Below are positions 1 to 64,000 of a stretch of 64,000 bases of DNA, in pieces. Positions within the stretch are counted from its first letter, which is position 1. Every line of letters starts with the position of its first letter. Location of the stretch: NCBI RefSeq assembly GCF_020177595.1, contig NZ_JAHTBL010000003.1:248001-312000 (forward strand), read 5' to 3'. The notes beneath the pieces are model-generated. The model worked only from the letters and a program-made list of their open reading frames with translations, was not told the DNA's origin and did not search any database. Origin of the DNA: Cognatishimia sp. MH4019 (GTDB lineage: Bacteria > Pseudomonadota > Alphaproteobacteria > Rhodobacterales > Rhodobacteraceae). The position numbers and the translations under genes were made by a program.

Positions 1-1
1 C

Positions 2-712
2 ATGGCCATCGACATGGATCTTGATCTGCTGGGCCGTCCCGGCGAGATGGGCGCACGCATGGCCGCGATGGACCCACGCATGCCGATGGACATGCCCATG
101 GCGCGGTTCGGGCCTTTATTTGCGATGTGGGCGATCATGATGGCCGCGATGATGCTGCCGACGCTGATCCCGACCTTGCGCGCCTATGAAGACCTGATGG
201 TCAGCGCCGATGGAACGCGAGCAGGATGGCTGGGCGTCCTGCTGGGCTACTTCATCGTCTGGGTCGGCTTTGCGGCGATTATCACGGCGGTGCAACTGGG
301 CCTGCTCTTCGGCGGTGTCGTCGACATGCTGGGCATCGCGAAAAGCCCTTGGGTCGCGGGCGGTCTGCTGCTGATCGTGGGCCTTTTCCAGTTCACCCGC
401 GCCAAGGAAATCTGCCACGGCGTCTGCCATTCCCCCATGACCTATTACCTTGGCCACTGGAAAACCGGCTTTGCCGGTGGGCTGCGCATGGGGCTGGGCC
501 TTGGCGCGTTCTGCGTCGGCTGCTGTTGGGGCTTCATGGCGCTTGGCTTTGTGGGCGGTGTGATGAACCTGGCCTGGATGGGTCTGGCGACGCTCTTCAT
601 GGTGCTCGAAAAACTGCCACAGATCGGACATGTGGTCACAAAACCGATGGGCTTTGCGCTGTCACTCGCAGGTGTCGCAGTGATGGCGTGGCCCCTCGTG
701 AACGGAGGATAA
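2..712 (+). CDS. DUF2182 membrane protein, 5' end probably cut by the window edge
   Basis: Predicted integral membrane protein of the DUF2182 family, function unknown and thought to be metal related. About five hydrophobic segments are visible. Family hallmarks are WAIMMAAMMLPT near residue 43, a Cys pair in KEICHGVC, and GCCWGFMALGFVGGVMNL near residue 175. Relatives usually carry another N-terminal membrane helix before the WAIMMAAMM segment, and the first codon lies at base 2, so the true start is probably upstream of the window. It is followed after one base by a DUF1326 gene, the usual partner of DUF2182. Family call is firm; role is not known. Confidence 0.85.
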   Translation: MAIDMDLDLLGRPGEMGARMAAMDPRMPMDMPMARFGPLFAMWAIMMAAMMLPTLIPTLRAYEDLMVSADGTRAGWLGVLLGYFIVWVGFAAIITAVQLGLLFGGVVDMLGIAKSPWVAGGLLLIVGLFQFTRAKEICHGVCHSPMTYYLGHWKTGFAGGLRMGLGLGAFCVGCCWGFMALGFVGGVMNLAWMGLATLFMVLEKLPQIGHVVTKPMGFALSLAGVAVMAWPLVNGG

Positions 713-713
713 T

Positions 714-1430
714 ATGGCGAACACAAAAGCTGAGACCAGAACACCGGCGGATCGACTTCCGATCAGCCAACGGATCGACCAGCGGATGCCAAATCCCGGT
801 CGGCGCAAGATGACCCCGACAAACTGGGCCATCAAGGGTGAGCTGTTTTTGAACTGCTCCTGCACCGTCTTTTGCCCTTGCGTGGTCAGCCTTGGCGCGC
901 ATCCCCCAACCGAAGGGCATTGCCATGCGTGGATGGCGATTGCCATTGATGAAGGCCACTTTGAGGGCGAAGACCTGTCGGGCCTGAATGTTGGCCTTCT
1001 GGTCGATATTCCTGGCCGGATGGGCGAGGGCAACTGGAAGGTTGCGGCCTATGTGGATGAGCGCTCCACCCCCAAAGCCTATGATGGCCTACTGAAGATT
1101 TTCAGCGGGGCCGCAGGCGGCACAACGGGTCTTTTCACCATGCTTGTGTCCGAGATTATCGGCGCCGAGCGTGAGAAGGTCGAGATCGTGCGCGAGGGCA
1201 AAAAACGCGGGCTTTATATCGGGCGCAAGATCGCGGGCGAGATCGAGATGATTGACGGCGCATCCCCTGATCACCCGGTCATGGTCAGCAATTCGAAATA
1301 CTGGATGGGCCCTGACATTATCGCGGCCCAAGGCGTGAAATCCAAGGTCCGCGATTATGGCCGGATCTGGGATTTCGGCGGCAAATCCGCCGAAATTTGC
1401 CCGATTGACTGGAAAGGTCCCAAGCCATGA
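714..1430 (+). CDS. DUF1326 domain-containing protein
   Basis: 238 aa. The DUF1326 domain starts near residue 37 and has the typical Cys-rich entry with C48, C50, C54 and C56 (NCSCTVFCPC), which looks like a metal site. The function is not established. The start is supported by GGAGG 5 bases upstream. About 35 N-terminal residues precede the conserved domain; they are polar and look unstructured. It follows the DUF2182 gene directly and its stop overlaps the DinB start (ATGA), so the three are translationally coupled. DUF1326 and DUF2182 often occur as a pair in proteobacteria; joining dmdA is the unusual part. Confidence 0.85.
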   Translation: MANTKAETRTPADRLPISQRIDQRMPNPGRRKMTPTNWAIKGELFLNCSCTVFCPCVVSLGAHPPTEGHCHAWMAIAIDEGHFEGEDLSGLNVGLLVDIPGRMGEGNWKVAAYVDERSTPKAYDGLLKIFSGAAGGTTGLFTMLVSEIIGAEREKVEIVREGKKRGLYIGRKIAGEIEMIDGASPDHPVMVSNSKYWMGPDIIAAQGVKSKVRDYGRIWDFGGKSAEICPIDWKGPKP

Positions 1431-1933
1431 TTGATCGGGAGTATTGCGTAACAATGGCGCGGTATAACCATTGGCAGAACCGCGAAGTCCTCAAGGCATT
1501 GGAAGGCCTCAGCCCTGATGAGTTGACACAGGAGCGCGGCGCGTTCTTCGGCTCGATCTTCAAGACGCTGAACCACCTTCTCTGGGGCGATCAGCTTTGG
1601 ATGAGCCGCTTTGATGGCGGTGCCGGTCCGGGAATGGATGGCATGGCAGGTCTCGAGATGACACCAACGCTGGCCGTTTGGGGGGCCGAGAGATTTCGGA
1701 CCGATGGACGTATCCGTCTCTGGGCAGAGAATCTGAAAAGCATCGATCTGTTGGGCGATCTGAGCTGGTATTCCGGGCTGTCCAAACAAGAGATGAGCAA
1801 GCCCAAGGCGCTTTGTGTGATGCAACTCTTCAACCACCAGACACATCATCGCGGGCAGGTCCACGCGATGATGACGCAGGCCGGGCTGAGCACCGCTGCA
1901 ACCGATATTCCCTTCATGCCTGAGGACGACTGA
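1427..1933 (+). CDS. DinB family protein
   Basis: 168 aa four-helix-bundle protein of the DinB/YfiT superfamily. The metal-binding histidines are visible: H50 in LNHLLWGD, and H137/H141 in FNHQTHHRGQ. Members are often thiol-dependent (bacillithiol, mycothiol or glutathione) transferases or hydrolases; the substrate cannot be read from the sequence. The start overlaps the DUF1326 stop by four bases and the stop lies one base before dmdA, so it sits in the middle of one transcription unit. The name DinB here is the superfamily of B. subtilis DinB, not E. coli DNA polymerase IV. Confidence 0.85.
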   Translation: MIDREYCVTMARYNHWQNREVLKALEGLSPDELTQERGAFFGSIFKTLNHLLWGDQLWMSRFDGGAGPGMDGMAGLEMTPTLAVWGAERFRTDGRIRLWAENLKSIDLLGDLSWYSGLSKQEMSKPKALCVMQLFNHQTHHRGQVHAMMTQAGLSTAATDIPFMPEDD

Positions 1934-1934
1934 C

Positions 1935-3038
1935 ATGGCCAATATCTCTCCGTCGCGCCGTTTGCGGCGGACTCCGTTTTCAGACGGTGTCGAAGCTGCG
2001 GGTGTCAAAAACTACACGATCTACAACCGCATGATGCTGCCCACGGTCTTTGAAAGCGTGGAGGCCGATTACCGCCACCTCAAGACCGCCGTGCAGGTCT
2101 GGGACGTGTCGGTCGAGCGTCAGATCGAGGTGAAAGGCCCCGATGCGGGCCGTCTGATGCAAATGCTCACCCCCCGCGATCTGCGCGGGATGCTGGCGGG
2201 GCAGTGCTATTATGTGCCCATCGTGGATGAGACGGGTGGCATGCTGAATGACCCAGTGGCCGTAAAGCTGGCCGAGGATCATTACTGGATCTCAATCGCC
2301 GACAGCGACTTGCTGTTGTGGGTCAAAGGCATCGCTTATGGCTATCGCCTCGACGTATTGGTGGACGAGCCCGACGTGTCGCCGCTGGCCGTGCAAGGCC
2401 CCAAGGCTGACGAATTGATGGCGCGCCTCTTCGGCGAGGATATCCGCAACGTCCGTTTCTTCCGCTTTGGATGGTTCGACTTTCAGGACACGCCCATGGT
2501 CATCGCGCGCTCTGGCTACTCCAAGCAAGGCGGGTTCGAGATTTACATGCCCGACACCGCCCTTGGCATGCCGCTTTGGAATGCGCTGATGGAGGCGGGC
2601 GAAGATCTGGACGTCCGCGCCGGCTGCCCCAACGGGATCGAGCGGATCGAGGGCGGCTTGCTGTCCTACGGCAACGATATGGACGACGATAATACGCCGC
2701 ACGAATGCGGGCTCGGGCGGTTCTGCAACACGCAGACGGCCATCGGCTGTGTTGGGCGCGACGCGCTGTTGCGGGTGGCCAAGGAAGGGCCGGTCAAACA
2801 GGTGCGGCCCATCTCGATCCATGGGGATGCAGTGCCGCCCAGTGACCGGGCCTGGCCGATCTATGGCAATGGCAAGAAGGTGGGGGCCGTCACCTCGGCG
2901 GCGTGGTCGCCGGATTTTGAGACGAACGTGGCCATCGGCATGGTGCGCATGACCCATTGGGATCCGGGCACCAAGGTGGAAGTTGAAACGACAGACGGGA
3001 TGCGCGACGCAACCGTTCTGGACCAATTCTGGATTTGA
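1935..3038 (+). CDS. dmdA: dimethylsulfoniopropionate demethylase DmdA
   Basis: 367 aa GcvT-fold protein. DmdA moves a methyl group from DMSP to tetrahydrofolate, giving 5-methyl-THF and 3-methylmercaptopropionate, the first step of the marine demethylation pathway. The sequence closely follows the Ruegeria pomeroyi DmdA pattern as I know it: the N-terminal SRRLRRTPFSDGVEAAGVK, QVWDVSVERQIEV, MLTPRDLRGML, SGYSKQGGFEIY and LLSYGNDM. Length matches the family (about 365 aa), unlike the shorter GcvT or the larger sarcosine dehydrogenases. The next gene is acuI, which is the known roseobacter neighbour. TGAGGA lies upstream of the ATG. A paralogous aminomethyltransferase is unlikely given these motifs. 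Confidence 0.93.
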   Translation: MANISPSRRLRRTPFSDGVEAAGVKNYTIYNRMMLPTVFESVEADYRHLKTAVQVWDVSVERQIEVKGPDAGRLMQMLTPRDLRGMLAGQCYYVPIVDETGGMLNDPVAVKLAEDHYWISIADSDLLLWVKGIAYGYRLDVLVDEPDVSPLAVQGPKADELMARLFGEDIRNVRFFRFGWFDFQDTPMVIARSGYSKQGGFEIYMPDTALGMPLWNALMEAGEDLDVRAGCPNGIERIEGGLLSYGNDMDDDNTPHECGLGRFCNTQTAIGCVGRDALLRVAKEGPVKQVRPISIHGDAVPPSDRAWPIYGNGKKVGAVTSAAWSPDFETNVAIGMVRMTHWDPGTKVEVETTDGMRDATVLDQFWI

Positions 3039-3050
3039 GGGAGAGACGCG

Positions 3051-4043
3051 ATGACGTTCAATGCTTTGGTGGTGGAGAAGGACGACGAGGGCAAGACCAG
3101 CGCGTCGGTGCAGCAAATCGAAAGCAGTCAGCTTCCCGATGGCGATGTGAAGGTCGCTGTCGAATACTCGACCGTGAACTACAAGGACGGTCTGTGCATC
3201 GGTCCGGGTGGCGGGTTGGTGCGGAACTACCCTCACGTGCCGGGCATTGATTTTGCGGGCACCGTCGAGAGCTCTGACGATGATCGCTATAAGCCCGGCG
3301 ACAAGGTCGTTCTGACCGGCTGGCGCGTGGGCGAGGCCCATTGGGGCGGATATGCGCAGATGGCCAGCGTCAAGGCGGACTGGCTTGTGCCGCTGCCCGA
3401 CGGTCTGGACACACGTCAGGCGATGGCTGTTGGCACGGCTGGATTCACAGCCATGCTTGCGGTCATGGCGCTTGAGGATCACGGTCTGAAACCCGGCAAT
3501 GGCCCTGTTCTGGTGACGGGCGCTGCGGGCGGTGTCGGATCGGTCGCGACGGCCATTCTGGCCAATCTGGGCTATGAGGTTGCCGGTGTGACCGGTCGGC
3601 CTGAAACGGCGGATTACCTCAAAAGCCTCGGGGCCACGCAAATCGTGCCGCGCGACGAGATCAACGAGACGACCAAGCGACCTTTGGAGGCCGAAACATG
3701 GGCAGGCTGCGTCGATGCGGTGGGCGGCGACATGCTCGCCCGCGTGTTGGGGCAGATGAAATACGGTGCCTCCGTTTCCGCTGTCGGTCTGGCGGGCGGC
3801 GCGGCGCTGCCTGCGACGGTCATCCCGTTCCTGCTGCGCGGTGTGAACCTGCTGGGCATCGACAGCGTCATGCAGCCCTATGATAATCGCCTGCGCGCGT
3901 GGGAGCGGATCGCAAAAGACCTGCCGATGGACAAGCTCGAAGCGATGGTGCAGCCCGCGACGCTGGCCGATCTGCCGGGGCTAGGCCGCGATATCCTCAA
4001 AGGTCAGGTCAAAGGCCGGGTCGTTGTCGACGTGAACGCATGA
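3051..4043 (+). CDS. acuI: acrylyl-CoA reductase (NADPH) AcuI, MDR superfamily
   Basis: 330 aa zinc-free medium-chain reductase of the YhdH/AcuI group. It reduces acrylyl-CoA, a toxic intermediate of both DMSP lysis and demethylation, to propionyl-CoA using NADPH. Visible marks are VNYKDGL at 42-48, PGIDFAGTV at 64-72, and the nucleotide-binding AAGGVGS at 158-164. It lies 12 bases after dmdA, matching the dmdA-acuI pair known in roseobacters. Its stop overlaps the start of the following GNAT gene. Without the dmdA neighbour the call would be only YhdH-like oxidoreductase. Confidence 0.92.
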   Translation: MTFNALVVEKDDEGKTSASVQQIESSQLPDGDVKVAVEYSTVNYKDGLCIGPGGGLVRNYPHVPGIDFAGTVESSDDDRYKPGDKVVLTGWRVGEAHWGGYAQMASVKADWLVPLPDGLDTRQAMAVGTAGFTAMLAVMALEDHGLKPGNGPVLVTGAAGGVGSVATAILANLGYEVAGVTGRPETADYLKSLGATQIVPRDEINETTKRPLEAETWAGCVDAVGGDMLARVLGQMKYGASVSAVGLAGGAALPATVIPFLLRGVNLLGIDSVMQPYDNRLRAWERIAKDLPMDKLEAMVQPATLADLPGLGRDILKGQVKGRVVVDVNA

Positions 4044-4480
4044 TTATCCGGCGGCTGACCTCTGCGGACGAGGCGCAATGGCGCGCGCTTTGGACCGGAT
4101 ATCTCGAGTTCTACAACAGCACCGTGCCGGAGGAGGTCTACCAGACCACCTTCGCGCGGTTGATCAGCGGCGACCGGAACCAAGTTCAGGGCTTTGTCGC
4201 CGAAGATGACGGCACGCTCATTGGTCTGGTGCATTACTTCTATCATGCCCATGGCTGGAAGGTGGAACAGGTCTGCTATCTGCAAGATCTCTACGCTGAT
4301 CCTGCCGCACGCGGGCAGGGCGTCGGGGCTGCATTGATCGAGGCGGTTTATGCGCAAGCGGACAAGGATGGCGCGCCCTCTGTCTACTGGATGACGCAAG
4401 AGTTCAACCACGCCGCGCGCAAGCTCTATGACCGGATCGGCACGCTCACGCCCTTCATCAAGTATCAGCGCCCCAGCTAG
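4040..4480 (+). CDS. GNAT family N-acetyltransferase
   Basis: 146 aa. The acetyl-CoA binding stretch is DLYADPAARGQGVGAALIEAV (residues about 82-102) with the R-x-x-G-x-G/A pattern, followed by the C-terminal NHAARKLYDRIG element. The start overlaps the acuI stop as ATGA, so it is coupled to the DMSP genes, but nothing in the sequence shows its acceptor. The stop shares the four bases CTAG with the stop of the convergent lipoprotein gene. Confidence 0.88.
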   Translation: MIIRRLTSADEAQWRALWTGYLEFYNSTVPEEVYQTTFARLISGDRNQVQGFVAEDDGTLIGLVHYFYHAHGWKVEQVCYLQDLYADPAARGQGVGAALIEAVYAQADKDGAPSVYWMTQEFNHAARKLYDRIGTLTPFIKYQRPS

Positions 4481-5007
4481 AAGCGTCGTTGCAACTCGCG
4501 CAAGGAATAGCTTTGCGCGATGGGGCCAGCATCCCCGCGAATGAACTGCGGGTCAGAGGTCACGCACCCGATGCCGCAAACCTGACGTGCACGTCTTGTG
4601 TCCGGATTGGTCAGCCAGACACGCCCGCCCGGCGTGGCGACAAAGCCGTAGACGTCATCTCCGATATCAGAAAGCAGATCGATGTCGCTCGGGACCTCGT
4701 TCTCGGCCTCGGTGTCGAAAGCGGCATGGGTGTGGTAAGAGGCCAGAACCTCAAACCCATGTTCGGTGATGTCGAGATCGCAGTAATCGCTGCCGCCCGG
4801 ATTGGGCTGTGAGGCCACGAAAGCCGCCGTGGCATCGCGCCCGAAATAACCGCAATATTCGCGGTTTTCCGCGATCGAACGGGGTTGCAGGCCATCCAGA
4901 AACGCGACCGCCTGCGTGACATAGCTTTGCGGCAGCGGCGGGCGTGGGGCAACCGGCGCGCACCCGACCAGCGCGATCATAATCCCTGTGATGATCAACA
5001 TCCGCAT
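4477..5007 (-). CDS. putative lipoprotein with a DUF4329/JAMM-like domain
   Basis: 176 aa from the ATG at 5007, which has GAAGGAG six bases upstream; an ATG seven codons earlier lacks such a site. Residues 1-16 form a lipoprotein signal ending in the lipobox LVGC (C16). The body has an H92-T-H94 followed by S107-x-x-D110, a spacing like the JAMM/MPN+ zinc-peptidase signature (H-x-H ... S-x2-D), with glutamates E48 and E50 that could serve as the catalytic acid. Four later cysteines could form disulfides in the periplasm. The best family match I can suggest is DUF4329. The substrate is unknown. Confidence 0.6.
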   Translation of the reverse strand: MRMLIITGIMIALVGCAPVAPRPPLPQSYVTQAVAFLDGLQPRSIAENREYCGYFGRDATAAFVASQPNPGGSDYCDLDITEHGFEVLASYHTHAAFDTEAENEVPSDIDLLSDIGDDVYGFVATPGGRVWLTNPDTRRARQVCGIGCVTSDPQFIRGDAGPIAQSYSLRELQRRF

Positions 5008-5161
5008 GTGAAGCTCCTTCAAAGACAATCCATCCGCCCTGAGCGAGCTTTTGACGCAGAGAGTGACCGGGCCTCAAACTTGTGACAACAGCCGTTTTTC
5101 GGTATGCCTTCGTCTACCGAGGATAGCCACCTGGTGCAAAAGTTTCGTTTGTGGAGGCGAA

Positions 5162-6394
5162 ATGCTCCGACAAGTGTTGGACACGTCATTCGTCCGAGCA
5201 CAGTTCCCATCGTTCACTGAGCCCTCGCTCAGAAGCCACGCGTTCTTCGAGAATGCGGGGGGGTCTTACATGTGCCGTCAAGTGATTTGGCGCTTCTCGC
5301 GATACTTCAAGGAACGCAATGTGCAGCCCTATGGCGCATTCCACGCCTCGATGATGGCGGGCGACGAGATGGACGAGGCGCGCGAGCGTCTTGCGCGAAT
5401 GCTGGGCGTGACCGCCGACGAGCTGTCCTTCGGCCCCTCCACCACTCAGAACGTCTACGTGCTGGCGCAAGCCTTTGGCGAGTGGCTGAACCCCGGCGAT
5501 GCGATTGTCGTGACCAATCAGGATCATGAGGCCAATACCGGCCCATGGCGCAAACTGGCCGCGCGGGGCATTGAGGTCCGGGAATGGGAAGTTGATCCCG
5601 AAACCGGCCTTCTGGAGCTCGACGCGCTTGAGCCGCTTCTGGAAGGGCGGGTGCGACTGGTCTGTTTCCCCCATTGCTCGAACGTGATCGGGGCGATCAA
5701 CCCGGTGAAGGCGATCTGTCAGCGGGTGCATAAGGCCGGGGCCTTCGCCTGCGTGGACGGGGTCAGCTACGCGCCCCACGGGCTTCCCAATGTCGAGAAG
5801 CTGGAAGCGGATATCTATCTCTTTTCCGCCTACAAGACCTATGGCCCGCATCAGGGGCTGATGGTGATCCGCCGCGCGCTTGGGACGGCGCTGCCCAACC
5901 AGGCGCATCATTTCAACAGCGAGGCGCTTTACAAGCGGTTCACCCCCGCAGGCCCCGCCCATGCCGAAATCGCGGCGAGCGCGGGGATCGCGGATTATCT
6001 GGACACGCTCTACCGGCACCACTTCAAAACCGGGCGCGACGGGGCGGGGCGCGCGGAAAGCGTCGCGGCGGTCATACGCAAGCATGAGCAGGCGCTCATG
6101 TCGCCTTTGCTGGCCTATCTTGAGACCCGGCCTGAATGGCGCTTGTTGGGCCCCAGGAACGCGGCTGATCGCGTTCCGACCTTTGCGCTGAAACTTCCCG
6201 ATGATCCGGCGCATGCCGTGCGCATCCTGTCCAAGCGCGGGATCATGGCGGGATCGGGTGATTTTTATGCAGTCCGCCCCTTGGAAGCGCTGGGTATTGC
6301 ACCTGATCCGGGCGTGCTGCGCTTAAGTTTTGTGCATTACACCACCGCTCAAGAGGTTGAACGTCTGATCGACGCCCTAGATCACATCAAGTGA
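5162..6394 (+). CDS. class V aminotransferase, cysteine-desulfurase-like
   Basis: 410 aa PLP enzyme. The fold-type I class V features are H122 (ring stacking, NQDHEAN), D199 (VDGVSYAPHG) and the Schiff-base lysine K225 in YLFSAYKTYGPHQG. The start at 5162 is chosen because GGAGG stands just before it; upstream in-frame codons give an unlikely leader. The FFENAGGSYMC opening is typical of the CsdA-like family of unknown substrate. No SufS-type sulfur partner is nearby, so a role in Fe-S assembly is not supported. The TGA stop overlaps a GTG that could start the photolyase gene. Confidence 0.85.
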   Translation: MLRQVLDTSFVRAQFPSFTEPSLRSHAFFENAGGSYMCRQVIWRFSRYFKERNVQPYGAFHASMMAGDEMDEARERLARMLGVTADELSFGPSTTQNVYVLAQAFGEWLNPGDAIVVTNQDHEANTGPWRKLAARGIEVREWEVDPETGLLELDALEPLLEGRVRLVCFPHCSNVIGAINPVKAICQRVHKAGAFACVDGVSYAPHGLPNVEKLEADIYLFSAYKTYGPHQGLMVIRRALGTALPNQAHHFNSEALYKRFTPAGPAHAEIAASAGIADYLDTLYRHHFKTGRDGAGRAESVAAVIRKHEQALMSPLLAYLETRPEWRLLGPRNAADRVPTFALKLPDDPAHAVRILSKRGIMAGSGDFYAVRPLEALGIAPDPGVLRLSFVHYTTAQEVERLIDALDHIK

Positions 6395-6435
6395 CACGCG
6401 CGGGGGCTCGCCCCGCCATGAGCAGGATGATGGGT

Positions 6436-7860
6436 ATGGGCAACGACACGGCTCCGGTATTGATGTGGTTTCGCCGCGACTTGCGGCTGGGGGATCACCC
6501 CGCGCTGGTGGCGGCCTGCGAAAGCGGACGCCCGGTGATTCCGGTCTTCATTCACGACGAAGTGGTCGAACGGCACGGCGCTGCGCCCAAATGGCGTTTG
6601 GGTCTGGGTGTGGCCAAGCTGGCCAAAGCGCTCCAGGAAAAAGGCAGCCGCCTTATCCTGCGACGCGGCAATGCGCTTCAGGTGCTGCGCGATCTGATCT
6701 CTGAAACCGGGGCGGGCGCGGTTTATTGGTCCCGTCTTTACGATCCCGAAGCCAAAGAGCGCGACACCGATATCAAGTCTGTCCTGAAAGATGACGGTAT
6801 CGACGCGCAGTCTTTCGCGGGTCATTTGCTGTTTGAGCCCTGGACCGTGGAGACGAAGACAGGCGGCTTCTATAAGGTCTACACGCCGATGTGGCGCATG
6901 GTGAAAGATCGCGATGTGCCGTCTGATATCTCTGCACCGGGCCGCATCCCCGCCCCGGAAAGCTGGCCGAAATCGGACGCGCTTGACGATTGGCAGATGG
7001 GCGCCGCGATGCAGCGGGGGGCCGAAATTGTCTTGCCCCATACCAACGTGGGCGAGGCCGCAGCCTCTTCACGTTTGGGCAACTTCATCTCCAATTGGGT
7101 GGCTGATTATAACACCAACCGCGATCTGCCCGCCGTCAAAGGCACCTCCGGTCTCAGCGAGAACCTGACCTATGGCGAGATCAGCCCGCGCCGGTGCTGG
7201 CACGCCGGGATGCGCGCCCTCCACGAAGGCAAAGATGACGCAGAGGTGTTCCTGAAAGAGCTGGTCTGGCGCGAGTTTGCCTATCATCTGGTGCACCACA
7301 CGCCGCGGATCGTGTCGGATAACTGGAAAGAGGATTGGGACGCCTTCCCGTGGAATGAGGACGAGCGCAAAGCCGAGGTGAAGGCTTGGAAGCAAGGCCG
7401 CACAGGCATCGAATTTGTCGACGCCGCCATGCGCGAGATGTATGTGACAGGCACGATGCACAATCGCGGGCGGATGATCGTCGCCTCGTATCTGACCAAG
7501 CATCTGCTGTGTCATTGGAAAATCGGCCTGAACTGGTTCGAGGACTGTCTGATCGACTGGGACCCGGCCAGCAACGCGATGGGCTGGCAATGGTCTGCAG
7601 GCTCCGGCCCGGACGCGACACCCTATTTCCGGGTATTCAATCCGGTCACCCAGCTCGATAAATTCGATAAGAACCGCGACTATATCGGCGCGTGGATTGC
7701 CGAGGGGCGCTCGAACCCGTCAAAGACCGCCTTGTCTTACTTCGACGCCATCCCACAGCATTGGGGCATGGCGTCATCCGACAGCTACCCGTCGCCCATC
7801 GTGCCCCCCGACGAAGGCCGCAAACGCGCGCTTGAGGCCTATGAGAACCGCGATTTCTGA
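6436..7860 (+). CDS. phrB: deoxyribodipyrimidine photo-lyase
   Basis: About 474 aa class I CPD photolyase/cryptochrome. The N-terminal antenna domain opens with PVLMWFRRDLRLGDHPAL. The C-terminal FAD domain contains NAMGWQWSAGSGPDATPYFRVFNP-type residues near 7570-7640 and HNRGRMIVASYLTKHLL before it. It repairs UV cyclobutane dimers with blue light. Start choice: ATG at 6436 has AGGA eight bases upstream and gives the usual short leader; ATGs at 6418, 6427 and 6430 and the GTG at 6391 are alternatives. It is followed 32 bases later by cfa, a pair also known from the singlet-oxygen response of Rhodobacter. Confidence 0.93.
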   Translation: MGNDTAPVLMWFRRDLRLGDHPALVAACESGRPVIPVFIHDEVVERHGAAPKWRLGLGVAKLAKALQEKGSRLILRRGNALQVLRDLISETGAGAVYWSRLYDPEAKERDTDIKSVLKDDGIDAQSFAGHLLFEPWTVETKTGGFYKVYTPMWRMVKDRDVPSDISAPGRIPAPESWPKSDALDDWQMGAAMQRGAEIVLPHTNVGEAAASSRLGNFISNWVADYNTNRDLPAVKGTSGLSENLTYGEISPRRCWHAGMRALHEGKDDAEVFLKELVWREFAYHLVHHTPRIVSDNWKEDWDAFPWNEDERKAEVKAWKQGRTGIEFVDAAMREMYVTGTMHNRGRMIVASYLTKHLLCHWKIGLNWFEDCLIDWDPASNAMGWQWSAGSGPDATPYFRVFNPVTQLDKFDKNRDYIGAWIAEGRSNPSKTALSYFDAIPQHWGMASSDSYPSPIVPPDEGRKRALEAYENRDF

Positions 7861-7892
7861 CGCAAGATCAACTTGATGGCGCTTGTTCGCCC

Positions 7893-9149
7893 ATGATTGC
7901 GCATGTAACCAAAGATGACACTGCAAGAGGCCCATTCGTGACAATTCTGACAACGACAAAAGGGCAGGACAACCTGCCGCGCTATTTCACTCAAGTGTTC
8001 GAGATGGCTCAGGACATGAACAATGGCCGTCTTGACGTAATCTTGTCCGATGGCCGCCACTTCCGCGCCGATGGCAAGAACCCGGGTTTTGTTGCCGAGG
8101 TGCGTATCCACAACGACGACCTGTTCGCCCGCATGATCCGTGAAGGCGATCTTGGCCTGTGCGACGCCTATCTTGACGGTTGGTGGAGCACGCCTGACCT
8201 GCAAGCCTTCATGGATCTGGTGCATGCCGATAATGAAGACATGTATGACGGTTTTCCGGGCCAACGCTTTGTGCGCGCCTATGAACAATTGCGCTTTTGG
8301 CTTCAATCCAACTCCAAAAAGCAGGCGCGCAAGAACATCAGCCACCACTATGATCTGGGCAATGAATTTTATGCCCTCTGGCTGGACGACACGATGACCT
8401 ATTCATCGGCCCTGTTCGAGACTGGACAGGAAAGCACGGAAGCCGCCCAGATCAAGAAATACGCCAGCATGGTCGATCAGATGGGGGCCAAGGAAGGCGA
8501 TCATGTGCTTGAGATCGGCTGTGGCTGGGGTGGGTTCGCCGAATACGCCGCCAAAGAGCGTGGATTACGCGTCACCGGGCTGACCATCAGCCAGGAACAG
8601 CATGACTACGCGGTCGCACGGATCGAAAAAGCCGGGCTGTCGGACCGGGTCGAGATCAAATTGCAGGACTACCGTGACGAAAAAGGCACCTATGATGGCA
8701 TCGCCTCTATCGAGATGTTCGAGGCCGTGGGCGAGAAGTATTGGCCGGTTTATTTCGATAGTGTGAAAACCTGTCTGAAACCGGGGGCCAATGCCACGCT
8801 CCAGATCATTACGGTCGAGGATCGCCGCTGGGACGTCTACAAGCGCGGCGTTGATTTCATTCAGAAATATATCTTTCCGGGGGGTATGCTGCCCAGCCCG
8901 ACAGCCTTGCGAAACGCCGTCGAGACCTCTGGTTTGACGGTCTCGCATTCCATCGAATTTGGTCCCAGCTATGACCTGACGCTGCGCCGCTGGTATCAGG
9001 ACTTCAACGATAAATGGGATCAGGTTGCGGCGCTCGGATTTGATGATCGGTTCCGCCGGATGTGGAATTTTTACCTGACCTCTTGTGCGTCCACCTTTCA
9101 AAGCGGAAACTGCGACGTGACGCAAATAACAGTGACGCGCCCTGCCTGA
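7893..9149 (+). CDS. cfa: cyclopropane-fatty-acyl-phospholipid synthase
   Basis: 418 aa SAM-dependent enzyme that adds a methylene bridge to unsaturated membrane fatty acids. The SAM-binding motif is VLEIGCGWGGF at 205-215. Before it lies the family segment KNISHHYDLGNEFYALWLDDTMTYSSALF (residues about 147-175), and IQKYIFPGG is near 328. A GTG at 7938 could be the true start, removing 15 poorly conserved residues. It stands just behind the photolyase gene, which fits a shared oxidative or photo-oxidative stress role, though no promoter could be confirmed. Confidence 0.93.
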   Translation: MIAHVTKDDTARGPFVTILTTTKGQDNLPRYFTQVFEMAQDMNNGRLDVILSDGRHFRADGKNPGFVAEVRIHNDDLFARMIREGDLGLCDAYLDGWWSTPDLQAFMDLVHADNEDMYDGFPGQRFVRAYEQLRFWLQSNSKKQARKNISHHYDLGNEFYALWLDDTMTYSSALFETGQESTEAAQIKKYASMVDQMGAKEGDHVLEIGCGWGGFAEYAAKERGLRVTGLTISQEQHDYAVARIEKAGLSDRVEIKLQDYRDEKGTYDGIASIEMFEAVGEKYWPVYFDSVKTCLKPGANATLQIITVEDRRWDVYKRGVDFIQKYIFPGGMLPSPTALRNAVETSGLTVSHSIEFGPSYDLTLRRWYQDFNDKWDQVAALGFDDRFRRMWNFYLTSCASTFQSGNCDVTQITVTRPA

Positions 9150-9167
9150 GCAGGGTCAGGAAAGCCC

Positions 9168-9608
9168 ATGCCTACATTCGCCCGCCTTGTGGCCGCCGTT
9201 CTCTTTGCAGCGCTTGCGTGGTGGGTCTCGCAATTGATCGTGCCGCTGATGCCGAACGAGCGACCCATGGGCTATTTCGCAATTATCAACGCCGCAGTTG
9301 GTCTGGTCATGGGATGGCGCATTCAGGGTGCGCGCGCAGGCAATGGTTATAACGCAGCGATCGGGATCAGCCTGACGACAGTGGCGGCCGTTGTGTTCTG
9401 GGGCTTGCTGCTGAACTCAACCATCGTGATGGTCGAACTGTCCTTGCGCAAAAGCTATGATGGCGCGGTCGAGGCGGTGGTCGGCGTGGTCGATCTGATG
9501 GCAACCCATGGCAAGATCATGCTGGATCCGACGGTCATCGGCACGCTGCTGGTGGGCGGTCTGGCCATCGGCATGGTGACCGAATGGGCCAGCCGGCGCG
9601 CCTATTAA
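9168..9608 (+). CDS. trgA: TrgA family membrane protein (tellurite-resistance locus)
   Basis: 146 aa with four hydrophobic segments, at about residues 8-26, 36-50, 62-85 and 122-140. The segment ERPMGYFAIINAAVGLVMGW is typical of TrgA, a membrane protein from the Rhodobacter sphaeroides tellurite-resistance locus whose biochemical role is unknown. The ATG follows AGGAA at a fitting distance. The order trgA-trgB-cysK seen here is that of the Rhodobacter locus, which strengthens the call. Confidence 0.82.
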   Translation: MPTFARLVAAVLFAALAWWVSQLIVPLMPNERPMGYFAIINAAVGLVMGWRIQGARAGNGYNAAIGISLTTVAAVVFWGLLLNSTIVMVELSLRKSYDGAVEAVVGVVDLMATHGKIMLDPTVIGTLLVGGLAIGMVTEWASRRAY

Positions 9609-9621
9609 GACGCGCTTGGCG

Positions 9622-10728
9622 ATGGGCACACCGCTCTTTTTCTTCGGAACGCTCTGCCATTTGCCTCTGCTAGAGCAGGTGTTGGGTCGTTCCGTTTCGG
9701 TCGAAGTCGCCCATGCACAAGGCATGTCGGCCTATTGGGTCGCCGGACAATCCTTTCCAACCTTGCAGGACGGCGGCGCTGCAGACGGGTTATTGCTGCG
9801 CGATGCGATCGCCGCCGACATCGCGCGGCTCGATTTTTATGAAGGCGGCTTTGGCTATCGTCTGGTCGATATCACGGTCGAGACGGCGAAAGGGCCGGTC
9901 GCAGCACAGGTCTATCGCAGCGATCAGACGTTCGAGATTGGCGCGCCCTGGTCACTGCAAGACTGGATTGCCACATATGGCGAACTCACTCTGCAAGCGG
10001 CGCGTGAAGTGATGGAAGGCTTTGGCCATATCAGCCCTGAAACCGTCGCGCAGCGCTTTGGCATGATCCGCGCACGGGCCGGGGCGGTTGTGAATGCCCG
10101 GCGTCAGCCATCTGAGGCCAGTGCGTCGGGGCTGACAGCCGCCGACGTTGAGGTGAGCGAGACCCGGTGGCCCTATACCCATTACTTTTCCCTGCAAGAG
10201 ATGACACTGCGCCATCGTCGTTACGACGGCGCGATGAGCGCGCAGGTGGAGCGCGCGGTGTTTGTCGCCACCGATGTGGCCATCGTGCTGCCTTACGATC
10301 CGGTGCGCGACCGGGTGCTGCTGGTCGAGCAGTTCCGCATGGGGCCGTTTGCGCGCGGGGATGCACATCCTTGGTCGCTGGAACCTATTGCGGGCCGGAT
10401 CGACACGGTTGAAACAGCCGAAGAAACAGCACGCCGCGAAGCGAGAGAGGAGGCGGGGCTGGAACTGGGCGCGCTCCATCTGATTGCCTCATGCTACCCC
10501 AGCCCAGGTGCCACAACCGAGCATTTTACCAGTTTTCTTGGGATCGCGGACTTGCCGGATGACGTGACCGGCATCGGCGGACTGGCAAGCGAGCAGGAGG
10601 ATATCCGCTCCACATTGGTCTCTTTTGATAGCTTGATGAAAATGGCGCGCGCAGACGCAGTGTCGAACGCGCCACTGGTGATGGCCGCGTGGTGGCTGGC
10701 CGCGCATCGCGCAGCGCTACGCGTCTGA
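9622..10728 (+). CDS. trgB: TrgB: gamma-glutamylcyclotransferase-like domain fused to a NUDIX hydrolase
   Basis: About 368 aa with two domains. Residues 1-120 resemble the AIG2/gamma-glutamylcyclotransferase fold (PLFFFGTLCH opening, DFYEGGFGY). Residues about 175-365 are an ADP-ribose-pyrophosphatase-like NUDIX domain, with the NUDIX box GRIDTVETAEETARREAREE followed by AGL near residue 258. This two-domain build matches TrgB of the Rhodobacter tellurite locus. The enzymatic link to tellurite is not established; thiol or ADP-ribose turnover is an inference. The start at 9622 is an ATG; an in-frame TTG lies two codons upstream and no clear ribosome site separates them. Confidence 0.85.
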   Translation: MGTPLFFFGTLCHLPLLEQVLGRSVSVEVAHAQGMSAYWVAGQSFPTLQDGGAADGLLLRDAIAADIARLDFYEGGFGYRLVDITVETAKGPVAAQVYRSDQTFEIGAPWSLQDWIATYGELTLQAAREVMEGFGHISPETVAQRFGMIRARAGAVVNARRQPSEASASGLTAADVEVSETRWPYTHYFSLQEMTLRHRRYDGAMSAQVERAVFVATDVAIVLPYDPVRDRVLLVEQFRMGPFARGDAHPWSLEPIAGRIDTVETAEETARREAREEAGLELGALHLIASCYPSPGATTEHFTSFLGIADLPDDVTGIGGLASEQEDIRSTLVSFDSLMKMARADAVSNAPLVMAAWWLAAHRAALRV

Positions 10729-10809
10729 TACATGCGCATGACTGCGCGCTTGAGGTCGCGACACGGCCCCGCTACATCTTAGAACACAGACGCGAAAAGG
10801 GCAGGGCGC

Positions 10810-11844
10810 ATGACACTTCACAAAGATCTGGCTTCGGCCATCGGCAACACGCCACTGATCCGGCTCAACGCGGTCAGCGAAGCGACGGGCTGTGACATCT
10901 ATGGCAAGGCCGAATTCATGAACCCCGGCCAATCGGTCAAGGATCGCGCGGCTCTCTTCATCATTCGCGACGCCATCGCCAGCGGCGCATTGAAGCCGGG
11001 CGGCACGATTGTTGAAGGCACGGCGGGTAATACCGGCATCGGGTTGGCGCTGGTCGGGGCCTCTATGGGGTTCAAATCGGTGATCGTCATCCCCGAGACG
11101 CAGAGCCAGGAAAAGAAGGATATGCTGACGCTTGCAGGCGCAGAACTGGTTCAAGTGCCCGCTGCGCCCTATAAAAATCCGAATAATTACGTCCGATACT
11201 CCCAGCGTTTGGCGGAAAAGCTAGCACAAACCGAACCTAATGGCGCGATCTGGGCCAATCAGTTCGATAACACTGCCAACCGTCAGGCGCATATCGAAAC
11301 CACGGCTCCTGAGATCTGGGAGCAGACCGGCGGCGAGGTCGACGGCTTCATTTGTGCCGCAGGCTCGGGCGGCACGGTCGCGGGCGTTGGTGCGGTGCTC
11401 CAGCCAAAAGGCGTGAAGGTCGGTTTGGCCGATCCGGACGGGGCGGCGCTGCACTCGTTCTACACCGAAGGCGTGCTTAAATCCGAAGGCAGCTCAATCA
11501 GCGAAGGCATCGGGCAGGGTCGTATCACCAAGAACCTCGAAGGGTTCACACCGGATATGTCGTTCAACATTTCTGACGCCGAGGCGCTGCCGATCATCTT
11601 TGATCTGCTGCGTGACGAAGGGTTGGTGATGGGTGGCTCCACCGGAGTGAATATCGCGGGGGCTGTGCGCATGGCCAAAGAGATGGGGCCGGGCCACATG
11701 ATCGTGACGATCCTGTGCGACTATGGCACGCGCTATCAATCCAAGCTCTATAACCCTGAGTTCTTGCGCTCCAAAGACCTGCCGGTGCCGGACTGGATGA
11801 CAGCCGAGCCCGCGTCAATCCCCACCGTGTTCGAGGACGTATGA
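10810..11844 (+). CDS. cysK: cysteine synthase A
   Basis: 344 aa PLP enzyme that makes L-cysteine from O-acetylserine and sulfide. The PLP lysine is K44 in NPGQSVKDRAA. Further marks are the EGTAGNTGIGLA substrate loop and AGSGGTVAGVG phosphate loop. It follows trgB after 81 bases; cysK is the third member of the Rhodobacter tellurite-resistance locus, where cysteine synthesis affects oxyanion tolerance. The C-terminal tail after LYNPEF is longer than in E. coli CysK. Its stop overlaps the start of the channel gene as ATGA. Confidence 0.93.
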   Translation: MTLHKDLASAIGNTPLIRLNAVSEATGCDIYGKAEFMNPGQSVKDRAALFIIRDAIASGALKPGGTIVEGTAGNTGIGLALVGASMGFKSVIVIPETQSQEKKDMLTLAGAELVQVPAAPYKNPNNYVRYSQRLAEKLAQTEPNGAIWANQFDNTANRQAHIETTAPEIWEQTGGEVDGFICAAGSGGTVAGVGAVLQPKGVKVGLADPDGAALHSFYTEGVLKSEGSSISEGIGQGRITKNLEGFTPDMSFNISDAEALPIIFDLLRDEGLVMGGSTGVNIAGAVRMAKEMGPGHMIVTILCDYGTRYQSKLYNPEFLRSKDLPVPDWMTAEPASIPTVFEDV

Positions 11845-14159
11845 CTGCGTTGCGTCTGTGTCTGGCGATTGTGTTTATCGCGCTGGCGCCCTTGGCGTGG
11901 GCGCAATCGCTGACGGCCGAGCAGTATCGCGCGTGGTCGGACACGGCTGAGCGCGCAGAAGAGGCGATTGCCGCCGGGCGCGCCTCCAACGCGGCGTTGG
12001 AACAGTTGCGCACGGATCTTGTCGGATGGCGCGAAGATTTCGACGAGGGTCAGAACGTCAACGCAGCACAAATCCGAACGGTGCAGTCGCGCTTGTCGGC
12101 GCTGGGGCCTCCTCCGCCGGATGGCGAAACGGAACCCGACGAGGTTGCCGAGCGCCGCGCCGAACTCACCGAGCAGCTCAGCGCGCTGCGTGCGCCGCGC
12201 GTGCAGGCCGAAGACGCATTCAGCCGAGCCGACAGTCTCATCTTCGAGATCGACCGCGTCATTCGTGAAAGGCAGACCGATGCGCTGATGGAGTTGGGGC
12301 CATCACCGCTCAATCCTGCGCTTTGGGGCACTGCGTTGACATCGCTTGGGACCAGCCTGCGCGATGTGGGCGAAGAGGTCGTGGCAACCTATGGCACCTC
12401 GGTGCAGCGCCGGGAATTTCGCGAGAACCTGCCAACGATCCTGCTTTATCTGGTGCTGGCGATGCTTGCGCTCTTTCGGGGATGGCATTGGCTGGACCGG
12501 CTGCAGCAATGGCTGGACCGGCGCAAATCCCCCGCGCGGCAACGAGTGACGCATTACGCAATTTCGCTGGGGCAAGCGGTGATCCCTTTCCTCGGGCTCG
12601 TTCTTCTGGTCGAGGCGTTTTTTGACAGCGGCCTCGTCGGTCTGCGCGGCAATGTCATCCTTGATATCGTTCCCGTGGCAGGGGCCGTCTATCTGGCTGC
12701 CCGCTGGTTGGGGCGTTTGACTTTCCCGCGCCGCGTCGAAGTCGAAGGCCTTCTGGATGTTCCTGTCGAGATGCGCCGCGCCGGTCGTTTCTATGTGCAA
12801 CTGGCAGGCGGTATTTTCTTTGTGCAGGCGCTTCTGGTCAGCCTTGCCGAGTTCGAAAACTGGAGCGATGCCACCCGCAGCATCGTCGCGTTTCCATTCC
12901 TTCTGGCGCTTGGTTTCGCACTTACCCGGCTGGGCCGCTTCATTCGGATTGCAAGCACGCGGGACGCCAGTGCCGGATCGGATGACCCGCAACCATATCG
13001 CAATCGCGTGCTTGGCTTGCTGGGCCGCGCCATCATTTTGGTCGGGATTGTAGGCCCCGTGCTGGGTGCCATTGGTTACACGCAAGCCGCGCGTTTCCTG
13101 GTGTACCCGTCGCTTCTGTCGCTTGGCTTGCTGGTGCTGATCGTTGTCGTGCAGGACATGATCAGCCAGCTCTATGCAATCGTCACCCGGCGTCGCGAAG
13201 TGCCCAGCGATTCTCTGACACCGGTCCTGATCGGGCTGTGCGTCACCATTGCGGCCCTGCCGCTTCTGGCGCTGATCTGGGGCGCACGGGTCGCCGATCT
13301 GACCGAGCTTTGGACGCAGTTTCAGAACGGCATCCGCATCGGAGAGACGCGCATCTCCCCCAGTAATTTCCTGGCCTTTGCGCTGATCTTCAGCGCTGGC
13401 TACGCAGCCACCCGACTGATCCAGGGCACGTTGCGGAACTCGGTTCTGCCCAAGACAAGACTGGATCTGGGCGGGCAGAACGCGGTTGTCTCGGGCCTGG
13501 GCTATGTGGGTATTTTCCTTGCAGCCCTCATCGCAATCACGGCTACGGGCATTGATCTGTCCTCGCTTGCGATCGTTGCAGGTGCGCTATCGGTGGGCAT
13601 TGGTTTTGGCCTGCAAAACATCGTCTCCAACTTCGTCTCCGGTATCATTTTGCTGATCGAGCGCCCGATCTCTGAAGGCGACTGGATCGAGGTGGGCGGC
13701 CAGATGGGCATTGTGCGCGATATCTCTGTGCGCTCCACCCGGATCGAGACGTTTGACCGCACGGATGTGATTGTTCCGAATGCCGATCTGGTCTCGGGGA
13801 TGGTGACAAACTGGACCCATGGCAACTCTGTTGGCCGGGTGATCGTACCGGTGGGCGTGGCCTATGGCACGGATACCAAATGGATCGACAGCATCCTGAT
13901 GGAGATCGCCAAAGCGCATCCGATGGTCTTGGCCAATCCCGCACCTGCGGTGATCTTTCAGGGGTTCGGGGCAGATAGCCTCGACTTTGAAATCCGGGCG
14001 ATCCTGCGGGATGTGAACTGGGTTCTCAGCGTGAAATCCGATTTGAACCATGCCATCGCCAAACGTTTCGCCGAAGAAGGGATCGAAATTCCCTTCGCGC
14101 AGCGTGATCTGTGGCTGCGTAATCCCGAAACGCTGAAAGGAGGCACCTCTGATGACTGA
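11841..14159 (+). CDS. DUF3772 domain-containing mechanosensitive ion channel (MscS family)
   Basis: 772 aa. Residues 1-21 are a signal peptide (LAPLAWAQ end). A periplasmic helical part of about 170 residues, matching DUF3772, is followed by several membrane spans from about residue 195 to 575. The MscS core starts near residue 575 with the Gly/Ala-rich pore helix SLAIVAGALSVGIGFGLQNI, then the beta domain IERPISEGDWIEVGG. It should release solutes on hypo-osmotic shock from the inner membrane. It overlaps cysK by four bases and alaX by eight, so it is inside one operon. Confidence 0.9.
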   Translation: MTALRLCLAIVFIALAPLAWAQSLTAEQYRAWSDTAERAEEAIAAGRASNAALEQLRTDLVGWREDFDEGQNVNAAQIRTVQSRLSALGPPPPDGETEPDEVAERRAELTEQLSALRAPRVQAEDAFSRADSLIFEIDRVIRERQTDALMELGPSPLNPALWGTALTSLGTSLRDVGEEVVATYGTSVQRREFRENLPTILLYLVLAMLALFRGWHWLDRLQQWLDRRKSPARQRVTHYAISLGQAVIPFLGLVLLVEAFFDSGLVGLRGNVILDIVPVAGAVYLAARWLGRLTFPRRVEVEGLLDVPVEMRRAGRFYVQLAGGIFFVQALLVSLAEFENWSDATRSIVAFPFLLALGFALTRLGRFIRIASTRDASAGSDDPQPYRNRVLGLLGRAIILVGIVGPVLGAIGYTQAARFLVYPSLLSLGLLVLIVVVQDMISQLYAIVTRRREVPSDSLTPVLIGLCVTIAALPLLALIWGARVADLTELWTQFQNGIRIGETRISPSNFLAFALIFSAGYAATRLIQGTLRNSVLPKTRLDLGGQNAVVSGLGYVGIFLAALIAITATGIDLSSLAIVAGALSVGIGFGLQNIVSNFVSGIILLIERPISEGDWIEVGGQMGIVRDISVRSTRIETFDRTDVIVPNADLVSGMVTNWTHGNSVGRVIVPVGVAYGTDTKWIDSILMEIAKAHPMVLANPAPAVIFQGFGADSLDFEIRAILRDVNWVLSVKSDLNHAIAKRFAEEGIEIPFAQRDLWLRNPETLKGGTSDD

Positions 14160-14874
14160 TCTGCTCTTTCGCACAGAGCCTTATCTGCGCGATGCCCCCG
14201 GTGTGGTGACAGGGCTGACCGATGAAGGCGGTATCGTGCTGGATCAGACGATTTTCTATCCCACGGGCGGTGGGCAACCCGGCGATAATGGTCGTCTCGT
14301 GTGGGAGGGCGGCACGCTGGAAATCGCCACAGCCGTCAAAGGCGAAGACGGCGCGGTTGTTCTGGTCCCCGCCGAACCCGCGCCGATGCCCACGGTGGGC
14401 GCTGAGGTCACGCAGCATCTCGACTGGGACCGCCGGCACCGTCACATGCGCGTGCACACGGCGCTGCATTTGCTCTCGGTCGTGATCCCTTTGCCTGTAA
14501 CGGGCGGGGCGATCGGGGTCGAAAAGGGGCGTCTGGATTTCATGATGCCCGAGCCGCCCGAGGATCGCGACGCGCTGGAGGCAGAGCTGAACGCCCTTAT
14601 CGCGCGGGACTTGCGTGTCACCGAAGGCTGGATCACCGATGCCGAGCTTCAGGCGAACCCCGAACTGGTCAAGACCATGTCTGTGATGCCCCCCATGGGC
14701 AGCGGCAAGGTGCGGCTGATCGGGATTGGCGAAGGGGCCGATCAGGTCGATCTACAGCCATGTGGCGGCACCCACGTCGCCTCCACCGCCGAGATAGGCA
14801 CCGTCCGGTTGGGCAAGATCGAGAACAAAGGCAAGCAGAACCGCCGGGTCAATCTGCATCTGGTCGCCGCGTGA
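14152..14874 (+). CDS. alaX: alanyl-tRNA editing protein AlaX
   Basis: 240 aa free-standing editing domain that hydrolyses Ser-tRNA(Ala) or Gly-tRNA(Ala). Zinc ligands are H102 and H106 (HTALH) and C204 and H208 (CGGTH), the same set as in the editing domain of AlaRS. The N-terminal glycine-rich stretch FYPTGGGQPGD is also shared. Length fits the medium AlaX-M type. The gene overlaps its neighbours on both sides. Full-length alaS is also in the window at 56.6 kb. Confidence 0.92.
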   Translation: MTDLLFRTEPYLRDAPGVVTGLTDEGGIVLDQTIFYPTGGGQPGDNGRLVWEGGTLEIATAVKGEDGAVVLVPAEPAPMPTVGAEVTQHLDWDRRHRHMRVHTALHLLSVVIPLPVTGGAIGVEKGRLDFMMPEPPEDRDALEAELNALIARDLRVTEGWITDAELQANPELVKTMSVMPPMGSGKVRLIGIGEGADQVDLQPCGGTHVASTAEIGTVRLGKIENKGKQNRRVNLHLVAA

Positions 14875-15242
14875 GCTTCCGGCTTGCCATCACGCTGAAC
14901 GGTTTGCTTTTTGCGGGGCTTTTCCTCGTCTTGTGCTTTGTGCCGACCGTTTATCTGACCGGCTATGGCATCACGACCGAAGACAGCGCGCAGTTCATCA
15001 CACGCCGCGCGTCACCGATGTTTCTGGGGCTGACCTATATGATGTGGGCGATCCGCGATCTGGCGCCGTCGCCTGCGCGCAGCGCTGTCACAGATGGCAC
15101 GGCGATCCTGCTCTTGGGGATCGCCGCGACGGGGCTTTACTCACTTGCGACCGGGGCCGTGGGGCCGAAAATTCTGGTCGGCGTGGCCGTGGAAATCCCT
15201 TTCGCCATCGCTCTTTTCTCGGTCCGTAACAAAGCCCCCTAG
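14871..15242 (+). CDS. small membrane protein of unknown function
   Basis: 123 aa from a GTG overlapping the alaX stop (GTGA). Four hydrophobic segments are visible: about residues 5-28, 45-60, 73-93 and 98-115. I do not recognise the family; the overall look resembles small DoxX-like or DUF-type membrane proteins, but no motif decides. It is the last gene of the cysK-mscS-alaX unit and lies just before the tRNA gene. Confidence 0.7.
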   Translation: MSFRLAITLNGLLFAGLFLVLCFVPTVYLTGYGITTEDSAQFITRRASPMFLGLTYMMWAIRDLAPSPARSAVTDGTAILLLGIAATGLYSLATGAVGPKILVGVAVEIPFAIALFSVRNKAP

Positions 15243-15288
15243 TTTCCGCTTGCGCATCGCGCCCGCACGATTGTATGCACCCCCTCAC

Positions 15289-15378
15289 GGAGCGGTGGCC
15301 GAGTGGTCGAAGGCGCACGCCTGGAAAGTGTGTAGGCGGGAAACCGTCTCCAGGGTTCGAATCCCTGTCGCTCCGCCA
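15289..15378 (+). tRNA. tRNA-Ser (anticodon GGA)
   Basis: 90-nt class II tRNA. The acceptor stem GGAGCGG pairs with TCGCTCC, followed by discriminator G and an encoded CCA at 15376-15378. The anticodon stem CACGC/GTGTG encloses the loop CTGGAAA with anticodon GGA at 15323-15325. A long variable arm and the T-loop GGTTCGAATCC are present. It reads UCC and UCU serine codons. Confidence 0.96.
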
Positions 15379-15468
15379 TTTTCCTTTCTGCATGTTGTTT
15401 GGACAATTGACCCGGAACTTGTGGTTCGGTTTGGCGGTTCACCTTTTGTAAGCTCGAAAGGACATGCC

Positions 15469-15879
15469 ATGACCCAATTTGCTCACCCGCCCATCAACCA
15501 GATTCCGACCTCCGACCCGAAGGTCTACGCGTTCAGCGTGGCCGGTCACATCGACGATGACGCCTCCGAGGCGCTTGCCGAATATATGCTCGCGGCTTTC
15601 GACAAGCATGACAAGGTCAACATGCTGCTCGATCTGACCGGGTTCACCGGCAGCGACTGGGACAGCATGTTGGACGGCGACGTGATCGCCTCGCGCTTCA
15701 AGGCGCTGAGCCATGTGGAGCGGTATGCGGTCGTTGGCGCGCCCGAGAAGGCCGCCAAGATGATCGAGTTCATGGACAAGATCATTCCGGTCGAGGCCCG
15801 CGCCTTTGACGCCGACGAAACCGACGCCGCATGGAGCTTTGTCGGCACGCGTCCGCAGGTTGCTCCGGGCGCTGCGTGA
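15469..15879 (+). CDS. SpoIIAA-like (STAS superfamily) protein
   Basis: 136 aa single-domain protein of the SpoIIAA-like group. Visible are the central strand [10 protein letters not shown] (residues about 49-58), the helix with [14 protein letters not shown], and an acidic end. These proteins have a STAS-like fold, but many lack the phosphorylated serine of true anti-anti-sigma factors, and their partner is not known. AAAGGA lies six bases before the ATG. It is 35 bases ahead of pxpB, and a tandem version of the same domain lies at the other end of the pxp genes. Confidence 0.8.
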
Positions 15880-15914
15880 TTGCAGGCATGACTGCACCCG
15901 CCTAGGGTGCGGCC

Positions 15915-16667
15915 ATGACCACACCCACCTCGCAAAACTGGCCGCAAATTCGAACCGTTGGCATCAACGGCATGCTGGTCAGTTTTGCAGATGCGCTGAG
16001 CGAGCCGTCCAATCGGGCGGCTCTGGCGTTTCGTGCCCGGCTCGAGCGGGAAGGGTGGGATGGCGTGATCGAGACGTCATCCACTCTGGCCTCCGCCTTC
16101 GTTCGGTTTGACCCCTTTGTGCTGAGCCATTCAGAGTTGCACACCCGGCTCAAGACCCTCTTGTCAGAGGCCAATTGGTTTGACGCCGCCCCACCAGAAG
16201 GGCGGCGTTTTTGGCGTATCCCGGCTGTTTATGGCGGCCCGCTCGCCCCGCAATTGGATGAAGCGGCCAAAGCCGCAGGAATGAGCGCGACGGAGGCGGT
16301 TACCTCGCTCTCCGCGTCCCGCGTTCGGGTGACGACACTCGGCTTTGCGGCCGGGCAGCCTTACCTTGGCGAATTGCCCGAGGCGTGGAATTTACCCCGC
16401 CAATCAGGGCTTACACCGAAAGTGCCTGTCGGCGCGCTGGTTGTGGCGATCCGGCAGTTTGTCTTGTTTGCAACCTCCGCACCGACCGGCTGGCGTCATG
16501 TGGCCCAGACTGCATTCACCTGTTTTCGGCCCGAAAGCGACACGCCTTTCGCGTTGCGTGCAGGCGACGAGGTGCAGTTTGTTTCCATCTCCCGCGAAGA
16601 GTTCGAGGCGATCCGCACCCGCGACAAAAGCGGCGATGGTGGTGCTACAGTGGAGCCGATCAAATGA
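15915..16667 (+). CDS. pxpB: 5-oxoprolinase subunit PxpB (KipI family)
   Basis: 250 aa. PxpA, PxpB and PxpC together hydrolyse 5-oxoproline (pyroglutamate) to glutamate with ATP. The KipI/AHS1 marks are LGFAAGQPYLGELP near residue 142 and the proline-rich TPKVPVGALVVA near 172. Family members average 220-240 aa. It overlaps pxpC by four bases (ATGA), and all three subunits follow in order B-C-A, which argues for 5-oxoprolinase over a KipI-type kinase inhibitor role. Confidence 0.93.
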   Translation: MTTPTSQNWPQIRTVGINGMLVSFADALSEPSNRAALAFRARLEREGWDGVIETSSTLASAFVRFDPFVLSHSELHTRLKTLLSEANWFDAAPPEGRRFWRIPAVYGGPLAPQLDEAAKAAGMSATEAVTSLSASRVRVTTLGFAAGQPYLGELPEAWNLPRQSGLTPKVPVGALVVAIRQFVLFATSAPTGWRHVAQTAFTCFRPESDTPFALRAGDEVQFVSISREEFEAIRTRDKSGDGGATVEPIK

Positions 16668-17674
16668 CCGGCTTGCGCGTGCAGAGCATTGGTCCGTCGG
16701 TCACCGTGCAGGATCAAGGACGGCTTGGTTTTGTCGCCAGCGGCCTGTCGCGTGGGGGTGCGGTGGATTTGTTGGCCCTTTCCGAAGGGGCGGCGTTGCT
16801 GGGGCAGGGCGATGATCTGGCGGCCCTTGAAATGGCGGGCTTCGGCGGGGTTTTCCAAGCGGAATGCGATCTGCGCATCGCGTTGACCGGGGCTGTTATG
16901 CAAGCCAGTTTGAACGGCGCGGCGTTGCGCTGGAACGCCAGCCACGCAGTGCCGAAGGGTGCCGAACTGCGCATCGGCGCGGCCAGCTCTGGCGGCTACG
17001 GCTATCTGCATCTGGGCGGCGGGATAGATGCGCCTGTGGTGATGCGCGCGCGCTCGACCCATCTCAATTCGCAGATCGGTGACCGCGTGGCAGAGGGCGA
17101 TCTGCTGCCTGTGGGGGAAGATCCCGGTGGCCCTGTCGGACAGGTGCTGGACGTAGCGACGCGTGAAGATGGCGGCACGGTCCGCATGGTGCGCTCCTTC
17201 CAGACACCGCTGTTTGCGCCCGACGAACTGACCCGGTTCGAGGCCACGGTCTTTCACCGCGACATGCGCGGCAACCGGATGGGCGTGCAGCTAAACCCCG
17301 ACGGCGCGGGTTTTCAGGCCGAAGGTGGGCTGACCGTTCTGTCCGAGATCATCATGATCGGCGATGTTCAGATGACCGGCGACGGCGCGCCCTTCGTTTT
17401 GCTGCCCGAAGCGCAGACGACAGGGGGATATCCTCGGATCGGATCGGTGCTGCCCTGTGATCTGCCAAAACTGGTGCAAGCACGCCCTGATGCGCCCTTG
17501 CGCTTTGTCTTTGTCGAGATGGAGGAAGCGCTCGCCGCTGAGCGCGCTTTCGCGGCGCATCTGATCGACTTGCCACGCCATATCACGCCTTTGGTCCGTG
17601 CGCCGGGTGACGTGCCGGATCTTCTGACATATCAATTGATCAGCGGCGTGGCCCGCGGCGATGAGGAGCACTAA
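16664..17674 (+). CDS. pxpC: 5-oxoprolinase subunit PxpC (KipA, AHS2 domain)
   Basis: 336 aa. The AHS2/KipA signature includes GPSVTVQDQGRLGF at residues about 10-23, SGLSRGGAVD at 27-36, and SNRMGVQL-like GNRMGVQLNP near residue 204. These proteins are often labelled biotin-dependent carboxyltransferase because of their similarity to urea amidolyase. The context with PxpA and PxpB supports the oxoprolinase role. The start overlaps the pxpB stop, and pxpA begins at the base after its stop. Confidence 0.93.
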   Translation: MTGLRVQSIGPSVTVQDQGRLGFVASGLSRGGAVDLLALSEGAALLGQGDDLAALEMAGFGGVFQAECDLRIALTGAVMQASLNGAALRWNASHAVPKGAELRIGAASSGGYGYLHLGGGIDAPVVMRARSTHLNSQIGDRVAEGDLLPVGEDPGGPVGQVLDVATREDGGTVRMVRSFQTPLFAPDELTRFEATVFHRDMRGNRMGVQLNPDGAGFQAEGGLTVLSEIIMIGDVQMTGDGAPFVLLPEAQTTGGYPRIGSVLPCDLPKLVQARPDAPLRFVFVEMEEALAAERAFAAHLIDLPRHITPLVRAPGDVPDLLTYQLISGVARGDEEH

Positions 17675-18445
17675 ATGACCGGTCAAGTCGATCTGAACGC
17701 GGATATGGGCGAAAGCTTCGGGCCGTGGCCAATGGGTCAGGATGCGGCTTTGCTCGAAGTCATCAGCTCAGCCAATATCGCGTGTGGATTTCACGCAGGC
17801 GATCCCGATGTCATGGCCCAGACTATGGCGCTCGCCGTGCAAAACAATGTGGGCCTAGGTGCGCATCCGGGCTTTCCCGATCTGCAAGGCTTTGGCCGTC
17901 GCAACATGGACGTGAGCCATGAGAGCCTGCGCAATCTTGTGGCCTACCAACTGGGGGCCGCCCAAGCGATGGCGACGGCTGCAGGCGGGCAGGTGCGTCA
18001 CCTCAAGCTCCACGGCGCGCTGGCCAATATGTGCGCGGTCGACGCGGGGATGGCGCGCGCCTGTTATGAAGGCGCGCTGTCGGTCAACTCCGAGATCATC
18101 GTCATGGTGCTTGCAGGCACGCAGCAACAGGTTGCGGTGCAAGACTTAGGCTGCCTCTGGGCGGCAGAGATTTTCGCCGATCGCGCCTATAATGACGACG
18201 CTACGCTGGTGAACCGCAAGCTGGAGGGTGCTGTCATCCATGACGCCACAATCGCCGGGCCGCGGATTGCCAAAATGGTGCGCGAAGGGGCCATCATCGC
18301 TGAAAGCGGCAAACGGATCGAGACGCCCATCGACACGGTTTGCCTGCATGGCGACACCGCAGGCGCGTTGGAAATCGCCAAATCCGTCCGCGCAGCGCTT
18401 GAGGGCGACGGCATCACCATCGCCCCGTTTGAAGGTCGGCGCTAG
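17675..18445 (+). CDS. pxpA: 5-oxoprolinase subunit PxpA (LamB/YcsF family)
   Basis: 256 aa. The LamB/YcsF signature DLNADMGESFGPW opens the protein, followed by SANIACGFHAGDP, GAHPGFPDLQGFGRR and VRHLKLHGALAN. It is the third subunit of ATP-dependent 5-oxoprolinase. It begins immediately after the pxpC stop. Its own stop shares the bases CTAG with the stop of the convergent SpoIIAA-like gene, leaving no room for a separate terminator. Confidence 0.94.
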   Translation: MTGQVDLNADMGESFGPWPMGQDAALLEVISSANIACGFHAGDPDVMAQTMALAVQNNVGLGAHPGFPDLQGFGRRNMDVSHESLRNLVAYQLGAAQAMATAAGGQVRHLKLHGALANMCAVDAGMARACYEGALSVNSEIIVMVLAGTQQQVAVQDLGCLWAAEIFADRAYNDDATLVNRKLEGAVIHDATIAGPRIAKMVREGAIIAESGKRIETPIDTVCLHGDTAGALEIAKSVRAALEGDGITIAPFEGRR

Positions 18446-19209
18446 GCCTCGGAAATACCGCGCAGCCAGTCCCACGCGGCGGGCTCATTGGCCTCTGCGA
18501 AGACCTCAATCTCGATGCCTGTCACCGCGCGGGCAATACCGACCATCGGCTTGATCCAACGCTCATCGGTGACAATCGCATAGCGGCGCATTTGCTTGGC
18601 CGCCCCCATCTTCATCTGGATGAAGTCCTTTTGCACCAGCGCCTGCGGGTCGAACCCGCCAAAGCGCTTGATCCGGGCAAAGGCGTCAAATGGCGTGCTG
18701 GTCTCGATCTTGGCCCGGAAAGCGGCGGCGACGGCATCGGCCTGAGCGTCGCTCATATAGCCGTCCAGTTCAAACGCCAGAACGCCCTCGATCTCGCTGT
18801 CGATCAAGCGCAGACCTTTGCCTTTGGGCTTGGGATGCTCCGTGAGGTCCTGCGCAAAAGCGCGCGCGGCGTCGCGGTCTGCGGGATCAAAGCATTCCAT
18901 CTTCGTCATCGGCAGGATCGGGTCCATGAACCGCTCGGCTGTGCGGATCCATTGCTTGTCGGTCAGGATCGCAATGCGCGGAAACCGCTTGAGCTGGGGC
19001 AGGGCGCCGGCCTCATGGGTCAGGTCTTCGATGATCGCGCGGCCCGTCATGTCGCCAAATCCGCTCAGATCAATGATAAGGCCAATTTTCTTGGCATCGG
19101 CAATCGCAGGCCAGAGCTCGGCATAAAAACGGCGCACTTCATCTTCGGTAATCGTCCCACGAGCGGTGATTTCCAGAAGATCTGCAGAGATACGGTCAAA
19201 CGTCAGCAT
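18442..19209 (-). CDS. tandem SpoIIAA-like protein (two domains)
   Basis: 255 aa from the ATG at 19209, which has AAGGAGG six bases upstream. Two copies of the SpoIIAA-like fold can be traced: residues 1-118 (GLIIDLSGFGD, FPRIAILTDKQWIRTAERFMDPIL, ECFDPADRDAARAF) and about 122-255 (MRRYAIVTDERWIKPMVGIAR, EVFAEANEPAAWDWL). The repeated RYAIVTDERWIKP and RIAILTDKQWIRT segments line up. Function unknown. It is convergent with pxpA and overlaps it by CTAG. Confidence 0.72.
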   Translation of the reverse strand: MLTFDRISADLLEITARGTITEDEVRRFYAELWPAIADAKKIGLIIDLSGFGDMTGRAIIEDLTHEAGALPQLKRFPRIAILTDKQWIRTAERFMDPILPMTKMECFDPADRDAARAFAQDLTEHPKPKGKGLRLIDSEIEGVLAFELDGYMSDAQADAVAAAFRAKIETSTPFDAFARIKRFGGFDPQALVQKDFIQMKMGAAKQMRRYAIVTDERWIKPMVGIARAVTGIEIEVFAEANEPAAWDWLRGISEA

Positions 19210-19291
19210 AAGTGTCCTCCTTTCGCTGGGCACGGGAGTAACACCTTAAAGATGTGCAACGTATGACAGCCGTTCAAGAGGCCCGTGATGG

Positions 19292-20239
19292 TTACGCCGG
19301 GTCACACATATAGGCGGCGTTCCCGGTCAGCGCGGCATAGTCATCCAACACGACAGAGACAGGGAAGTTGCCCATGAAACCGGCGAACCGGCCCTTGTCG
19401 CGGAAGGCTTCGGTAAAGCCGTGCTGGCCCAGATGCGGCAGCATCGCGCGGGCCACACCACCGACCAAAAAGACGCCGCCAAAAGGCAGATGCACCAGCG
19501 ACAGGTTGCCCGCCACAGTGCCCAGAATACGAATAAAGACGCGCAACGCCTCCTGCGCGCGCGGGTCAGTGGCGGCGCCGTCCATGATGTCTTTCGCGGA
19601 TTTCTCCGAGCTTTGGCCAGCCTCATGAGCCAACCAGTGATAGACCCGCTCCAACCCGCGGCCCGACAGGACGTCTTCGATGGCCGGAAAGCCGTGCGCG
19701 GTTTCAACGAACTGACACAGGCGCAGCTCTTCTTCGGTGCGGATCGGCAGGTTCGCGTGGCCGCATTCCGAAGGTGCCACATGGCGGCCATGGCGCGTGA
19801 TATGGATCGGGGCCGCGTTAAAGCCTGTGCCCAACCCAATCACCAATTGGCTGGCATCGGGCTTGGCGGTGATGCCGGTCGTCACCTCTGCCACGCTTTT
19901 AGGATCAAGCGCATCAATCGCGTGGCCTTGCGCTTGCAGATCGTTCAAAAGGGCGGCCTCCGGTGCGCCTGTGGCGTCGCGCAACAGGTCGCCATCCATC
20001 GTCCAATCCAGATTGGTCAGCGCACCCACGCCGTCGCGTACAGGGCCAGCGACGCAGACACAAACGGCATCGGGTGTCGTGTCATGGGCTGCCAGATACG
20101 CCCGCAGCACGGTTGCGATGCCGGGATGATCGGTGTTGCGAAAGCGCTGGATCGAGCCGGTGTCCACAGCGGTGTCATGGGCAATCGCCACCCGCGTATT
20201 GGTGCCGCCGATATCTGCCACGAGGATGCGTTTGGCCAT
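19292..20239 (-). CDS. glk: glucokinase
   Basis: 315 aa ROK-independent glucokinase (Glk family) that phosphorylates glucose with ATP. The phosphate loop VADIGGTNTRVAI is at residues 7-19. LGTGFNAAPI and the glucose-binding ECGHANLP follow in the usual order. It is the last gene of the aglR-bgl-glk arm, 10 bases after the beta-glucosidase, and so handles glucose released by both glycosidases of this regulon. Confidence 0.93.
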   Translation of the reverse strand: MAKRILVADIGGTNTRVAIAHDTAVDTGSIQRFRNTDHPGIATVLRAYLAAHDTTPDAVCVCVAGPVRDGVGALTNLDWTMDGDLLRDATGAPEAALLNDLQAQGHAIDALDPKSVAEVTTGITAKPDASQLVIGLGTGFNAAPIHITRHGRHVAPSECGHANLPIRTEEELRLCQFVETAHGFPAIEDVLSGRGLERVYHWLAHEAGQSSEKSAKDIMDGAATDPRAQEALRVFIRILGTVAGNLSLVHLPFGGVFLVGGVARAMLPHLGQHGFTEAFRDKGRFAGFMGNFPVSVVLDDYAALTGNAAYMCDPA

Positions 20240-20249
20240 GAGGTCTGCC

Positions 20250-21557
20250 TTATTTTGATAGCGCTAACTTCAATGCCTCATAAGACGCTTTCGGGGTGCG
20301 CTGCAAGCTCTCGAAGTCGACATGCACAAGGCCAAAGCGCTTTTCATAGCCCAAGGCCCATTCATAGTTGTCCAGCAGCGACCAGATGAAATAGCCCTTT
20401 AGCGGCACGCCCTCGGCCATCGCTTGTTGGGCCTTGGCAACATGGGCGTTCAGATAGGCAATGCGGTCTTGGTCTTCGTGCGGCTCCGCACTTGCCATGC
20501 CGTTTTCGGTCACATAGAGCGGCAGATCGCCGGTGTATTCAGACGCGGTGCGGGTCAGGAAATTGTAAAGGCCATCCGGGTAAATTTCCCAGCCCATCTG
20601 GGTTTTGGGAAGCGGGCCGTCCACCTCCTCGTGGGCGGGCCAAGGGCCCACGGTGGGGCCAATGAGCTTGCGGGTGTAGTAGTTCAGCCCGACCCAATCG
20701 ACCGGGGCGGCGATGGTATCGAAATCGTCTTGCCAACCCTCGGGCAGATGAGGCTCAAGCCCGCTTAGGACACGCTCCGGATAGGCCTTGTGGAACATCC
20801 CGCCCAGAAAGAAACGGTTGTAGATGGCGTCATAATCCAGCGCCGCTTCGCGCGCGGCGTCACTGTCATCCGCCGGATCGGCCCATTCGAAGTTACACAC
20901 CGCCCCAAGGTTGCTCATGCCCAGCCCCCGCATGCGCTGGATCGCTGTGCCATGGGCCAGCAAGACGTGATGCATAGCGCGCGCAGCGGCGCGGATATCG
21001 CGCATCCCCGGCGCATGGTGACCCATGAAATGGCTCAGCCATGCGACGCACCACGGCTCGTTGATCGGCGCGACTGAATGCATCCGGTCCCCGATGCGCC
21101 CCATAATCACTTCCGTGAAATCACCGAACCACCCGGCAATATCGCGATTGCGCCAGCCGCCCAGATCGGCCAGCGGTTGCGGCAGCTCCCAATGATAAAG
21201 CGTGGCACAGGGTTTCAGCCCGCGCTCCAGCATCGCGTCGGTCAGGCGGTCGTAGAAATCCAGACCTTCGGCATTGGGCGTGCCGCGCCCTTCGGGCAGC
21301 ACCCGCGCCCAGCTGGTCGAGAAACGGTAGGCGTCAAAGCCCGCGGCGGCCAACAGATCAAGGTCGTCCTCGAACCGGTGATAGTGATCGCAAGCGCGGT
21401 CGCCATTCTCGGCCCGCACCACATTGCCGGGCGTGGCGGCGAAGCTGTCCCAATGGGTCAGGCCCGCGCCGCCAAAGCGGTGGCCTTCGATCTGATACGA
21501 CGACGTGGCGGCCCCCCAAAGGAAGCCTTCAGGAAAGTCCGAGCGTTTGAAATCCAT
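20250..21557 (-). CDS. GH1 beta-glucosidase
   Basis: 435 aa family 1 glycoside hydrolase. The acid/base is E167 in the INEPW motif and the nucleophile is E351 in YVTENG. It opens with FPEGFLWGAATSSYQIEG, the standard GH1 start. No signal peptide is present, so it works in the cytoplasm on imported glucosides. It lies two bases downstream of aglR and 10 bases ahead of glk, so the three form one operon divergent from aglEFGAK. Specificity for beta-glucosides over beta-galactosides cannot be settled from the sequence. Confidence 0.93.
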   Translation of the reverse strand: MDFKRSDFPEGFLWGAATSSYQIEGHRFGGAGLTHWDSFAATPGNVVRAENGDRACDHYHRFEDDLDLLAAAGFDAYRFSTSWARVLPEGRGTPNAEGLDFYDRLTDAMLERGLKPCATLYHWELPQPLADLGGWRNRDIAGWFGDFTEVIMGRIGDRMHSVAPINEPWCVAWLSHFMGHHAPGMRDIRAAARAMHHVLLAHGTAIQRMRGLGMSNLGAVCNFEWADPADDSDAAREAALDYDAIYNRFFLGGMFHKAYPERVLSGLEPHLPEGWQDDFDTIAAPVDWVGLNYYTRKLIGPTVGPWPAHEEVDGPLPKTQMGWEIYPDGLYNFLTRTASEYTGDLPLYVTENGMASAEPHEDQDRIAYLNAHVAKAQQAMAEGVPLKGYFIWSLLDNYEWALGYEKRFGLVHVDFESLQRTPKASYEALKLALSK

Positions 21558-21559
21558 CT

Positions 21560-22597
21560 TCAGTCCGTTCTGGAAGTGGGGGCAGGGCCGGTCGATCCGC
21601 CCACCACAAGCTGCGCTTCAAGCAGGCGGTTGGGCGGCGGCAAATGGGGGTTGGCGATCCGCTCAAGCAGCATCTGCGCGGCTTGCCGCCCGGCCTCACG
21701 TACCGACGAACAGGTCGCCGTAAAGATCGGCGCTTCTTCACCGTTTTTGAAATAGCTCAACGCGTCGTCATGGGTGATGACCGAGATATCGCGCCCCATG
21801 CGCAATCCCCGTTCCTCGATCGCGCGGCGCACCCCGATGGCGGTGATCATGGACGAGACAAGAAACGCCGTTGGCGCGGCATCACTGTCCAGCAGGTGGC
21901 GGACCGTGTCATAGCCATACCGCTCTGTCATTTCATCGCTATGCAGATAGTCGGGGGTGACGGGCAGCCCGCGCGCCGTCAACGCCTCTTCATAGCCCGC
22001 GCGGCGGCGGCTGGCGAAGTCCAGCTCTTCCAGACCGTTGATCAGCGCGATGCGGCGGTGGCCCAGATCAAGCAGGAAATCGGTGGCGCGTTGAAACGCC
22101 TTGCGGTTGTTCACGTCCAGCCACGCATAGGGCGTGGTGACGGCGCTGGCACGGCCATGCACGACAAACGGCACGCCCAGATCGTCCAGCATCGCAATCC
22201 GCGCATCGCCGCTTTTGGGCCCATGTACGATCAGCCCGTCTACAGCACCTTTGCCGCGCAGGTCGCGGTAGGTCTTTTCCTCCTGACCGTCCTCAACGAG
22301 CGACAAAACCATGTCATAGCCGTTGCGCGAATAGGTCTCGCCTGCACCGGCGATGAAATCACCAAAAACCGGGTTCACCATCTCGTGCTGTTTCGACATC
22401 GGGATCACATGACCGATGGCCATTGCACGGCCCGTGGCCAGCCCTTTGGCGCGCGTATTGGGGCGATAGTTATGCTGCTCTGCAGCTTGAACGACGCGGG
22501 CGCGGGTGGCCTCATTGACCTCCGGATAGCCGTTCAAAGCCCGGCTGACGGTGGTTTGGGACAACCCAAGATTCTGTGCCAGTTCCCTGAGATTCAT
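21560..22597 (-). CDS. aglR: LacI-family regulator of alpha-glucoside genes (AglR)
   Basis: 345 aa. The N-terminal helix-turn-helix LRELAQNLGLSQTTVSRALNGYPEV (residues 3-27) is followed by the hinge YRPNTRAKGLATG and a periplasmic-binding-type sensor domain. The gene stands between the divergent agl transport genes and the bgl-glk pair. A palindrome AAAGCGCTTT lies 16 bases upstream of its start and a longer version before aglE, so it probably represses both arms and itself. Name given by context with aglEFGAK. Confidence 0.88.
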   Translation of the reverse strand: MNLRELAQNLGLSQTTVSRALNGYPEVNEATRARVVQAAEQHNYRPNTRAKGLATGRAMAIGHVIPMSKQHEMVNPVFGDFIAGAGETYSRNGYDMVLSLVEDGQEEKTYRDLRGKGAVDGLIVHGPKSGDARIAMLDDLGVPFVVHGRASAVTTPYAWLDVNNRKAFQRATDFLLDLGHRRIALINGLEELDFASRRRAGYEEALTARGLPVTPDYLHSDEMTERYGYDTVRHLLDSDAAPTAFLVSSMITAIGVRRAIEERGLRMGRDISVITHDDALSYFKNGEEAPIFTATCSSVREAGRQAAQMLLERIANPHLPPPNRLLEAQLVVGGSTGPAPTSRTD

Positions 22598-22612
22598 GGT
22601 GTTCTTCGTTTC

Positions 22613-22622
22613 AAAGCGCTTT
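22613..22622. promoter_or_regulatory. LacI-type operator upstream of aglR
   Basis: Perfect 10-bp palindrome AAAGCGCTTT, 16 bases before the aglR start. The same core is the centre of the longer palindrome before aglE. The central CG step is typical of LacI-family operators, and autoregulation by AglR is the simplest reading. Confidence 0.7.
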
Positions 22623-22739
22623 CAATTTCCCGGAACGGTAGCGATCAGATGCGCGCCGGTCAAAGACAAAGCCAACAGGGCTGGCTTCTTCGCACTTGCA
22701 GCAAAATCATAATAAACGCTGAGGTTTAACGATCATCAA

Positions 22740-22768
22740 TTGACAGAAATCAGATTTGTCGGTTTTGT
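22740..22768 (+). promoter_or_regulatory. candidate aglE promoter
   Basis: A perfect -35 hexamer TTGACA at 22740-22745 is followed after 17 bases by TTTTGT at 22763-22768, a weak -10 with three of six consensus bases. The operator palindrome starts eight bases further on, a position suited to repression near the start of transcription. The -10 assignment is tentative. Confidence 0.4.
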
Positions 22769-22775
22769 AAGTCCA

Positions 22776-22791
22776 TCCAAAGCGCTTTGGA
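22776..22791. promoter_or_regulatory. LacI-type operator upstream of aglE
   Basis: Perfect 16-bp palindrome TCCAAAGCGCTTTGGA, 63 bases before the aglE start and just behind the candidate promoter. It contains the same AAAGCGCTTT core as the site before aglR and is the likely main operator for AglR. Confidence 0.8.
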
Positions 22792-22854
22792 AATGATTCC
22801 GGGCGCAGGGAAACTGGTAAGCGCCGCAAATGGCGCGACTTGGGAGGAGAATCT

Positions 22855-24207
22855 ATGAAGACGTATCTGTTGGCTGGCGTGGCCGCTGCTGCCCTCACGG
22901 CTGGAACCGCGCATGGTGCAGACTTGCCCTTTGCACCCGGCGATGGGGATTTCAACTGGGACAGCTTCACTGCCTTTGCGGACGCCAATGACTTTTCGGG
23001 CGAAGAGATCACAGTGACCGGCCCATGGACGGGCGTGGACGCAGAGCTTGTGAACTCGGTCATGGCATATTTCTCGGAAGCGACAGGTGCGACAGTCAAC
23101 TATTCGGGCTCTGACAGCTTCGAGCAGGACATCATGATCTCCGCACAGGCCGGATCGGCCCCCAATGTCGCCGTCTTTCCGCAGCCGGGTCTGGCATCGG
23201 ACATGGCAGGGCGTGGCTTCCTGTTGCCTTTGGGTGAGAAAACTGCCGCATGGGTGCGTGAAAACTACGCGGCGGGACAATCCTGGGTTGATCTTGGCAC
23301 CTATGCCAACGCTGACGGCACTGATGAGCTGTTCGGTTTTTTCTACAAGGTCGATGTAAAATCGCTGGTCTGGTACATCCCCGAAGCCTTTGACGAGGCA
23401 GGCTATGACATCCCCGAAACGATGGAAGAGCTGAAAACGCTCACCGATCAGATCGTCGAAGATGGCGGCACCCCATGGTGCATCGGTCTGGGATCAGGTG
23501 CCGCGACTGGTTGGCCCGCAACCGACTGGGTCGAGGACATGATGCTGCGCACGCAGGAACCCGCGGTCTATGACCAGTGGGTCGCCAACGAGCTGCCCTT
23601 CAACGATCCCGCCGTCGTCGCGGCTATCGAAGAGTTCGGCTATTTTGCCCTGAACGACGACTATGTCGACGGTGGATCGCAAGCGGTTGCCAATACCGAC
23701 TTCCGCGAAAGCCCGACGGGCCTCTTCGACATTCCGCCCAAGTGCTACATGCACCGTCAGGCCAGCTTCATCCCGACCTTCTTCCCCGAAGGCACCGAAG
23801 TGGGCGAGGACGTCGATTTCTTCTACTTCCCCGCTTACGCTGAAAAAGACCTCGGCAAGCCGGTTCTGGGTGCGGGCACGCTGTTCGCGATCACCAATGA
23901 CAGCCCCGCCGCCCGTGGCCTGATGGAGTTCATCAAGACCCCCATCGCGCATGAGGTCTGGATGGCGCAGTCGGGCTTCCTGACACCGCATACCGGCGTC
24001 AACACCGACATGTATGCCAACGAGACGCTGAAGGCCTTGGGCGACGTCCTGCTGGGGGCCACGACCTTCCGCTTTGACGCCTCTGACCTGATGCCGGGCG
24101 AGATCGGTGCGGGTGCCTTCTGGACCGGCATGGTGGACTACACCACGGGTGCAGATGCGTCTGAGGTTGCCACTGGCATTCAGGAACGCTGGGACTCGAT
24201 CCAGTAA
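22855..24207 (+). CDS. aglE: alpha-glucoside ABC transporter, substrate-binding protein
   Basis: 450 aa periplasmic solute-binding protein, family 1 (CUT1). Residues 1-22 are a Sec signal peptide (AALTAGTAHGA cleavage region). The ATG at 22855 has GGGAGGAG in front; an upstream TTG in frame is less likely. The mature protein has the extracellular-binding pattern QDIMISAQAGSAPNVAVFPQP near residue 92. With aglF, aglG and aglK it should import maltose, sucrose, trehalose or similar alpha-glucosides, as known for the agl system of Sinorhizobium. Confidence 0.92.
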   Translation: MKTYLLAGVAAAALTAGTAHGADLPFAPGDGDFNWDSFTAFADANDFSGEEITVTGPWTGVDAELVNSVMAYFSEATGATVNYSGSDSFEQDIMISAQAGSAPNVAVFPQPGLASDMAGRGFLLPLGEKTAAWVRENYAAGQSWVDLGTYANADGTDELFGFFYKVDVKSLVWYIPEAFDEAGYDIPETMEELKTLTDQIVEDGGTPWCIGLGSGAATGWPATDWVEDMMLRTQEPAVYDQWVANELPFNDPAVVAAIEEFGYFALNDDYVDGGSQAVANTDFRESPTGLFDIPPKCYMHRQASFIPTFFPEGTEVGEDVDFFYFPAYAEKDLGKPVLGAGTLFAITNDSPAARGLMEFIKTPIAHEVWMAQSGFLTPHTGVNTDMYANETLKALGDVLLGATTFRFDASDLMPGEIGAGAFWTGMVDYTTGADASEVATGIQERWDSIQ

Positions 24208-24216
24208 GAACAACCC

Positions 24217-24279
24217 CAAGCCGCAATTTCGCGGCTTGAGACCAAGGCCTCGTGCAGAACCACTCACCTGCGCGAGGCC
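24217..24279 (+). other. two mRNA hairpins between aglE and aglF
   Basis: First stem CAAGCCGC (24217-24224) pairs with GCGGCTTG (24231-24238) around a six-base loop. Second stem GGCCTCGTG (24246-24254) pairs with CGCGAGGCC (24271-24279) around 16 bases. There is no T-run, so they are probably RNA-stabilising or attenuating structures. Such elements behind a binding-protein gene keep its level above that of the permease genes. Confidence 0.55.
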
Positions 24280-24327
24280 AATGCCCAAGAAAAACGCTGT
24301 AAAAACAGCACTTAGGGGGGAACTCTC

Positions 24328-25305
24328 ATGTCACCACTTATTCAAGGTGTCTTGACGATCATCATCGGCGTCGGCGGCTGTATCGGCTACTTCTTCGCCT
24401 CCAACCTGATCCTCGACAAGGTGATCTTCCCGCCCAAGGGGGACAATCCCGGGCGTAACATCAACCGCGCCAATATGGTGCGCCCGTGGCTCTTTCTGCT
24501 GCCTGCGATCCTCGCGCTGGGGCTTTATCTGGTCTATCCGGTGATCGGCTCGTTCTGGCGCTCGCTCTTCAATCGCGCGGGCGACGAATTCATCGGGTTT
24601 GGCAACTACATCACCATGTTCGGTGATGACCAGTTCCGTATCTCGCTTTTCAATAACTTCCTGTGGGTCCTCGTTGTGCCTGCCGCAGCCACGTTCTTTG
24701 GCCTGCTGGTTGCGCAACTGACGGACCGGATGAAATGGGGCAATATCGCCAAATCGCTGATCTTCATGCCGATGGCGATCTCGTTCGTGGGCGCGTCGCT
24801 GATCTGGAAGTTCGTATACGCCAACAACCCCGATATCGGGATGATCAACGCGGTGCGCGATGTCTTCGGCTTGGCCCCGGTGGATGTGCTGCAATTGCCG
24901 TTCTGGAACAACTTCTTCCTTATGGTCATTCTAATCTGGATCCAAACCGGCTTTGCCATGGTGATCCTGTCGGCGGCCTTGCGCGGCATTCCCGAAGAAA
25001 CGGTCGAGGCCGCGATCATCGACGGCGCAAACCCGTTTCAGATTTTCTTCAAGATCAAAGTGCCACAGATCATGGGCACCATCGTGGTGGTCTGGACCAC
25101 GATTACCATTCTGGTCCTGAAGGTCTTCGACATTGTCTACACCATGACAGGGGGCAATTTCGGCACTGAAATTCTGCCCAGTTACATGATGTCATACATG
25201 TTCCGCGATGACGGGCGCGCCACAGCGGTAGCCTTTGTCATCATGTTGATCGTGCTGCCTGTGATGATCTGGAACATCGCGCAAGCGCGCAAAGAAATGC
25301 GCTGA
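24328..25305 (+). CDS. aglF: alpha-glucoside ABC transporter, permease AglF
   Basis: 325 aa inner-membrane permease, MalF type. Eight or so hydrophobic segments are visible, including an extra N-terminal helix at residues 5-30. The EAA loop that docks to the ATPase is EAAIIDGANPFQIFFKIKVP near residue 230. RBS AGGGGGG lies before the ATG. It pairs with AglG, which starts 12 bases after its stop. Confidence 0.92.
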   Translation: MSPLIQGVLTIIIGVGGCIGYFFASNLILDKVIFPPKGDNPGRNINRANMVRPWLFLLPAILALGLYLVYPVIGSFWRSLFNRAGDEFIGFGNYITMFGDDQFRISLFNNFLWVLVVPAAATFFGLLVAQLTDRMKWGNIAKSLIFMPMAISFVGASLIWKFVYANNPDIGMINAVRDVFGLAPVDVLQLPFWNNFFLMVILIWIQTGFAMVILSAALRGIPEETVEAAIIDGANPFQIFFKIKVPQIMGTIVVVWTTITILVLKVFDIVYTMTGGNFGTEILPSYMMSYMFRDDGRATAVAFVIMLIVLPVMIWNIAQARKEMR

Positions 25306-25316
25306 GGAGGGGACCG

Positions 25317-26468
25317 ATGGACAATATTGCTGGAACCAAAACGAGCCTTTCCTGGGTGATGAACATCACCGTCGTGGTGCTGGTCCTTCTGTGGCTGATC
25401 CCGACGATTGGCCTGCTTGTGTCGTCCTTCCGGGACCGCGACCAGATCAGCGCCAGCGGTTGGTGGCTCTCGCCTTTCCCGGTAGAGCAGAACTTCTCCA
25501 TCCGTGCGTCCGGTGACGATGCGGTGCCGCAAGGCGATCTGTTTGTCATCGAAGGCAACGTCTATGAGGACGAAGACATCGCCTCAGCCTTCGGTAGTGA
25601 AACGCCTCCCGTTGCCGCGTTCGGTGGCACCCGTGCCGCGCCCACGGCGTTTGCGCCGGGTGAAGTGGCTGAACTCAGCCGCGACCGCACCCTGTCGGTG
25701 CTGGAGGATGGCAGCTACACCTTTACCTCCCCGGCGGAGTTCAGTCGCGATCCGCGCATCTATTTCGCCTCTGAGACACCGCCAGAGTTCAGTCTGGGCA
25801 ATTATGAAACCGTCCTGACATCCGACAATATGGACGTGGCCTTTATCAACACGCTGACCGTGACGATCCCGGCGACGGTTATTCCGATCCTGATCGCGGC
25901 CTTTGCGGCCTATGCGCTGGCATGGATGGATTTCCCGGGCAGGGGGCTTTTAATCGCAGCTGTGGTCGGCCTTTTGGTGGTGCCGTTGCAACTGGCCCTC
26001 GTGCCACTGCTGAACCTGCACAACCAAGTGGGCATCGGGCAGAGCTTCGTGGGCATCTGGCTTGCTCATACGGGCTTCGGGCTACCGCTCGCGATATATC
26101 TCTTACGCAACTACATGGTCGGCCTGCCGCGCGACATCATCGAGTCCGCCAAGGTGGACGGTGCAACAGACTTTCAGGTCTTCGTCAAAATCGTCCTGCC
26201 GCTTAGCTTCCCCGCACTGGCCTCTTTCGCGATCTTCCAATTCCTTTGGACTTGGAACGATCTGCTGGTGGCCAAGGTCTTCCTGCCCTCTGACGACGCC
26301 TCAAAGGTGATGACCGTCAAGATTGCGGACGACCTGCTGGGTTCGCGCGGTGGCGACTGGGGCATCCTCGCGACGGCGGCTTTCGTGTCGATCGCCGTGC
26401 CGCTCGTCGTTTTCTTCACAATGCAACGCTACCTCGTGCGCGGCCTGTTGGCCGGCTCGGTCAAGTAA
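25317..26468 (+). CDS. aglG: alpha-glucoside ABC transporter, permease AglG
   Basis: 383 aa MalG-type permease. Membrane segment 1 is at about residues 14-36. It is followed by an unusually long periplasmic stretch of about 125 residues before the next span, a feature of AglG that MalG lacks. Five more spans follow. The EAA loop is ESAKVDGATDFQVFVKIVLP near residue 280. GGAGGGG stands before the ATG. Confidence 0.92.
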   Translation: MDNIAGTKTSLSWVMNITVVVLVLLWLIPTIGLLVSSFRDRDQISASGWWLSPFPVEQNFSIRASGDDAVPQGDLFVIEGNVYEDEDIASAFGSETPPVAAFGGTRAAPTAFAPGEVAELSRDRTLSVLEDGSYTFTSPAEFSRDPRIYFASETPPEFSLGNYETVLTSDNMDVAFINTLTVTIPATVIPILIAAFAAYALAWMDFPGRGLLIAAVVGLLVVPLQLALVPLLNLHNQVGIGQSFVGIWLAHTGFGLPLAIYLLRNYMVGLPRDIIESAKVDGATDFQVFVKIVLPLSFPALASFAIFQFLWTWNDLLVAKVFLPSDDASKVMTVKIADDLLGSRGGDWGILATAAFVSIAVPLVVFFTMQRYLVRGLLAGSVK

Positions 26469-26476
26469 GGGCGACT

Positions 26477-28132
26477 ATGAACGCAGTCACAGATATGCAG
26501 ACCCTCAAGGGTCTTGAGGCCGATAAGGATTGGTGGCGCGGAGCCGTGATCTATCAGATCTATCCGCGCAGCTTTCAGGACAGCAATGGCGACGGGATTG
26601 GCGACCTGCTGGGCATCGTTCAGCGGCTGCCCTATATCGCGTCGCTCGGCGTGGATGCGATCTGGATTTCGCCCTTCTTCACCTCGCCCATGAAAGACTT
26701 CGGCTATGACGTCAGCGACTATTGCGACGTCGATCCGATGTTCGGCAGCTTGGCTGATTTCGACGCGCTGATCGACACGGCACACCAGTTGGGCGTGCGG
26801 GTCATGATTGATCTGGTGCTCAGCCACACCTCCGATCAGCATCCTTGGTTTACGGAAAGCCGCGCCAGCCGCGACAATGCCAAGTCCGACTGGTATGTCT
26901 GGGCCGACCCCAAGCCCGATGGCACGCCCCCCAACAACTGGCTGTCGATCTTTGGCGGGCCGGCCTGGCATTGGGATGCCCGGCGCGAGCAGTATTACCT
27001 GCACAACTTCCTCAGCTCTCAGCCCGATCTGAACTTTCACAGCGACGCGGTGCAAAACGCGCTGCTTGATGTCACCCGCTTCTGGCTGGATCGCGGCGTG
27101 GACGGCTTCCGCCTCGACACGATCAACTTCTACTTCGCCGATGCCCAACTGCGCGATAACCCCGCGCTGCCCATTGAAGAACGCAACGCCAATATTGCGC
27201 CTTCGGTGAACCCCTATAACCACCAGCGCCACCTCTATTCCAAGAATCAACCCGAGAACCTCGACTTTCTCAAACGCTTCCGGTCCCTGCTGGAAGAATA
27301 CCCCGGCGCCGCTGCCGTGGGCGAGGTCGGCGACGCCCAGTTCGGGCTAGAGCTTTTGGGCCAATACACCAAAGGCGAGGACGGCGTGCAGATGTGCTAT
27401 GCCTTCGAGTTCCTCGCAAAAGACAAGCTGACCGCGACGCGCATCTCCGACGTCATGAACAAGCTCGACGAGGTCGCGGGCGAAGGCTGGGCCTGCTGGG
27501 CGTTCTCCAATCACGACGTCATGCGTCACACGACACGCTGGAACCTCACGCCTGCTGCCACGCGCTGCCTGGCGACGCTGATCCTGTGTCTGCGCGGTTC
27601 TGTCTGCCTCTATCAAGGCGAAGAGCTGGGCTTTCACGAGGCCGATGTGCCGTTCGAGGATCTGCAAGACCCCTATGGGATTGAGTTCTGGCCCGAATTC
27701 AAAGGCCGCGACGGCTGCCGCACCCCGATGGTCTGGGAGCCCAGCAATCAAAATGGCGGCTTCACCGCAGGCAACCCGTGGCTGCCCGTCAGCCATGAGC
27801 ATCTGCAAAGCTCGGTCGCCGCGCAAGAAGACGACCCCGCCGCATTGCTGCACCATTACCGCCGCGCCATCGCGTTCCGGCGCACGCATCCCGCGCTGTC
27901 CAAAGGCGCCCATGAGGATGTGCGCGCCGAGGGCGACATCATCCGATTTACACGCGTTCACGAAGGTCAGACGATCTTCTGCGCGTTCAATCTCAGCGAC
28001 ACGCCCAGCATCTGCGCATTGCCTGCGGGCAACTGGTTGCCCATCGGGGCCGAGCTGGGAAGCGCCGGACCGATGGCGGACGGCAAAATGCATCTTGGGC
28101 CGTGGCAGCCGTGCCTCGCGCTCAAGCAATAA
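26477..28132 (+). CDS. aglA: cytoplasmic alpha-glucosidase AglA (GH13)
   Basis: 551 aa family 13 glycoside hydrolase, oligo-1,6-glucosidase/alpha-glucosidase group. Catalytic residues: nucleophile D214 in GFRLDTINF, acid/base E283 in VGEVGD, and D347 in FSNHDVMR. It starts with WWRGAVIYQIYPRSFQDSNGDGIGD-type residues of the group, and there is no signal peptide. It hydrolyses imported alpha-glucosides to glucose for Glk. It lies eight bases after aglG and 21 before aglK. Confidence 0.92.
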   Translation: MNAVTDMQTLKGLEADKDWWRGAVIYQIYPRSFQDSNGDGIGDLLGIVQRLPYIASLGVDAIWISPFFTSPMKDFGYDVSDYCDVDPMFGSLADFDALIDTAHQLGVRVMIDLVLSHTSDQHPWFTESRASRDNAKSDWYVWADPKPDGTPPNNWLSIFGGPAWHWDARREQYYLHNFLSSQPDLNFHSDAVQNALLDVTRFWLDRGVDGFRLDTINFYFADAQLRDNPALPIEERNANIAPSVNPYNHQRHLYSKNQPENLDFLKRFRSLLEEYPGAAAVGEVGDAQFGLELLGQYTKGEDGVQMCYAFEFLAKDKLTATRISDVMNKLDEVAGEGWACWAFSNHDVMRHTTRWNLTPAATRCLATLILCLRGSVCLYQGEELGFHEADVPFEDLQDPYGIEFWPEFKGRDGCRTPMVWEPSNQNGGFTAGNPWLPVSHEHLQSSVAAQEDDPAALLHHYRRAIAFRRTHPALSKGAHEDVRAEGDIIRFTRVHEGQTIFCAFNLSDTPSICALPAGNWLPIGAELGSAGPMADGKMHLGPWQPCLALKQ

Positions 28133-28153
28133 AAATCACGGGAGGAGGGACCC

Positions 28154-29245
28154 ATGGCTGATCTCAAACTGACAGATGTCGCCAAGACCTATGGCGGCAC
28201 GGTGGATGTTCTCAAGAACATCAACCTCGATATCAAACAGGGCGAACTGATCGTGTTCGTTGGCCCCTCTGGTTGCGGCAAGTCCACGCTTTTGCGGATG
28301 ATCGCAGGGCTGGAAAAGATCACCGGCGGCACGCTGGAAATCGACGGCGTGCGCATGAACGACATGCCGCCCGCACAGCGCGGCATCGCGATGGTGTTCC
28401 AAAGCTACGCGCTTTATCCGCATATGACAGTGCGCGATAACATGGCGTTCGCGCTGAAGCTGGCCAAGAAAAGCCAGTCCGAGATTGACGCCGCCGTGGA
28501 TCGCGCCGCCAAGGTGCTGCAACTCGACGAATACCTCGACCGCTTGCCAAAGGCGCTTTCTGGCGGTCAGCGCCAGCGTGTCGCCATCGGCCGCGCGATT
28601 GTGCGCGACCCGAAAGTGTATCTCTTTGACGAACCGCTCTCGAACCTCGACGCCTCGCTCCGCGTCGCCACCCGGATCGAGATCGCCCAGCTGAAAGAGG
28701 CGATGCCGGAAAGCACCATGATCTACGTGACCCACGATCAGGTCGAAGCCATGACGCTCGCCTCCCGCATCGTGGTGCTCGCCAATAAAGGCATCGCGCA
28801 GGTGGGCAGCCCGCTTGAGCTTTACGAGCGTCCCGAGAATGAATTTGTCGCGCAGTTCATCGGCTCCCCGTCGATGAACCTGCTGCCCGGCGTGATTGAG
28901 AAGACCGGCAAGCAGACCACCGTAAAGCTAGACGGCGGCGGGACAGCGGTCTCAGCCGTACCTACGCAAACCGCCGACAAAGGCATGAAGGTCAATATCG
29001 GCGTGCGCCCAGAGGATTTGATCGAGACGACGGGCGATTATCTTTACGAAGGCAAGGTGAACATCACCGAAGCCTTGGGCGAAGTGACGATTCTATATTT
29101 TGCCCCCGAAGCGGACGGCGTTGACCCCGTGATCGGCAAGCTGCCGGGCATCCATGGCGATCTGCGCGGCAATCTGGTCAAGCTGAATGCGCCCGCTGAC
29201 AAGATCCAGGTCTTCCATGAAGGCAAATCGCTTTTGTACCGGTAG
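28154..29245 (+). CDS. aglK: alpha-glucoside ABC transporter, ATP-binding protein
   Basis: 363 aa CUT1-type ATPase (MalK/UgpC family). Walker A GPSGCGKST is at 38-46. The signature LSGGQRQRVAIGRA is near 134, Walker B VYLFDEPLSNLDA is near 155, and the H-loop is VTHDQ. A C-terminal TOBE regulatory domain covers residues about 240-355. It closes the agl operon and is followed by a strong intrinsic terminator. Confidence 0.93.
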   Translation: MADLKLTDVAKTYGGTVDVLKNINLDIKQGELIVFVGPSGCGKSTLLRMIAGLEKITGGTLEIDGVRMNDMPPAQRGIAMVFQSYALYPHMTVRDNMAFALKLAKKSQSEIDAAVDRAAKVLQLDEYLDRLPKALSGGQRQRVAIGRAIVRDPKVYLFDEPLSNLDASLRVATRIEIAQLKEAMPESTMIYVTHDQVEAMTLASRIVVLANKGIAQVGSPLELYERPENEFVAQFIGSPSMNLLPGVIEKTGKQTTVKLDGGGTAVSAVPTQTADKGMKVNIGVRPEDLIETTGDYLYEGKVNITEALGEVTILYFAPEADGVDPVIGKLPGIHGDLRGNLVKLNAPADKIQVFHEGKSLLYR

Positions 29246-29270
29246 ACGGTAAGACGGGTTCAAGAGTGCG

Positions 29271-29301
29271 GGGCCTCGCGGAAACGCGGGGCCTTTCGTT
29301 T
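29271..29301 (+). terminator. Rho-independent terminator after aglK
   Basis: Stem GGCCTCGCG / CGCGGGGCC (one G-U pair) around a GAAA tetraloop, followed by TTTCGTTT. It sits 26 bases behind the aglK stop and ends the aglEFGAK operon. Confidence 0.88.
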
Positions 29302-29402
29302 GCGTCGCTCACGTGCGCGTGTCCCGAGTGAAATGCAGGTGACACTGCAAGGCAGGGGCGTAGGGTCACGCCATATCAATGCGACCCAGAAGGACGACCC
29401 CA

Positions 29403-29939
29403 ATGCTGATGCCCCGCCAGAAAACCCCCGACCTGCAATTGCCCACGCTGGATCATGGCGATTTTGACCTGACCACCGATGGCAGCGAGCGCGGCACGGT
29501 GATCTGCTTTTATCGCGGTCTGCATTGCCCGATCTGCGCGACCTATCTGACCGAATTCCAAAAGCGCGTCGCGGATTTTGCTGAGCGCGGTGTGAAGACA
29601 GTTGCCGTTTCTTCGGACGGCGAAGAGCGCACCCGCGCCATGGCCGACAAGATCGGTGCGGACACCCTGCGGTTCGCCTATGACTTGCCGCTGGCAAAGG
29701 CCCGCGAATGGGGGCTCTATATCTCCACCTCGCGCGGCACGACGTCCATTGGCATCGAAGAACCTGCGCTCTTTTCCGAACCCGGCCTTTTCATGGTGAC
29801 GCCCGAACAGACGCTTTACTACGGCTCGGTCCAGACCATGCCCTTCGTGCGCCCGCATTTCAGCGAGCTGGTCGGCGCATTGGATTTTGCGATCAAGGCC
29901 AATTACCCCGCGCGTGGCGAGTATACCGGCGAGGTCTAG
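29403..29939 (+). CDS. peroxiredoxin-like (AhpC/TSA) protein
   Basis: 178 aa thioredoxin-fold protein. The active-site pair is C42-P-I-C45 in FYRGLHCPICATYL, a CxxC found in the peroxiredoxin-like family often labelled AhpC/TSA. DGEERTRAMADKIG matches the region after the first beta-alpha-beta unit. It has no signal peptide, so it acts in the cytoplasm; reduction of peroxides or disulfides is inferred. The start at 29403 has AAGGA upstream; two codons later another ATG is possible. The stop shares CTAG with the convergent small membrane protein gene. Confidence 0.85.
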   Translation: MLMPRQKTPDLQLPTLDHGDFDLTTDGSERGTVICFYRGLHCPICATYLTEFQKRVADFAERGVKTVAVSSDGEERTRAMADKIGADTLRFAYDLPLAKAREWGLYISTSRGTTSIGIEEPALFSEPGLFMVTPEQTLYYGSVQTMPFVRPHFSELVGALDFAIKANYPARGEYTGEV

Positions 29940-30097
29940 TTGCCGGGCTGCTCCATCCCGCTGGGGCTCATTCCGAGAAACAGGAATGCCAGAGCCGCCA
30001 CGGCCAGCGTTACGCCGATCCCGGCATAGCGCACCCAGCCTTGGCCAAAAATGCTCAGGGCAAGCCCTGCGAGGAACAAAACGATCAAGATGGGCAT
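29936..30097 (-). CDS. small one- or two-helix membrane protein
   Basis: 53 aa starting at 30097 with AAGGAG seven bases before the ATG. It has two hydrophobic stretches, about residues 2-16 and 23-41, separated by QGWVRYAG, and ends in a polar tail. I do not recognise a family. It stands 41 bases downstream of the TRAP large permease on the same strand and may be co-transcribed with it. The good ribosome site and the CTAG stop overlap support it being real. Confidence 0.6.
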   Translation of the reverse strand: MPILIVLFLAGLALSIFGQGWVRYAGIGVTLAVAALAFLFLGMSPSGMEQPGN

Positions 30098-30138
30098 GGG
30101 GTCTCCTTTAGCCTGACTTTGATCATATAGGGGCTTTG

Positions 30139-31539
30139 CTACGCCAGCGAAGGCAGCCACAGCACAATCATCGGGAACGCGACCAGCAGGGCGATGGTGA
30201 TCCCGTCTGCGATAAAGAACGGCGTGACGCCCTTAAAGACGTCCTGCACGCTCAGATCGTCCCGCACGCCCGCGACCACAAAGCAGTTCAGGCCGATGGG
30301 AGGGGTGATCAGGCAGAACTCGGCCATCTTGACCACCAAGATACCAAACCAGATCGCGCACATCGGGCCGGACATGCCGAAAGCTGAATCGGCGGCGGAA
30401 ACGAATTCACCGCCGTTCAGGGCCATCACGGCGGGGTAGACCACGGGCAGGGTCAGCAGCAGCATCCCGATGGCGTCCATGAACATGCCCAGCACGGCAT
30501 AGGCCAGCAGGATGCACACAAGGATCAGCATCGGCGACATCTCAAGCGATGTGATCCAGTCCGAAAATGCTCCGGGCAGGTCTGCAAAGCCCAGAAACCG
30601 CACATAGATCAACACGCCCCAGATGATGGTGAAGATCATCACCGTCAGCTTGGCCGTTTCCAGCAGCGCTGATTTCAACTCGGCCCACCGCATCCCGCGG
30701 GCCAGCGCCACACAGAACACGATGAACGCGCCGATGGCACCGCCTTCCGTGGGCGTGCCCCACGCGTCGCCGCCAAAGGGGTTGTAGACGAACAGGATGA
30801 TGATCAGCACGACCAGCACGATAGGCAAGGCCGGGATCAGCGAGGTGAAGCGCTGGCCCCAAGTGAAGCCGCCCACCGGTGGTCCGAAATTCTTGAAGCT
30901 GAGCGCCATTCCAATGATCAACAGCCCGTAGATAAAGGCGGAGAAGACACCGGGGATGAAGCCCGCCAGAAGCAGCTTGCCCACGTCCTGTTCGACGATG
31001 ATCGCGTAGATCACAAGGATGGCCGACGGCGGGATCAGCGAGGCCAGCGTGCCGCCTGCCGCAACGACACCCGCTGCGAAGCGCTTGTCATACCCGATCT
31101 TCAGCATCTCCGGTATCGCGATCCGGGCAAAGACAGCCGCCGTCGCCACGGAAGCGCCCGACACGGCGGCAAAGCCCGCCGTCGCAAAGACCGTCGAGAC
31201 GGCAAGGCCCCCCGGCACCCATGCGATCCAGCGCTTGGCGGCCTCGAACAAAGCCTGTGTCAGCTTGGCGTAATACGCCAGATATCCGATCAGAATGAAG
31301 GTCGGGATCAGGGACAACGCTTGGGAGGCCACCTTCGAATGCGGCACCTGCCCGGCGGTCTTGGTGGCCACTGTTAAAGCCCACCAGAACTCGTCCCCCG
31401 CCATGCCCTTGCGCGCCCAGAAGATCCAGATCAGCCCTATCATGCCCGCCAAAGCGGCGGCAAAGGCAACCCGCATGCCCAGCACAACCATCACCAGCAA
31501 ACCGCCCGACACCCACAGGCCGATCTCAATCGGATCCAT
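30139..31539 (-). CDS. TRAP transporter large permease (DctM type)
   Basis: 466 aa with about 12 hydrophobic segments, the ion-coupled membrane subunit of a tripartite transporter. DctM-type marks are the GASVATAAVFARIAIPEM stretch near residue 130, LIPPSAILVIYAI near 165, and TPPIGLNCFVVAG near 410. It shares one base with the dctQ-type gene in front (TGATG). The substrate is probably an organic acid; the sequence does not say which. The divergent aldolase gene suggests a 2-oxo or hydroxy acid. Confidence 0.92.
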   Translation of the reverse strand: MDPIEIGLWVSGGLLVMVVLGMRVAFAAALAGMIGLIWIFWARKGMAGDEFWWALTVATKTAGQVPHSKVASQALSLIPTFILIGYLAYYAKLTQALFEAAKRWIAWVPGGLAVSTVFATAGFAAVSGASVATAAVFARIAIPEMLKIGYDKRFAAGVVAAGGTLASLIPPSAILVIYAIIVEQDVGKLLLAGFIPGVFSAFIYGLLIIGMALSFKNFGPPVGGFTWGQRFTSLIPALPIVLVVLIIILFVYNPFGGDAWGTPTEGGAIGAFIVFCVALARGMRWAELKSALLETAKLTVMIFTIIWGVLIYVRFLGFADLPGAFSDWITSLEMSPMLILVCILLAYAVLGMFMDAIGMLLLTLPVVYPAVMALNGGEFVSAADSAFGMSGPMCAIWFGILVVKMAEFCLITPPIGLNCFVVAGVRDDLSVQDVFKGVTPFFIADGITIALLVAFPMIVLWLPSLA

Positions 31540-32168
31540 CAGTCGGCTCCCTGCATGGCTTCGGCTTCGCGCGCGGCTTGCTCTGCGGCGCTCTCGATCA
31601 GCGGTACGGCGACAGGGGCCTCAAGCCCCAACACAATCGCGCGCCCGTAAGCCACCAATTGCAGCACCAAGCGCAGACACAAGACCGAGAACGCGACCGG
31701 CGCCAGCAGTTTCGCAGGCCAGATTGGCAAGGCAATATCCATCGAACTGTCGCGGCTCCACAGCGGGGCGGCGAAGTCGAATGAGCGTTCGAAATGCGCC
31801 CACGTGCCCCACACCAGCAGGATCATCAAAAGCAACATGAAGAAGGCCGTGGTAAACTCAGCCAGCCACAAAGCGCGGCCTTTCAACTGGCCCACAAGAA
31901 TATCCATGCGGATATGCCCGCCCAGCCGCTGGGTATAGGCCACGCCCATAAACGCGATCAGCGGCATCGCCTGTTCGATCCAGTCGACATAGCCCGGCAC
32001 GGGCTGGCCCAGAAGATTGCGCCCGCCAACAGACACCACAGCCAGCAACATCAGTCCAAAGATGGCCAATCCGCTGAGCAGTGCAAAAAACGTCTCTAGT
32101 TTGAAAAGGGTGCGGTCGAGGCGGCTGAGTGTTGAGCCATCCTCAAGAACGCTTGCCGATCCGGCCAT
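31539..32168 (-). CDS. TRAP transporter small permease (DctQ type)
   Basis: 209 aa with four hydrophobic segments at about residues 28-50, 63-80, 100-125 and 150-170. The SVGGRNLLGQPVPGYVDWIEQAMPL-type region (residues about 46-70) and the AYTQRLGGHIRMDIL stretch are typical of DctQ. It sits between the binding protein and large permease genes in the usual P-Q-M order. Confidence 0.9.
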   Translation of the reverse strand: MAGSASVLEDGSTLSRLDRTLFKLETFFALLSGLAIFGLMLLAVVSVGGRNLLGQPVPGYVDWIEQAMPLIAFMGVAYTQRLGGHIRMDILVGQLKGRALWLAEFTTAFFMLLLMILLVWGTWAHFERSFDFAAPLWSRDSSMDIALPIWPAKLLAPVAFSVLCLRLVLQLVAYGRAIVLGLEAPVAVPLIESAAEQAAREAEAMQGAD

Positions 32169-32189
32169 GGCGATATCCTAGATAGAAGC

Positions 32190-32215
32190 GCCGCCCCGAG
32201 AAACCCCGGAGCGGC
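32190..32215 (-). other. strong hairpin between dctP- and dctQ-type genes
   Basis: On the minus strand an 11-bp stem starting GCCGCTCCGGG closes a GTTT loop, eight bases or so after the binding-protein stop. No T-run follows. Placed between the periplasmic binding protein and the membrane subunits, it probably stabilises the upstream message or attenuates read-through. Confidence 0.6.
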
Positions 32216-32223
32216 GAGAGGGC

Positions 32224-33234
32224 TTACATGCCTTCGGCAACCATTCCGGTCACAAGATCATAGAGCTCTTGCGCAGGCAGACCGGCAGCTGTGTTCTGCT
32301 CGATCCAGGCAGCTGCGGCAGGGGCGGCAGCGGCTTCGCGGAAAGCGGCGATCTCTTCATCGGTGAAGGTCACTTGCGTAATGCCTTTTTCCTCCAGCAG
32401 CGGACCCCACGCGGCCATGGTCTGGTTTTCGTAATATTCGACGTAGTGATCCAGCGCCTCGTCGATGGAACCCAGCAGCGCCTCGCGGTGCTCATCACTC
32501 AGCGCGTCCAGCGCATCGGTGTTGGCCACAACGGGGCAGTTCACGGTGCCGGGGTTCAGGTTGGTCGTCCAGTAGGTGGCGTTCTCAACCGTGCCGAAGG
32601 ACATATGCGCGTGAGGCGCAAAGCTGACCGCTTGCACAACGCCGCTGTCCAGCGCCTGACGCACTTCGGTGGCCGACATAGACGTCGGCACAGCGCCCAC
32701 GGTCTCCATCGCCGCACCAATGCCGCCGGTTGCGCGCACGCTCATGCCTTCGAAATCGGCCAGCGTTGTGGGCGCGTCGCCGACACCGACAAGGTTATAC
32801 TGGGGCAGGGGCGAGGGCATCAGCAGCGTCGCGTTCCAGCGCGCCAGATCCGCCTGCACGGCAGGGTGCGCATAAACAGCCTGCGAGATTTTGCGTTCCT
32901 GCTCCAGCGAGGTCACGCCCAGAAACGGCAGCTCCAGCACTGTGATCGAGGGGTTCTTGTCGCGGTGATAGCCCGCGCAGAACTGCGCCATCTCGAACGC
33001 GCCGATGGAAATGCCATCAAGGTTCTCGCGGTTGTTGGACAGACCGCCATAGCTGATGTTCAGGGTAAACTCACCGCCGGTCTTTTCGCTGACCAGCTCG
33101 GCCAGCTTTTCCACATGCTCGGTAAAGGCGCGTTGCTTGCCCCAAAGCGAGACGTTCCACTCGGTGGCCAAAGCCTCGCCAGCAAAGGCAAGCGACAGTG
33201 CAGCAATGGCCGTGCGGCCCAATAGTTTGTTCAT
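32224..33234 (-). CDS. TRAP transporter substrate-binding protein (DctP type)
   Basis: 336 aa periplasmic binding protein. Residues 1-23 are a Sec signal (LSLAFAGEALA). Typical DctP marks are GGEFTLNISYGG near residue 55, MSVRATGGIGAAMETVG near 163-180, and MSATEVRQALDSGVVQAV near 187. R166 in the VRATGG stretch is where TRAP binding proteins hold the substrate carboxylate. GGAGGA lies five bases before the ATG. First gene of the transporter operon, divergent from the aldolase. Confidence 0.92.
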   Translation of the reverse strand: MNKLLGRTAIAALSLAFAGEALATEWNVSLWGKQRAFTEHVEKLAELVSEKTGGEFTLNISYGGLSNNRENLDGISIGAFEMAQFCAGYHRDKNPSITVLELPFLGVTSLEQERKISQAVYAHPAVQADLARWNATLLMPSPLPQYNLVGVGDAPTTLADFEGMSVRATGGIGAAMETVGAVPTSMSATEVRQALDSGVVQAVSFAPHAHMSFGTVENATYWTTNLNPGTVNCPVVANTDALDALSDEHREALLGSIDEALDHYVEYYENQTMAAWGPLLEEKGITQVTFTDEEIAAFREAAAAPAAAAWIEQNTAAGLPAQELYDLVTGMVAEGM

Positions 33235-33383
33235 AGCATCCTCCCAGATGGCCTCGGGTCGAGGCGTTTGATACGGGCCTCACCGGCCCTTGAGCCAAAC
33301 CCTAACGCCTGCGACAAAAGTGTCCAGCCGTTCTTGCGAATGGCTTTGGTGCGGGGCAGGGTGCGGGTGAGGGAGAGATTAAA

Positions 33384-34145
33384 ATGCCAGCACCTGCCAA
33401 TAAATTGAAAGAAGCCCTGTTGCAGGGCGCGGTCCAAAAAGGCCTGTGGATGGGGCTAGCCAGCCCCACCGTGGCCGAGCTTGCCTCCCATGCCGGGTTT
33501 GATTGGTGCCTGATTGACGCCGAACATGGGCCGAACGATCTGCTGAGCATCCAAAACCAGCTTCAAGCGATGAACGGCGCGCCTGCGGCCCCCGTGGTCC
33601 GTGTCCCGGTGGCCGAGGATTGGATGCTGAAACAAGTGCTCGATCTGGGCGCGCAAAACGTGCTGATCCCGATGATCGACACCGGCGAAGAGGCCGCCAA
33701 AGCCGTCGCGGCCTGCCGCTATCCGCCCCACGGCATACGTGGCCTTGGCTCGGCGCTCGCGCGGGCGTCCGGCTACAACGCAATCTCCGATTACCCCACC
33801 ACTTCCAACGACCAGATTTGCGTCATGGTGCAAGCCGAAAGCCGCGCGGCCATCGACAATATCGACGCGATCGCAGGGACAGAGGGTGTCGATGTCGTCT
33901 TTATCGGTCCGGCCGATCTGAGTGCGGATATGGGCTATCTCGGCCAGCTCGATGCGCCTGAGGTCGAAGAGGTTATCGCCCACGCCATCAGCCGCATCCG
34001 TGCGGCTGGCAAGGTTGCCGGGATCGTCCTCTTTAACCCCGATGATTTCCCGCGTTACCTCGACATGGGCGCCGGTTTCCTCGGCATGGGCAGCGACGTG
34101 ACCAGCCTTGCCGCCTCTCTGCGCGATCTCGCGCGCAGCGTTTAA
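33384..34145 (+). CDS. HpcH/HpaI family aldolase
   Basis: 253 aa class II pyruvate aldolase. Expected residues are visible: catalytic base H48 (DAEHGPND), substrate arginine R73 (VRVP), and metal ligands E152 (QAES) and D178 (GPADLS). It cleaves 4-hydroxy-2-oxo acids such as 4-hydroxy-2-oxoheptanedioate or 2-dehydro-3-deoxyglucarate into pyruvate and an aldehyde. It is divergent from the TRAP genes over 149 bases, so its substrate may be what the transporter brings in. Exact specificity is open. Confidence 0.88.
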   Translation: MPAPANKLKEALLQGAVQKGLWMGLASPTVAELASHAGFDWCLIDAEHGPNDLLSIQNQLQAMNGAPAAPVVRVPVAEDWMLKQVLDLGAQNVLIPMIDTGEEAAKAVAACRYPPHGIRGLGSALARASGYNAISDYPTTSNDQICVMVQAESRAAIDNIDAIAGTEGVDVVFIGPADLSADMGYLGQLDAPEVEEVIAHAISRIRAAGKVAGIVLFNPDDFPRYLDMGAGFLGMGSDVTSLAASLRDLARSV

Positions 34146-34217
34146 ATCGGGATTTTTCCCCTTGCAGACATGGGGCGGGCAAGGAAGGCTGCGGATAACC
34201 AGAAAAGGAGATTGGTT

Positions 34218-34637
34218 ATGGGTTTGTGGAGTTTCATGAAAGACAGCGGCAAGAAACTGTTCGGCGGTGATGACGCGCCCGATGCAGACGCGCTGAAAAA
34301 GGAAGTCGCTGATCTGGGTCTGGACGCCGAGGGTGTCGATATCGAAGTCGATGGCGACAAGGTCAAAGTGAACGCCGCTGGCGTGACCCAGTCGATGAAA
34401 GAGAAGATCATCCTTGCCGTCGGCAACGTCGCCGGCGTCGCCTCGGTCGAGGCCGAAGTGGAGGACGAGGCCGTCTTTCATACCGTTGAAAAAGGCGACA
34501 CGCTGTCTGCGATTGCCCTCAAGACGATGGGCTCGGCTAACAAGTATCACGCGATCTTTGAGGCCAACAAACCGATGCTGTCGCACCCCGACAAAATCTA
34601 TCCCGGTCAGGTTCTGCGCATCCCGCAAGACGCCTGA
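34218..34637 (+). CDS. BON-LysM protein (Kbp/YgaU type)
   Basis: 139 aa from the ATG with AAAAGGAG eight bases upstream. A BON domain covers residues about 25-85 (VDIEVDGDKVKVNAAGV), and a LysM domain covers 87-137 (HTVEKGDTLSAIALKTMG ... YPGQVLRIP). This build matches E. coli Kbp, a small cytoplasmic potassium-binding protein. No signal peptide is present. It is a single-gene unit ended by a clear terminator. Confidence 0.88.
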   Translation: MGLWSFMKDSGKKLFGGDDAPDADALKKEVADLGLDAEGVDIEVDGDKVKVNAAGVTQSMKEKIILAVGNVAGVASVEAEVEDEAVFHTVEKGDTLSAIALKTMGSANKYHAIFEANKPMLSHPDKIYPGQVLRIPQDA

Positions 34638-34658
34638 TTTTTAGTCAGTTCTCTGCAA

Positions 34659-34687
34659 TGAGCGTCCGTCACGGGGCGCTCATTTTT
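34659..34687 (+). terminator. Rho-independent terminator after the BON-LysM gene
   Basis: Stem TGAGCGTCC pairs with GGGCGCTCA (one G-U) around a six- to seven-base loop and is followed by TTTTT. It lies 21 bases after the stop. Confidence 0.88.
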
Positions 34688-34813
34688 CGTTAATCGCACC
34701 AAACGCGCAATATTTGAGCATTTTCCACCATCAGTTCGCCCTAATTCCGCCTGATTGATTACGGATCAGAGACAATAACTCTGGACAGATTTCGACAGGT
34801 AGGACGATCAAAG

Positions 34814-37015
34814 ATGTTCGCACAGGCAGATAAAAACCAGTCAGATAAACCCGCAGCGCAATGGCGCTGGCTGATCCCGGTCCTTTTCACCTCCACGATC
34901 TTTCTCAGCGCGTCCTTGCTGTTCTTCGTGCAGCCCTTGTTTGCAAAGCTTGTGCTGCCCCATATCGGCGGCGCACCGGCGGTCTGGACCACGGCGATGT
35001 TGTTTTTTCAAACCGTGCTGATCGCGGGCTATCTGTATGCGCATCTGTCGACGAAATACCTGCCTGTAAAGGCGCAAATCGGTCTGCATCTGGCGCTCTG
35101 GGCACTGGCGCTCTTTTTCCTGCCGCTCTCTGTTCCTGACACGTGGAGCTATGATCCTAACGCGTCCCCAGCCTTGCAAACCCTGATCCTGTTCGCCCTC
35201 GGTGTCGGTCTGCCTTTCGCGGTTCTGTCAGCCAACGCGCCGCTCATCCAGTCGTGGTATGCCAAGTCCGGCGGCCCTTCGGCGGATGACCCTTATTTCC
35301 TTTACGGCGCCTCAAACCTCGGTTCGCTGATCGCCCTTTTGGCATTCCCCCTTGTGGCAGAGCCACTTGTCGGCGCGTCCACCATCGGGTGGGGCTGGGC
35401 CATGGGCTTTGTTGTGCTGGGCGCAGGCCTTCTGATCTCCGGCCTGACCGCCCGAGGCGAGGTGCCCGTGCGCTCCTCCAAGACTTTCACCGTGCCATCG
35501 TCCAAATCCATCGCATGGTGGCTTGCGCTGGCCTTCGTGCCATCCTCGCTGATGCTGGCACTCACCACAAAACTCAGCCAGGACCTCGGCTCCGTCCCGC
35601 TGATCTGGGTGCTGCCCTTGTCGCTTTATCTGGTGACCTTCGTCGTGGCGTTCCGTGACAAAATGATCGTCGGACCGTCAACGCTGAAAGTGGCGTTTCT
35701 GGCAAGCCTCGCGCTGATCGCCGCCGCCTTCTCGGGCCTTGCAGCCCCAGCCATGACATGGACGCTCTCTGGCCTGCTCCTGTTGGCCTTTTTCGTCGTG
35801 GCAACCTACGCCCACCGCAAACTTTATGAGACGCGCCCGGACAGCTCTGGCCTGACGCTCTTCTATGTGATCATGTCCGTGGGCGGCGCTTTGGGAGGGC
35901 TCTTCAACTCGATCCTCGCACCTGCGCTTTTCGATCAAATTCAGGAAGGCCGCGTGACCGTTTTGATCGCCGCGGCGCTTCTTTTTGTGGGCGGTGCGCG
36001 TCTCTCCCCACGCCATGGCTATATCGGCCTCGGCGCGGCTCTGATTGTGCTGCTGCCGCTGATCGGCTCGAAAACCTATGTCCAGATGACGCCCGAGACT
36101 TTGGGCATGCTGACCGTGATCCTGCTGATCGCATCGCTGGTCCTGCTGCGCCGCACACCGCTGGCGATCACCGTCGCATTGGTCAGCGTCACCATCGTCG
36201 GATCGCTGCACACGCAAGGCGATGCGATCCACCGGGACCGCTCCTTCTTCGGCACGCACCGTATTTTCAACGGCGACGAGATGCGCCTATACGCCAACGG
36301 CACCACCGTGCATGGCGCACAATTCGTCGAAGATATCGGGGCAGAGCGTCCGCGTCCGCTGTTCTATTACCACCAGAACGGCCCTATGGCGCAGGTGCTG
36401 ACCGCGCCGCGCGCAGGCGAGGGCCATAGCGTCGGCATCGTCGGCCTCGGCATTGGAGCGCTTGCGTGCTATGCGCAGCCCAGCCAGGACTGGCATTTCT
36501 ACGAGATCGACCCAACCGTCGATCAGATCGCGCGCACGCCTGAGCTTTTCAGCTTCGTGACGACCTGCACGCCAAATGCGCCCACACATCTGGGCGACGC
36601 CCGCATCGTGCTGGAGCAGCAGGACCACCGCTTCGACACGCTGGTGATCGACGCCTACAGCTCGGATTCAGTGCCGGTTCACCTGACCACGCTTGAAGCG
36701 CTTGAGGTCTATCTGGACCGGCTTGATTACAATGGTGTCCTCGTCTTCCATATCTCAAACCGCTATTACGACGTGTCGCTGCCCTTGGGCCGCGCCGCCG
36801 AAGCGCTGGGTCTGAAAGCCTATATTCAGGATTATAACCCGGGTGAGGAGCCCGAAGCTGGTGACACCCGTTCGCTCGTCGTGATGATGGCCCGCAACGA
36901 GGGCGCCTTTGGCACGCTGACCAGCGACCCCCGTTGGGAGCCTTTGCAAAGCGACGGCAAACGCATCTGGACGGACGACTTCGCCGATCTGCTCTCGATC
37001 ATGATCTGGAACTAA
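34814..37015 (+). CDS. fused MFS-like/spermidine-synthase-like membrane protein
   Basis: 733 aa. Residues about 20-450 hold some 12 hydrophobic segments. Residues about 470-733 are a spermidine-synthase-like Rossmann domain with VGIVGLGIGALACYA (nucleotide loop), an acidic residue in HFYEIDPTV, and VIDAYSSDSVPVHL where the synthases have their catalytic Asp. Such fused proteins are common in proteobacteria and their reaction is not known. The agmatinase gene next door is suggestive of polyamines but lies on the other strand. A terminator follows. Confidence 0.85.
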   Translation: MFAQADKNQSDKPAAQWRWLIPVLFTSTIFLSASLLFFVQPLFAKLVLPHIGGAPAVWTTAMLFFQTVLIAGYLYAHLSTKYLPVKAQIGLHLALWALALFFLPLSVPDTWSYDPNASPALQTLILFALGVGLPFAVLSANAPLIQSWYAKSGGPSADDPYFLYGASNLGSLIALLAFPLVAEPLVGASTIGWGWAMGFVVLGAGLLISGLTARGEVPVRSSKTFTVPSSKSIAWWLALAFVPSSLMLALTTKLSQDLGSVPLIWVLPLSLYLVTFVVAFRDKMIVGPSTLKVAFLASLALIAAAFSGLAAPAMTWTLSGLLLLAFFVVATYAHRKLYETRPDSSGLTLFYVIMSVGGALGGLFNSILAPALFDQIQEGRVTVLIAAALLFVGGARLSPRHGYIGLGAALIVLLPLIGSKTYVQMTPETLGMLTVILLIASLVLLRRTPLAITVALVSVTIVGSLHTQGDAIHRDRSFFGTHRIFNGDEMRLYANGTTVHGAQFVEDIGAERPRPLFYYHQNGPMAQVLTAPRAGEGHSVGIVGLGIGALACYAQPSQDWHFYEIDPTVDQIARTPELFSFVTTCTPNAPTHLGDARIVLEQQDHRFDTLVIDAYSSDSVPVHLTTLEALEVYLDRLDYNGVLVFHISNRYYDVSLPLGRAAEALGLKAYIQDYNPGEEPEAGDTRSLVVMMARNEGAFGTLTSDPRWEPLQSDGKRIWTDDFADLLSIMIWN

Positions 37016-37034
37016 CGGGCACTCCAACGAGAAC

Positions 37035-37072
37035 GCGGCGCGTTGGAGAGATCAGGCGCGCCGCTTTCTTTT
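37035..37072 (+). terminator. probable terminator after the fused MFS/SpeE-like gene
   Basis: Perfect eight-base stem GCGGCGCG (37035-37042) / CGCGCCGC (37057-37064) with a 14-base loop, then TTTCTTTT. A competing stem CTCCAACG/CGTTGGAG overlaps its 5' half. The gap to the convergent agmatinase gene is only 90 bases. Confidence 0.65.
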
Positions 37073-37105
37073 GTCTCCAAATACCTCCGCCGGAGGCATC
37101 CGCCC

Positions 37106-39640
<2,535 letters not shown>

Positions 39641-39678
39641 GACTTTACAGGGCGATCTTTATGCAGATTCCAGGGTGG

Positions 39679-40059
39679 TTAGCTGTCCTCGATCACCTTG
39701 CGCGCCACGCGAAAGCATTCCAGCGCTTGCGGCACCCCGCAATAGATGCCGATCACATGGATGATCGCGCGGATCTCGTCCTGGCTGACGCCGTTATTGA
39801 TCGCGCCGCGGCAATGGGTTTCCCATTCTGCCATTTTACCCAAAGCGCCGATCATCGACAGGTTCATCATTGAGCGCGTCTTGGCGTCGATCACATCATC
39901 GCCCCAGCCAAACCCCCAGCACCACGCTGTCATCGCTTCTTGAAAGGGGCGGGTGAAGTCATCGGCCTTGGCCAGGTTCTTCTCGACATATTCAGCGCCA
40001 AGCGTCGCCTTGCGCTGTTCCAGACCCTTGAGAAACAGGTCTTCGTCAAAAGTGCTCAT
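39679..40059 (-). CDS. carboxymuconolactone decarboxylase/AhpD-like protein
   Basis: 126 aa all-helical protein of the CMD family. The conserved region DAKTRSMMNLSMIGALGKMAEWETH with a histidine ahead of RGAINNGVSQDEI matches the PcaC type; the CxxC of peroxidase-active AhpD is absent. Members decarboxylate gamma-carboxymuconolactone or are of unknown role. It is the last gene of the regulator-Rieske-aldehyde dehydrogenase operon, four bases after the dehydrogenase. No other beta-ketoadipate gene is near, so PcaC function is not supported. Confidence 0.82.
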   Translation of the reverse strand: MSTFDEDLFLKGLEQRKATLGAEYVEKNLAKADDFTRPFQEAMTAWCWGFGWGDDVIDAKTRSMMNLSMIGALGKMAEWETHCRGAINNGVSQDEIRAIIHVIGIYCGVPQALECFRVARKVIEDS

Positions 40060-40062
40060 GCG

Positions 40063-41520
40063 CTACGCTCCCAGCTTGATTGCGACGTTTTTCGTCTGCA
40101 CGTAATTCCACAAGGCCTCACGGCCTTTCTCGCGACCATAGCCTGATTTGCCGTAACCGCCGAAGGGGGTTTCCACACCGCCCGCATACCATTCGTTCAC
40201 AAAGACCTGACCTGCGCGCAGCTGACGGGCGGCACGGGTGGCCCGGTCAAGATCACGCGTGAAAACACCGCCGACCAGCCCGTAAGATGTGCCGTTGGCC
40301 ATCCCGATCGCCTCGTCATCCGAGGAAAACCTCAGCACCGACAGCACAGGCCCGAACACCTCTTCACTTGCGATGGCCATATCCGGCGTCACATCGGTGA
40401 TAATCGTGGGCTCCAGAAACGCGCCGGAAATGTTTGGCTTGCGTCCGCCGGTTGCCACGCGCGCCCCGTCGGTTTGGGCCTGGCCGACCATGGCGGCCGC
40501 GCGGTCGCGCTGCGCCTCTGACACCATCGCGCCCATGGTTGCGCCAAACTCCGGCTGCTCAATGCCCGGTTTCACGCTCAGCGATTTCGCCACGCCCACC
40601 ATCCGCTCGACCAGCGCGTCATGGATGCTGTCATGCACGATGACCCGGCTCATGGCCGAGCAGACTTGCCCCGCGTTGAAGTAAATGCCCCAACGCACGT
40701 CATTCTCGAACGCCTCAAGATCGGCGTCATCATGGACAATCGCTGCGGATTTACCGCCCAGTTCCAGCACGCAAGGCACCACGTTCTGCGCAGCCGCCGT
40801 GGCGATGGCGATCCCCGTGGGCACGGATCCGGTAAAGACGATCTGGTTCACATCCCGATGGGCCGAGAGGGCGGCACCGGCCTCTTTCCCCAATCCGCAC
40901 AGGATATTGACGGCGCCGTCTGGCAAACCCGCCGCTTCTGCAGCTTGGGCGAGCCATGCCGTGCTGAGCGGGGTCAGCTCCGGCGTTTTGATCACGCAGG
41001 CATTGCCGGTGGCCAAAGCCGCCGACAGCGACCGCGCCGTCATTTCAATCGGGTAGTTCCACGGGATAATCTGCGCCGATACGCCGAATGGCTCGTAGGT
41101 TGTAAAATCGAAATAGCCCTTTCCCAACGGGATCGAGCGCCCCTCGACCGTTTCTGCCTGATTGCCGTAATACTCGAAATACCGCGCAGCGCCTTCGATC
41201 TCGATCCGCGCCTCCCAAAGCGGCTTGCCTTGCTCCAGCGTCAGCACCTCGGCAATGGCGTCGATATGGTCCAGCAGATAGCGCCCCATCGCTTGCACCA
41301 TGCGGCCCCGCTCTACCGGGCGCAGGTCCGACAACGCGCCTGACACATGCACCCGCTTTGCGGCTTGCACGGCGCGGTCGACATCCGCGGAGTCTGCCAG
41401 TGCCTGCGTGGCCAGCCGCGCGCCTGTGGCGGGGTTGATTACGTCAATCCGCCCTGCGCCGCCGTCGCCCCAGGCGCCGTCAATGTAGTTTTGCCAATAC
41501 GGCTTTATCTCAGCCATCAA
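40063..41520 (-). CDS. aldehyde dehydrogenase (NAD(P)+)
   Basis: 485 aa ALDH superfamily member. Catalytic C287 in GQVCSAMS, general base E253 in LELGGKS, and cofactor loop FTGSVPTG near 229-236 are all present. It resembles betaine-aldehyde and related dehydrogenases. Its start overlaps the Rieske gene by 11 bases. In this cluster it could oxidise the aldehyde released when the oxygenase breaks a C-N bond, or formaldehyde from demethylation; neither can be told from the sequence. Confidence 0.92.
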   Translation of the reverse strand: MMAEIKPYWQNYIDGAWGDGGAGRIDVINPATGARLATQALADSADVDRAVQAAKRVHVSGALSDLRPVERGRMVQAMGRYLLDHIDAIAEVLTLEQGKPLWEARIEIEGAARYFEYYGNQAETVEGRSIPLGKGYFDFTTYEPFGVSAQIIPWNYPIEMTARSLSAALATGNACVIKTPELTPLSTAWLAQAAEAAGLPDGAVNILCGLGKEAGAALSAHRDVNQIVFTGSVPTGIAIATAAAQNVVPCVLELGGKSAAIVHDDADLEAFENDVRWGIYFNAGQVCSAMSRVIVHDSIHDALVERMVGVAKSLSVKPGIEQPEFGATMGAMVSEAQRDRAAAMVGQAQTDGARVATGGRKPNISGAFLEPTIITDVTPDMAIASEEVFGPVLSVLRFSSDDEAIGMANGTSYGLVGGVFTRDLDRATRAARQLRAGQVFVNEWYAGGVETPFGGYGKSGYGREKGREALWNYVQTKNVAIKLGA

Positions 41521-42589
41521 TCGCCTCCCGCATCCAGCGTTGCAGATGCATGACCGGATGTTCGGAATTCACACCGCCTTTCGGATCAACCACCAAAGGC
41601 CCGGGCCGGTATCCGCGCGAGCCAAGCCCGCGCTGCACGCTTTCGACCAGAGAGATATCTTCCTCGACGGTTGTGGCGCGGTCCTGCACCGCCAAGCGGC
41701 GCACCTTCTCGTCATCGGCCCCTTGCAGCGAATACCAGCCCCGCCAGACGACCACGTTTTCCGCATCGACCGCGCGCCAGTGATAGGTGTTCAGCACATT
41801 GCCCGGATAGACCTGAAACGAGAACATCGGCCACAGGAACCAACTGGAATATTCGTCAAAATGCGCAAAGCCCGAGCGGATGTCATAGGTCATGTCATCA
41901 AGGCTTTGGCATTGTGTCGTGTGGCGCAGGCACATGCCTTGAGGCTGGATGTCGTAGGTCTCGGGCTTGACGACGCCATTGGCGAATGTCGGGTGGTTTA
42001 GCGCGCAATGATAGCATTCGGAATAATTCTCGACCGAGACTTTCCAATTGCAGTTCTCTTCGATTTCCACCCATTCCAGCGGGGCCAGATCCGCCCAGTT
42101 GGGCACCCAGTCTTCAAGCTCGGCCCGCGTGCCGGGAAACCAATCATCCATGGGAGCGGCCTCCGGGTCCAGATTGACGAAAAGAAATCCCAGAAAGGCC
42201 TCTGCGCGCACTTCGGTGAGGCAGACAGAAGATTTGTCGAACCCTTCCACAGCCTTCAGGTTCGGTCCGGCGCGAAGCTGTCCGGTCAACTCATAGGTCC
42301 ACGCGTGATAAGGGCAAACGACCACGCGAGTGGTGCCTGTGCCGCTGACAAGCTGATGCGCGCGGTGTTGGCAGACATTGTAGAAAACGCGCACCTTGTC
42401 GTCGCGCCCCCGGATCGCGAACAGGCTTTCGCCCGCGATCTCGAAAGTTGCATAATCGCCGGTCTTGGCCAGTTCGGACATATGGCAGCCAAACTGCCAG
42501 GTCTTTGCCAAAAGCCCGTGCCGTTCGATCTGAAACATCTGTGGGTCGGTATAGTACCGGGCCTCTAGAGAGCGCAGCGGAGCGGTCAT
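41510..42589 (-). CDS. Rieske oxygenase alpha subunit, quaternary-amine type
   Basis: 359 aa. The Rieske [2Fe-2S] ligands are C73-x-H75 and C92-x2-H95. The mononuclear iron site is H194 and H199 in ENYSECYHCALNHP. The residue three before H194, which bridges the two metal sites, is a glutamate (E191). Aromatic dioxygenases have aspartate there, while carnitine, glycine-betaine and stachydrine oxygenases have glutamate. This points to oxidative N-demethylation or C-N cleavage of a quaternary amine. A reductase subunit is not encoded in the cluster. The start overlaps the RpiR stop (ATGA). Confidence 0.88.
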   Translation of the reverse strand: MTAPLRSLEARYYTDPQMFQIERHGLLAKTWQFGCHMSELAKTGDYATFEIAGESLFAIRGRDDKVRVFYNVCQHRAHQLVSGTGTTRVVVCPYHAWTYELTGQLRAGPNLKAVEGFDKSSVCLTEVRAEAFLGFLFVNLDPEAAPMDDWFPGTRAELEDWVPNWADLAPLEWVEIEENCNWKVSVENYSECYHCALNHPTFANGVVKPETYDIQPQGMCLRHTTQCQSLDDMTYDIRSGFAHFDEYSSWFLWPMFSFQVYPGNVLNTYHWRAVDAENVVVWRGWYSLQGADDEKVRRLAVQDRATTVEEDISLVESVQRGLGSRGYRPGPLVVDPKGGVNSEHPVMHLQRWMREAIDG

Positions 42590-43473
42590 GTGTTGTCCTC
42601 GTGATACATGCCAAGCTGATGTCTTCTTTTGTGAAATGTCTCGACCCGTTCAACGATCTCATCGCTCGCCACGGAAATGACGAAAGAGAGCAGCGTTTCC
42701 AGAAGGGCGACGGTTGTCACGGATGATGGAAAGAACTGCGGTGTGTCGCAGGTGATGACAAAGCCATGATCAGCCAACCGAATGATCGGGCTGGCCGGGC
42801 TGTCGGAAATCGCGACCACCCGCATCCCTTGCGCTTTTGCGCGGTTCACGGCCTCGACCACTTCGGCGCGGTAGGGGCGGCAGGTGATGGCGATCAGCAC
42901 GTCTTTGCCGTCGGCCCAGGCCAGATCATCAATCGCATTTGATCCCGCTTTCGGGATCGCATGAAACCGAACCATGCCCGTTGACGCCAGATAGGTGAAG
43001 TTGCGGGCGCTGGAATTGTTCACGCCGACCCCCAGCGTGAACACATTTTCCGAGTTCCAGATCGTTTCCGCAGCGCATTTCAGATCATCAGCCGAGATGC
43101 CCGCAAACGTCTCTTCGATATTGCGCAGGGTGGCTTGCACCATGTCGGCATAAAGCCCGCCCAGATCGCCGGATTTGCGGATGTCTTGCAGCCAGCGTGC
43201 ACGATCGGGAAAATCCGCCGCCCCGCGCCGGATTGCGTCACGGAAGGGGGCGCGGAAATCCTCGTAGCCGTCGAAGCCCACTTGCCGCGCCATGCGCACG
43301 ACGGTGTTCGGCTTCACGTTGGCGGCTTCGGCAATCTCGCGCACGGTCGACACACCGACATCGCGGGGGTTTTCCAAGACGTAGGTGGCGGCTTTGCGTG
43401 CTTCGGGGGTCAGGACCGACAACTCGCCCGCCAACCGCTCCAGAATCGTATTTGATACATTTGTCCCATTCAT
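42586..43473 (-). CDS. MurR/RpiR family transcriptional regulator
   Basis: 295 aa. The N-terminal RpiR helix-turn-helix (residues about 8-80; STVREIAEAANVKPNTVVRMARQVGF) is followed by a SIS domain at about 125-260 (VFTLGVGVNNSSARNFTYLAS), which usually senses a sugar phosphate, though in catabolic clusters it senses other metabolites. The ATG at 43473 is chosen because homology begins there. It is the first gene of the minus-strand arm and is divergent from the flavoprotein gene over 70 bases, so it probably controls both arms. Confidence 0.88.
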   Translation of the reverse strand: MNGTNVSNTILERLAGELSVLTPEARKAATYVLENPRDVGVSTVREIAEAANVKPNTVVRMARQVGFDGYEDFRAPFRDAIRRGAADFPDRARWLQDIRKSGDLGGLYADMVQATLRNIEETFAGISADDLKCAAETIWNSENVFTLGVGVNNSSARNFTYLASTGMVRFHAIPKAGSNAIDDLAWADGKDVLIAITCRPYRAEVVEAVNRAKAQGMRVVAISDSPASPIIRLADHGFVITCDTPQFFPSSVTTVALLETLLSFVISVASDEIVERVETFHKRRHQLGMYHEDNT

Positions 43474-43543
43474 GATTGACGATGGTATTTTTGTTTGCTT
43501 ACCGTGTCGAGAGAAAATCGACTCGAAAAAGGAGGGTCGCCCC
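43474..43543. promoter_or_regulatory. divergent control region of the RpiR/flavoprotein arms
   Basis: 70 bases between two divergent starts; AT-rich in the middle. Weak inverted repeats are visible: GGTA (43484-43487) with TACC (43500-43503), and TCGAG (43507-43511) with CTCGA (43522-43526). Either could be the RpiR site. AAGGAGG at 43529-43535 is the ribosome site of the GTG-started flavoprotein. Confidence 0.35.
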
Positions 43544-45991
43544 GTGCCCCAGGATTTCCCCACGCAGGCTCGTGTCGTCATTGTCGGTGGCGGTGTCATG
43601 GGCGTCGGCCTTGCCTACCATCTTGGCCACGAAGGGTGGGGAGCCGAGACAGTTCTGCTGGAGAAGGCAGAGCTGACCAGCGGCAGCACATGGCACGCGG
43701 CGGGGCAGATCACGCATTCCACGTCCAACTTCGGGCTGGGCAAATGCGTCGACTATAACATCGGTCTTTATTCTGGCGGCCTGGAGGCCGAGACGGGCCA
43801 GCCCGTCACATGGCATGGCTGCGGTTCGTTTCGGCTTGCCTATACCGAGGACGAGATGGACTGGCTGCGCCATACGCTTTCGGTCGGTCGTGCCCTTGGG
43901 TTCAATATCGACCTGGTCGGGCCTGAGCGCGTGGCTCAGATGCATCCGTTCTACAATCTCGACGGCGTCTTGGGTGCGCTGCACACGCCTGATGACGGCC
44001 ATGTCGATCCGACGAATGTCACCATGGCGATGGCTGCAGGTGCGCGCCAGAACGGCGTGAGGATCATCCGCCAATGTCGCGCCACGAACATTACGCAGCT
44101 GCCGTCGGGCGATTGGCAGGTCGAGACCCCGAAAGGCACGATCACATGTGAACATGTCGTCAACGCAGGTGGAACCTATGCGCGTCAGATGGGCGAATGG
44201 TCGGGGCTGCAACTGCCAATGACGTCGATGACGCATCACTACTTCGTCACCGAGCCGGTGCCGGAGTTTGAAGCGCTCGGCACGGAACTGCCGGTGATCC
44301 GCGATGACAAGAAAGTCTCGGGTTACATCCGCATGGAGCAAAAGCGCGGATTGATCGGCATCTACGAGAAAGAGAATCCAAACTCTGTCTGGCACGATCA
44401 TTGTCCGTGGGACTATGAAAACTGGCTCTTTGACGCCGATTATGACCGGGTCATGCCGTATCTTGAGGAAAGCCTGAACCGCATGCCGATCTTTGCCGAA
44501 CTGGGCATCCAGCGCGAGGTTCATGGCGCGATCAGTCATCCGCCCGATGGCAACCCGCTGATCGGCCCCGCACCGGGGGTGCGCAATTACTGGTGCTGCT
44601 GCGGCACGCAAATCGGCATTGGCTGGGGGCCGGGGCTGACCCGTGAGCTGGCCCGCTGGATGGTCCACGGGGCCGCCGATATCTCTATGCGCGAATACGA
44701 TCCACGCCGGTTTGGCAGCTATGCGACAAAGGACTGGCAGGTCGTGAAGGCGCGAGAAGACTACTGCCTGCGTCACGAAATCCCGTTTCCGCATTTCAAC
44801 CGCCTTGCAGGTCGCCCGATCAAACCGTCGCCCCTTCATGAGGTGCTCAAATCGAAGGGCGCCGTGTATGAAGAGGTTTACGGGTTCGAACGCCCGCGCT
44901 GGTTTGCCAAAGGAGGCGTGCCGCAAGAGGATCACTATTCCTTCAACCGCACCATTGTGGACGCCATCGTCGCGGCAGAGGTCAAAGCCGTGCGCGAAAA
45001 GGCCGGCCTGATTGACGTGACCGCCTTTACCAAGGTTCTTGTCGAAGGCCCTGACGCCTATGCGCTGCTCGACCGGCTCACCGCTAATCGGATGCCCCAA
45101 AAGCAAGGCTCAATCACGCTGACCCATATGCTCAACCGCGCGGGCCGGATCGAGCTGGAAACCACGATTGTGCGGATGGCCGATGATCAGTTCTATCTGG
45201 TCTGCGCTGCCTTTTTCGAGCAACGCCTGCTGGATCATCTGGACACCCAGCGCGACGGGGATGCGGTTACCATCACCGCGCGCTCTGCCGAATGGGCGGC
45301 CCTTGCACTGAATGGCCCGAACGCCCGCGATATTCTTGAGGTCTGCACCGATGCGGACTTGAGCAATGCCGGGTTTCGCTGGCTTTCGGCGCAGGAAATC
45401 ACTGTTGCAGGCCATGATATCTGGGCCTTTCGGATGTCCTATGCGGGCGAGTTGGGATGGGAGTTTCACATGCCCAACGTCGCCTGTCTTGACGTCTACA
45501 ACGCGCTCTGGGCCGCGGGGCAATCGCACGGGCTGATCGACTACGGCTCTTTCGCAATGAATGTCATGCGGATGGAGAAAGGCTTTAAAGGCGCAGGCGA
45601 GTTGACCAATGAAGTGACGCTTGCCGAGGCTGATGTCTTGCGCTTTGCGCGCAGCGACAAGACCTATCTGGGCAAGGACAAGACGCTGAACACCGACCTG
45701 CCTTGGGTCTGCGCCTATCTCGAAATCGAGCCTGACGGGAAGGCCGATGGCCATGGCGGCGAAGCGGTGCTGATGGAGGGCGACGTCGTCGGCTCTACCG
45801 CGTCTGTGGCTTATGGCCCGACCGTCGGCAAGATCCTTGCCTTTGCCTATATCAAGCCGCACGCCGCAAAGCCCGGCACCGCTTTGGAGGTTGTGATCCA
45901 CGGCACCCCGCGCCCTGCGCGGGTTCTCGCAGAGCCGGCCTATGACCCTCAAGGTCTCAAGCCGCGGGTCGATGCGACGGTGCTGGCATGA
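43544..45991 (+). CDS. FAD-dependent demethylase with GcvT domain (dimethylglycine/sarcosine dehydrogenase family)
   Basis: 815 aa from a GTG with AAGGAGG eight bases upstream. Residues about 8-420 are the DAO-type FAD domain: VVIVGGGVMG dinucleotide loop and STWHAAG, whose H51 is where DMGDH relatives attach FAD covalently. Residues about 430-810 are a GcvT/aminomethyltransferase domain that passes the removed methyl group to tetrahydrofolate. Likely reaction: oxidative N-demethylation of a tertiary or secondary amine made by the Rieske enzyme. The exact substrate is not known. It overlaps the next gene by four bases. Confidence 0.88.
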   Translation: MPQDFPTQARVVIVGGGVMGVGLAYHLGHEGWGAETVLLEKAELTSGSTWHAAGQITHSTSNFGLGKCVDYNIGLYSGGLEAETGQPVTWHGCGSFRLAYTEDEMDWLRHTLSVGRALGFNIDLVGPERVAQMHPFYNLDGVLGALHTPDDGHVDPTNVTMAMAAGARQNGVRIIRQCRATNITQLPSGDWQVETPKGTITCEHVVNAGGTYARQMGEWSGLQLPMTSMTHHYFVTEPVPEFEALGTELPVIRDDKKVSGYIRMEQKRGLIGIYEKENPNSVWHDHCPWDYENWLFDADYDRVMPYLEESLNRMPIFAELGIQREVHGAISHPPDGNPLIGPAPGVRNYWCCCGTQIGIGWGPGLTRELARWMVHGAADISMREYDPRRFGSYATKDWQVVKAREDYCLRHEIPFPHFNRLAGRPIKPSPLHEVLKSKGAVYEEVYGFERPRWFAKGGVPQEDHYSFNRTIVDAIVAAEVKAVREKAGLIDVTAFTKVLVEGPDAYALLDRLTANRMPQKQGSITLTHMLNRAGRIELETTIVRMADDQFYLVCAAFFEQRLLDHLDTQRDGDAVTITARSAEWAALALNGPNARDILEVCTDADLSNAGFRWLSAQEITVAGHDIWAFRMSYAGELGWEFHMPNVACLDVYNALWAAGQSHGLIDYGSFAMNVMRMEKGFKGAGELTNEVTLAEADVLRFARSDKTYLGKDKTLNTDLPWVCAYLEIEPDGKADGHGGEAVLMEGDVVGSTASVAYGPTVGKILAFAYIKPHAAKPGTALEVVIHGTPRPARVLAEPAYDPQGLKPRVDATVLA

Positions 45992-47070
45992 GCGTGCCGG
46001 ACACCATGACGGCCATGGTCACGATGGGTCATGGCGATCTTGACCAGATCGTGCTGCACACCGACTGGCCGCGCCCGACCCCTGCATCTGGTGAAGTGCT
46101 GATCCGCGTCGGCGCCTGCGGGCTGAACAACACTGACGTGAACACCCGGTCCGGCTGGTATTCCAAGACGGTGACCGAGGCCACAACCGGCGGAGCTTTC
46201 GATGAGGTTGGTGAAGATGACCCCACATGGGGTGGTGCGCCGATCAGTTTTCCGCGCATTCAGGGTGCGGATGTCTGCGGCGTGATCGTCGCTGTGGGTG
46301 CGGGGGTCAATCCCGCGCGCGTGGGCGAACGGGTCATCACCGATAACTGGCTGCGCGACGCGGACGCGCCGGATGATCTTGGCAAAACAGGCTATTTCGG
46401 CTCTGAGCGCGACGGTGGCTTTGCAGAGTTCACCACGATCCCCGCGCGCAACGCGCTTGCGGTCCGCTCGCAGATGACTGATGTCGAGCTTGCGACTTTT
46501 TCATGCTCTTACTCGACGGCCGAAGGGATGCTGACCCGCGCCAAGGTCACCGCGAAAGATACCGTTCTTGTTCCCGGTGCGTCCGGCGGGGTTGGCGGCG
46601 CGCTGGTGCAACTTGCCAAACGCCGCGGCGCGCGCGTTATCGCCATGGCGTCCGAGGTAAAACATGCGCAGGTTGCCGCTTTCGGTCCCGACATGTTGCT
46701 GCCCCGCGCGCCAGACGACCTGCGCGCCGCCCTGAAAGGCGAACAGATCACCGTGGTTGCCGATATTGTCGGCGGGCCGTATTGGCCCAAATTGATCGAC
46801 ATTCTCGAACGCGGTGGGCGTTACACGTGCTCGGGTGCGATTGCGGGGCCTATGGTCACGCTTGATCTGCGCACTTTCTATTTGCGCGATCTCAGCTTTC
46901 TGGGCTCCACCGTGATCCCGCCTGAGGTCATGCCGAACCTGATCCGCTATATCGAAGCGGGAGAGATCAGACCCGCGTTGGCCGCGACCTACAAGCTGAC
47001 CGATCTTCGCGAGGCTCAAGCGGCGTTTATCGCCAAGACCCATACCGGCAATATCGTGGTGACGCCGTGA
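45988..47070 (+). CDS. MDR superfamily oxidoreductase, zinc-free type
   Basis: 360 aa quinone-reductase-like dehydrogenase. The entry ACGLNNTDVNTR has N-x-x-D in place of the catalytic zinc cysteine. The nucleotide loop is VPGASGGVGGALVQLA near residue 195. An insertion of about 25 residues follows the first motif (GGAFDEVGEDDPTWGG). The ATGA overlap with the flavoprotein shows coupling. It probably reduces or oxidises an alpha,beta-unsaturated or carbonyl intermediate of the pathway, which is inference only. Confidence 0.86.
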   Translation: MSVPDTMTAMVTMGHGDLDQIVLHTDWPRPTPASGEVLIRVGACGLNNTDVNTRSGWYSKTVTEATTGGAFDEVGEDDPTWGGAPISFPRIQGADVCGVIVAVGAGVNPARVGERVITDNWLRDADAPDDLGKTGYFGSERDGGFAEFTTIPARNALAVRSQMTDVELATFSCSYSTAEGMLTRAKVTAKDTVLVPGASGGVGGALVQLAKRRGARVIAMASEVKHAQVAAFGPDMLLPRAPDDLRAALKGEQITVVADIVGGPYWPKLIDILERGGRYTCSGAIAGPMVTLDLRTFYLRDLSFLGSTVIPPEVMPNLIRYIEAGEIRPALAATYKLTDLREAQAAFIAKTHTGNIVVTP

Positions 47071-47186
47071 TCCTCGGCGGCATCTCTGCCGCCCATGGGG
47101 CGAAGCGGCACAATGGCCAGCTTCGCGTGCCAGATATTCGTGATTTTGAAGCCCGCGGCACGCCTGCAGCGGAGTGTGCACGATGA
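47067..47186 (+). CDS. possible 39-aa ORF coupled to both neighbours
   Basis: A GTG overlaps the MDR stop (GTGA), and the TGA overlaps the ATG of the next gene (ATGA), filling the only gap in this arm exactly. The 39-residue product is basic with a GGISAAHGAKRHNG start and matches nothing I know. About 58% of third codon positions are G or C, which looks low for this neighbourhood, so it may be just a leader that carries ribosomes across. Confidence 0.3.
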   Translation: MILGGISAAHGAKRHNGQLRVPDIRDFEARGTPAAECAR

Positions 47187-48289
47187 AGATCACGCGTCTT
47201 TCGGTCTACCATGTCGATCTTCCATTGGAGCATCCTTACTGGATCTCCGGTGGGCGGCTTAAACATGAAGTGCTCGACGCGACATTCGTGAAGATGGAGA
47301 CAGATGCGGGTTTGATCGGCTGGGGCGAAGGCACGCCCTGGGGTCATACCTATGTGCCTGCCCACGGTCCCGGCATCCGCGCAGGGATCGAGACTATGGC
47401 GCCTTTCGTATTGGGGCTGGACCCGCGGCGCGTGCTGGATGTGGAACGCGCGATGGATCTCGCGCTGCCCGGCCATCTTTATGCAAAAAGCCCTCTCGAC
47501 ATGGCCTGCTGGGATATCGCGGGCCAAGCTGCTGGTCTGCCCATCGCTGATCTGATGGGCGGTGGATCACGCACACCGCGTCCCATAGCATCTTCTGTCG
47601 GGGCCAGGACAGTCGCGGACACCCGCGCGGTGATTGAGCGCTATCGCCAGCGCGGCTATGTCGCGCATTCAGTCAAGATTGGCGGCGATGTGGCCCGCGA
47701 TATCGCCCGCATCCGCGACGTTGAAGCGATCCGCCGCGATGGCGAGATTGTGCTTTATGACGTCAATCGGGGCTGGAGCCGGGCGCAGGCCTTGCAAGTC
47801 ATCTCTGCCACGCAAGACCTGACGGTGATGTTCGAGCAACCTTGCGAGACCCTTGATGATATCGCCGCCATCTCGGGCAAACACGCAGCCCCCGTCAGCG
47901 TCGATGAAAGCCTTGTCACCTTGCAAGACGCTGCCCGGATCGCTCGCGACGGGTTGGCCGAAGTGTTCGGCATCAAACTCAATCGGGTCGGTGGGCTTAC
48001 CAAGGCCGCGCGGCTTCGCGATGTGGCGCTGGCCCATGGCATCGACATGTTCGTGATGGCGACCGGTGGCACGGTGTTGGCCGATACCGAAGCGCTCCAT
48101 CTTGCGGCCACGATCCCTGATGCGCATTGCCACGCGGTTTGGGCCTGTCAGGACATGATCACAACCGAGATTGCAGGCGGCCGGGGACCACGCAACATTG
48201 ATGGCCACCTGCATCTGCCCGAAAGCCCCGGCCTTGGCGTGCATCCCGATGAAGACGCGCTTGGCGATCCGGTCGCGGTCTATTCATGA
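47183..48289 (+). CDS. enolase-superfamily racemase/dehydratase (MLE/HpbD-like), first copy
   Basis: 368 aa from the ATG at 47183 (GGAG eight bases upstream). Catalytic lysines K165 (SVKIGG) and K265 (GIKLNRVGG) face each other across the barrel, and metal ligands are D193 (YDVNRGW), E218 (FEQPC) and D241 (SVDES). Two opposed lysines are the pattern of 1,1-proton-transfer enzymes such as hydroxyproline-betaine 2-epimerase (HpbD), N-acylamino-acid racemase or cis-3-hydroxyproline dehydratase. It overlaps the second copy by four bases. Reaction inferred from residues only. Confidence 0.85.
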   Translation: MKITRLSVYHVDLPLEHPYWISGGRLKHEVLDATFVKMETDAGLIGWGEGTPWGHTYVPAHGPGIRAGIETMAPFVLGLDPRRVLDVERAMDLALPGHLYAKSPLDMACWDIAGQAAGLPIADLMGGGSRTPRPIASSVGARTVADTRAVIERYRQRGYVAHSVKIGGDVARDIARIRDVEAIRRDGEIVLYDVNRGWSRAQALQVISATQDLTVMFEQPCETLDDIAAISGKHAAPVSVDESLVTLQDAARIARDGLAEVFGIKLNRVGGLTKAARLRDVALAHGIDMFVMATGGTVLADTEALHLAATIPDAHCHAVWACQDMITTEIAGGRGPRNIDGHLHLPESPGLGVHPDEDALGDPVAVYS

Positions 48290-49389
48290 AAGTCGCCAAG
48301 ATCACCCTTTGGTCCGTCGATCTGAGCAGTCACGAGACCTACTACATGGCCGACGGGAAGACATGCGCAACGGTCAAAACCCATGTGCTGTGTCTTGAGA
48401 CCGATACCGGCCTGCGCGGTTGGGGCGAGGTCTGCCCGATCCCGCATTATCTGCCCGCATTTGCCGATGGCATCCCCAGCGCGCTCACGGAAATGGCTCC
48501 GGAAATCTTGGGCGTCTCGCCCTTTGGTGTCGATGCTCCGATGCGCAAACTTGATGGATATCTTCCAGGTCACAGCGCTGCGAAATCTATTGTCGACATG
48601 GCCTTTTGGGATTTGTTTGGCCGCGCTACCGATCAACCGCTCTATACGCTTCTGGGCGGGCGCACGCGCAAGGACATGCCGCTTTACCATTCTATCACCT
48701 GTGTCGCCCCGGACGAGATGGCCCGCATCGCCCGCGAGGCTTTTGCGACCGGCATTCGCCAGTTTCAGGTCAAACTTGGTGCGGATGCGGATTGGCAGGC
48801 AGATGCCGAACGGCTTATCAAGGTACGTGAGGCTGTGGGCGAGGGGCCGATCGTCTATGGTGACTGGAATTGCGGCGCATCCAAATTGCAGGCCACACGT
48901 ACCGGGCGCGCTGTGTGCGATCTCGATATCATGCTCGAACAGCCCTGCAAGACATTGCCCGAATGCGCGGCCGTGCGCCAAGCGACCAGCTTGCCGATGA
49001 AAATTGACGAATTGGTCTTCGATCTTGCGTCGCTTCTACAGGCCAATGATCTGGGCTGCCTTGACGCGGTTGCGCTGAAACTGTCGAAGTTCGGCGGACT
49101 GTCTGCCATGCGCCGCGCGCGGGACCTGACTGTGCATCTGGGCGCGCAAATCTGTGCCGAATGCACATGGGGGTCGGATATCGTGACGGCGGCATCCCTT
49201 CATTTTGCGGCCTCAACGCCCCGAGGGGCATTGCTCAACACCTGCGATCTGTCGTCTTATGTGGCACCACGTCTGTGCCGGGATGCCCCAACCCGTTCGC
49301 AGGGGCGCATTGCGCCGCCCGAAGGCCCCGGTCTGGGCGTGATACCTGATAAAGACGTCCTAGGACGCCCATTGCTGGAGCTAAGCTGA
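48286..49389 (+). CDS. enolase-superfamily racemase/dehydratase (MLE/HpbD-like), second copy
   Basis: 367 aa. K163 (QVKLGA), D193 (YGDWN), E218 (LEQPC), D241 (KIDE) and K265 (ALKLSKFGG) form the full active-site set; the numbering is the one I recall for HpbD of Pelagibaca. WGEVCPIPHYLP and the substrate-side residues differ from the first copy, so the two probably act on different intermediates or stereoisomers. The start overlaps the previous stop (ATGA). Confidence 0.85.
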   Translation: MKVAKITLWSVDLSSHETYYMADGKTCATVKTHVLCLETDTGLRGWGEVCPIPHYLPAFADGIPSALTEMAPEILGVSPFGVDAPMRKLDGYLPGHSAAKSIVDMAFWDLFGRATDQPLYTLLGGRTRKDMPLYHSITCVAPDEMARIAREAFATGIRQFQVKLGADADWQADAERLIKVREAVGEGPIVYGDWNCGASKLQATRTGRAVCDLDIMLEQPCKTLPECAAVRQATSLPMKIDELVFDLASLLQANDLGCLDAVALKLSKFGGLSAMRRARDLTVHLGAQICAECTWGSDIVTAASLHFAASTPRGALLNTCDLSSYVAPRLCRDAPTRSQGRIAPPEGPGLGVIPDKDVLGRPLLELS

Positions 49390-49392
49390 CCG

Positions 49393-50670
49393 ATGCAAAA
49401 GATGACATCGCAAACCGAATGGATCACCCGCGCACAAGCCGTTCTGCCTGCTGGCGGATTCGGGAATTTTGATCCCGGCATTATCATCGCACGAGGCGAG
49501 GGTAGCCGCGTTTGGGATGAGGATGGCACCGAATATGTCGACTACCTCATTGGCTCTGGCCCCATGCTGTTGGGCCATGGCCATCCCGAAGTGATGGAAG
49601 CCGTTCTGGAGCAGCTTCCCCTTGGTATGACGTTTTTTGCCAATAACGCCAAAGGGATCGAACTGGCCGAAGCCATCGTGGAGGCCGTACCCTGCTGCGA
49701 GCAGGTGCGCTTTGTGGCTTCGGGCGGTGAAGCGGATATGTATGCGATCCGTCTGGCGCGCGCCTATACGGGCCGCGACAAAATCCTGAAATTCGAAGGT
49801 GGCTATCACGGGATGAGTGCCGAGGCCCAGATGAGCCTTGCTCCCGAAAAGCGCGTGAATTTCCCGCAAGCCGTACCGGACAGTGCAGGTATTCCTCAAA
49901 GTGTCGCTGATCAAATGCTGATCGCGCCGTTCAATGATCTTGCCGCGGTCGAGGCGCTTTTGTCCGAACATAGCGACATTGCCGCGATCATCGCAGAGCC
50001 TTTGCAGCGCATCGTTCCGCCTGAACCCGGCTTTCTGCAAGCTCTTCGTGATCTGTGCGACAAGCACCACGTCCTGTTGATCTTCGACGAAATCGTCACC
50101 GGGTTCCGTCTTGCCTATGGCGGCGCGCAGGAGCGCTATGGTGTGACGCCTGATATCTGTACGCTGGGCAAGATCATCGGCGGTGGCTTTCCTTTGGCCG
50201 CCCTTGGGGCCAGCGCCGACATCATGCGCCATTTCGACAAAGGCGTGGTGGGCGGTGACAAATGGTTGATGCAGCTTGGCACCTTATCCGGCAATCCTGT
50301 GGCTGCAGCAGCAGGCCTCAAAACGATGGAGGTGCTGGCCCGGCCCGGTGCTTACGGGCAACTGCGAGAGACAGGGCAGGCATTGCAGAAAATGCAATCC
50401 GATGCGTTGAACGCCGCCGGTATCCCGCATCAAATCTGTGGTGATGAGACGCTTTTTGACATCTTCTTCACGGCCACCCCCTGTCGGGACTACCGCTCGG
50501 CTCATCACGATGATCCGAACCGGAATGCCGTTTACAACACTGCGTTGCGCGCCCACGGGGTTTTCAAGTCTCCGGGCAAACTCTACCCGTCGCTGGCCGT
50601 TACTGACGCCGATCTGGACATGACGAAGCATGCGATTTCAAAGGCTGTAGAGGCGTTAGAGCAAAGCTGA
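49393..50670 (+). CDS. class III aminotransferase (glutamate-1-semialdehyde-aminomutase-like)
   Basis: 425 aa PLP enzyme. The Schiff-base lysine is K260 in CTLGKIIGGGFP, D232 holds the PLP nitrogen (IFDEIVTGFR), and GSGGEAD-type residues ASGGEAD are near 110. It resembles HemL but lies three bases after the second enolase-type gene, in a catabolic operon, and the HemL-typical start is not kept, so a role in haem synthesis is unlikely. It would move an amino group of a pathway intermediate to a keto acid. Last gene of the plus arm. Confidence 0.87.
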   Translation: MQKMTSQTEWITRAQAVLPAGGFGNFDPGIIIARGEGSRVWDEDGTEYVDYLIGSGPMLLGHGHPEVMEAVLEQLPLGMTFFANNAKGIELAEAIVEAVPCCEQVRFVASGGEADMYAIRLARAYTGRDKILKFEGGYHGMSAEAQMSLAPEKRVNFPQAVPDSAGIPQSVADQMLIAPFNDLAAVEALLSEHSDIAAIIAEPLQRIVPPEPGFLQALRDLCDKHHVLLIFDEIVTGFRLAYGGAQERYGVTPDICTLGKIIGGGFPLAALGASADIMRHFDKGVVGGDKWLMQLGTLSGNPVAAAAGLKTMEVLARPGAYGQLRETGQALQKMQSDALNAAGIPHQICGDETLFDIFFTATPCRDYRSAHHDDPNRNAVYNTALRAHGVFKSPGKLYPSLAVTDADLDMTKHAISKAVEALEQS

Positions 50671-50824
50671 GCCGTCCGTTTCGGGGCGCGATTTGGGTAG
50701 CGCGACGCCAAAGGCGTGTCGCGCGATCGTAAAGCGGAAGACAGCGTTTGAACTTGGTGGCAGAAACAGCGATGGATGCGGGATCTGCACCAGAGTGAGA
50801 CGTGATGACATTGAGTGAACGACC

Positions 50825-51994
50825 GTGACCCCGGCTGCGCGTATCAATGCCGCGATTGAAGTGCTGGACCGCATCCAAACCGGCGCGCTTGCCAGCCGTG
50901 TTCTAACCGAGTGGGAGCGCAGGAACCGATATGCCGGGTCCAAGGATCGGGCTGCGATTGCCGACATCATCTATGACGTTCTGAGACGAAAGCGCAGTCT
51001 GGCCGCGCGTGGTGGCGGTGCGGATGGTCGCGCGTTGATGCTGGGCTATCTGCGGGACTTGGAACAGGATCCAGAGACCGTCTTTGGGGTGGGCCGTTAC
51101 GCACCTGATCCGCTGACAGAGGCCGAGCGATCCGCAGGCCATCTGCCCGCGGAAGGGACTGCGGAAGAGGCCGACATTCCCGAATGGCTCTGGCCTGATT
51201 TGCAGGCCTCTTTGGGGCCGCGAACGCAGCAGATCGCAGGCGAGATGCAAAAGCGCGCGCCGATCCATCTTCGGGTCAATCTGACCAAACTGACCCGCGA
51301 CCGCGCCATCCGCATCTTGTCCGAGCAAGGTATTGAAGGGCGTCCGCACCCGCTCTCTCCCACGGCGATCGAGATCGTGGAGGGGGCTCGGAAAGTCAAA
51401 AATGCAAAAGCGTATCTGGATGGTATGGTCGAGCTGCAGGATGCGTCATCCCAGGCCGTTTCCGATCTGGTTCCGCTCAAGCCGGGTCAGACCCTTCTGG
51501 ATTTCTGTGCCGGAGGGGGCGGCAAAACCCTTGCCATTGCCGGGCGGGTTACCGGTGTTTTCGTCGCGCATGACGCCGAGCCGCGCAGGATGAACGATCT
51601 GCCTGCACGGGCCGACCGGGCAGGGGCCGCCATCAAGCGCGTGTCCTCGGCTGAGCTGGGCCTGATCGCTCCTTTTGACACGGTGCTGGTTGATGCCCCA
51701 TGTTCGGGCAGTGGGTCGTGGCGCCGTGATCCCCAAGGCAAATGGCTCCTGACGCGCAAAAAACTGGATCAAACGATCCGCATTCAGAGAGATATTCTTG
51801 AAACCACTGCCGCTCTGGTCAGACCGCAGGGGCATCTGGTCTATGCAACCTGCTCCTTGTTGGCGGCTGAAAACCAGGATCAGATCGCGGCCTTTCTGGC
51901 GCAGCACCCGGAATTTTCGATGTCTTTCGAACAGCAGTTCACGCCTTTGAATGGCGGTGATGGTTTCTACTGCGCAGTTCTTCTAAGGGATTGA
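50825..51994 (+). CDS. RsmB/NOL1/NOP2/Sun family RNA methyltransferase
   Basis: 389 aa SAM-dependent 5-methylcytosine methyltransferase. The N-terminal 75 residues are a reduced NusB-like helical part. The catalytic domain has LLDFCAGGGGKTLA (SAM loop), the motif IV cysteine in DAPCSGSGSWRRDP and the motif VI cysteine in YATCSLLAAENQDQ. It probably methylates 16S rRNA, as RsmB does. A GTG start is assigned, as no better ATG lies in frame. It is outside the coupled catabolic arm, 154 bases after it. Confidence 0.9.
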   Translation: MTPAARINAAIEVLDRIQTGALASRVLTEWERRNRYAGSKDRAAIADIIYDVLRRKRSLAARGGGADGRALMLGYLRDLEQDPETVFGVGRYAPDPLTEAERSAGHLPAEGTAEEADIPEWLWPDLQASLGPRTQQIAGEMQKRAPIHLRVNLTKLTRDRAIRILSEQGIEGRPHPLSPTAIEIVEGARKVKNAKAYLDGMVELQDASSQAVSDLVPLKPGQTLLDFCAGGGGKTLAIAGRVTGVFVAHDAEPRRMNDLPARADRAGAAIKRVSSAELGLIAPFDTVLVDAPCSGSGSWRRDPQGKWLLTRKKLDQTIRIQRDILETTAALVRPQGHLVYATCSLLAAENQDQIAAFLAQHPEFSMSFEQQFTPLNGGDGFYCAVLLRD

Positions 51995-52184
51995 TTTTGT
52001 GAGCTGGGATTGCGAGGCTGTTGAGGTGTCACTGCTTCACGCGACAGTTTTTAACGTGCGTTGAAAGCACGAGGGTGCCGACCAAAGCGCCATCCGTGGC
52101 AAAAGCCCGGCGCGGCAATGCCGCGCATCCAAGATAAATCATCTTATAATTGCACTTAATACCGCTAAGGTTGAAAGACCCGGC

Positions 52185-52200
52185 TTAAGGCCGCGTTAAC
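52185..52200 (+). promoter_or_regulatory. CtrA-type binding site upstream of cckA
   Basis: TTAA at 52185-52188 and TTAAC at 52196-52200 with exactly seven bases between, a full match to the CtrA consensus TTAA-N7-TTAAC, in GC-rich DNA. It ends 47 bases before the cckA start. A possible -10 (GATAAC) lies at 52212-52217. Confidence 0.72.
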
Positions 52201-52247
52201 ACTTCCTGCCCGATAACAAAGGGCATGATTCTATTTGGAGGCTGGAC

Positions 52248-54557
52248 GTGGGTCAGACCGATATCTCAACGGGCATGATTTCCCGCACAGCCGTGATGCT
52301 GTCTCCACGCGCCGCATTTTTGGGCGTCATTGGATTTTTGGTGGTGGCCGCGTCTTATGCACTTAACAATCTCATTGGCCTGATTGCTCTCGGCGCGGGG
52401 ATGACGATGATCGTAATCTTCGCAGGTATCCGCCTGATCGCCTGGCGCCACACGCGCACGATAGGCAGTTTGAAGGATGGTTTGGCGGTTCTGATCGACA
52501 AAGATCCTGCCCCCAGCCTTCTGTCGGATCGCGAAGGGGTTGTTCACGTCTCCAACCGGGCCGCGATGGATCGTTTTACCGCCTCGTCTGAAACGGTCGC
52601 GGGTAAGTTGGCGAATGTGATCACCACGCCCGCCAATGTGATTTCGCGCATGCAAAACAAGGCCGAAGGGTTCGGCAGCGCGCGCGAAGATATCGTGACC
52701 CGGCGGGGGCATGTCCGGCTGGTCGTTCACCGTGTCGGGGACGCAGATTTTTTGTGGCGGCTTGAAGATATCGCGGATCGCCCGGCCAGTGCGCGTGGGG
52801 CCGATGGTATCAATCTGCCCATGCTGACGGCCAGCAGATCCGGCACCATTCTCTTTATGAACGAGGCGAGCCGCAGATTGCTGGGCGGTCGCGTCAAATC
52901 CTTGGACCGTGTCTTTCGCCAGTTGCCTTTGGTGTCAGGCGAAGTGCATGAAGTCGATACAGAGAAGGGCACCCTGAAAGCGCGGGTCGCTGTTATTCCG
53001 GGTGCAACCGACCGCCAGGAAATCTATCTTCTGCCGGGGGATCATGCAGGTTCCTCCGCTGCAATGTCAGACCCGGCCAGCGTGTTCGAGGACATTCCCG
53101 TTCCACTGCTGCGGATCAATGAAAGCGGGGCGGTCACGGCCTGCAACCGTCTTGTGCGCGATATTTTTGACGGTCAGAATGTCTCGGACCGTATGATGTG
53201 GGACCTTGTCGATGGCCTCGGCCGCTCTGTGCGGGAATGGCTGCAAGAGGCGTTTGAAGGCCGCGCCCGCCGCCAAGCCGTTTTCCTGCGCGTCAAAAAC
53301 GCCTCGCCCGAGGTGTTTTTGCAAGTCACGCTGACGAAGGTTGTGGATGACGGCACGGCGTCTCTTGTCGCCTTGCTGACCGATGCCACCGAGCTGAAAA
53401 CGCTAGAGGCGCAATTTGTGCAAAGCCAGAAGATGCAGGCGATCGGCCAGCTTGCAGGCGGGGTGGCGCATGATTTCAACAATCTTCTGACTGCGATTTC
53501 GGGTCATTGCGACTTGCTGCTTTTGCGCCACGATCAAGGCGACGAGGATTTTGGCGATCTGACGCAAATCAGTCAGAACGCCAATCGCGCGGCCTCTCTT
53601 GTGGGCCAGCTGCTGGCCTTCTCGCGCAAACAAAACCTGCAACCTCAAACAATGGACCTGCGGGATACGTTGGCAGATCTGACGCATCTGTTGAACCGTC
53701 TTGTGGGAGAGAAGACAACGCTCTCGTTCTCTCATGATCCCAGTCTGATGCCGATCCGCGCTGACAAGCGTCAACTTGAACAGGTCATGATGAACCTCGT
53801 CGTGAACGCCCGCGACGCGATGGAGCAGGGCGGTGAGATCAGGATCGAAACCGAAGCGGTCGTTCTTCAAGACGACCTGAGCCGTGATCGCGCGACAGTG
53901 CCGGCGGGGCGATATTCCATCGTGCGGGTGCATGACCAAGGTATTGGCATTCCCGCGGACAAGCTGACCAAGATATTCGAGCCCTTCTATACGACCAAGC
54001 GAACCGGCGAAGGGACGGGCCTTGGCCTTTCGACAGTTTACGGCATCATCAAACAGACTGGCGGATTCATTTTTGTCGATTCCGTGGCATCGGTCGGCAC
54101 GACCTTCAGCCTGTATTTTCCCGTGCGCGAGCATTCTGAACTGACCGCTCGCGCGATCCCGGCACCTGTGGTCGAACCGCTCCGGGCGCGGGCGGATGGT
54201 GTGGTTTTGCTGGTGGAAGACGAAGCGCCGGTGCGTGCATTCGCATCGCGCGCCCTGCAACTCAAAGGGTTCACGGTGATAGAGGCGGATTGTGCAGAGG
54301 CGGCATTGGACTTGCTGACAGACAAGGATCTTGAGGTCGATGTCTTTGTCACAGACGTCATCATGCCCGGTATGGACGGCCCGAGCTGGGTCAAGAAAGC
54401 GCTGGAAGACCGCCCTGACGTCCGGGTGGTTTTTGTGTCCGGCTATGCCGAGGATTCGATCGCGGACAATCAGGCGAGCATCCCGAATTCGGTCTTCCTG
54501 CCAAAGCCATTCTCGCTGACGGATTTGACCACGACAGTGCATCACCAACTGCACTGA
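52248..54557 (+). CDS. cckA: hybrid histidine kinase CckA
   Basis: 769 aa from a GTG with TTTGGAGG upstream. Two membrane helices cover residues about 20-65. PAS-like regions follow to about 385. The HisKA H-box has H408 in [12 protein letters not shown]. The ATPase part has [10 protein letters not shown], GxG boxes and [14 protein letters not shown]. The C-terminal receiver has D703 in [11 protein letters not shown]. CckA sends phosphate through ChpT to CtrA and, when acting as a phosphatase, takes it back. Context with recA and alaS is the usual alphaproteobacterial one. Confidence 0.93.
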
Positions 54558-54597
54558 TGCGGCGCGCGAAAGTTTGGCAGCGGAACGTCACCGGAAC

Positions 54598-55194
54598 TCA
54601 GTTCGAAAGACTTTCCCAAAGGTCATATTCGGAGGAGAGCTTGCGCCGCAGCTTTCGCTCGGTCTTGGGTTCGAGTGACAGCTCTTTCTTCGGGGACACG
54701 TTGCGGCGATCCAAAGCGAAATCGACCTGAAGTCTTTCTTTCAGAAAGGCAATCAACACGTCTTGATCGTTGTATCGAAACAGATGATCGACACTGTCCG
54801 CTCCTTTCGCACCAGTAAGAAATCTCGCTTGTGATCCGACGGCTGCGAAAGAAGGGCGGTTGCCCTGACAATAGGCCAGCGCAAACTCATCGAAACTGAT
54901 TTCGGCGGTACTGTTCGGGTTGCCGTCCAGAAAGGGTCGGCTGCGAAAGCGATACCAGCTGCCCAACCACTCAATCGGCTCTCGCATAACGGCCAGTGTT
55001 TCGATGTCATCGGCCCCTGCGACCCTGAACATCGGGCGAAAAAATCGGTTATAGCGCTGGATCGTTGTGTGCTTCAGCGTCGTCGGATCCGACACGACAA
55101 TATCCGCGCGTTCCCGCAAAGCTTCCTGATAGGCGGTGCTGCCAGTTTTCGGGGTTGCCAGGAAGGCAAGTTTTTCTTTCCAGAAAACAAGCAT
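54598..55194 (-). CDS. sulfotransferase-family-like protein
   Basis: 198 aa. The N-terminal strand-loop LAFLATPKTGSTAYQEAL (residues 9-26) is the PAPS 5'-phosphosulfate loop of the sulfotransferase fold, and LAVMREPIEWLGSWYRF (about 66-82) is the 3'-phosphate region. It is short, and the C-terminal part is basic. No signal peptide is seen. The acceptor is unknown. It lies between cckA and recA on the opposite strand, ending 41 bases after cckA. Confidence 0.72.
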   Translation of the reverse strand: MLVFWKEKLAFLATPKTGSTAYQEALRERADIVVSDPTTLKHTTIQRYNRFFRPMFRVAGADDIETLAVMREPIEWLGSWYRFRSRPFLDGNPNSTAEISFDEFALAYCQGNRPSFAAVGSQARFLTGAKGADSVDHLFRYNDQDVLIAFLKERLQVDFALDRRNVSPKKELSLEPKTERKLRRKLSSEYDLWESLSN

Positions 55195-55288
55195 TTAGGT
55201 CTGCTCTCCACAGTTTTTCTGCGCGTTGATCTGGTCCGTAAACTACCTGTTAACCGCTTCGCGCGAAAGTCATTGCGTAAATTTATTG

Positions 55289-55317
55289 TTGAAATGTTCT
55301 CTTTTTGATCTCATAAG
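55289..55317 (+). promoter_or_regulatory. recA promoter
   Basis: TTGAAA (55289-55294) and CATAAG (55312-55317) are separated by 17 bases, matching five and four of six consensus positions. Transcription would start near 55324, at the LexA box. An imperfect second box, GTTC-N7-GATC, lies in the spacer at 55296-55310. Confidence 0.6.
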
Positions 55318-55323
55318 GAGTGA

Positions 55324-55338
55324 GAACAAGAGGCGAAC
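55324..55338. promoter_or_regulatory. LexA (SOS) box of recA
   Basis: GAAC at 55324-55327 and GAAC at 55335-55338 with seven bases between, i.e. GTTC-N7-GTTC on the other strand, the direct-repeat LexA box of Alphaproteobacteria. It ends 52 bases before recA and sits at the predicted transcription start, where LexA would block it. Confidence 0.85.
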
Positions 55339-55390
55339 AAAAGCAAAGATTGCCGCCCCAATGGCGGTATGAAATAAGGATGGCAACCCA

Positions 55391-56485
55391 ATGGCAATGG
55401 CAGATATTTCCGGCATGACCGATAAAAAAGCGACCGACAAACAAAAGGCGCTCGACAGCGCGTTGGCCCAGATCGAACGTCAGTTCGGCAAGGGCTCGAT
55501 CATGAAGCTTGGCGCGGGCCAAGCCATTCAGGAGATTGAGGCGACATCGACCGGCTCGCTGGGCCTTGATATCGCTCTGGGCATAGGTGGTCTGCCCAAG
55601 GGCCGCATTGTTGAGATTTATGGCCCCGAAAGCTCGGGCAAGACGACGCTGACCCTGCATTGTGTGGCCGAAGAACAGAAAAAAGGCGGTGTGTGCGCCT
55701 TTGTTGATGCGGAACACGCGCTGGACCCGCAATACGCCAAGAAGCTGGGCGTTAACCTTGAGGAATTGCTGATCTCGCAGCCTGACACTGGTGAGCAGGC
55801 TTTGGAGATTGTCGACACGCTTGTCCGCTCGGGTGCGGTGAACATGGTCGTCGTGGATTCGGTGGCCGCCCTGACGCCGAAATCCGAATTGGAAGGCGAT
55901 ATGGGCGACAGCTCGGTCGGTGTGCATGCGCGCTTGATGAGCCAGGCGATGCGCAAACTGACCGGATCGATCGCGCGCTCGAATTGCATGGTGATTTTCA
56001 TCAACCAGATTCGCATGAAGATCGGTGTGATGTTTGGCAGCCCTGAGACAACGACGGGAGGCAACGCGCTGAAATTCTACAGTTCGGTCCGTTTGGATAT
56101 CCGTCGGATTGGTGCCCTGAAAGATCGTGACGAAGTGGTCGGCAACGCCACCCGTGTCAAGATCGTCAAAAACAAGGTCGCGCCACCCTTCAAGCAGGTC
56201 GAATTTGACATCATGTATGGCGAAGGCATCTCGAAAATGGGCGAGTTGCTGGATCTGGGCGTCAAGGCCGGGATTGTCGAGAAGTCGGGCGCGTGGTTCT
56301 CCTATGGGGACGAGCGGATCGGGCAGGGGCGTGAGAACGCAAAAACCTTCCTGAAGGAAAACAGCCGCACCGCGCTGGAGATCGAAGACAAAATCCGCGC
56401 CGCCCACGGCCTCGATTTCGAGATGCCCCCGGAAGAAGCCAAGGGCGAAGGCCTGGACGGTGACGGGGACGTGCTGGAAAGCTGA
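55391..56485 (+). CDS. recA: recombinase RecA
   Basis: 364 aa strand-exchange ATPase and LexA co-protease. Walker [10 protein letters not shown] is at 78-86. Other marks are [10 protein letters not shown], the L2 region [21 protein letters not shown], and the acidic C-terminal tail. A second ATG lies two codons in. The gene has its own LexA-controlled promoter and a strong terminator, so it is a single-gene unit between cckA and alaS. Confidence 0.98.
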
Positions 56486-56505
56486 TCGTGACATAATGAA
56501 TGATG

Positions 56506-56537
56506 AAAGGGCTGGCCACGCGCCAGCCCTTTTCTTG
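56506..56537 (+). terminator. Rho-independent terminator after recA
   Basis: AAAGGGCTGGC pairs with GCCAGCCCTTT around the loop CACGC and is followed by TTTTCTTG. It lies 21 bases behind the recA stop. Confidence 0.92.
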
Positions 56538-56602
56538 TTGTGGACACTCCCCATCAGCAGGGCTATCTCAGGGAGGTCCGAGACCCGCCGCGAAAGAAGC
56601 CC

Positions 56603-59260
56603 ATGCCTACGCTGAATGATATCCGTTCGACCTTTCTGAATTACTTTGAAAAACAAGGGCATAGGATCGTCCCGTCAAGCCCGCTTGTGCCGCGCAACGA
56701 TCCAACCTTGATGTTCGCCAATTCGGGTATGGTTCAGTTCAAGAACCTGTTTACCGGGTTGGAGCATCGCGACTACACCCGCGCGACCACTGCACAGAAA
56801 TGCGTGCGCGCGGGCGGCAAGCATAATGACCTCGACAATGTGGGCTACACGATGCGGCACCACACGTTTTTCGAGATGATGGGCAACTTTTCGTTTGGCG
56901 ATTATTTCAAGAACCAGGCGATCCCGTTTGCGTGGGACGTGATTACCAAAGAGCTTGATATTCCTAAGGAAAAGTTGGTCGTTACTGTTTACCACGATGA
57001 TGATGAGGCCGCCGATATTTGGAAGAAGGTTGCCGGGTTCAGCGATGACCGGATCATTCGCATCGCCACGGATGACAATTTCTGGATGATGGGGCCAACC
57101 GGACCTTGTGGCCCGTCTTCTGAGATTTTCTTTGATCACGGCGATCATATCTGGGGCGGTCCTCCGGGCTCGCCCGAGGAAGATGGCGACCGGTTTGTCG
57201 AAATCTGGAACCTCGTCTTCATGCAGTATGAGCAGTTCGAGGATGGCACGCGCTACCCACTTCCCAATCAGTCGATTGATACGGGGATGGGGATCGAACG
57301 GGTCGCGGCGCTGTTGCAAGGCACGAATGACAATTACGCGACGGATCTGATGCGCAGCCTGATCGAGGCATCGGCCAACGCGTCCTCCACCGATCCGGAT
57401 GGCCCCGGCAAGACCCATCACCGGGTGATCGCCGATCACCTCCGCTCGACCTCTTTCCTGATTGCTGATGGTGTGATGCCCAGCAATGACGGGCGCGGCT
57501 ATGTGCTTCGCCGGATCATGCGGCGCGCGATGCGGCATGCGCATTTGCTGGGTGTAAAAGACCCGCTGATGTATCGGCTTGTCCCTGCGCTGGTCGGCCA
57601 GATGGGGGCGGCCTATCCTGAATTGGGTCAGGCGCAGGCGTTGATTGAAGAGACGTTGAAGCTGGAAGAGACCCGTTTCAAACAAACATTGGAGCGCGGG
57701 CTGCGCTTGCTGGATGACGAATTGGACGGCTTGCCAGAAGAGGCGGCGTTGCCGGGCGAGGCGGCTTTCAAGCTTTATGATACCTACGGCTTCCCGCTGG
57801 ATTTGACGCAGGATGCCCTGCGCGAAAAGGGACGTTCGGTCGATACCGACGGCTTTGATGCCGCCATGGCCGAGCAAAAGGCCAAGGCGCGTGCGGCGTG
57901 GTCAGGCTCGGGCGAGACGGCAGATGCGACGGTATGGTTCGATATTGCCGATACGTCCGGGACAACGGATTTTCTGGGCTACGACACCGAAGTGGCGGAA
58001 GGTCAGATAGTGGCTTTGGTGCAGGATGCGGCTGAGGTCGAGACAGCTAAAGCGGGTCAATCGGTGCAGGTCGTTCTGAACCAGACGCCGTTCTATGCAG
58101 AGAGCGGTGGTCAGGTTGGTGACAGCGGCGTGCTGAAAACGGACACCGGTCGCGTGACGATTACGGATACGCGCAAAGTTGCGGGGGTCTTCATTCATAT
58201 CGGTGAAGTGGCTGAGGGAGAGGTCGTCAAAGGGCAGGGCGCGGAACTGGAGGTTGATCACGGTCGCCGCACCGCGATCCGCGCCAACCACTCGGCGACG
58301 CATTTGCTGCATGAAGCGCTGCGCAAGGCGCTTGGCGATCACGTTGCACAGCGCGGATCGCTGAATGCCGAGGATCGCCTGCGGTTCGATTTCAGTCATG
58401 GCAAGGCGCTGACAGCCGCTGAACTGAAGGGCATCGAGGAAGAGGTGAATGCCTATATTCGTCAGAACGCGCCGGTTGAGACGCGGATCATGACGCCCGA
58501 TGATGCGCGCGAGCTCGGAGCGCAGGCGCTCTTTGGTGAGAAGTACGGCGACGAGGTGCGCGTCGTGTCGATGGGGCGTGAGGTTGGATCGGGCAAAGGC
58601 AGCGACGGGGCGACCTATTCGCTTGAGCTTTGCGGGGGCACCCATGTGCGGCAAACCGGCGATATCGGTGTCTTCGTAACGCTGGGGGACAGCGCCTCCA
58701 GTGCGGGTGTGCGCCGGGTCGAAGCGCTGACTGGAGAGGCGGCGTTTCGCTATCTCAGCGATCAGGATCATCGTTTGTCCGACGTCGCGTTGGCGCTCAA
58801 GGCACGGCCTGAGGAGGTCGGCGACCGCGTCAAGGCACTGATGGACGAGCGTAAGGCACTGGCCAATGAGGTCGCTCAGTTGCGCCGCGAATTGGCGATG
58901 TCCGGTGGTTGTCAGGCTGAGGTAAAGGCCAAAGATATCAATGGCGTGGCGTTCATAGCTCAAGTGCTTTCTGGTGTGACTGGCAAGGATTTGCCTGCGC
59001 TCGTGGATGAGCACAAGGCGCAACTGGAAAGCGGCGCGGTGTTGTTGATTGCGGATGCGGACGGCAAAGCAGCCGTAGCCGCGGGTGTGACGAAGGACCT
59101 GACCGACACCGTCTCGGCGGTCGATCTGGTAAAGGCCGCTGTGGTTGAACTTGGCGGTAAAGGCGGCGGTGGCCGGCCTGACATGGCGCAGGGTGGCGGT
59201 AAGAACGCCGCCAACGCAGATGCCGCAATCAAGGCGGCGGAAGCTGTCATTGGAGGATAA
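56603..59260 (+). CDS. alaS: alanyl-tRNA synthetase
   Basis: 885 aa class II synthetase. The start at 56603 gives the usual opening [15 protein letters not shown]. The aminoacylation core covers residues 1-440 (motif 2 and TGMGIERV). The editing domain zinc ligands are H563 and H567 (HSATH) and C677 and H681 (CGGTH). The C-terminal DHHA1 part ends [12 protein letters not shown]. Full length for the family. One base separates it from the DUF1330 gene. Confidence 0.97.
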
Positions 59261-59261
59261 G

Positions 59262-59549
59262 ATGGGTGCTTTGTGGATTGCACATGTGACGGTGACGGAC
59301 GAGGCGGCTTACGCTGAATATGCGAAACGCGCGACCGTTGCGATTGCTGAGCATGGTGGCGTGTTTCTGGCGCGCGGCGGCAAGTACGAACAGCTAGAGG
59401 GCAGGGACCGCCCGCGCAATGTCGTGGCACGGTTCGAAAGCCTTCAGGCGGCTCATGACTGCTACCATTCGGACGCTTATCAAGAGGCGTTGAGTTACGC
59501 CAAAGGCGCGTCCGAACGGGATCTGATGATCCTTGAAGAACTGGAATAG
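59262..59549 (+). CDS. DUF1330 domain-containing protein
   Basis: 95 aa ferredoxin-like-fold protein. LWIAHVTVTDEAAYAEYAKRATVAIAEHGG-type opening (residues 4-33) and FESLQAAHDCYHSDAYQEA are DUF1330 hallmarks. The function is unknown; the fold is that of small antibiotic-monooxygenase-like dimers. GGAGG before the ATG overlaps the alaS end, so it is co-transcribed with alaS. A two-way terminator follows. Confidence 0.88.
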   Translation: MGALWIAHVTVTDEAAYAEYAKRATVAIAEHGGVFLARGGKYEQLEGRDRPRNVVARFESLQAAHDCYHSDAYQEALSYAKGASERDLMILEELE

Positions 59550-59551
59550 GT

Positions 59552-59578
59552 AAAGGGCGCCGCAACGGGCGCCCTTTT
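59552..59578. terminator. bidirectional terminator between DUF1330 and typA genes
   Basis: AAAGGGCGCC pairs with GGCGCCCTTT around a six-base loop, with T-runs on both strands. It serves the plus-strand alaS unit and the minus-strand typA gene, which ends five bases away. Confidence 0.88.
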
Positions 59579-59582
59579 CATA

Positions 59583-61397
59583 TCAGCTTGCGCGGGCTTG
59601 GCGCTTGCGCTCATGCGGGTCCAGATAGCGCTTGCGCAGGCGGATCGCGTTGGGCGTCACTTCGACCAGTTCGTCATCGTCGATATAGGCAATCGCCTCT
59701 TCCAGCGACATTTTTACAGGGGTCGTGAGGCGGACGTTTTCGTCGGTGCCAGAGGCCCGGACGTTGGTCAGCTTCTTGCCCTTGAGCGGGTTCACCTCAA
59801 GATCGTTTTCGCGGCTGTGTTCACCGATAATCATGCCCTGATAGACGTCTTCTTGCGCGCCGATGAAGAACTTGCCGCGGTCCTCAAGATTGAAGATCGC
59901 ATAGGCCACGGACACCCCGTTCTCCATCGAGATCAGCACGCCTGCGCGACGGCCGGGGATCGGGCCTTTATGCGGGGCCCAGTCGTGGAAGACGCGGTTC
60001 AGGACGCCTGTGCCGCGCGTGTCGGTCAGAAACTCGCCGTGATAACCGATCAGGCCGCGCGACGGGACATGGGCGATGATGCGGGTTTTGCCACTGTTTT
60101 GCTTCATCTCGACCAGCTCGCCTTTGCGCGCGCCAGTGATCTTTTCGATGACCGAGCCGGAATATTCATCATCGACATCAATCGTGACTTCCTCGATCGG
60201 CTCATGGCGCTGACCGTCGATCTCTTGGAACAGCACCTGCGGGCGCGAGATTGACAGTTCGAACCCCTCGCGGCGCATGTTTTCGATCAGAACGCCCATC
60301 TGCAATTCGCCGCGCCCGGCCACTTCGAAGGCTTCGCCGCCCGGTGTGTCGGTGATGCGGATGGCGACGTTGGATTCGGCTTCCTTCATCAGACGTTCGC
60401 GGATCACGCGGGATTGGACCTTCTTGCCGTCGCGGCCCGACAAAGGGCTGTCGTTGATGCCAAAAGTGACGGTGATCGTGGGTGGGTCAATGGGCTGGGC
60501 GTCGAGCGGCGTATCCACTTCGGGCGCGCAGATCGTATCGGCCACGGTGGCTTTGGTCATCCCGGCGAGGCTGACGATATCGCCGGCTTCGGCCACGTCG
60601 ATGGGCGATTGCGCCAGACCGCGAAACGCCATGATCTTGGTCACGCGGAACTGTTCGATCTTGTCGCCTTCGCGCGACAGCGCTTTGACGGTTTCGCCTG
60701 TTTTCAGCGTTCCGCTTTCCACGCGACCTGTCAGCAGACGGCCGATGAACGGGTCGGACCCCAGCGTGGTGACGAGCATGGTAAACGGCTCAGCCTGACG
60801 CTGGATTTGCGCGGGCGCGGGGACGTGATCGACAACAAGATCAAAGAGCGCAGAGAGGTCCTTGCGCGGGCCATCCAGTTCAGCGTCGCACCAGCCGTTG
60901 CGGCCAGAGGCGTAGAGCGCGGGGAAATCCAGCTGCTCTTCATTGGCATCGAGGTTGGCGAAGAGATCGAACACCTCGTCCAGCGCGCGGTCGGGTTCGG
61001 CGTCGGGCTTGTCGACCTTGTTCAGAACCACAATCGGGCGCAGACCCAAGGCCAGCGCTTTGGAGGTCACGAATTTCGTCTGGGGCATCGGGCCTTCGGC
61101 CGCATCGACCAGCAAAACAACGCCGTCGACCATGCTCAGGATACGCTCCACCTCGCCGCCGAAATCGGCGTGGCCGGGGGTGTCGACGATGTTGATGCGG
61201 GTGTTGTTCCACTCAACCGAAGTGGCTTTGGCAAGGATCGTGATGCCGCGTTCGCGCTCCAGATCGTTGCTGTCCATGGCGCGTTCGGTGGTCGCCTGGT
61301 TCTCGCGATAGGTGCCGGATTGCTTGAGAAGCTCGTCCACCAGCGTCGTCTTGCCGTGGTCCACGTGAGCGATGATTGCGATGTTGCGCAGGTCCAT
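59583..61397 (-). CDS. typA: translational GTPase TypA/BipA
   Basis: 604 aa ribosome-binding GTPase used in stress and low-temperature ribosome assembly. The start at 61397 gives the standard opening [21 protein letters not shown] with the P-loop. [18 protein letters not shown] (G3) and [11 protein letters not shown] (G4) follow, then EF-G-like domains and the BipA-specific C-terminal region with [19 protein letters not shown]. In-frame ATGs 5 and 13 codons upstream are less likely. Confidence 0.96.
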
Positions 61398-61496
61398 TGG
61401 GTCAGCCTTCATAAGGGAGTTGCGCGCCGCATACACTGCACATGCAGCATTGGCTAGGGGGAAAGGCGTGTGCCGTGTGGGCGTGACTGAAATGCC

Positions 61497-62123
61497 CTAG
61501 CTGCCCAGATAGCGGTCTTTGCGATGATTGATCGCGATCAGCACATTGATCACCACAGCCCCCAGCAGCGAATAAAGCACGACCGATGCGGGGAACAGGA
61601 TGAAGGCTACGCCGAAGATCACCAGATCGACGCCCAATTGCATCCAGCCTGCGGGGAAGTTGGTGCGATCCTGAATGAGCAGAGCAACAACGCCCAGCCC
61701 GCCCATGGAGCCGCCATGGCGGAAGATCACCAACAGGCCCGTGCCGGTGACAAGCCCGAAGATCAGCGCGCCCAGTGCAGGCTCCAGCTGCTCAAAGACC
61801 AGACCCATCGGGATCAGTTCGGTCAAAAGCGCAAGGGCGGCAACGCAGCCGAGGGATTTCAGCGTGAACGCGCGGCCCATGCGGGTCCAAGCGAGCCAGT
61901 AAAACGGAAGGTTGATCAGCAGGAATACCAACCCGAAGCTATAGCCCGTCAAATAGGAGAGGATCACCGCAATGCCTGCCATCTGCCCGGTGATCAGCCC
62001 TAGATGGGTCAGAATCGTCAGCCCCAGAGCGCAGAAAAACACGCCCGTGGAGAGGCCTTGGGCATCTTCCAAGGGGCTGTGTCTGACCGCTTTGGGGTCG
62101 GGAAAGGGAACGCGTGCTGGCAT
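61497..62123 (-). CDS. YitT family membrane protein
   Basis: 208 aa with five hydrophobic segments at about residues 25-45, 48-75, 86-108, 113-135 and 160-195. LTHLGLITGQMAGIAVILSYLTGYSFGLVFLLINLPFY and RHGGSMGGLGVVALLI are typical of the YitT family (DUF161-type), whose transport role is unknown. It lacks the C-terminal DUF2179 cytoplasmic domain of many YitT proteins. It lies 44 bases downstream of icd. Confidence 0.85.
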   Translation of the reverse strand: MPARVPFPDPKAVRHSPLEDAQGLSTGVFFCALGLTILTHLGLITGQMAGIAVILSYLTGYSFGLVFLLINLPFYWLAWTRMGRAFTLKSLGCVAALALLTELIPMGLVFEQLEPALGALIFGLVTGTGLLVIFRHGGSMGGLGVVALLIQDRTNFPAGWMQLGVDLVIFGVAFILFPASVVLYSLLGAVVINVLIAINHRKDRYLGS

Positions 62124-62167
62124 AAATTCGTATTTATGGCAGAAAGGCTGACCTTACCAGCCCTTCT

Positions 62168-63376
62168 TTACATGGCTGCGTTCAGGTTCTCGTCAATCTT
62201 TTCCAGGAAGCCTTCGGTCGTCAGCCAGCTTTGATCCGGGCCGACCAGCAGGGCGAGGTCCTTGGTCATGTGACCGCTTTCGACCGTGTCCACGATGACC
62301 TTTTCCAAGGTTTCGGCGAACGCGGTGAGTTGGGTATTGTCGTCCAGCTTCGCACGATGCTTCAGGCCGCCGGTCCACGCAAAAATTGACGCGATGGAGT
62401 TGGTCGACGTCGCCTCGCCCTTCTGGTGCTGGCGGTAGTGGCGCGTGACGGTGCCGTGGGCGGCCTCCGCCTCCACGATTTTGCCGTCGGGCGTCATCAG
62501 TTGCGAGGTCATCAGACCCAGCGAGCCGAAACCCTGCGCGACCGTGTCAGATTGCACGTCGCCATCGTAGTTCTTGGTGGCCCAGACAAACCCGCCGTTC
62601 CATTTCATCGCGCAAGCGACCATGTCGTCGATCAGGCGGTGCTGGTATTCGATCCCAGCCTCTTTGAACTGCGCTTCAAATTCTTCCTCGTAGATGCGCT
62701 GGAAGATCTGCAGGAACTGGCCGTCATATTGCTTTAGGATCGTGTTCTTGGTCGAGAGATACACCGGCCAGCCGAGGTTCAAACCGTAATTCAGGGAGGC
62801 CCGCGCGAAATCCTCGATGCTTTTGTCGAGGTTATACATGCCCATATAGACGCCCGAGGAGGGGGCGTCGAACACCTCATGCTCGATCGCTTGCCCGTCT
62901 TCGCCCACGAATTTCATCGACAGCTTACCGGGGCCGGGGAATTTCATATCCGTCGCGCGGTATTGATCGCCGTAGGCATGCCGCCCGATCACGATGGGCC
63001 GGGTCCAGCCGGGCACGAGGCGTGGGACGTTCTTGCAGATGATCGGCGCGCGGAAGACGACGCCGCCGAGGATATTGCGGATTGTGCCATTGGGAGAGCG
63101 CCACATCTGCTTGAGGCCAAACTCCTCAACCCGTTGTTCATCGGGTGTGATCGTTGCGCATTTGACGCCAACGCCGATCTCCTTGATCTTTTCGGCGGCA
63201 TCAATGGTAATCTGGTCGTTGGTGCGGTCGCGTTCCTCAATCCCCAGATCGTAGTACAACAGATCAATGTCGAGATAGGGGAGGATCAGCTTGGTTTTGA
63301 TGAAGTCCCAGATGATACGGGTCATCTCGTCGCCGTCGAGTTCAACGACAGGGTTCTCTACTTTGATCTTGGACAT
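62168..63376 (-). CDS. icd: NADP-dependent isocitrate dehydrogenase
   Basis: 402 aa TCA-cycle enzyme that turns isocitrate into 2-oxoglutarate, CO2 and NADPH. It is the eukaryote-like homodimeric type, opening with [30 protein letters not shown] binds isocitrate, YDGDVQSD carries metal-binding aspartates, and [11 protein letters not shown] contacts NADP. Length is right for this type, shorter than E. coli Icd. Confidence 0.96.
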
Positions 63377-63416
63377 GGGATCTCCGACGGAGTGAGTATT
63401 TTTGCAAAGATGAAGC

Positions 63417-63998
63417 CTAGGAGGCGTTTTGGAAATAGGTGTGGATGCGACCTTTTAGATGATCCCACAGGGCAGGGGCGCCGCGCGCGACTTTGGTGCC
63501 GACCATCTGGTCCACCCGGTCCTCGGTGACATTGTATTTGGCCCAAGTTCCGCCGTTCGAGGCGAGGTTCAGAACAGGCGGCAAAGCGCGGTCGATGGCT
63601 TTGGCGAAGACTGCGTCAGGGGTGGCTGCGGCTTCAAATTCATCCCACAAGGCGCGGAATGTCTGGGCCTGATCTTTCGGAAGCATCCCGAAAAGCCGAT
63701 CCGCGGCGGCCTTCTCTTCGGCTTCGATATCGTTGACGGCAGGCACATCAAAGATCGGATTATCGCCTGCATCAATCTCGACAATGTCGTGAATCAACAG
63801 CATCTGGATGACGCGGGCGAGATCGACACGCGCATCGGCCTGATCTGCCATGACCAGCGCAAAGAGCGCCACATGCCAGCTATGCTCTGCCGAGTTCTCG
63901 GGGCGAGATCGGTCGGTCAGGATATTGCCACGGTTGACGGACTTGAGCTTGTCGACCTCTGTCAGAAAGGCCAGTTGCTGCTCAAGCCGTGCGCTCAT
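63417..63998 (-). CDS. HD-domain hydrolase (YfbR/HDDC2-like 5'-nucleotidase)
   Basis: 193 aa. The metal site is H39 or H42 (AEHSWH), H70-D71 ([12 protein letters not shown]) and a later aspartate (D137 region, [10 protein letters not shown]). The opening [19 protein letters not shown] matches HDDC2/YfbR-like phosphohydrolases that dephosphorylate deoxynucleoside monophosphates. The start codon is two bases from the window end, and an upstream start outside the window cannot be excluded. It lies 40 bases upstream of icd on the same strand. Confidence 0.85.
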
Positions 63999-64000
63999 CG

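Follow-up and report, generated by a model that had tools for sequence, protein, structure and literature searches.

A nine-gene cluster of marine Rhodobacterales that looks like a breakdown route for a quaternary-ammonium zwitterion

Several described systems combine enzymes of the kinds found at this locus. HpbD and the hydroxyproline-betaine and proline-betaine clusters, reportedly described by Zhao in 2013 and Kumar in 2014, include a Rieske oxygenase, a flavin demethylase, and an HpbD-related enolase; downstream genes of the hydroxyproline route encode D-hydroxyproline dehydrogenase and a deaminase. Group Va Rieske enzymes have an aromatic residue at the position of CntA Tyr203 and a bridging Glu205, whereas the demethylating group Vb (GbcA, Stc2) has Asn at the Tyr position (excerpts of PMC7948474); this Tyr/Asn rule is founded on few characterized enzymes. 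LhpJ, an enolase of the same group as those described here, epimerizes and dehydrates 3-hydroxyproline (excerpted text of PMC5144071). In the Roseobacter dddQ cluster, as excerpted from PMC3338564, an MDR gene is linked to dddQ (SPO1593 with dddQ in R. pomeroyi; ISM_14095 with dddQ1-dddQ2 in R. nubinhibens).

In the window (the whole 64,000-nucleotide stretch analyzed), nine genes at 39679-50670 form two divergent arms whose outer ends are gene ends (Table 1). The block looks like a breakdown line for a nitrogen-containing salt-protection compound. We see about an even chance that the cluster serves the catabolism of a quaternary-ammonium zwitterion in marine Rhodobacterales, with Rieske C-N cleavage first and the later steps as proposed below; it would then add to the ways in which roseobacters use nitrogen osmolytes.

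An earlier note on this DNA had given the nine genes, their coordinates, and their product families. Pfam domains agreed with it for all nine products (CMD; Aldedh; Rieske and Ring_hydroxyl_A; HTH_6 and SIS; DAO, FAO_M, GCV_T, and GCV_T_C; MDR; two MR_MLE; Aminotran_3), as did the ends of the open reading frames, and its 70-base divergent gap was confirmed with the RpiR ATG at 43473 and the flavoprotein GTG at 43544, which is preceded by AAGGAGGG. Its overlaps at nearly every junction were found at four of the seven same-strand junctions (8, 4, 4, and 4 bases); two have 3-base gaps, and a 112-base gap separates MDR from ENO1 if ENO1 starts at ATG 47183. No remnant of ENO1b, a third enolase of relatives, was recognized in this spacer by comparison with loci L032, L078, L074, L090, and L092.

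The note's view that this is a betaine-type (quaternary-ammonium) catabolic cluster distinct from the known hydroxyproline-betaine route is supported. Like the described clusters, the locus combines a Rieske oxygenase and a flavin demethylase with an enolase related to HpbD; the HpbD Trp is present in ENO1. It differs from the hydroxyproline-betaine clusters in having a Rieske protein of another group, a flavoprotein of the dimethylglycine dehydrogenase (DMGDH) type, an aminotransferase, CMD, MDR, and a second, Asp-type enolase; both enolases score below the cis-3-hydroxyproline dehydratase cut-off, and by Pfam no D-hydroxyproline dehydrogenase or deaminase gene is among the nine. An isofunctional match to a defined pathway, which by the note's own terms would have refuted its reading, was not seen: among the matches listed, all nine proteins stayed below the NCBIfam cut-offs.

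Table 1. Features of the cluster (positions in the window)
Feature	Position	Strand	Domains, residues, or basis
PcaC-type carboxymuconolactone-decarboxylase-like protein (CMD), optional	39679..40059	-	PF02627, 65 bits
Aldehyde dehydrogenase (ALDH), optional	40063..41517	-	PF00171, 518 bits; Cys287, Glu253
Rieske monooxygenase alpha subunit, carnitine-monooxygenase-like (group Va signature)	41510..42589	-	Rieske, Ring_hydroxyl_A; Y189, E191
RpiR-family regulator	42586..43473	-	PF01418, PF01380; start ATG 43473
DNA-level conserved block around RpiR start, includes first RpiR codons	43453..43486	.	79 distinct divergent regions aligned
Divergent promoter region, 70 bases, inverted repeat GTCGA-N7-TCGAC	43474..43543	.	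Alignment
DMGDH-like FAD/GcvT N-demethylase, core gene	43544..45991	+	DAO, FAO_M, GCV_T, GCV_T_C; WHAAG His
MDR reductase, PIG3/quinone-oxidoreductase type, ENO1 partner	45988..47070	+	ADH_N, ADH_zinc_N
Enolase-superfamily ENO1, HpbD-type Trp	47183..48289	+	MR_MLE; 87% identical to PDB 3eez
Enolase-superfamily ENO2, core gene, Asp in HpbD Trp region	48286..49389	+	MR_MLE; Asp321
Class III aminotransferase, glutamate-1-semialdehyde type, core gene	49393..50670	+	Aminotran_3; Lys260

The nearest solved relative of the Rieske protein is carnitine monooxygenase (221 bits); 3vca, which we take to be the stachydrine demethylase Stc2, gave 118 bits. By tblastn the protein is 36% identical to a record annotated cntA, and its iron site has the Tyr and bridging Glu seen in CntA, the signature of group Va. 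Y189, E191, the Rieske ligands, and the 2His-1Asp are invariant in all 110 Rieske sequences (duplicates included). The group Vb Asn, found by alignment at the Tyr203 position in the chains of 3vca and 4qup (presumably also a stachydrine demethylase), is therefore Tyr in 110 of 110, and the NCBIfam GbcA equivalog gave 153 bits against a cut-off of 670. Unlike CntA, the protein has no FNR-type reductase (CntB/GbcB type) alongside it among the nine genes by Pfam, and its gene sits among those for a demethylase, enolases, and an aminotransferase; in the window genome PF00970 matched a single protein, which is NqrF-like and lies away from the cluster. Nor did Pfam find a Rieske beta subunit among the nine. 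Judged from signature residues, Rieske C-N cleavage yielding an aldehyde for the ALDH, with the flavoprotein taking the N-methyl groups, appears likelier than N-demethylation by the Rieske enzyme.

The N-methyl stripping put forward in the earlier note is thus supported only in part: it is likely for the flavoprotein but not supported for the Rieske enzyme, although in some loci genes of the formaldehyde-activating family (GFA) close to that for the Rieske protein are compatible with demethylation. The flavoprotein has the FAD and GcvT domains of dimethylglycine dehydrogenase (504.9 bits to 4pab), and the His of its WHAAG motif, which we take to link the FAD, is invariant in 104 of 104 flavoproteins (duplicates included); its substrate is predicted from the family alone. 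Nineteen loci, among them 10 of the 59 deduplicated ones, have GFA genes close to the Rieske gene, which would suit formaldehyde release by demethylation, and MttB genes lie near five loci, four of them distinct.

For both ENO1 and ENO2, the best model among the matches listed was cis-3-hydroxyproline dehydratase (312.5 and 315.6 bits; cut-off 500). The catalytic Lys pair and metal ligands are invariant in ENO1 (58 sequences), ENO2 (101), and ENO1b (47; this is a similarity bin with 47 or 53 members depending on the alignment). At the HpbD Trp, presumably its ammonium-binding residue, all 58 ENO1 sequences have Trp, which gives ENO1 the full HpbD set of Lys pair, ligands, and Trp; ENO2 has the Lys pair and ligands without the Trp. 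The adjacent column holds Asp (Asp321 in ENO2) in 101 of 101 ENO2 and 52 of 53 ENO1b sequences, and the same Asp is found in 4mgg, which we take to be LhpJ. The likeness to cis-3-hydroxyproline dehydratase and LhpJ covers the best family model and this Asp; the scores are below the cut-off and the neighboring genes differ. As many as three enolase classes with different predicted specificities can thus be studied side by side in the cluster. The ENO1 relative 3eez, presumably an R. pomeroyi protein, has a crystal structure on deposit that names no function; among 4 plus 394 genomes, nothing matched it at more than 92% identity. AcuI, an acryloyl-CoA reductase, was rejected as the identity of MDR: NF051456 gave 32.7 of 440 bits and TIGR02823 gave 69.3 of 297.25, and in the excerpted PMC3338564 an E. 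coli yhdH mutant stayed sensitive to acrylate when given the MDR gene of the R. nubinhibens dddQ cluster.

The aminotransferase fell short of both the HemL equivalog (361.7 of 527.3 bits) and subfamily NF000818 (385.3 of 398); among solved relatives it scored higher with glutamate-1-semialdehyde (GSA) aminomutases (315 bits) than with beta-phenylalanine aminotransferase (182 bits), and Lys260 is invariant in 89 of 89 sequences. The ALDH scored best, among the matches listed, with betaine-aldehyde and aminobutyraldehyde dehydrogenase models, under their cut-offs; Cys287 and Glu253 are invariant in 57 of 57. CMD, in which E78, E80, and H82 are invariant (77 of 77; duplicates are included in these three sets), had been labeled AhpD-like. 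Because none of its 126 residues form the CxxC motif that is the hallmark of AhpD alkylhydroperoxidases, and its best scores were to PcaC models (TIGR02425, 4-carboxymuconolactone decarboxylase, 117.2 bits; cut-off 155.7), we relabel it PcaC-like.

Gene order was compared across genomes of the family, as the note had proposed; the cluster recurs, and core and optional genes can be separated. ENO2 at a minimum of 58% identity is present in 35 of 198 family genomes, including that of the window (the copy of genome G167 has one in-frame stop), and 34 of the 35 also have the Rieske gene. Of 328 related stretches from named genomes, the best 80 have a Rieske protein that is at least 76% identical, mostly with the same neighbors. 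Because of this recurrence, the cluster is not a chance assembly. The usual core consists of Rieske, RpiR, DMGDH-like flavoprotein, ENO2, and aminotransferase genes; ALDH, CMD, MDR, and ENO1 vary. This core is not universal: ENO2 and a close aminotransferase were both present in 24 of 28 distinct loci with enough sequence, the exceptions being L068 and L069 (no ENO2), L031 (no aminotransferase), and L071 (aminotransferase annotated but distant). Further counts refer to 59 complete loci (61 less 2 with identical Rieske sequences), which had to contain the Rieske, DMGDH-like, ENO2, and aminotransferase genes and to extend 3 kb past the Rieske gene; core constancy among them is thus by choice, a filter that the 28-locus count did not have. 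ALDH is present in 32 and CMD in 46 of the 59; the aldehyde step is accordingly local in only part of the loci.

The accessory genes are layered. Of the 30 complete loci that have MDR, 29 also have ENO1, and ENO1b comes with DddQ or a protein that we call F9 (18 of 19 ENO1b loci; in the 40 loci that lack ENO1b, DddQ or F9 is present in 7). In tests of independent pairs on the Rieske tree, the association of ENO1b with DddQ or F9 agreed in a mean of 5.7 of 8 pairs (median p 0.031, range 0.031-0.22) and that of MDR with ENO1 in 4.7 of 7 (median p 0.0625); these statistics depend on few independent changes. When the genes were recounted by tblastn, MDR rose from 30 to 31 and F9 fell from 17 to 16 (both at L126), and ALDH, CMD, DddQ, and sulfotransferase were unchanged. 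Note that the full locus set contains duplicates (e.g., L032/L078 and L031/L089), as do the sets of 110, 104, 101, 89, 77, 58, and 57 sequences. No single transporter that might point to the substrate recurs across loci: a mixed ABC ATPase bin covers 26 and TRAP DctM-like genes, by eye, 8; an ABC set adjoins L070 and a TRAP set adjoins the DddQ gene of L200. The earlier note had overlooked DddQ, the layering, and the optional status of ENO1, MDR, ALDH, and CMD.

In sampled family genomes, 19 of 40 DddQ-like matches lie inside the cluster; of the 21 outside, 17 in 16 loci were read, and those of G136, G004, G182, and G077 were left out. The DddQ of L033 matched 4la2 (E 2e-87) and PF16867 (62.6 bits; cut-off 27). 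PF16867 has no match in the window genome. In genome G141, the CMD, MDR, and DddQ genes are missing from the 19.9 kb around the core cluster; they form a separate locus next to a TRAP transporter. The MDR-dddQ link, the part compared with the Roseobacter cluster of PMC3338564 (as excerpted), is shared by relatives, whereas the window version has no dddQ. DddQ goes by the name "DMSP lyase" although it binds that presumed substrate weakly (Km 22 mM), and ocean surveys count it as producing the climate-active gas DMS. It is possible, though speculative, that DddQ evolved as the beta-eliminating lyase of a nitrogen-betaine pathway, with MDR taking the unsaturated product, F9 doing a like job in other strains, and DMSP cleavage largely a side activity. 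The cluster may reveal the true role of DddQ. The presence of 19 of 40 DddQ-like genes in a quaternary-ammonium cluster points to specific substrates and mutants as candidates. F9, on which structure prediction was run, is an Asp/Glu-racemase-fold protein, unrelated to DddQ; its superfamily includes Alma1, a DMSP lyase of algae.

Signature residues and gene order suggest that the Rieske enzyme would hydroxylate a carbon beside the quaternary nitrogen and break a C-N bond, as carnitine monooxygenase does, and that the ALDH would oxidize the resulting aldehyde. From its family, the flavoprotein is predicted to move N-methyl groups onto tetrahydrofolate. ENO2 may epimerize or dehydrate the no-longer-quaternary amine, the aminotransferase would take off the nitrogen, and CMD would decarboxylate a product. 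ENO1 and MDR may be an add-on that acts on the betaine itself, by epimerization or dehydration and then C=C reduction; the further add-on of relatives (ENO1b with DddQ, or ENO1b with F9 and a sulfotransferase) would broaden the range. We tentatively favor (hydroxy)proline-type cyclic betaines as the substrate class, opened to N,N-dimethyl-(hydroxy)glutamate semialdehyde. It is hard to assign the aminotransferase and CMD a step in a proline-betaine route. Homarine was considered as a substrate and set aside, as the one paper excerpted names no homarine gene cluster.

In a model built on the earlier note, the Rieske enzyme and flavoprotein successively N-demethylate a proline-like betaine, an enolase epimerizes it, and the remaining genes process the freed amino acid. 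We find this doubtful. The HpbD/3-hydroxyproline dehydratase grouping of the enolases, the DMGDH-like flavoprotein, and the nearby GFA and MttB genes all suit it, but the invariant group Va Tyr and the low GbcA score do not, and it leaves the aminotransferase, ALDH, CMD, and MDR unexplained. The substrate could also be an acyclic beta-ammonio acid, such as beta-alanine betaine or hydroxymethyl-trimethyl-beta-alanine, which forms the head group of DGTA, a betaine lipid of algae, broken down by C-N cleavage or demethylation, beta-amino acid transamination, and decarboxylation, with DddQ eliminating the beta-ammonium as it does the sulfonium of DMSP. The CMD-ALDH order would fit decarboxylation followed by oxidation, a BKACE gene follows CMD in four Roseovarius loci, and a beta-phenylalanine aminotransferase is among the solved relatives, if weaker than the aminomutases. 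DddQ acts on beta-onio propionates (excerpts of PMC5395565 and PMC10686828). The enolases, however, belong to the proline-analogue group, an unsystematic view of the flanks showed neither a lipase gene nor one for betaine lipids, and a literature search turned up nothing related; we consider this route unlikely.

A DMSP/DMSOP catabolic cluster centered on DddQ is very improbable. Some relatives do have dddQ within the cluster, dddQ mutants make less DMS (97% less in R. pomeroyi and 20% less in R. nubinhibens, in the excerpted PMC5395565), and DddQ handles DMSOP more efficiently (PMC10686828, likewise excerpted). Yet DddQ is absent from 46 of the 59 complete clusters as well as from the window genome; the Rieske enzyme, DMGDH-like flavoprotein, and aminotransferase are not known to take part in DMSP breakdown; and the R. 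nubinhibens MDR gave no yhdH rescue. On the same evidence we rejected DMSP as the main substrate. An aromatic-ring route of the beta-ketoadipate kind, with a Rieske dioxygenase, a muconate-type enolase, and carboxymuconolactone decarboxylase, is scarcely credible: CMD is PcaC-like and ENO1 gave 144 bits to the muconate cycloisomerase model, but that model's cut-off is 335, the Rieske beta subunit is missing, and the Rieske protein is nearest to a quaternary-amine enzyme.

In the divergent promoter region, the inverted repeat GTCGA-N7-TCGAC was rejected as a general operator, since a TCGA-N5-9-TCGA pair occurs in just 15 of 79 distinct divergent regions (0 of 200 shuffles). In the same 79 regions, 28 of the 34 columns of the block around the RpiR start keep one base in at least 90%, and this block is a possible operator.

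The nine genes of the divergent cluster described in the earlier note are all present in the window, and its naming of their domains was borne out by a domain search. The two arms are separated by 70 bases, and four of the seven same-strand junctions overlap. The window genome is 3.6 Mb in size and, judging from its relatives, we infer that it belongs to the Rhodobacterales. When 79 divergent regions were aligned, one base was kept at a frequency of at least 90% in 28 of the 34 columns around the RpiR start, a degree of conservation that suggests a candidate operator overlapping that start. The spacer between the MDR and ENO1 genes is 112 bases long; in relatives its place is occupied by ENO1b (a third enolase class) or DddQ (a cupin known as a DMSP lyase), and in the same-genus locus L032 ENO1b sits there with overlapping junctions.

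Coordinates of the cluster, its control region, and features of related loci
Stretch	Position	Feature
Window	39679-50670	Nine-gene divergent cluster
Window	43473	Start of RpiR gene
Window	43544	Start of flavoprotein gene
Window	43453-43486	Conserved DNA, candidate operator
Window	47071-47182	MDR-ENO1 spacer
L068, Mesorhizobium plasmid version	7267-17911	Next to the aminotransferase, ETF alpha and beta and an additional FAD oxidoreductase; GlxA-type regulator nearby
L071, Ruegeria sp. SCSIO 43209	16264-28521	Cluster adjoins a phosphonate transport and C-P lyase operon, per annotation
L072, Leisingera caerulea plasmid	6959-19337	LysR regulator, Rieske, ALDH, MDR, and enolase genes, then full Nqr operon (annotation)
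L078	11073-12642	Example of the F9-Sulfotransfer_5 pair
L203 (window genome, contig C12)	243-1463	NqrF-like protein, the genome's sole PF00970 reductase match

ENO2 at 58% identity or more was found in 35 of the 198 family genomes, counting the window's own. The Rieske gene is present in 34 of these, in several on a separate contig of a broken assembly; the sole exception, G099, has an ENO2 contig of 4.9 kb. The Rieske gene occurs with no ENO2 of this identity in four genomes: in G041 and G098 the contigs carrying it end early, G109 has other enolases, and in G059 no enolase was recognised within 19 kb. Named genomes gave 328 related stretches, and in the best 80 the Rieske protein reaches at least 76%; these 80 include Shimia, Tateyamaria, Ruegeria, Leisingera, Roseovarius, Lentibacter, Pelagimonas, and some Rhizobiaceae MAGs; plasmid-borne versions occur in Sulfitobacter, Roseovarius, Ruegeria, and Mesorhizobium. 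ENO2 and a close aminotransferase are both present in 24 of 28 distinct loci that carry the Rieske gene, the flavoprotein gene, and 7 kb of sequence past the second of these. The exceptions are L068 and L069 (no ENO2), L031 (no aminotransferase), and L071 (an annotated but distant aminotransferase). The mechanism proposed below is independent of how constant these core genes are. In four Roseovarius loci (L118, L125, L133, and L137), CMD is followed by a beta-keto acid cleavage enzyme (BKACE) and by what, judged by eye, is a porin-like protein. Genes of the MttB methyltransferase family, one of them Pfam-tested, lie near the cluster in L037, L063, L094, L107, and L149 (L037 and L107 are on the same contig).

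All ligands of the Rieske enzyme, the bridging Glu, and the Tyr typical of carnitine monooxygenase (CntA) are kept in 110 of 110 sequences. According to PMC7948474, enzymes of group Va, associated with carnitine, choline, and benzalkonium, have Tyr or Phe at this position, and those of group Vb, which demethylate glycine betaine and stachydrine, have Asn. The earlier note's class of substrate, a betaine degraded off the hydroxyproline route, still holds, but with this Tyr throughout, N-demethylation by the Rieske enzyme is doubtful. Judged from sequence and gene context, C-N cleavage giving an aldehyde is the better guess, because an ALDH gene adjoins the Rieske gene in 32 of 59 loci. Genes of the formaldehyde-activating family, found in 19 loci (one Pfam-tested), argue for formaldehyde. 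Three Rieske oxygenases of the window genome match the GbcA model below cut-off. The NqrF-like protein is a possible electron donor; its relatives (83-85%) are found next to the cluster in L151 and, in L072, next to a different Rieske-enolase cluster.

Catalytic residues are kept in all three enolase classes. ENO1 has Trp in the column of the Trp that meets the ammonium group in HpbD (hydroxyproline-betaine 2-epimerase), the column being matched through 4e8g, which we take to be an HpbD. ENO2 and ENO1b have Asp in the next column, as does 4mgg, presumably the 3-hydroxyproline dehydratase LhpJ. LhpJ catalyses both epimerisation and dehydration (PMC5144071). The best model for MDR is PIG3-type, below cut-off, and no zinc-ligand pattern was seen in it by eye; it resembles C=C reductases that lack zinc, and thus ENO1 and MDR could carry out dehydration, then reduction, on the betaine itself. 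After ENO1 and MDR, the methyls would be removed by the DMGDH-like protein and the nitrogen by the aminotransferase. If the Rieske enzyme opened the ring of a proline-type betaine, the product would be N,N-dimethylglutamate semialdehyde. With such a ring opening, the ALDH, the DMGDH, and the proline-type enolases would all fit one scheme, which leaves the aminotransferase and CMD unaccounted for. The main alternative to a proline-type betaine is a beta-ammonio acid.

Layers of accessory genes were counted in 59 deduplicated complete loci. The core stands alone in 21; MDR and ENO1 are added in eight, the window's type; DddQ or F9 (an Asp/Glu-racemase-fold protein) is added to these in five, and the third enolase as well in 15; 10 have other combinations. 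ENO1 accompanies MDR in 29 of 30 MDR loci, and DddQ or F9 is present in 18 of 19 ENO1b loci versus 7 of 40 without ENO1b. Each accessory trait changes 10 to 16 times on the Rieske tree. In an independent-pairs test on that tree (means over 200 pairings), ENO1b and DddQ-or-F9 agreed in 5.7 and disagreed in 0.0 of 8 pairs (median P, 0.031; range, 0.031 to 0.22), and MDR and ENO1 in 4.7 and 0.0 of 7 (median P, 0.0625). The values were 3.3 and 0.1 of 5 for F9 and ENO1b, and 3.1 and 0.5 of 7 for DddQ and MDR (P, 0.25 for each). The same test gave no link between DddQ and F9; they occur together in five loci and so are not strict alternatives.

DddQ in some relatives makes the cluster more interesting than the earlier note had it. 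The cupin, mostly between MDR and ENO1, was identified from the L033 protein, which matches 4la2 (E, 2e-87) and PF16867 above cut-off; a profile search of the window genome found no PF16867 match. DddQ-like matches numbered 40, spread over 34 of the 198 genomes; comparison with ENO2 and Rieske gene positions placed 19 of them, from 15 genomes, inside the cluster and 21 outside. In the 16 outside loci read, MDR is adjacent in three, CMD in two, and neither in 12, among which no common partner was seen. In G141, CMD, MDR, and DddQ are absent from 19.9 kb around the core and are grouped at another locus, followed by a TRAP transporter. According to PMC3338564, both R. pomeroyi and R. nubinhibens have an MDR gene linked to dddQ, and the R. 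nubinhibens MDR gene did not correct a yhdH mutant. The Km of DddQ for DMSP is 22 mM, and dddQ mutation lowers DMS output by 97% in R. pomeroyi and 20% in R. nubinhibens (PMC5395565); thus, DMSP cleavage in cells is real, whatever the origin of DddQ. DddQ works more efficiently on DMSOP (PMC10686828), and the title of a 2018 paper, as cited, includes enzymes of unknown function in the family. A literature search covering few subscription papers found none pairing DddQ with mandelate racemase and none on locus tags SPO1589-1592 and SPO1594-1595.

A sulfotransferase accompanies F9 in 16 of 17 F9 loci. In 16 of 59 clusters, the two form an insertion next to the Rieske gene, F9 being paired there with a Sulfotransfer_5 protein. 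F9 scores 22.5 and 24.3 bits against the Pfam arylmalonate decarboxylase model, below the cut-off of 25.9. Alma1 is assigned to the aspartate racemase superfamily in a table of PMC8520302. The predicted fold of F9 (mean pLDDT, 79.8) is of the arylmalonate decarboxylase/maleate isomerase type (query TM, about 0.57-0.72), and three Cys, C25, C108, and C217, are invariant in 15 aligned sequences.
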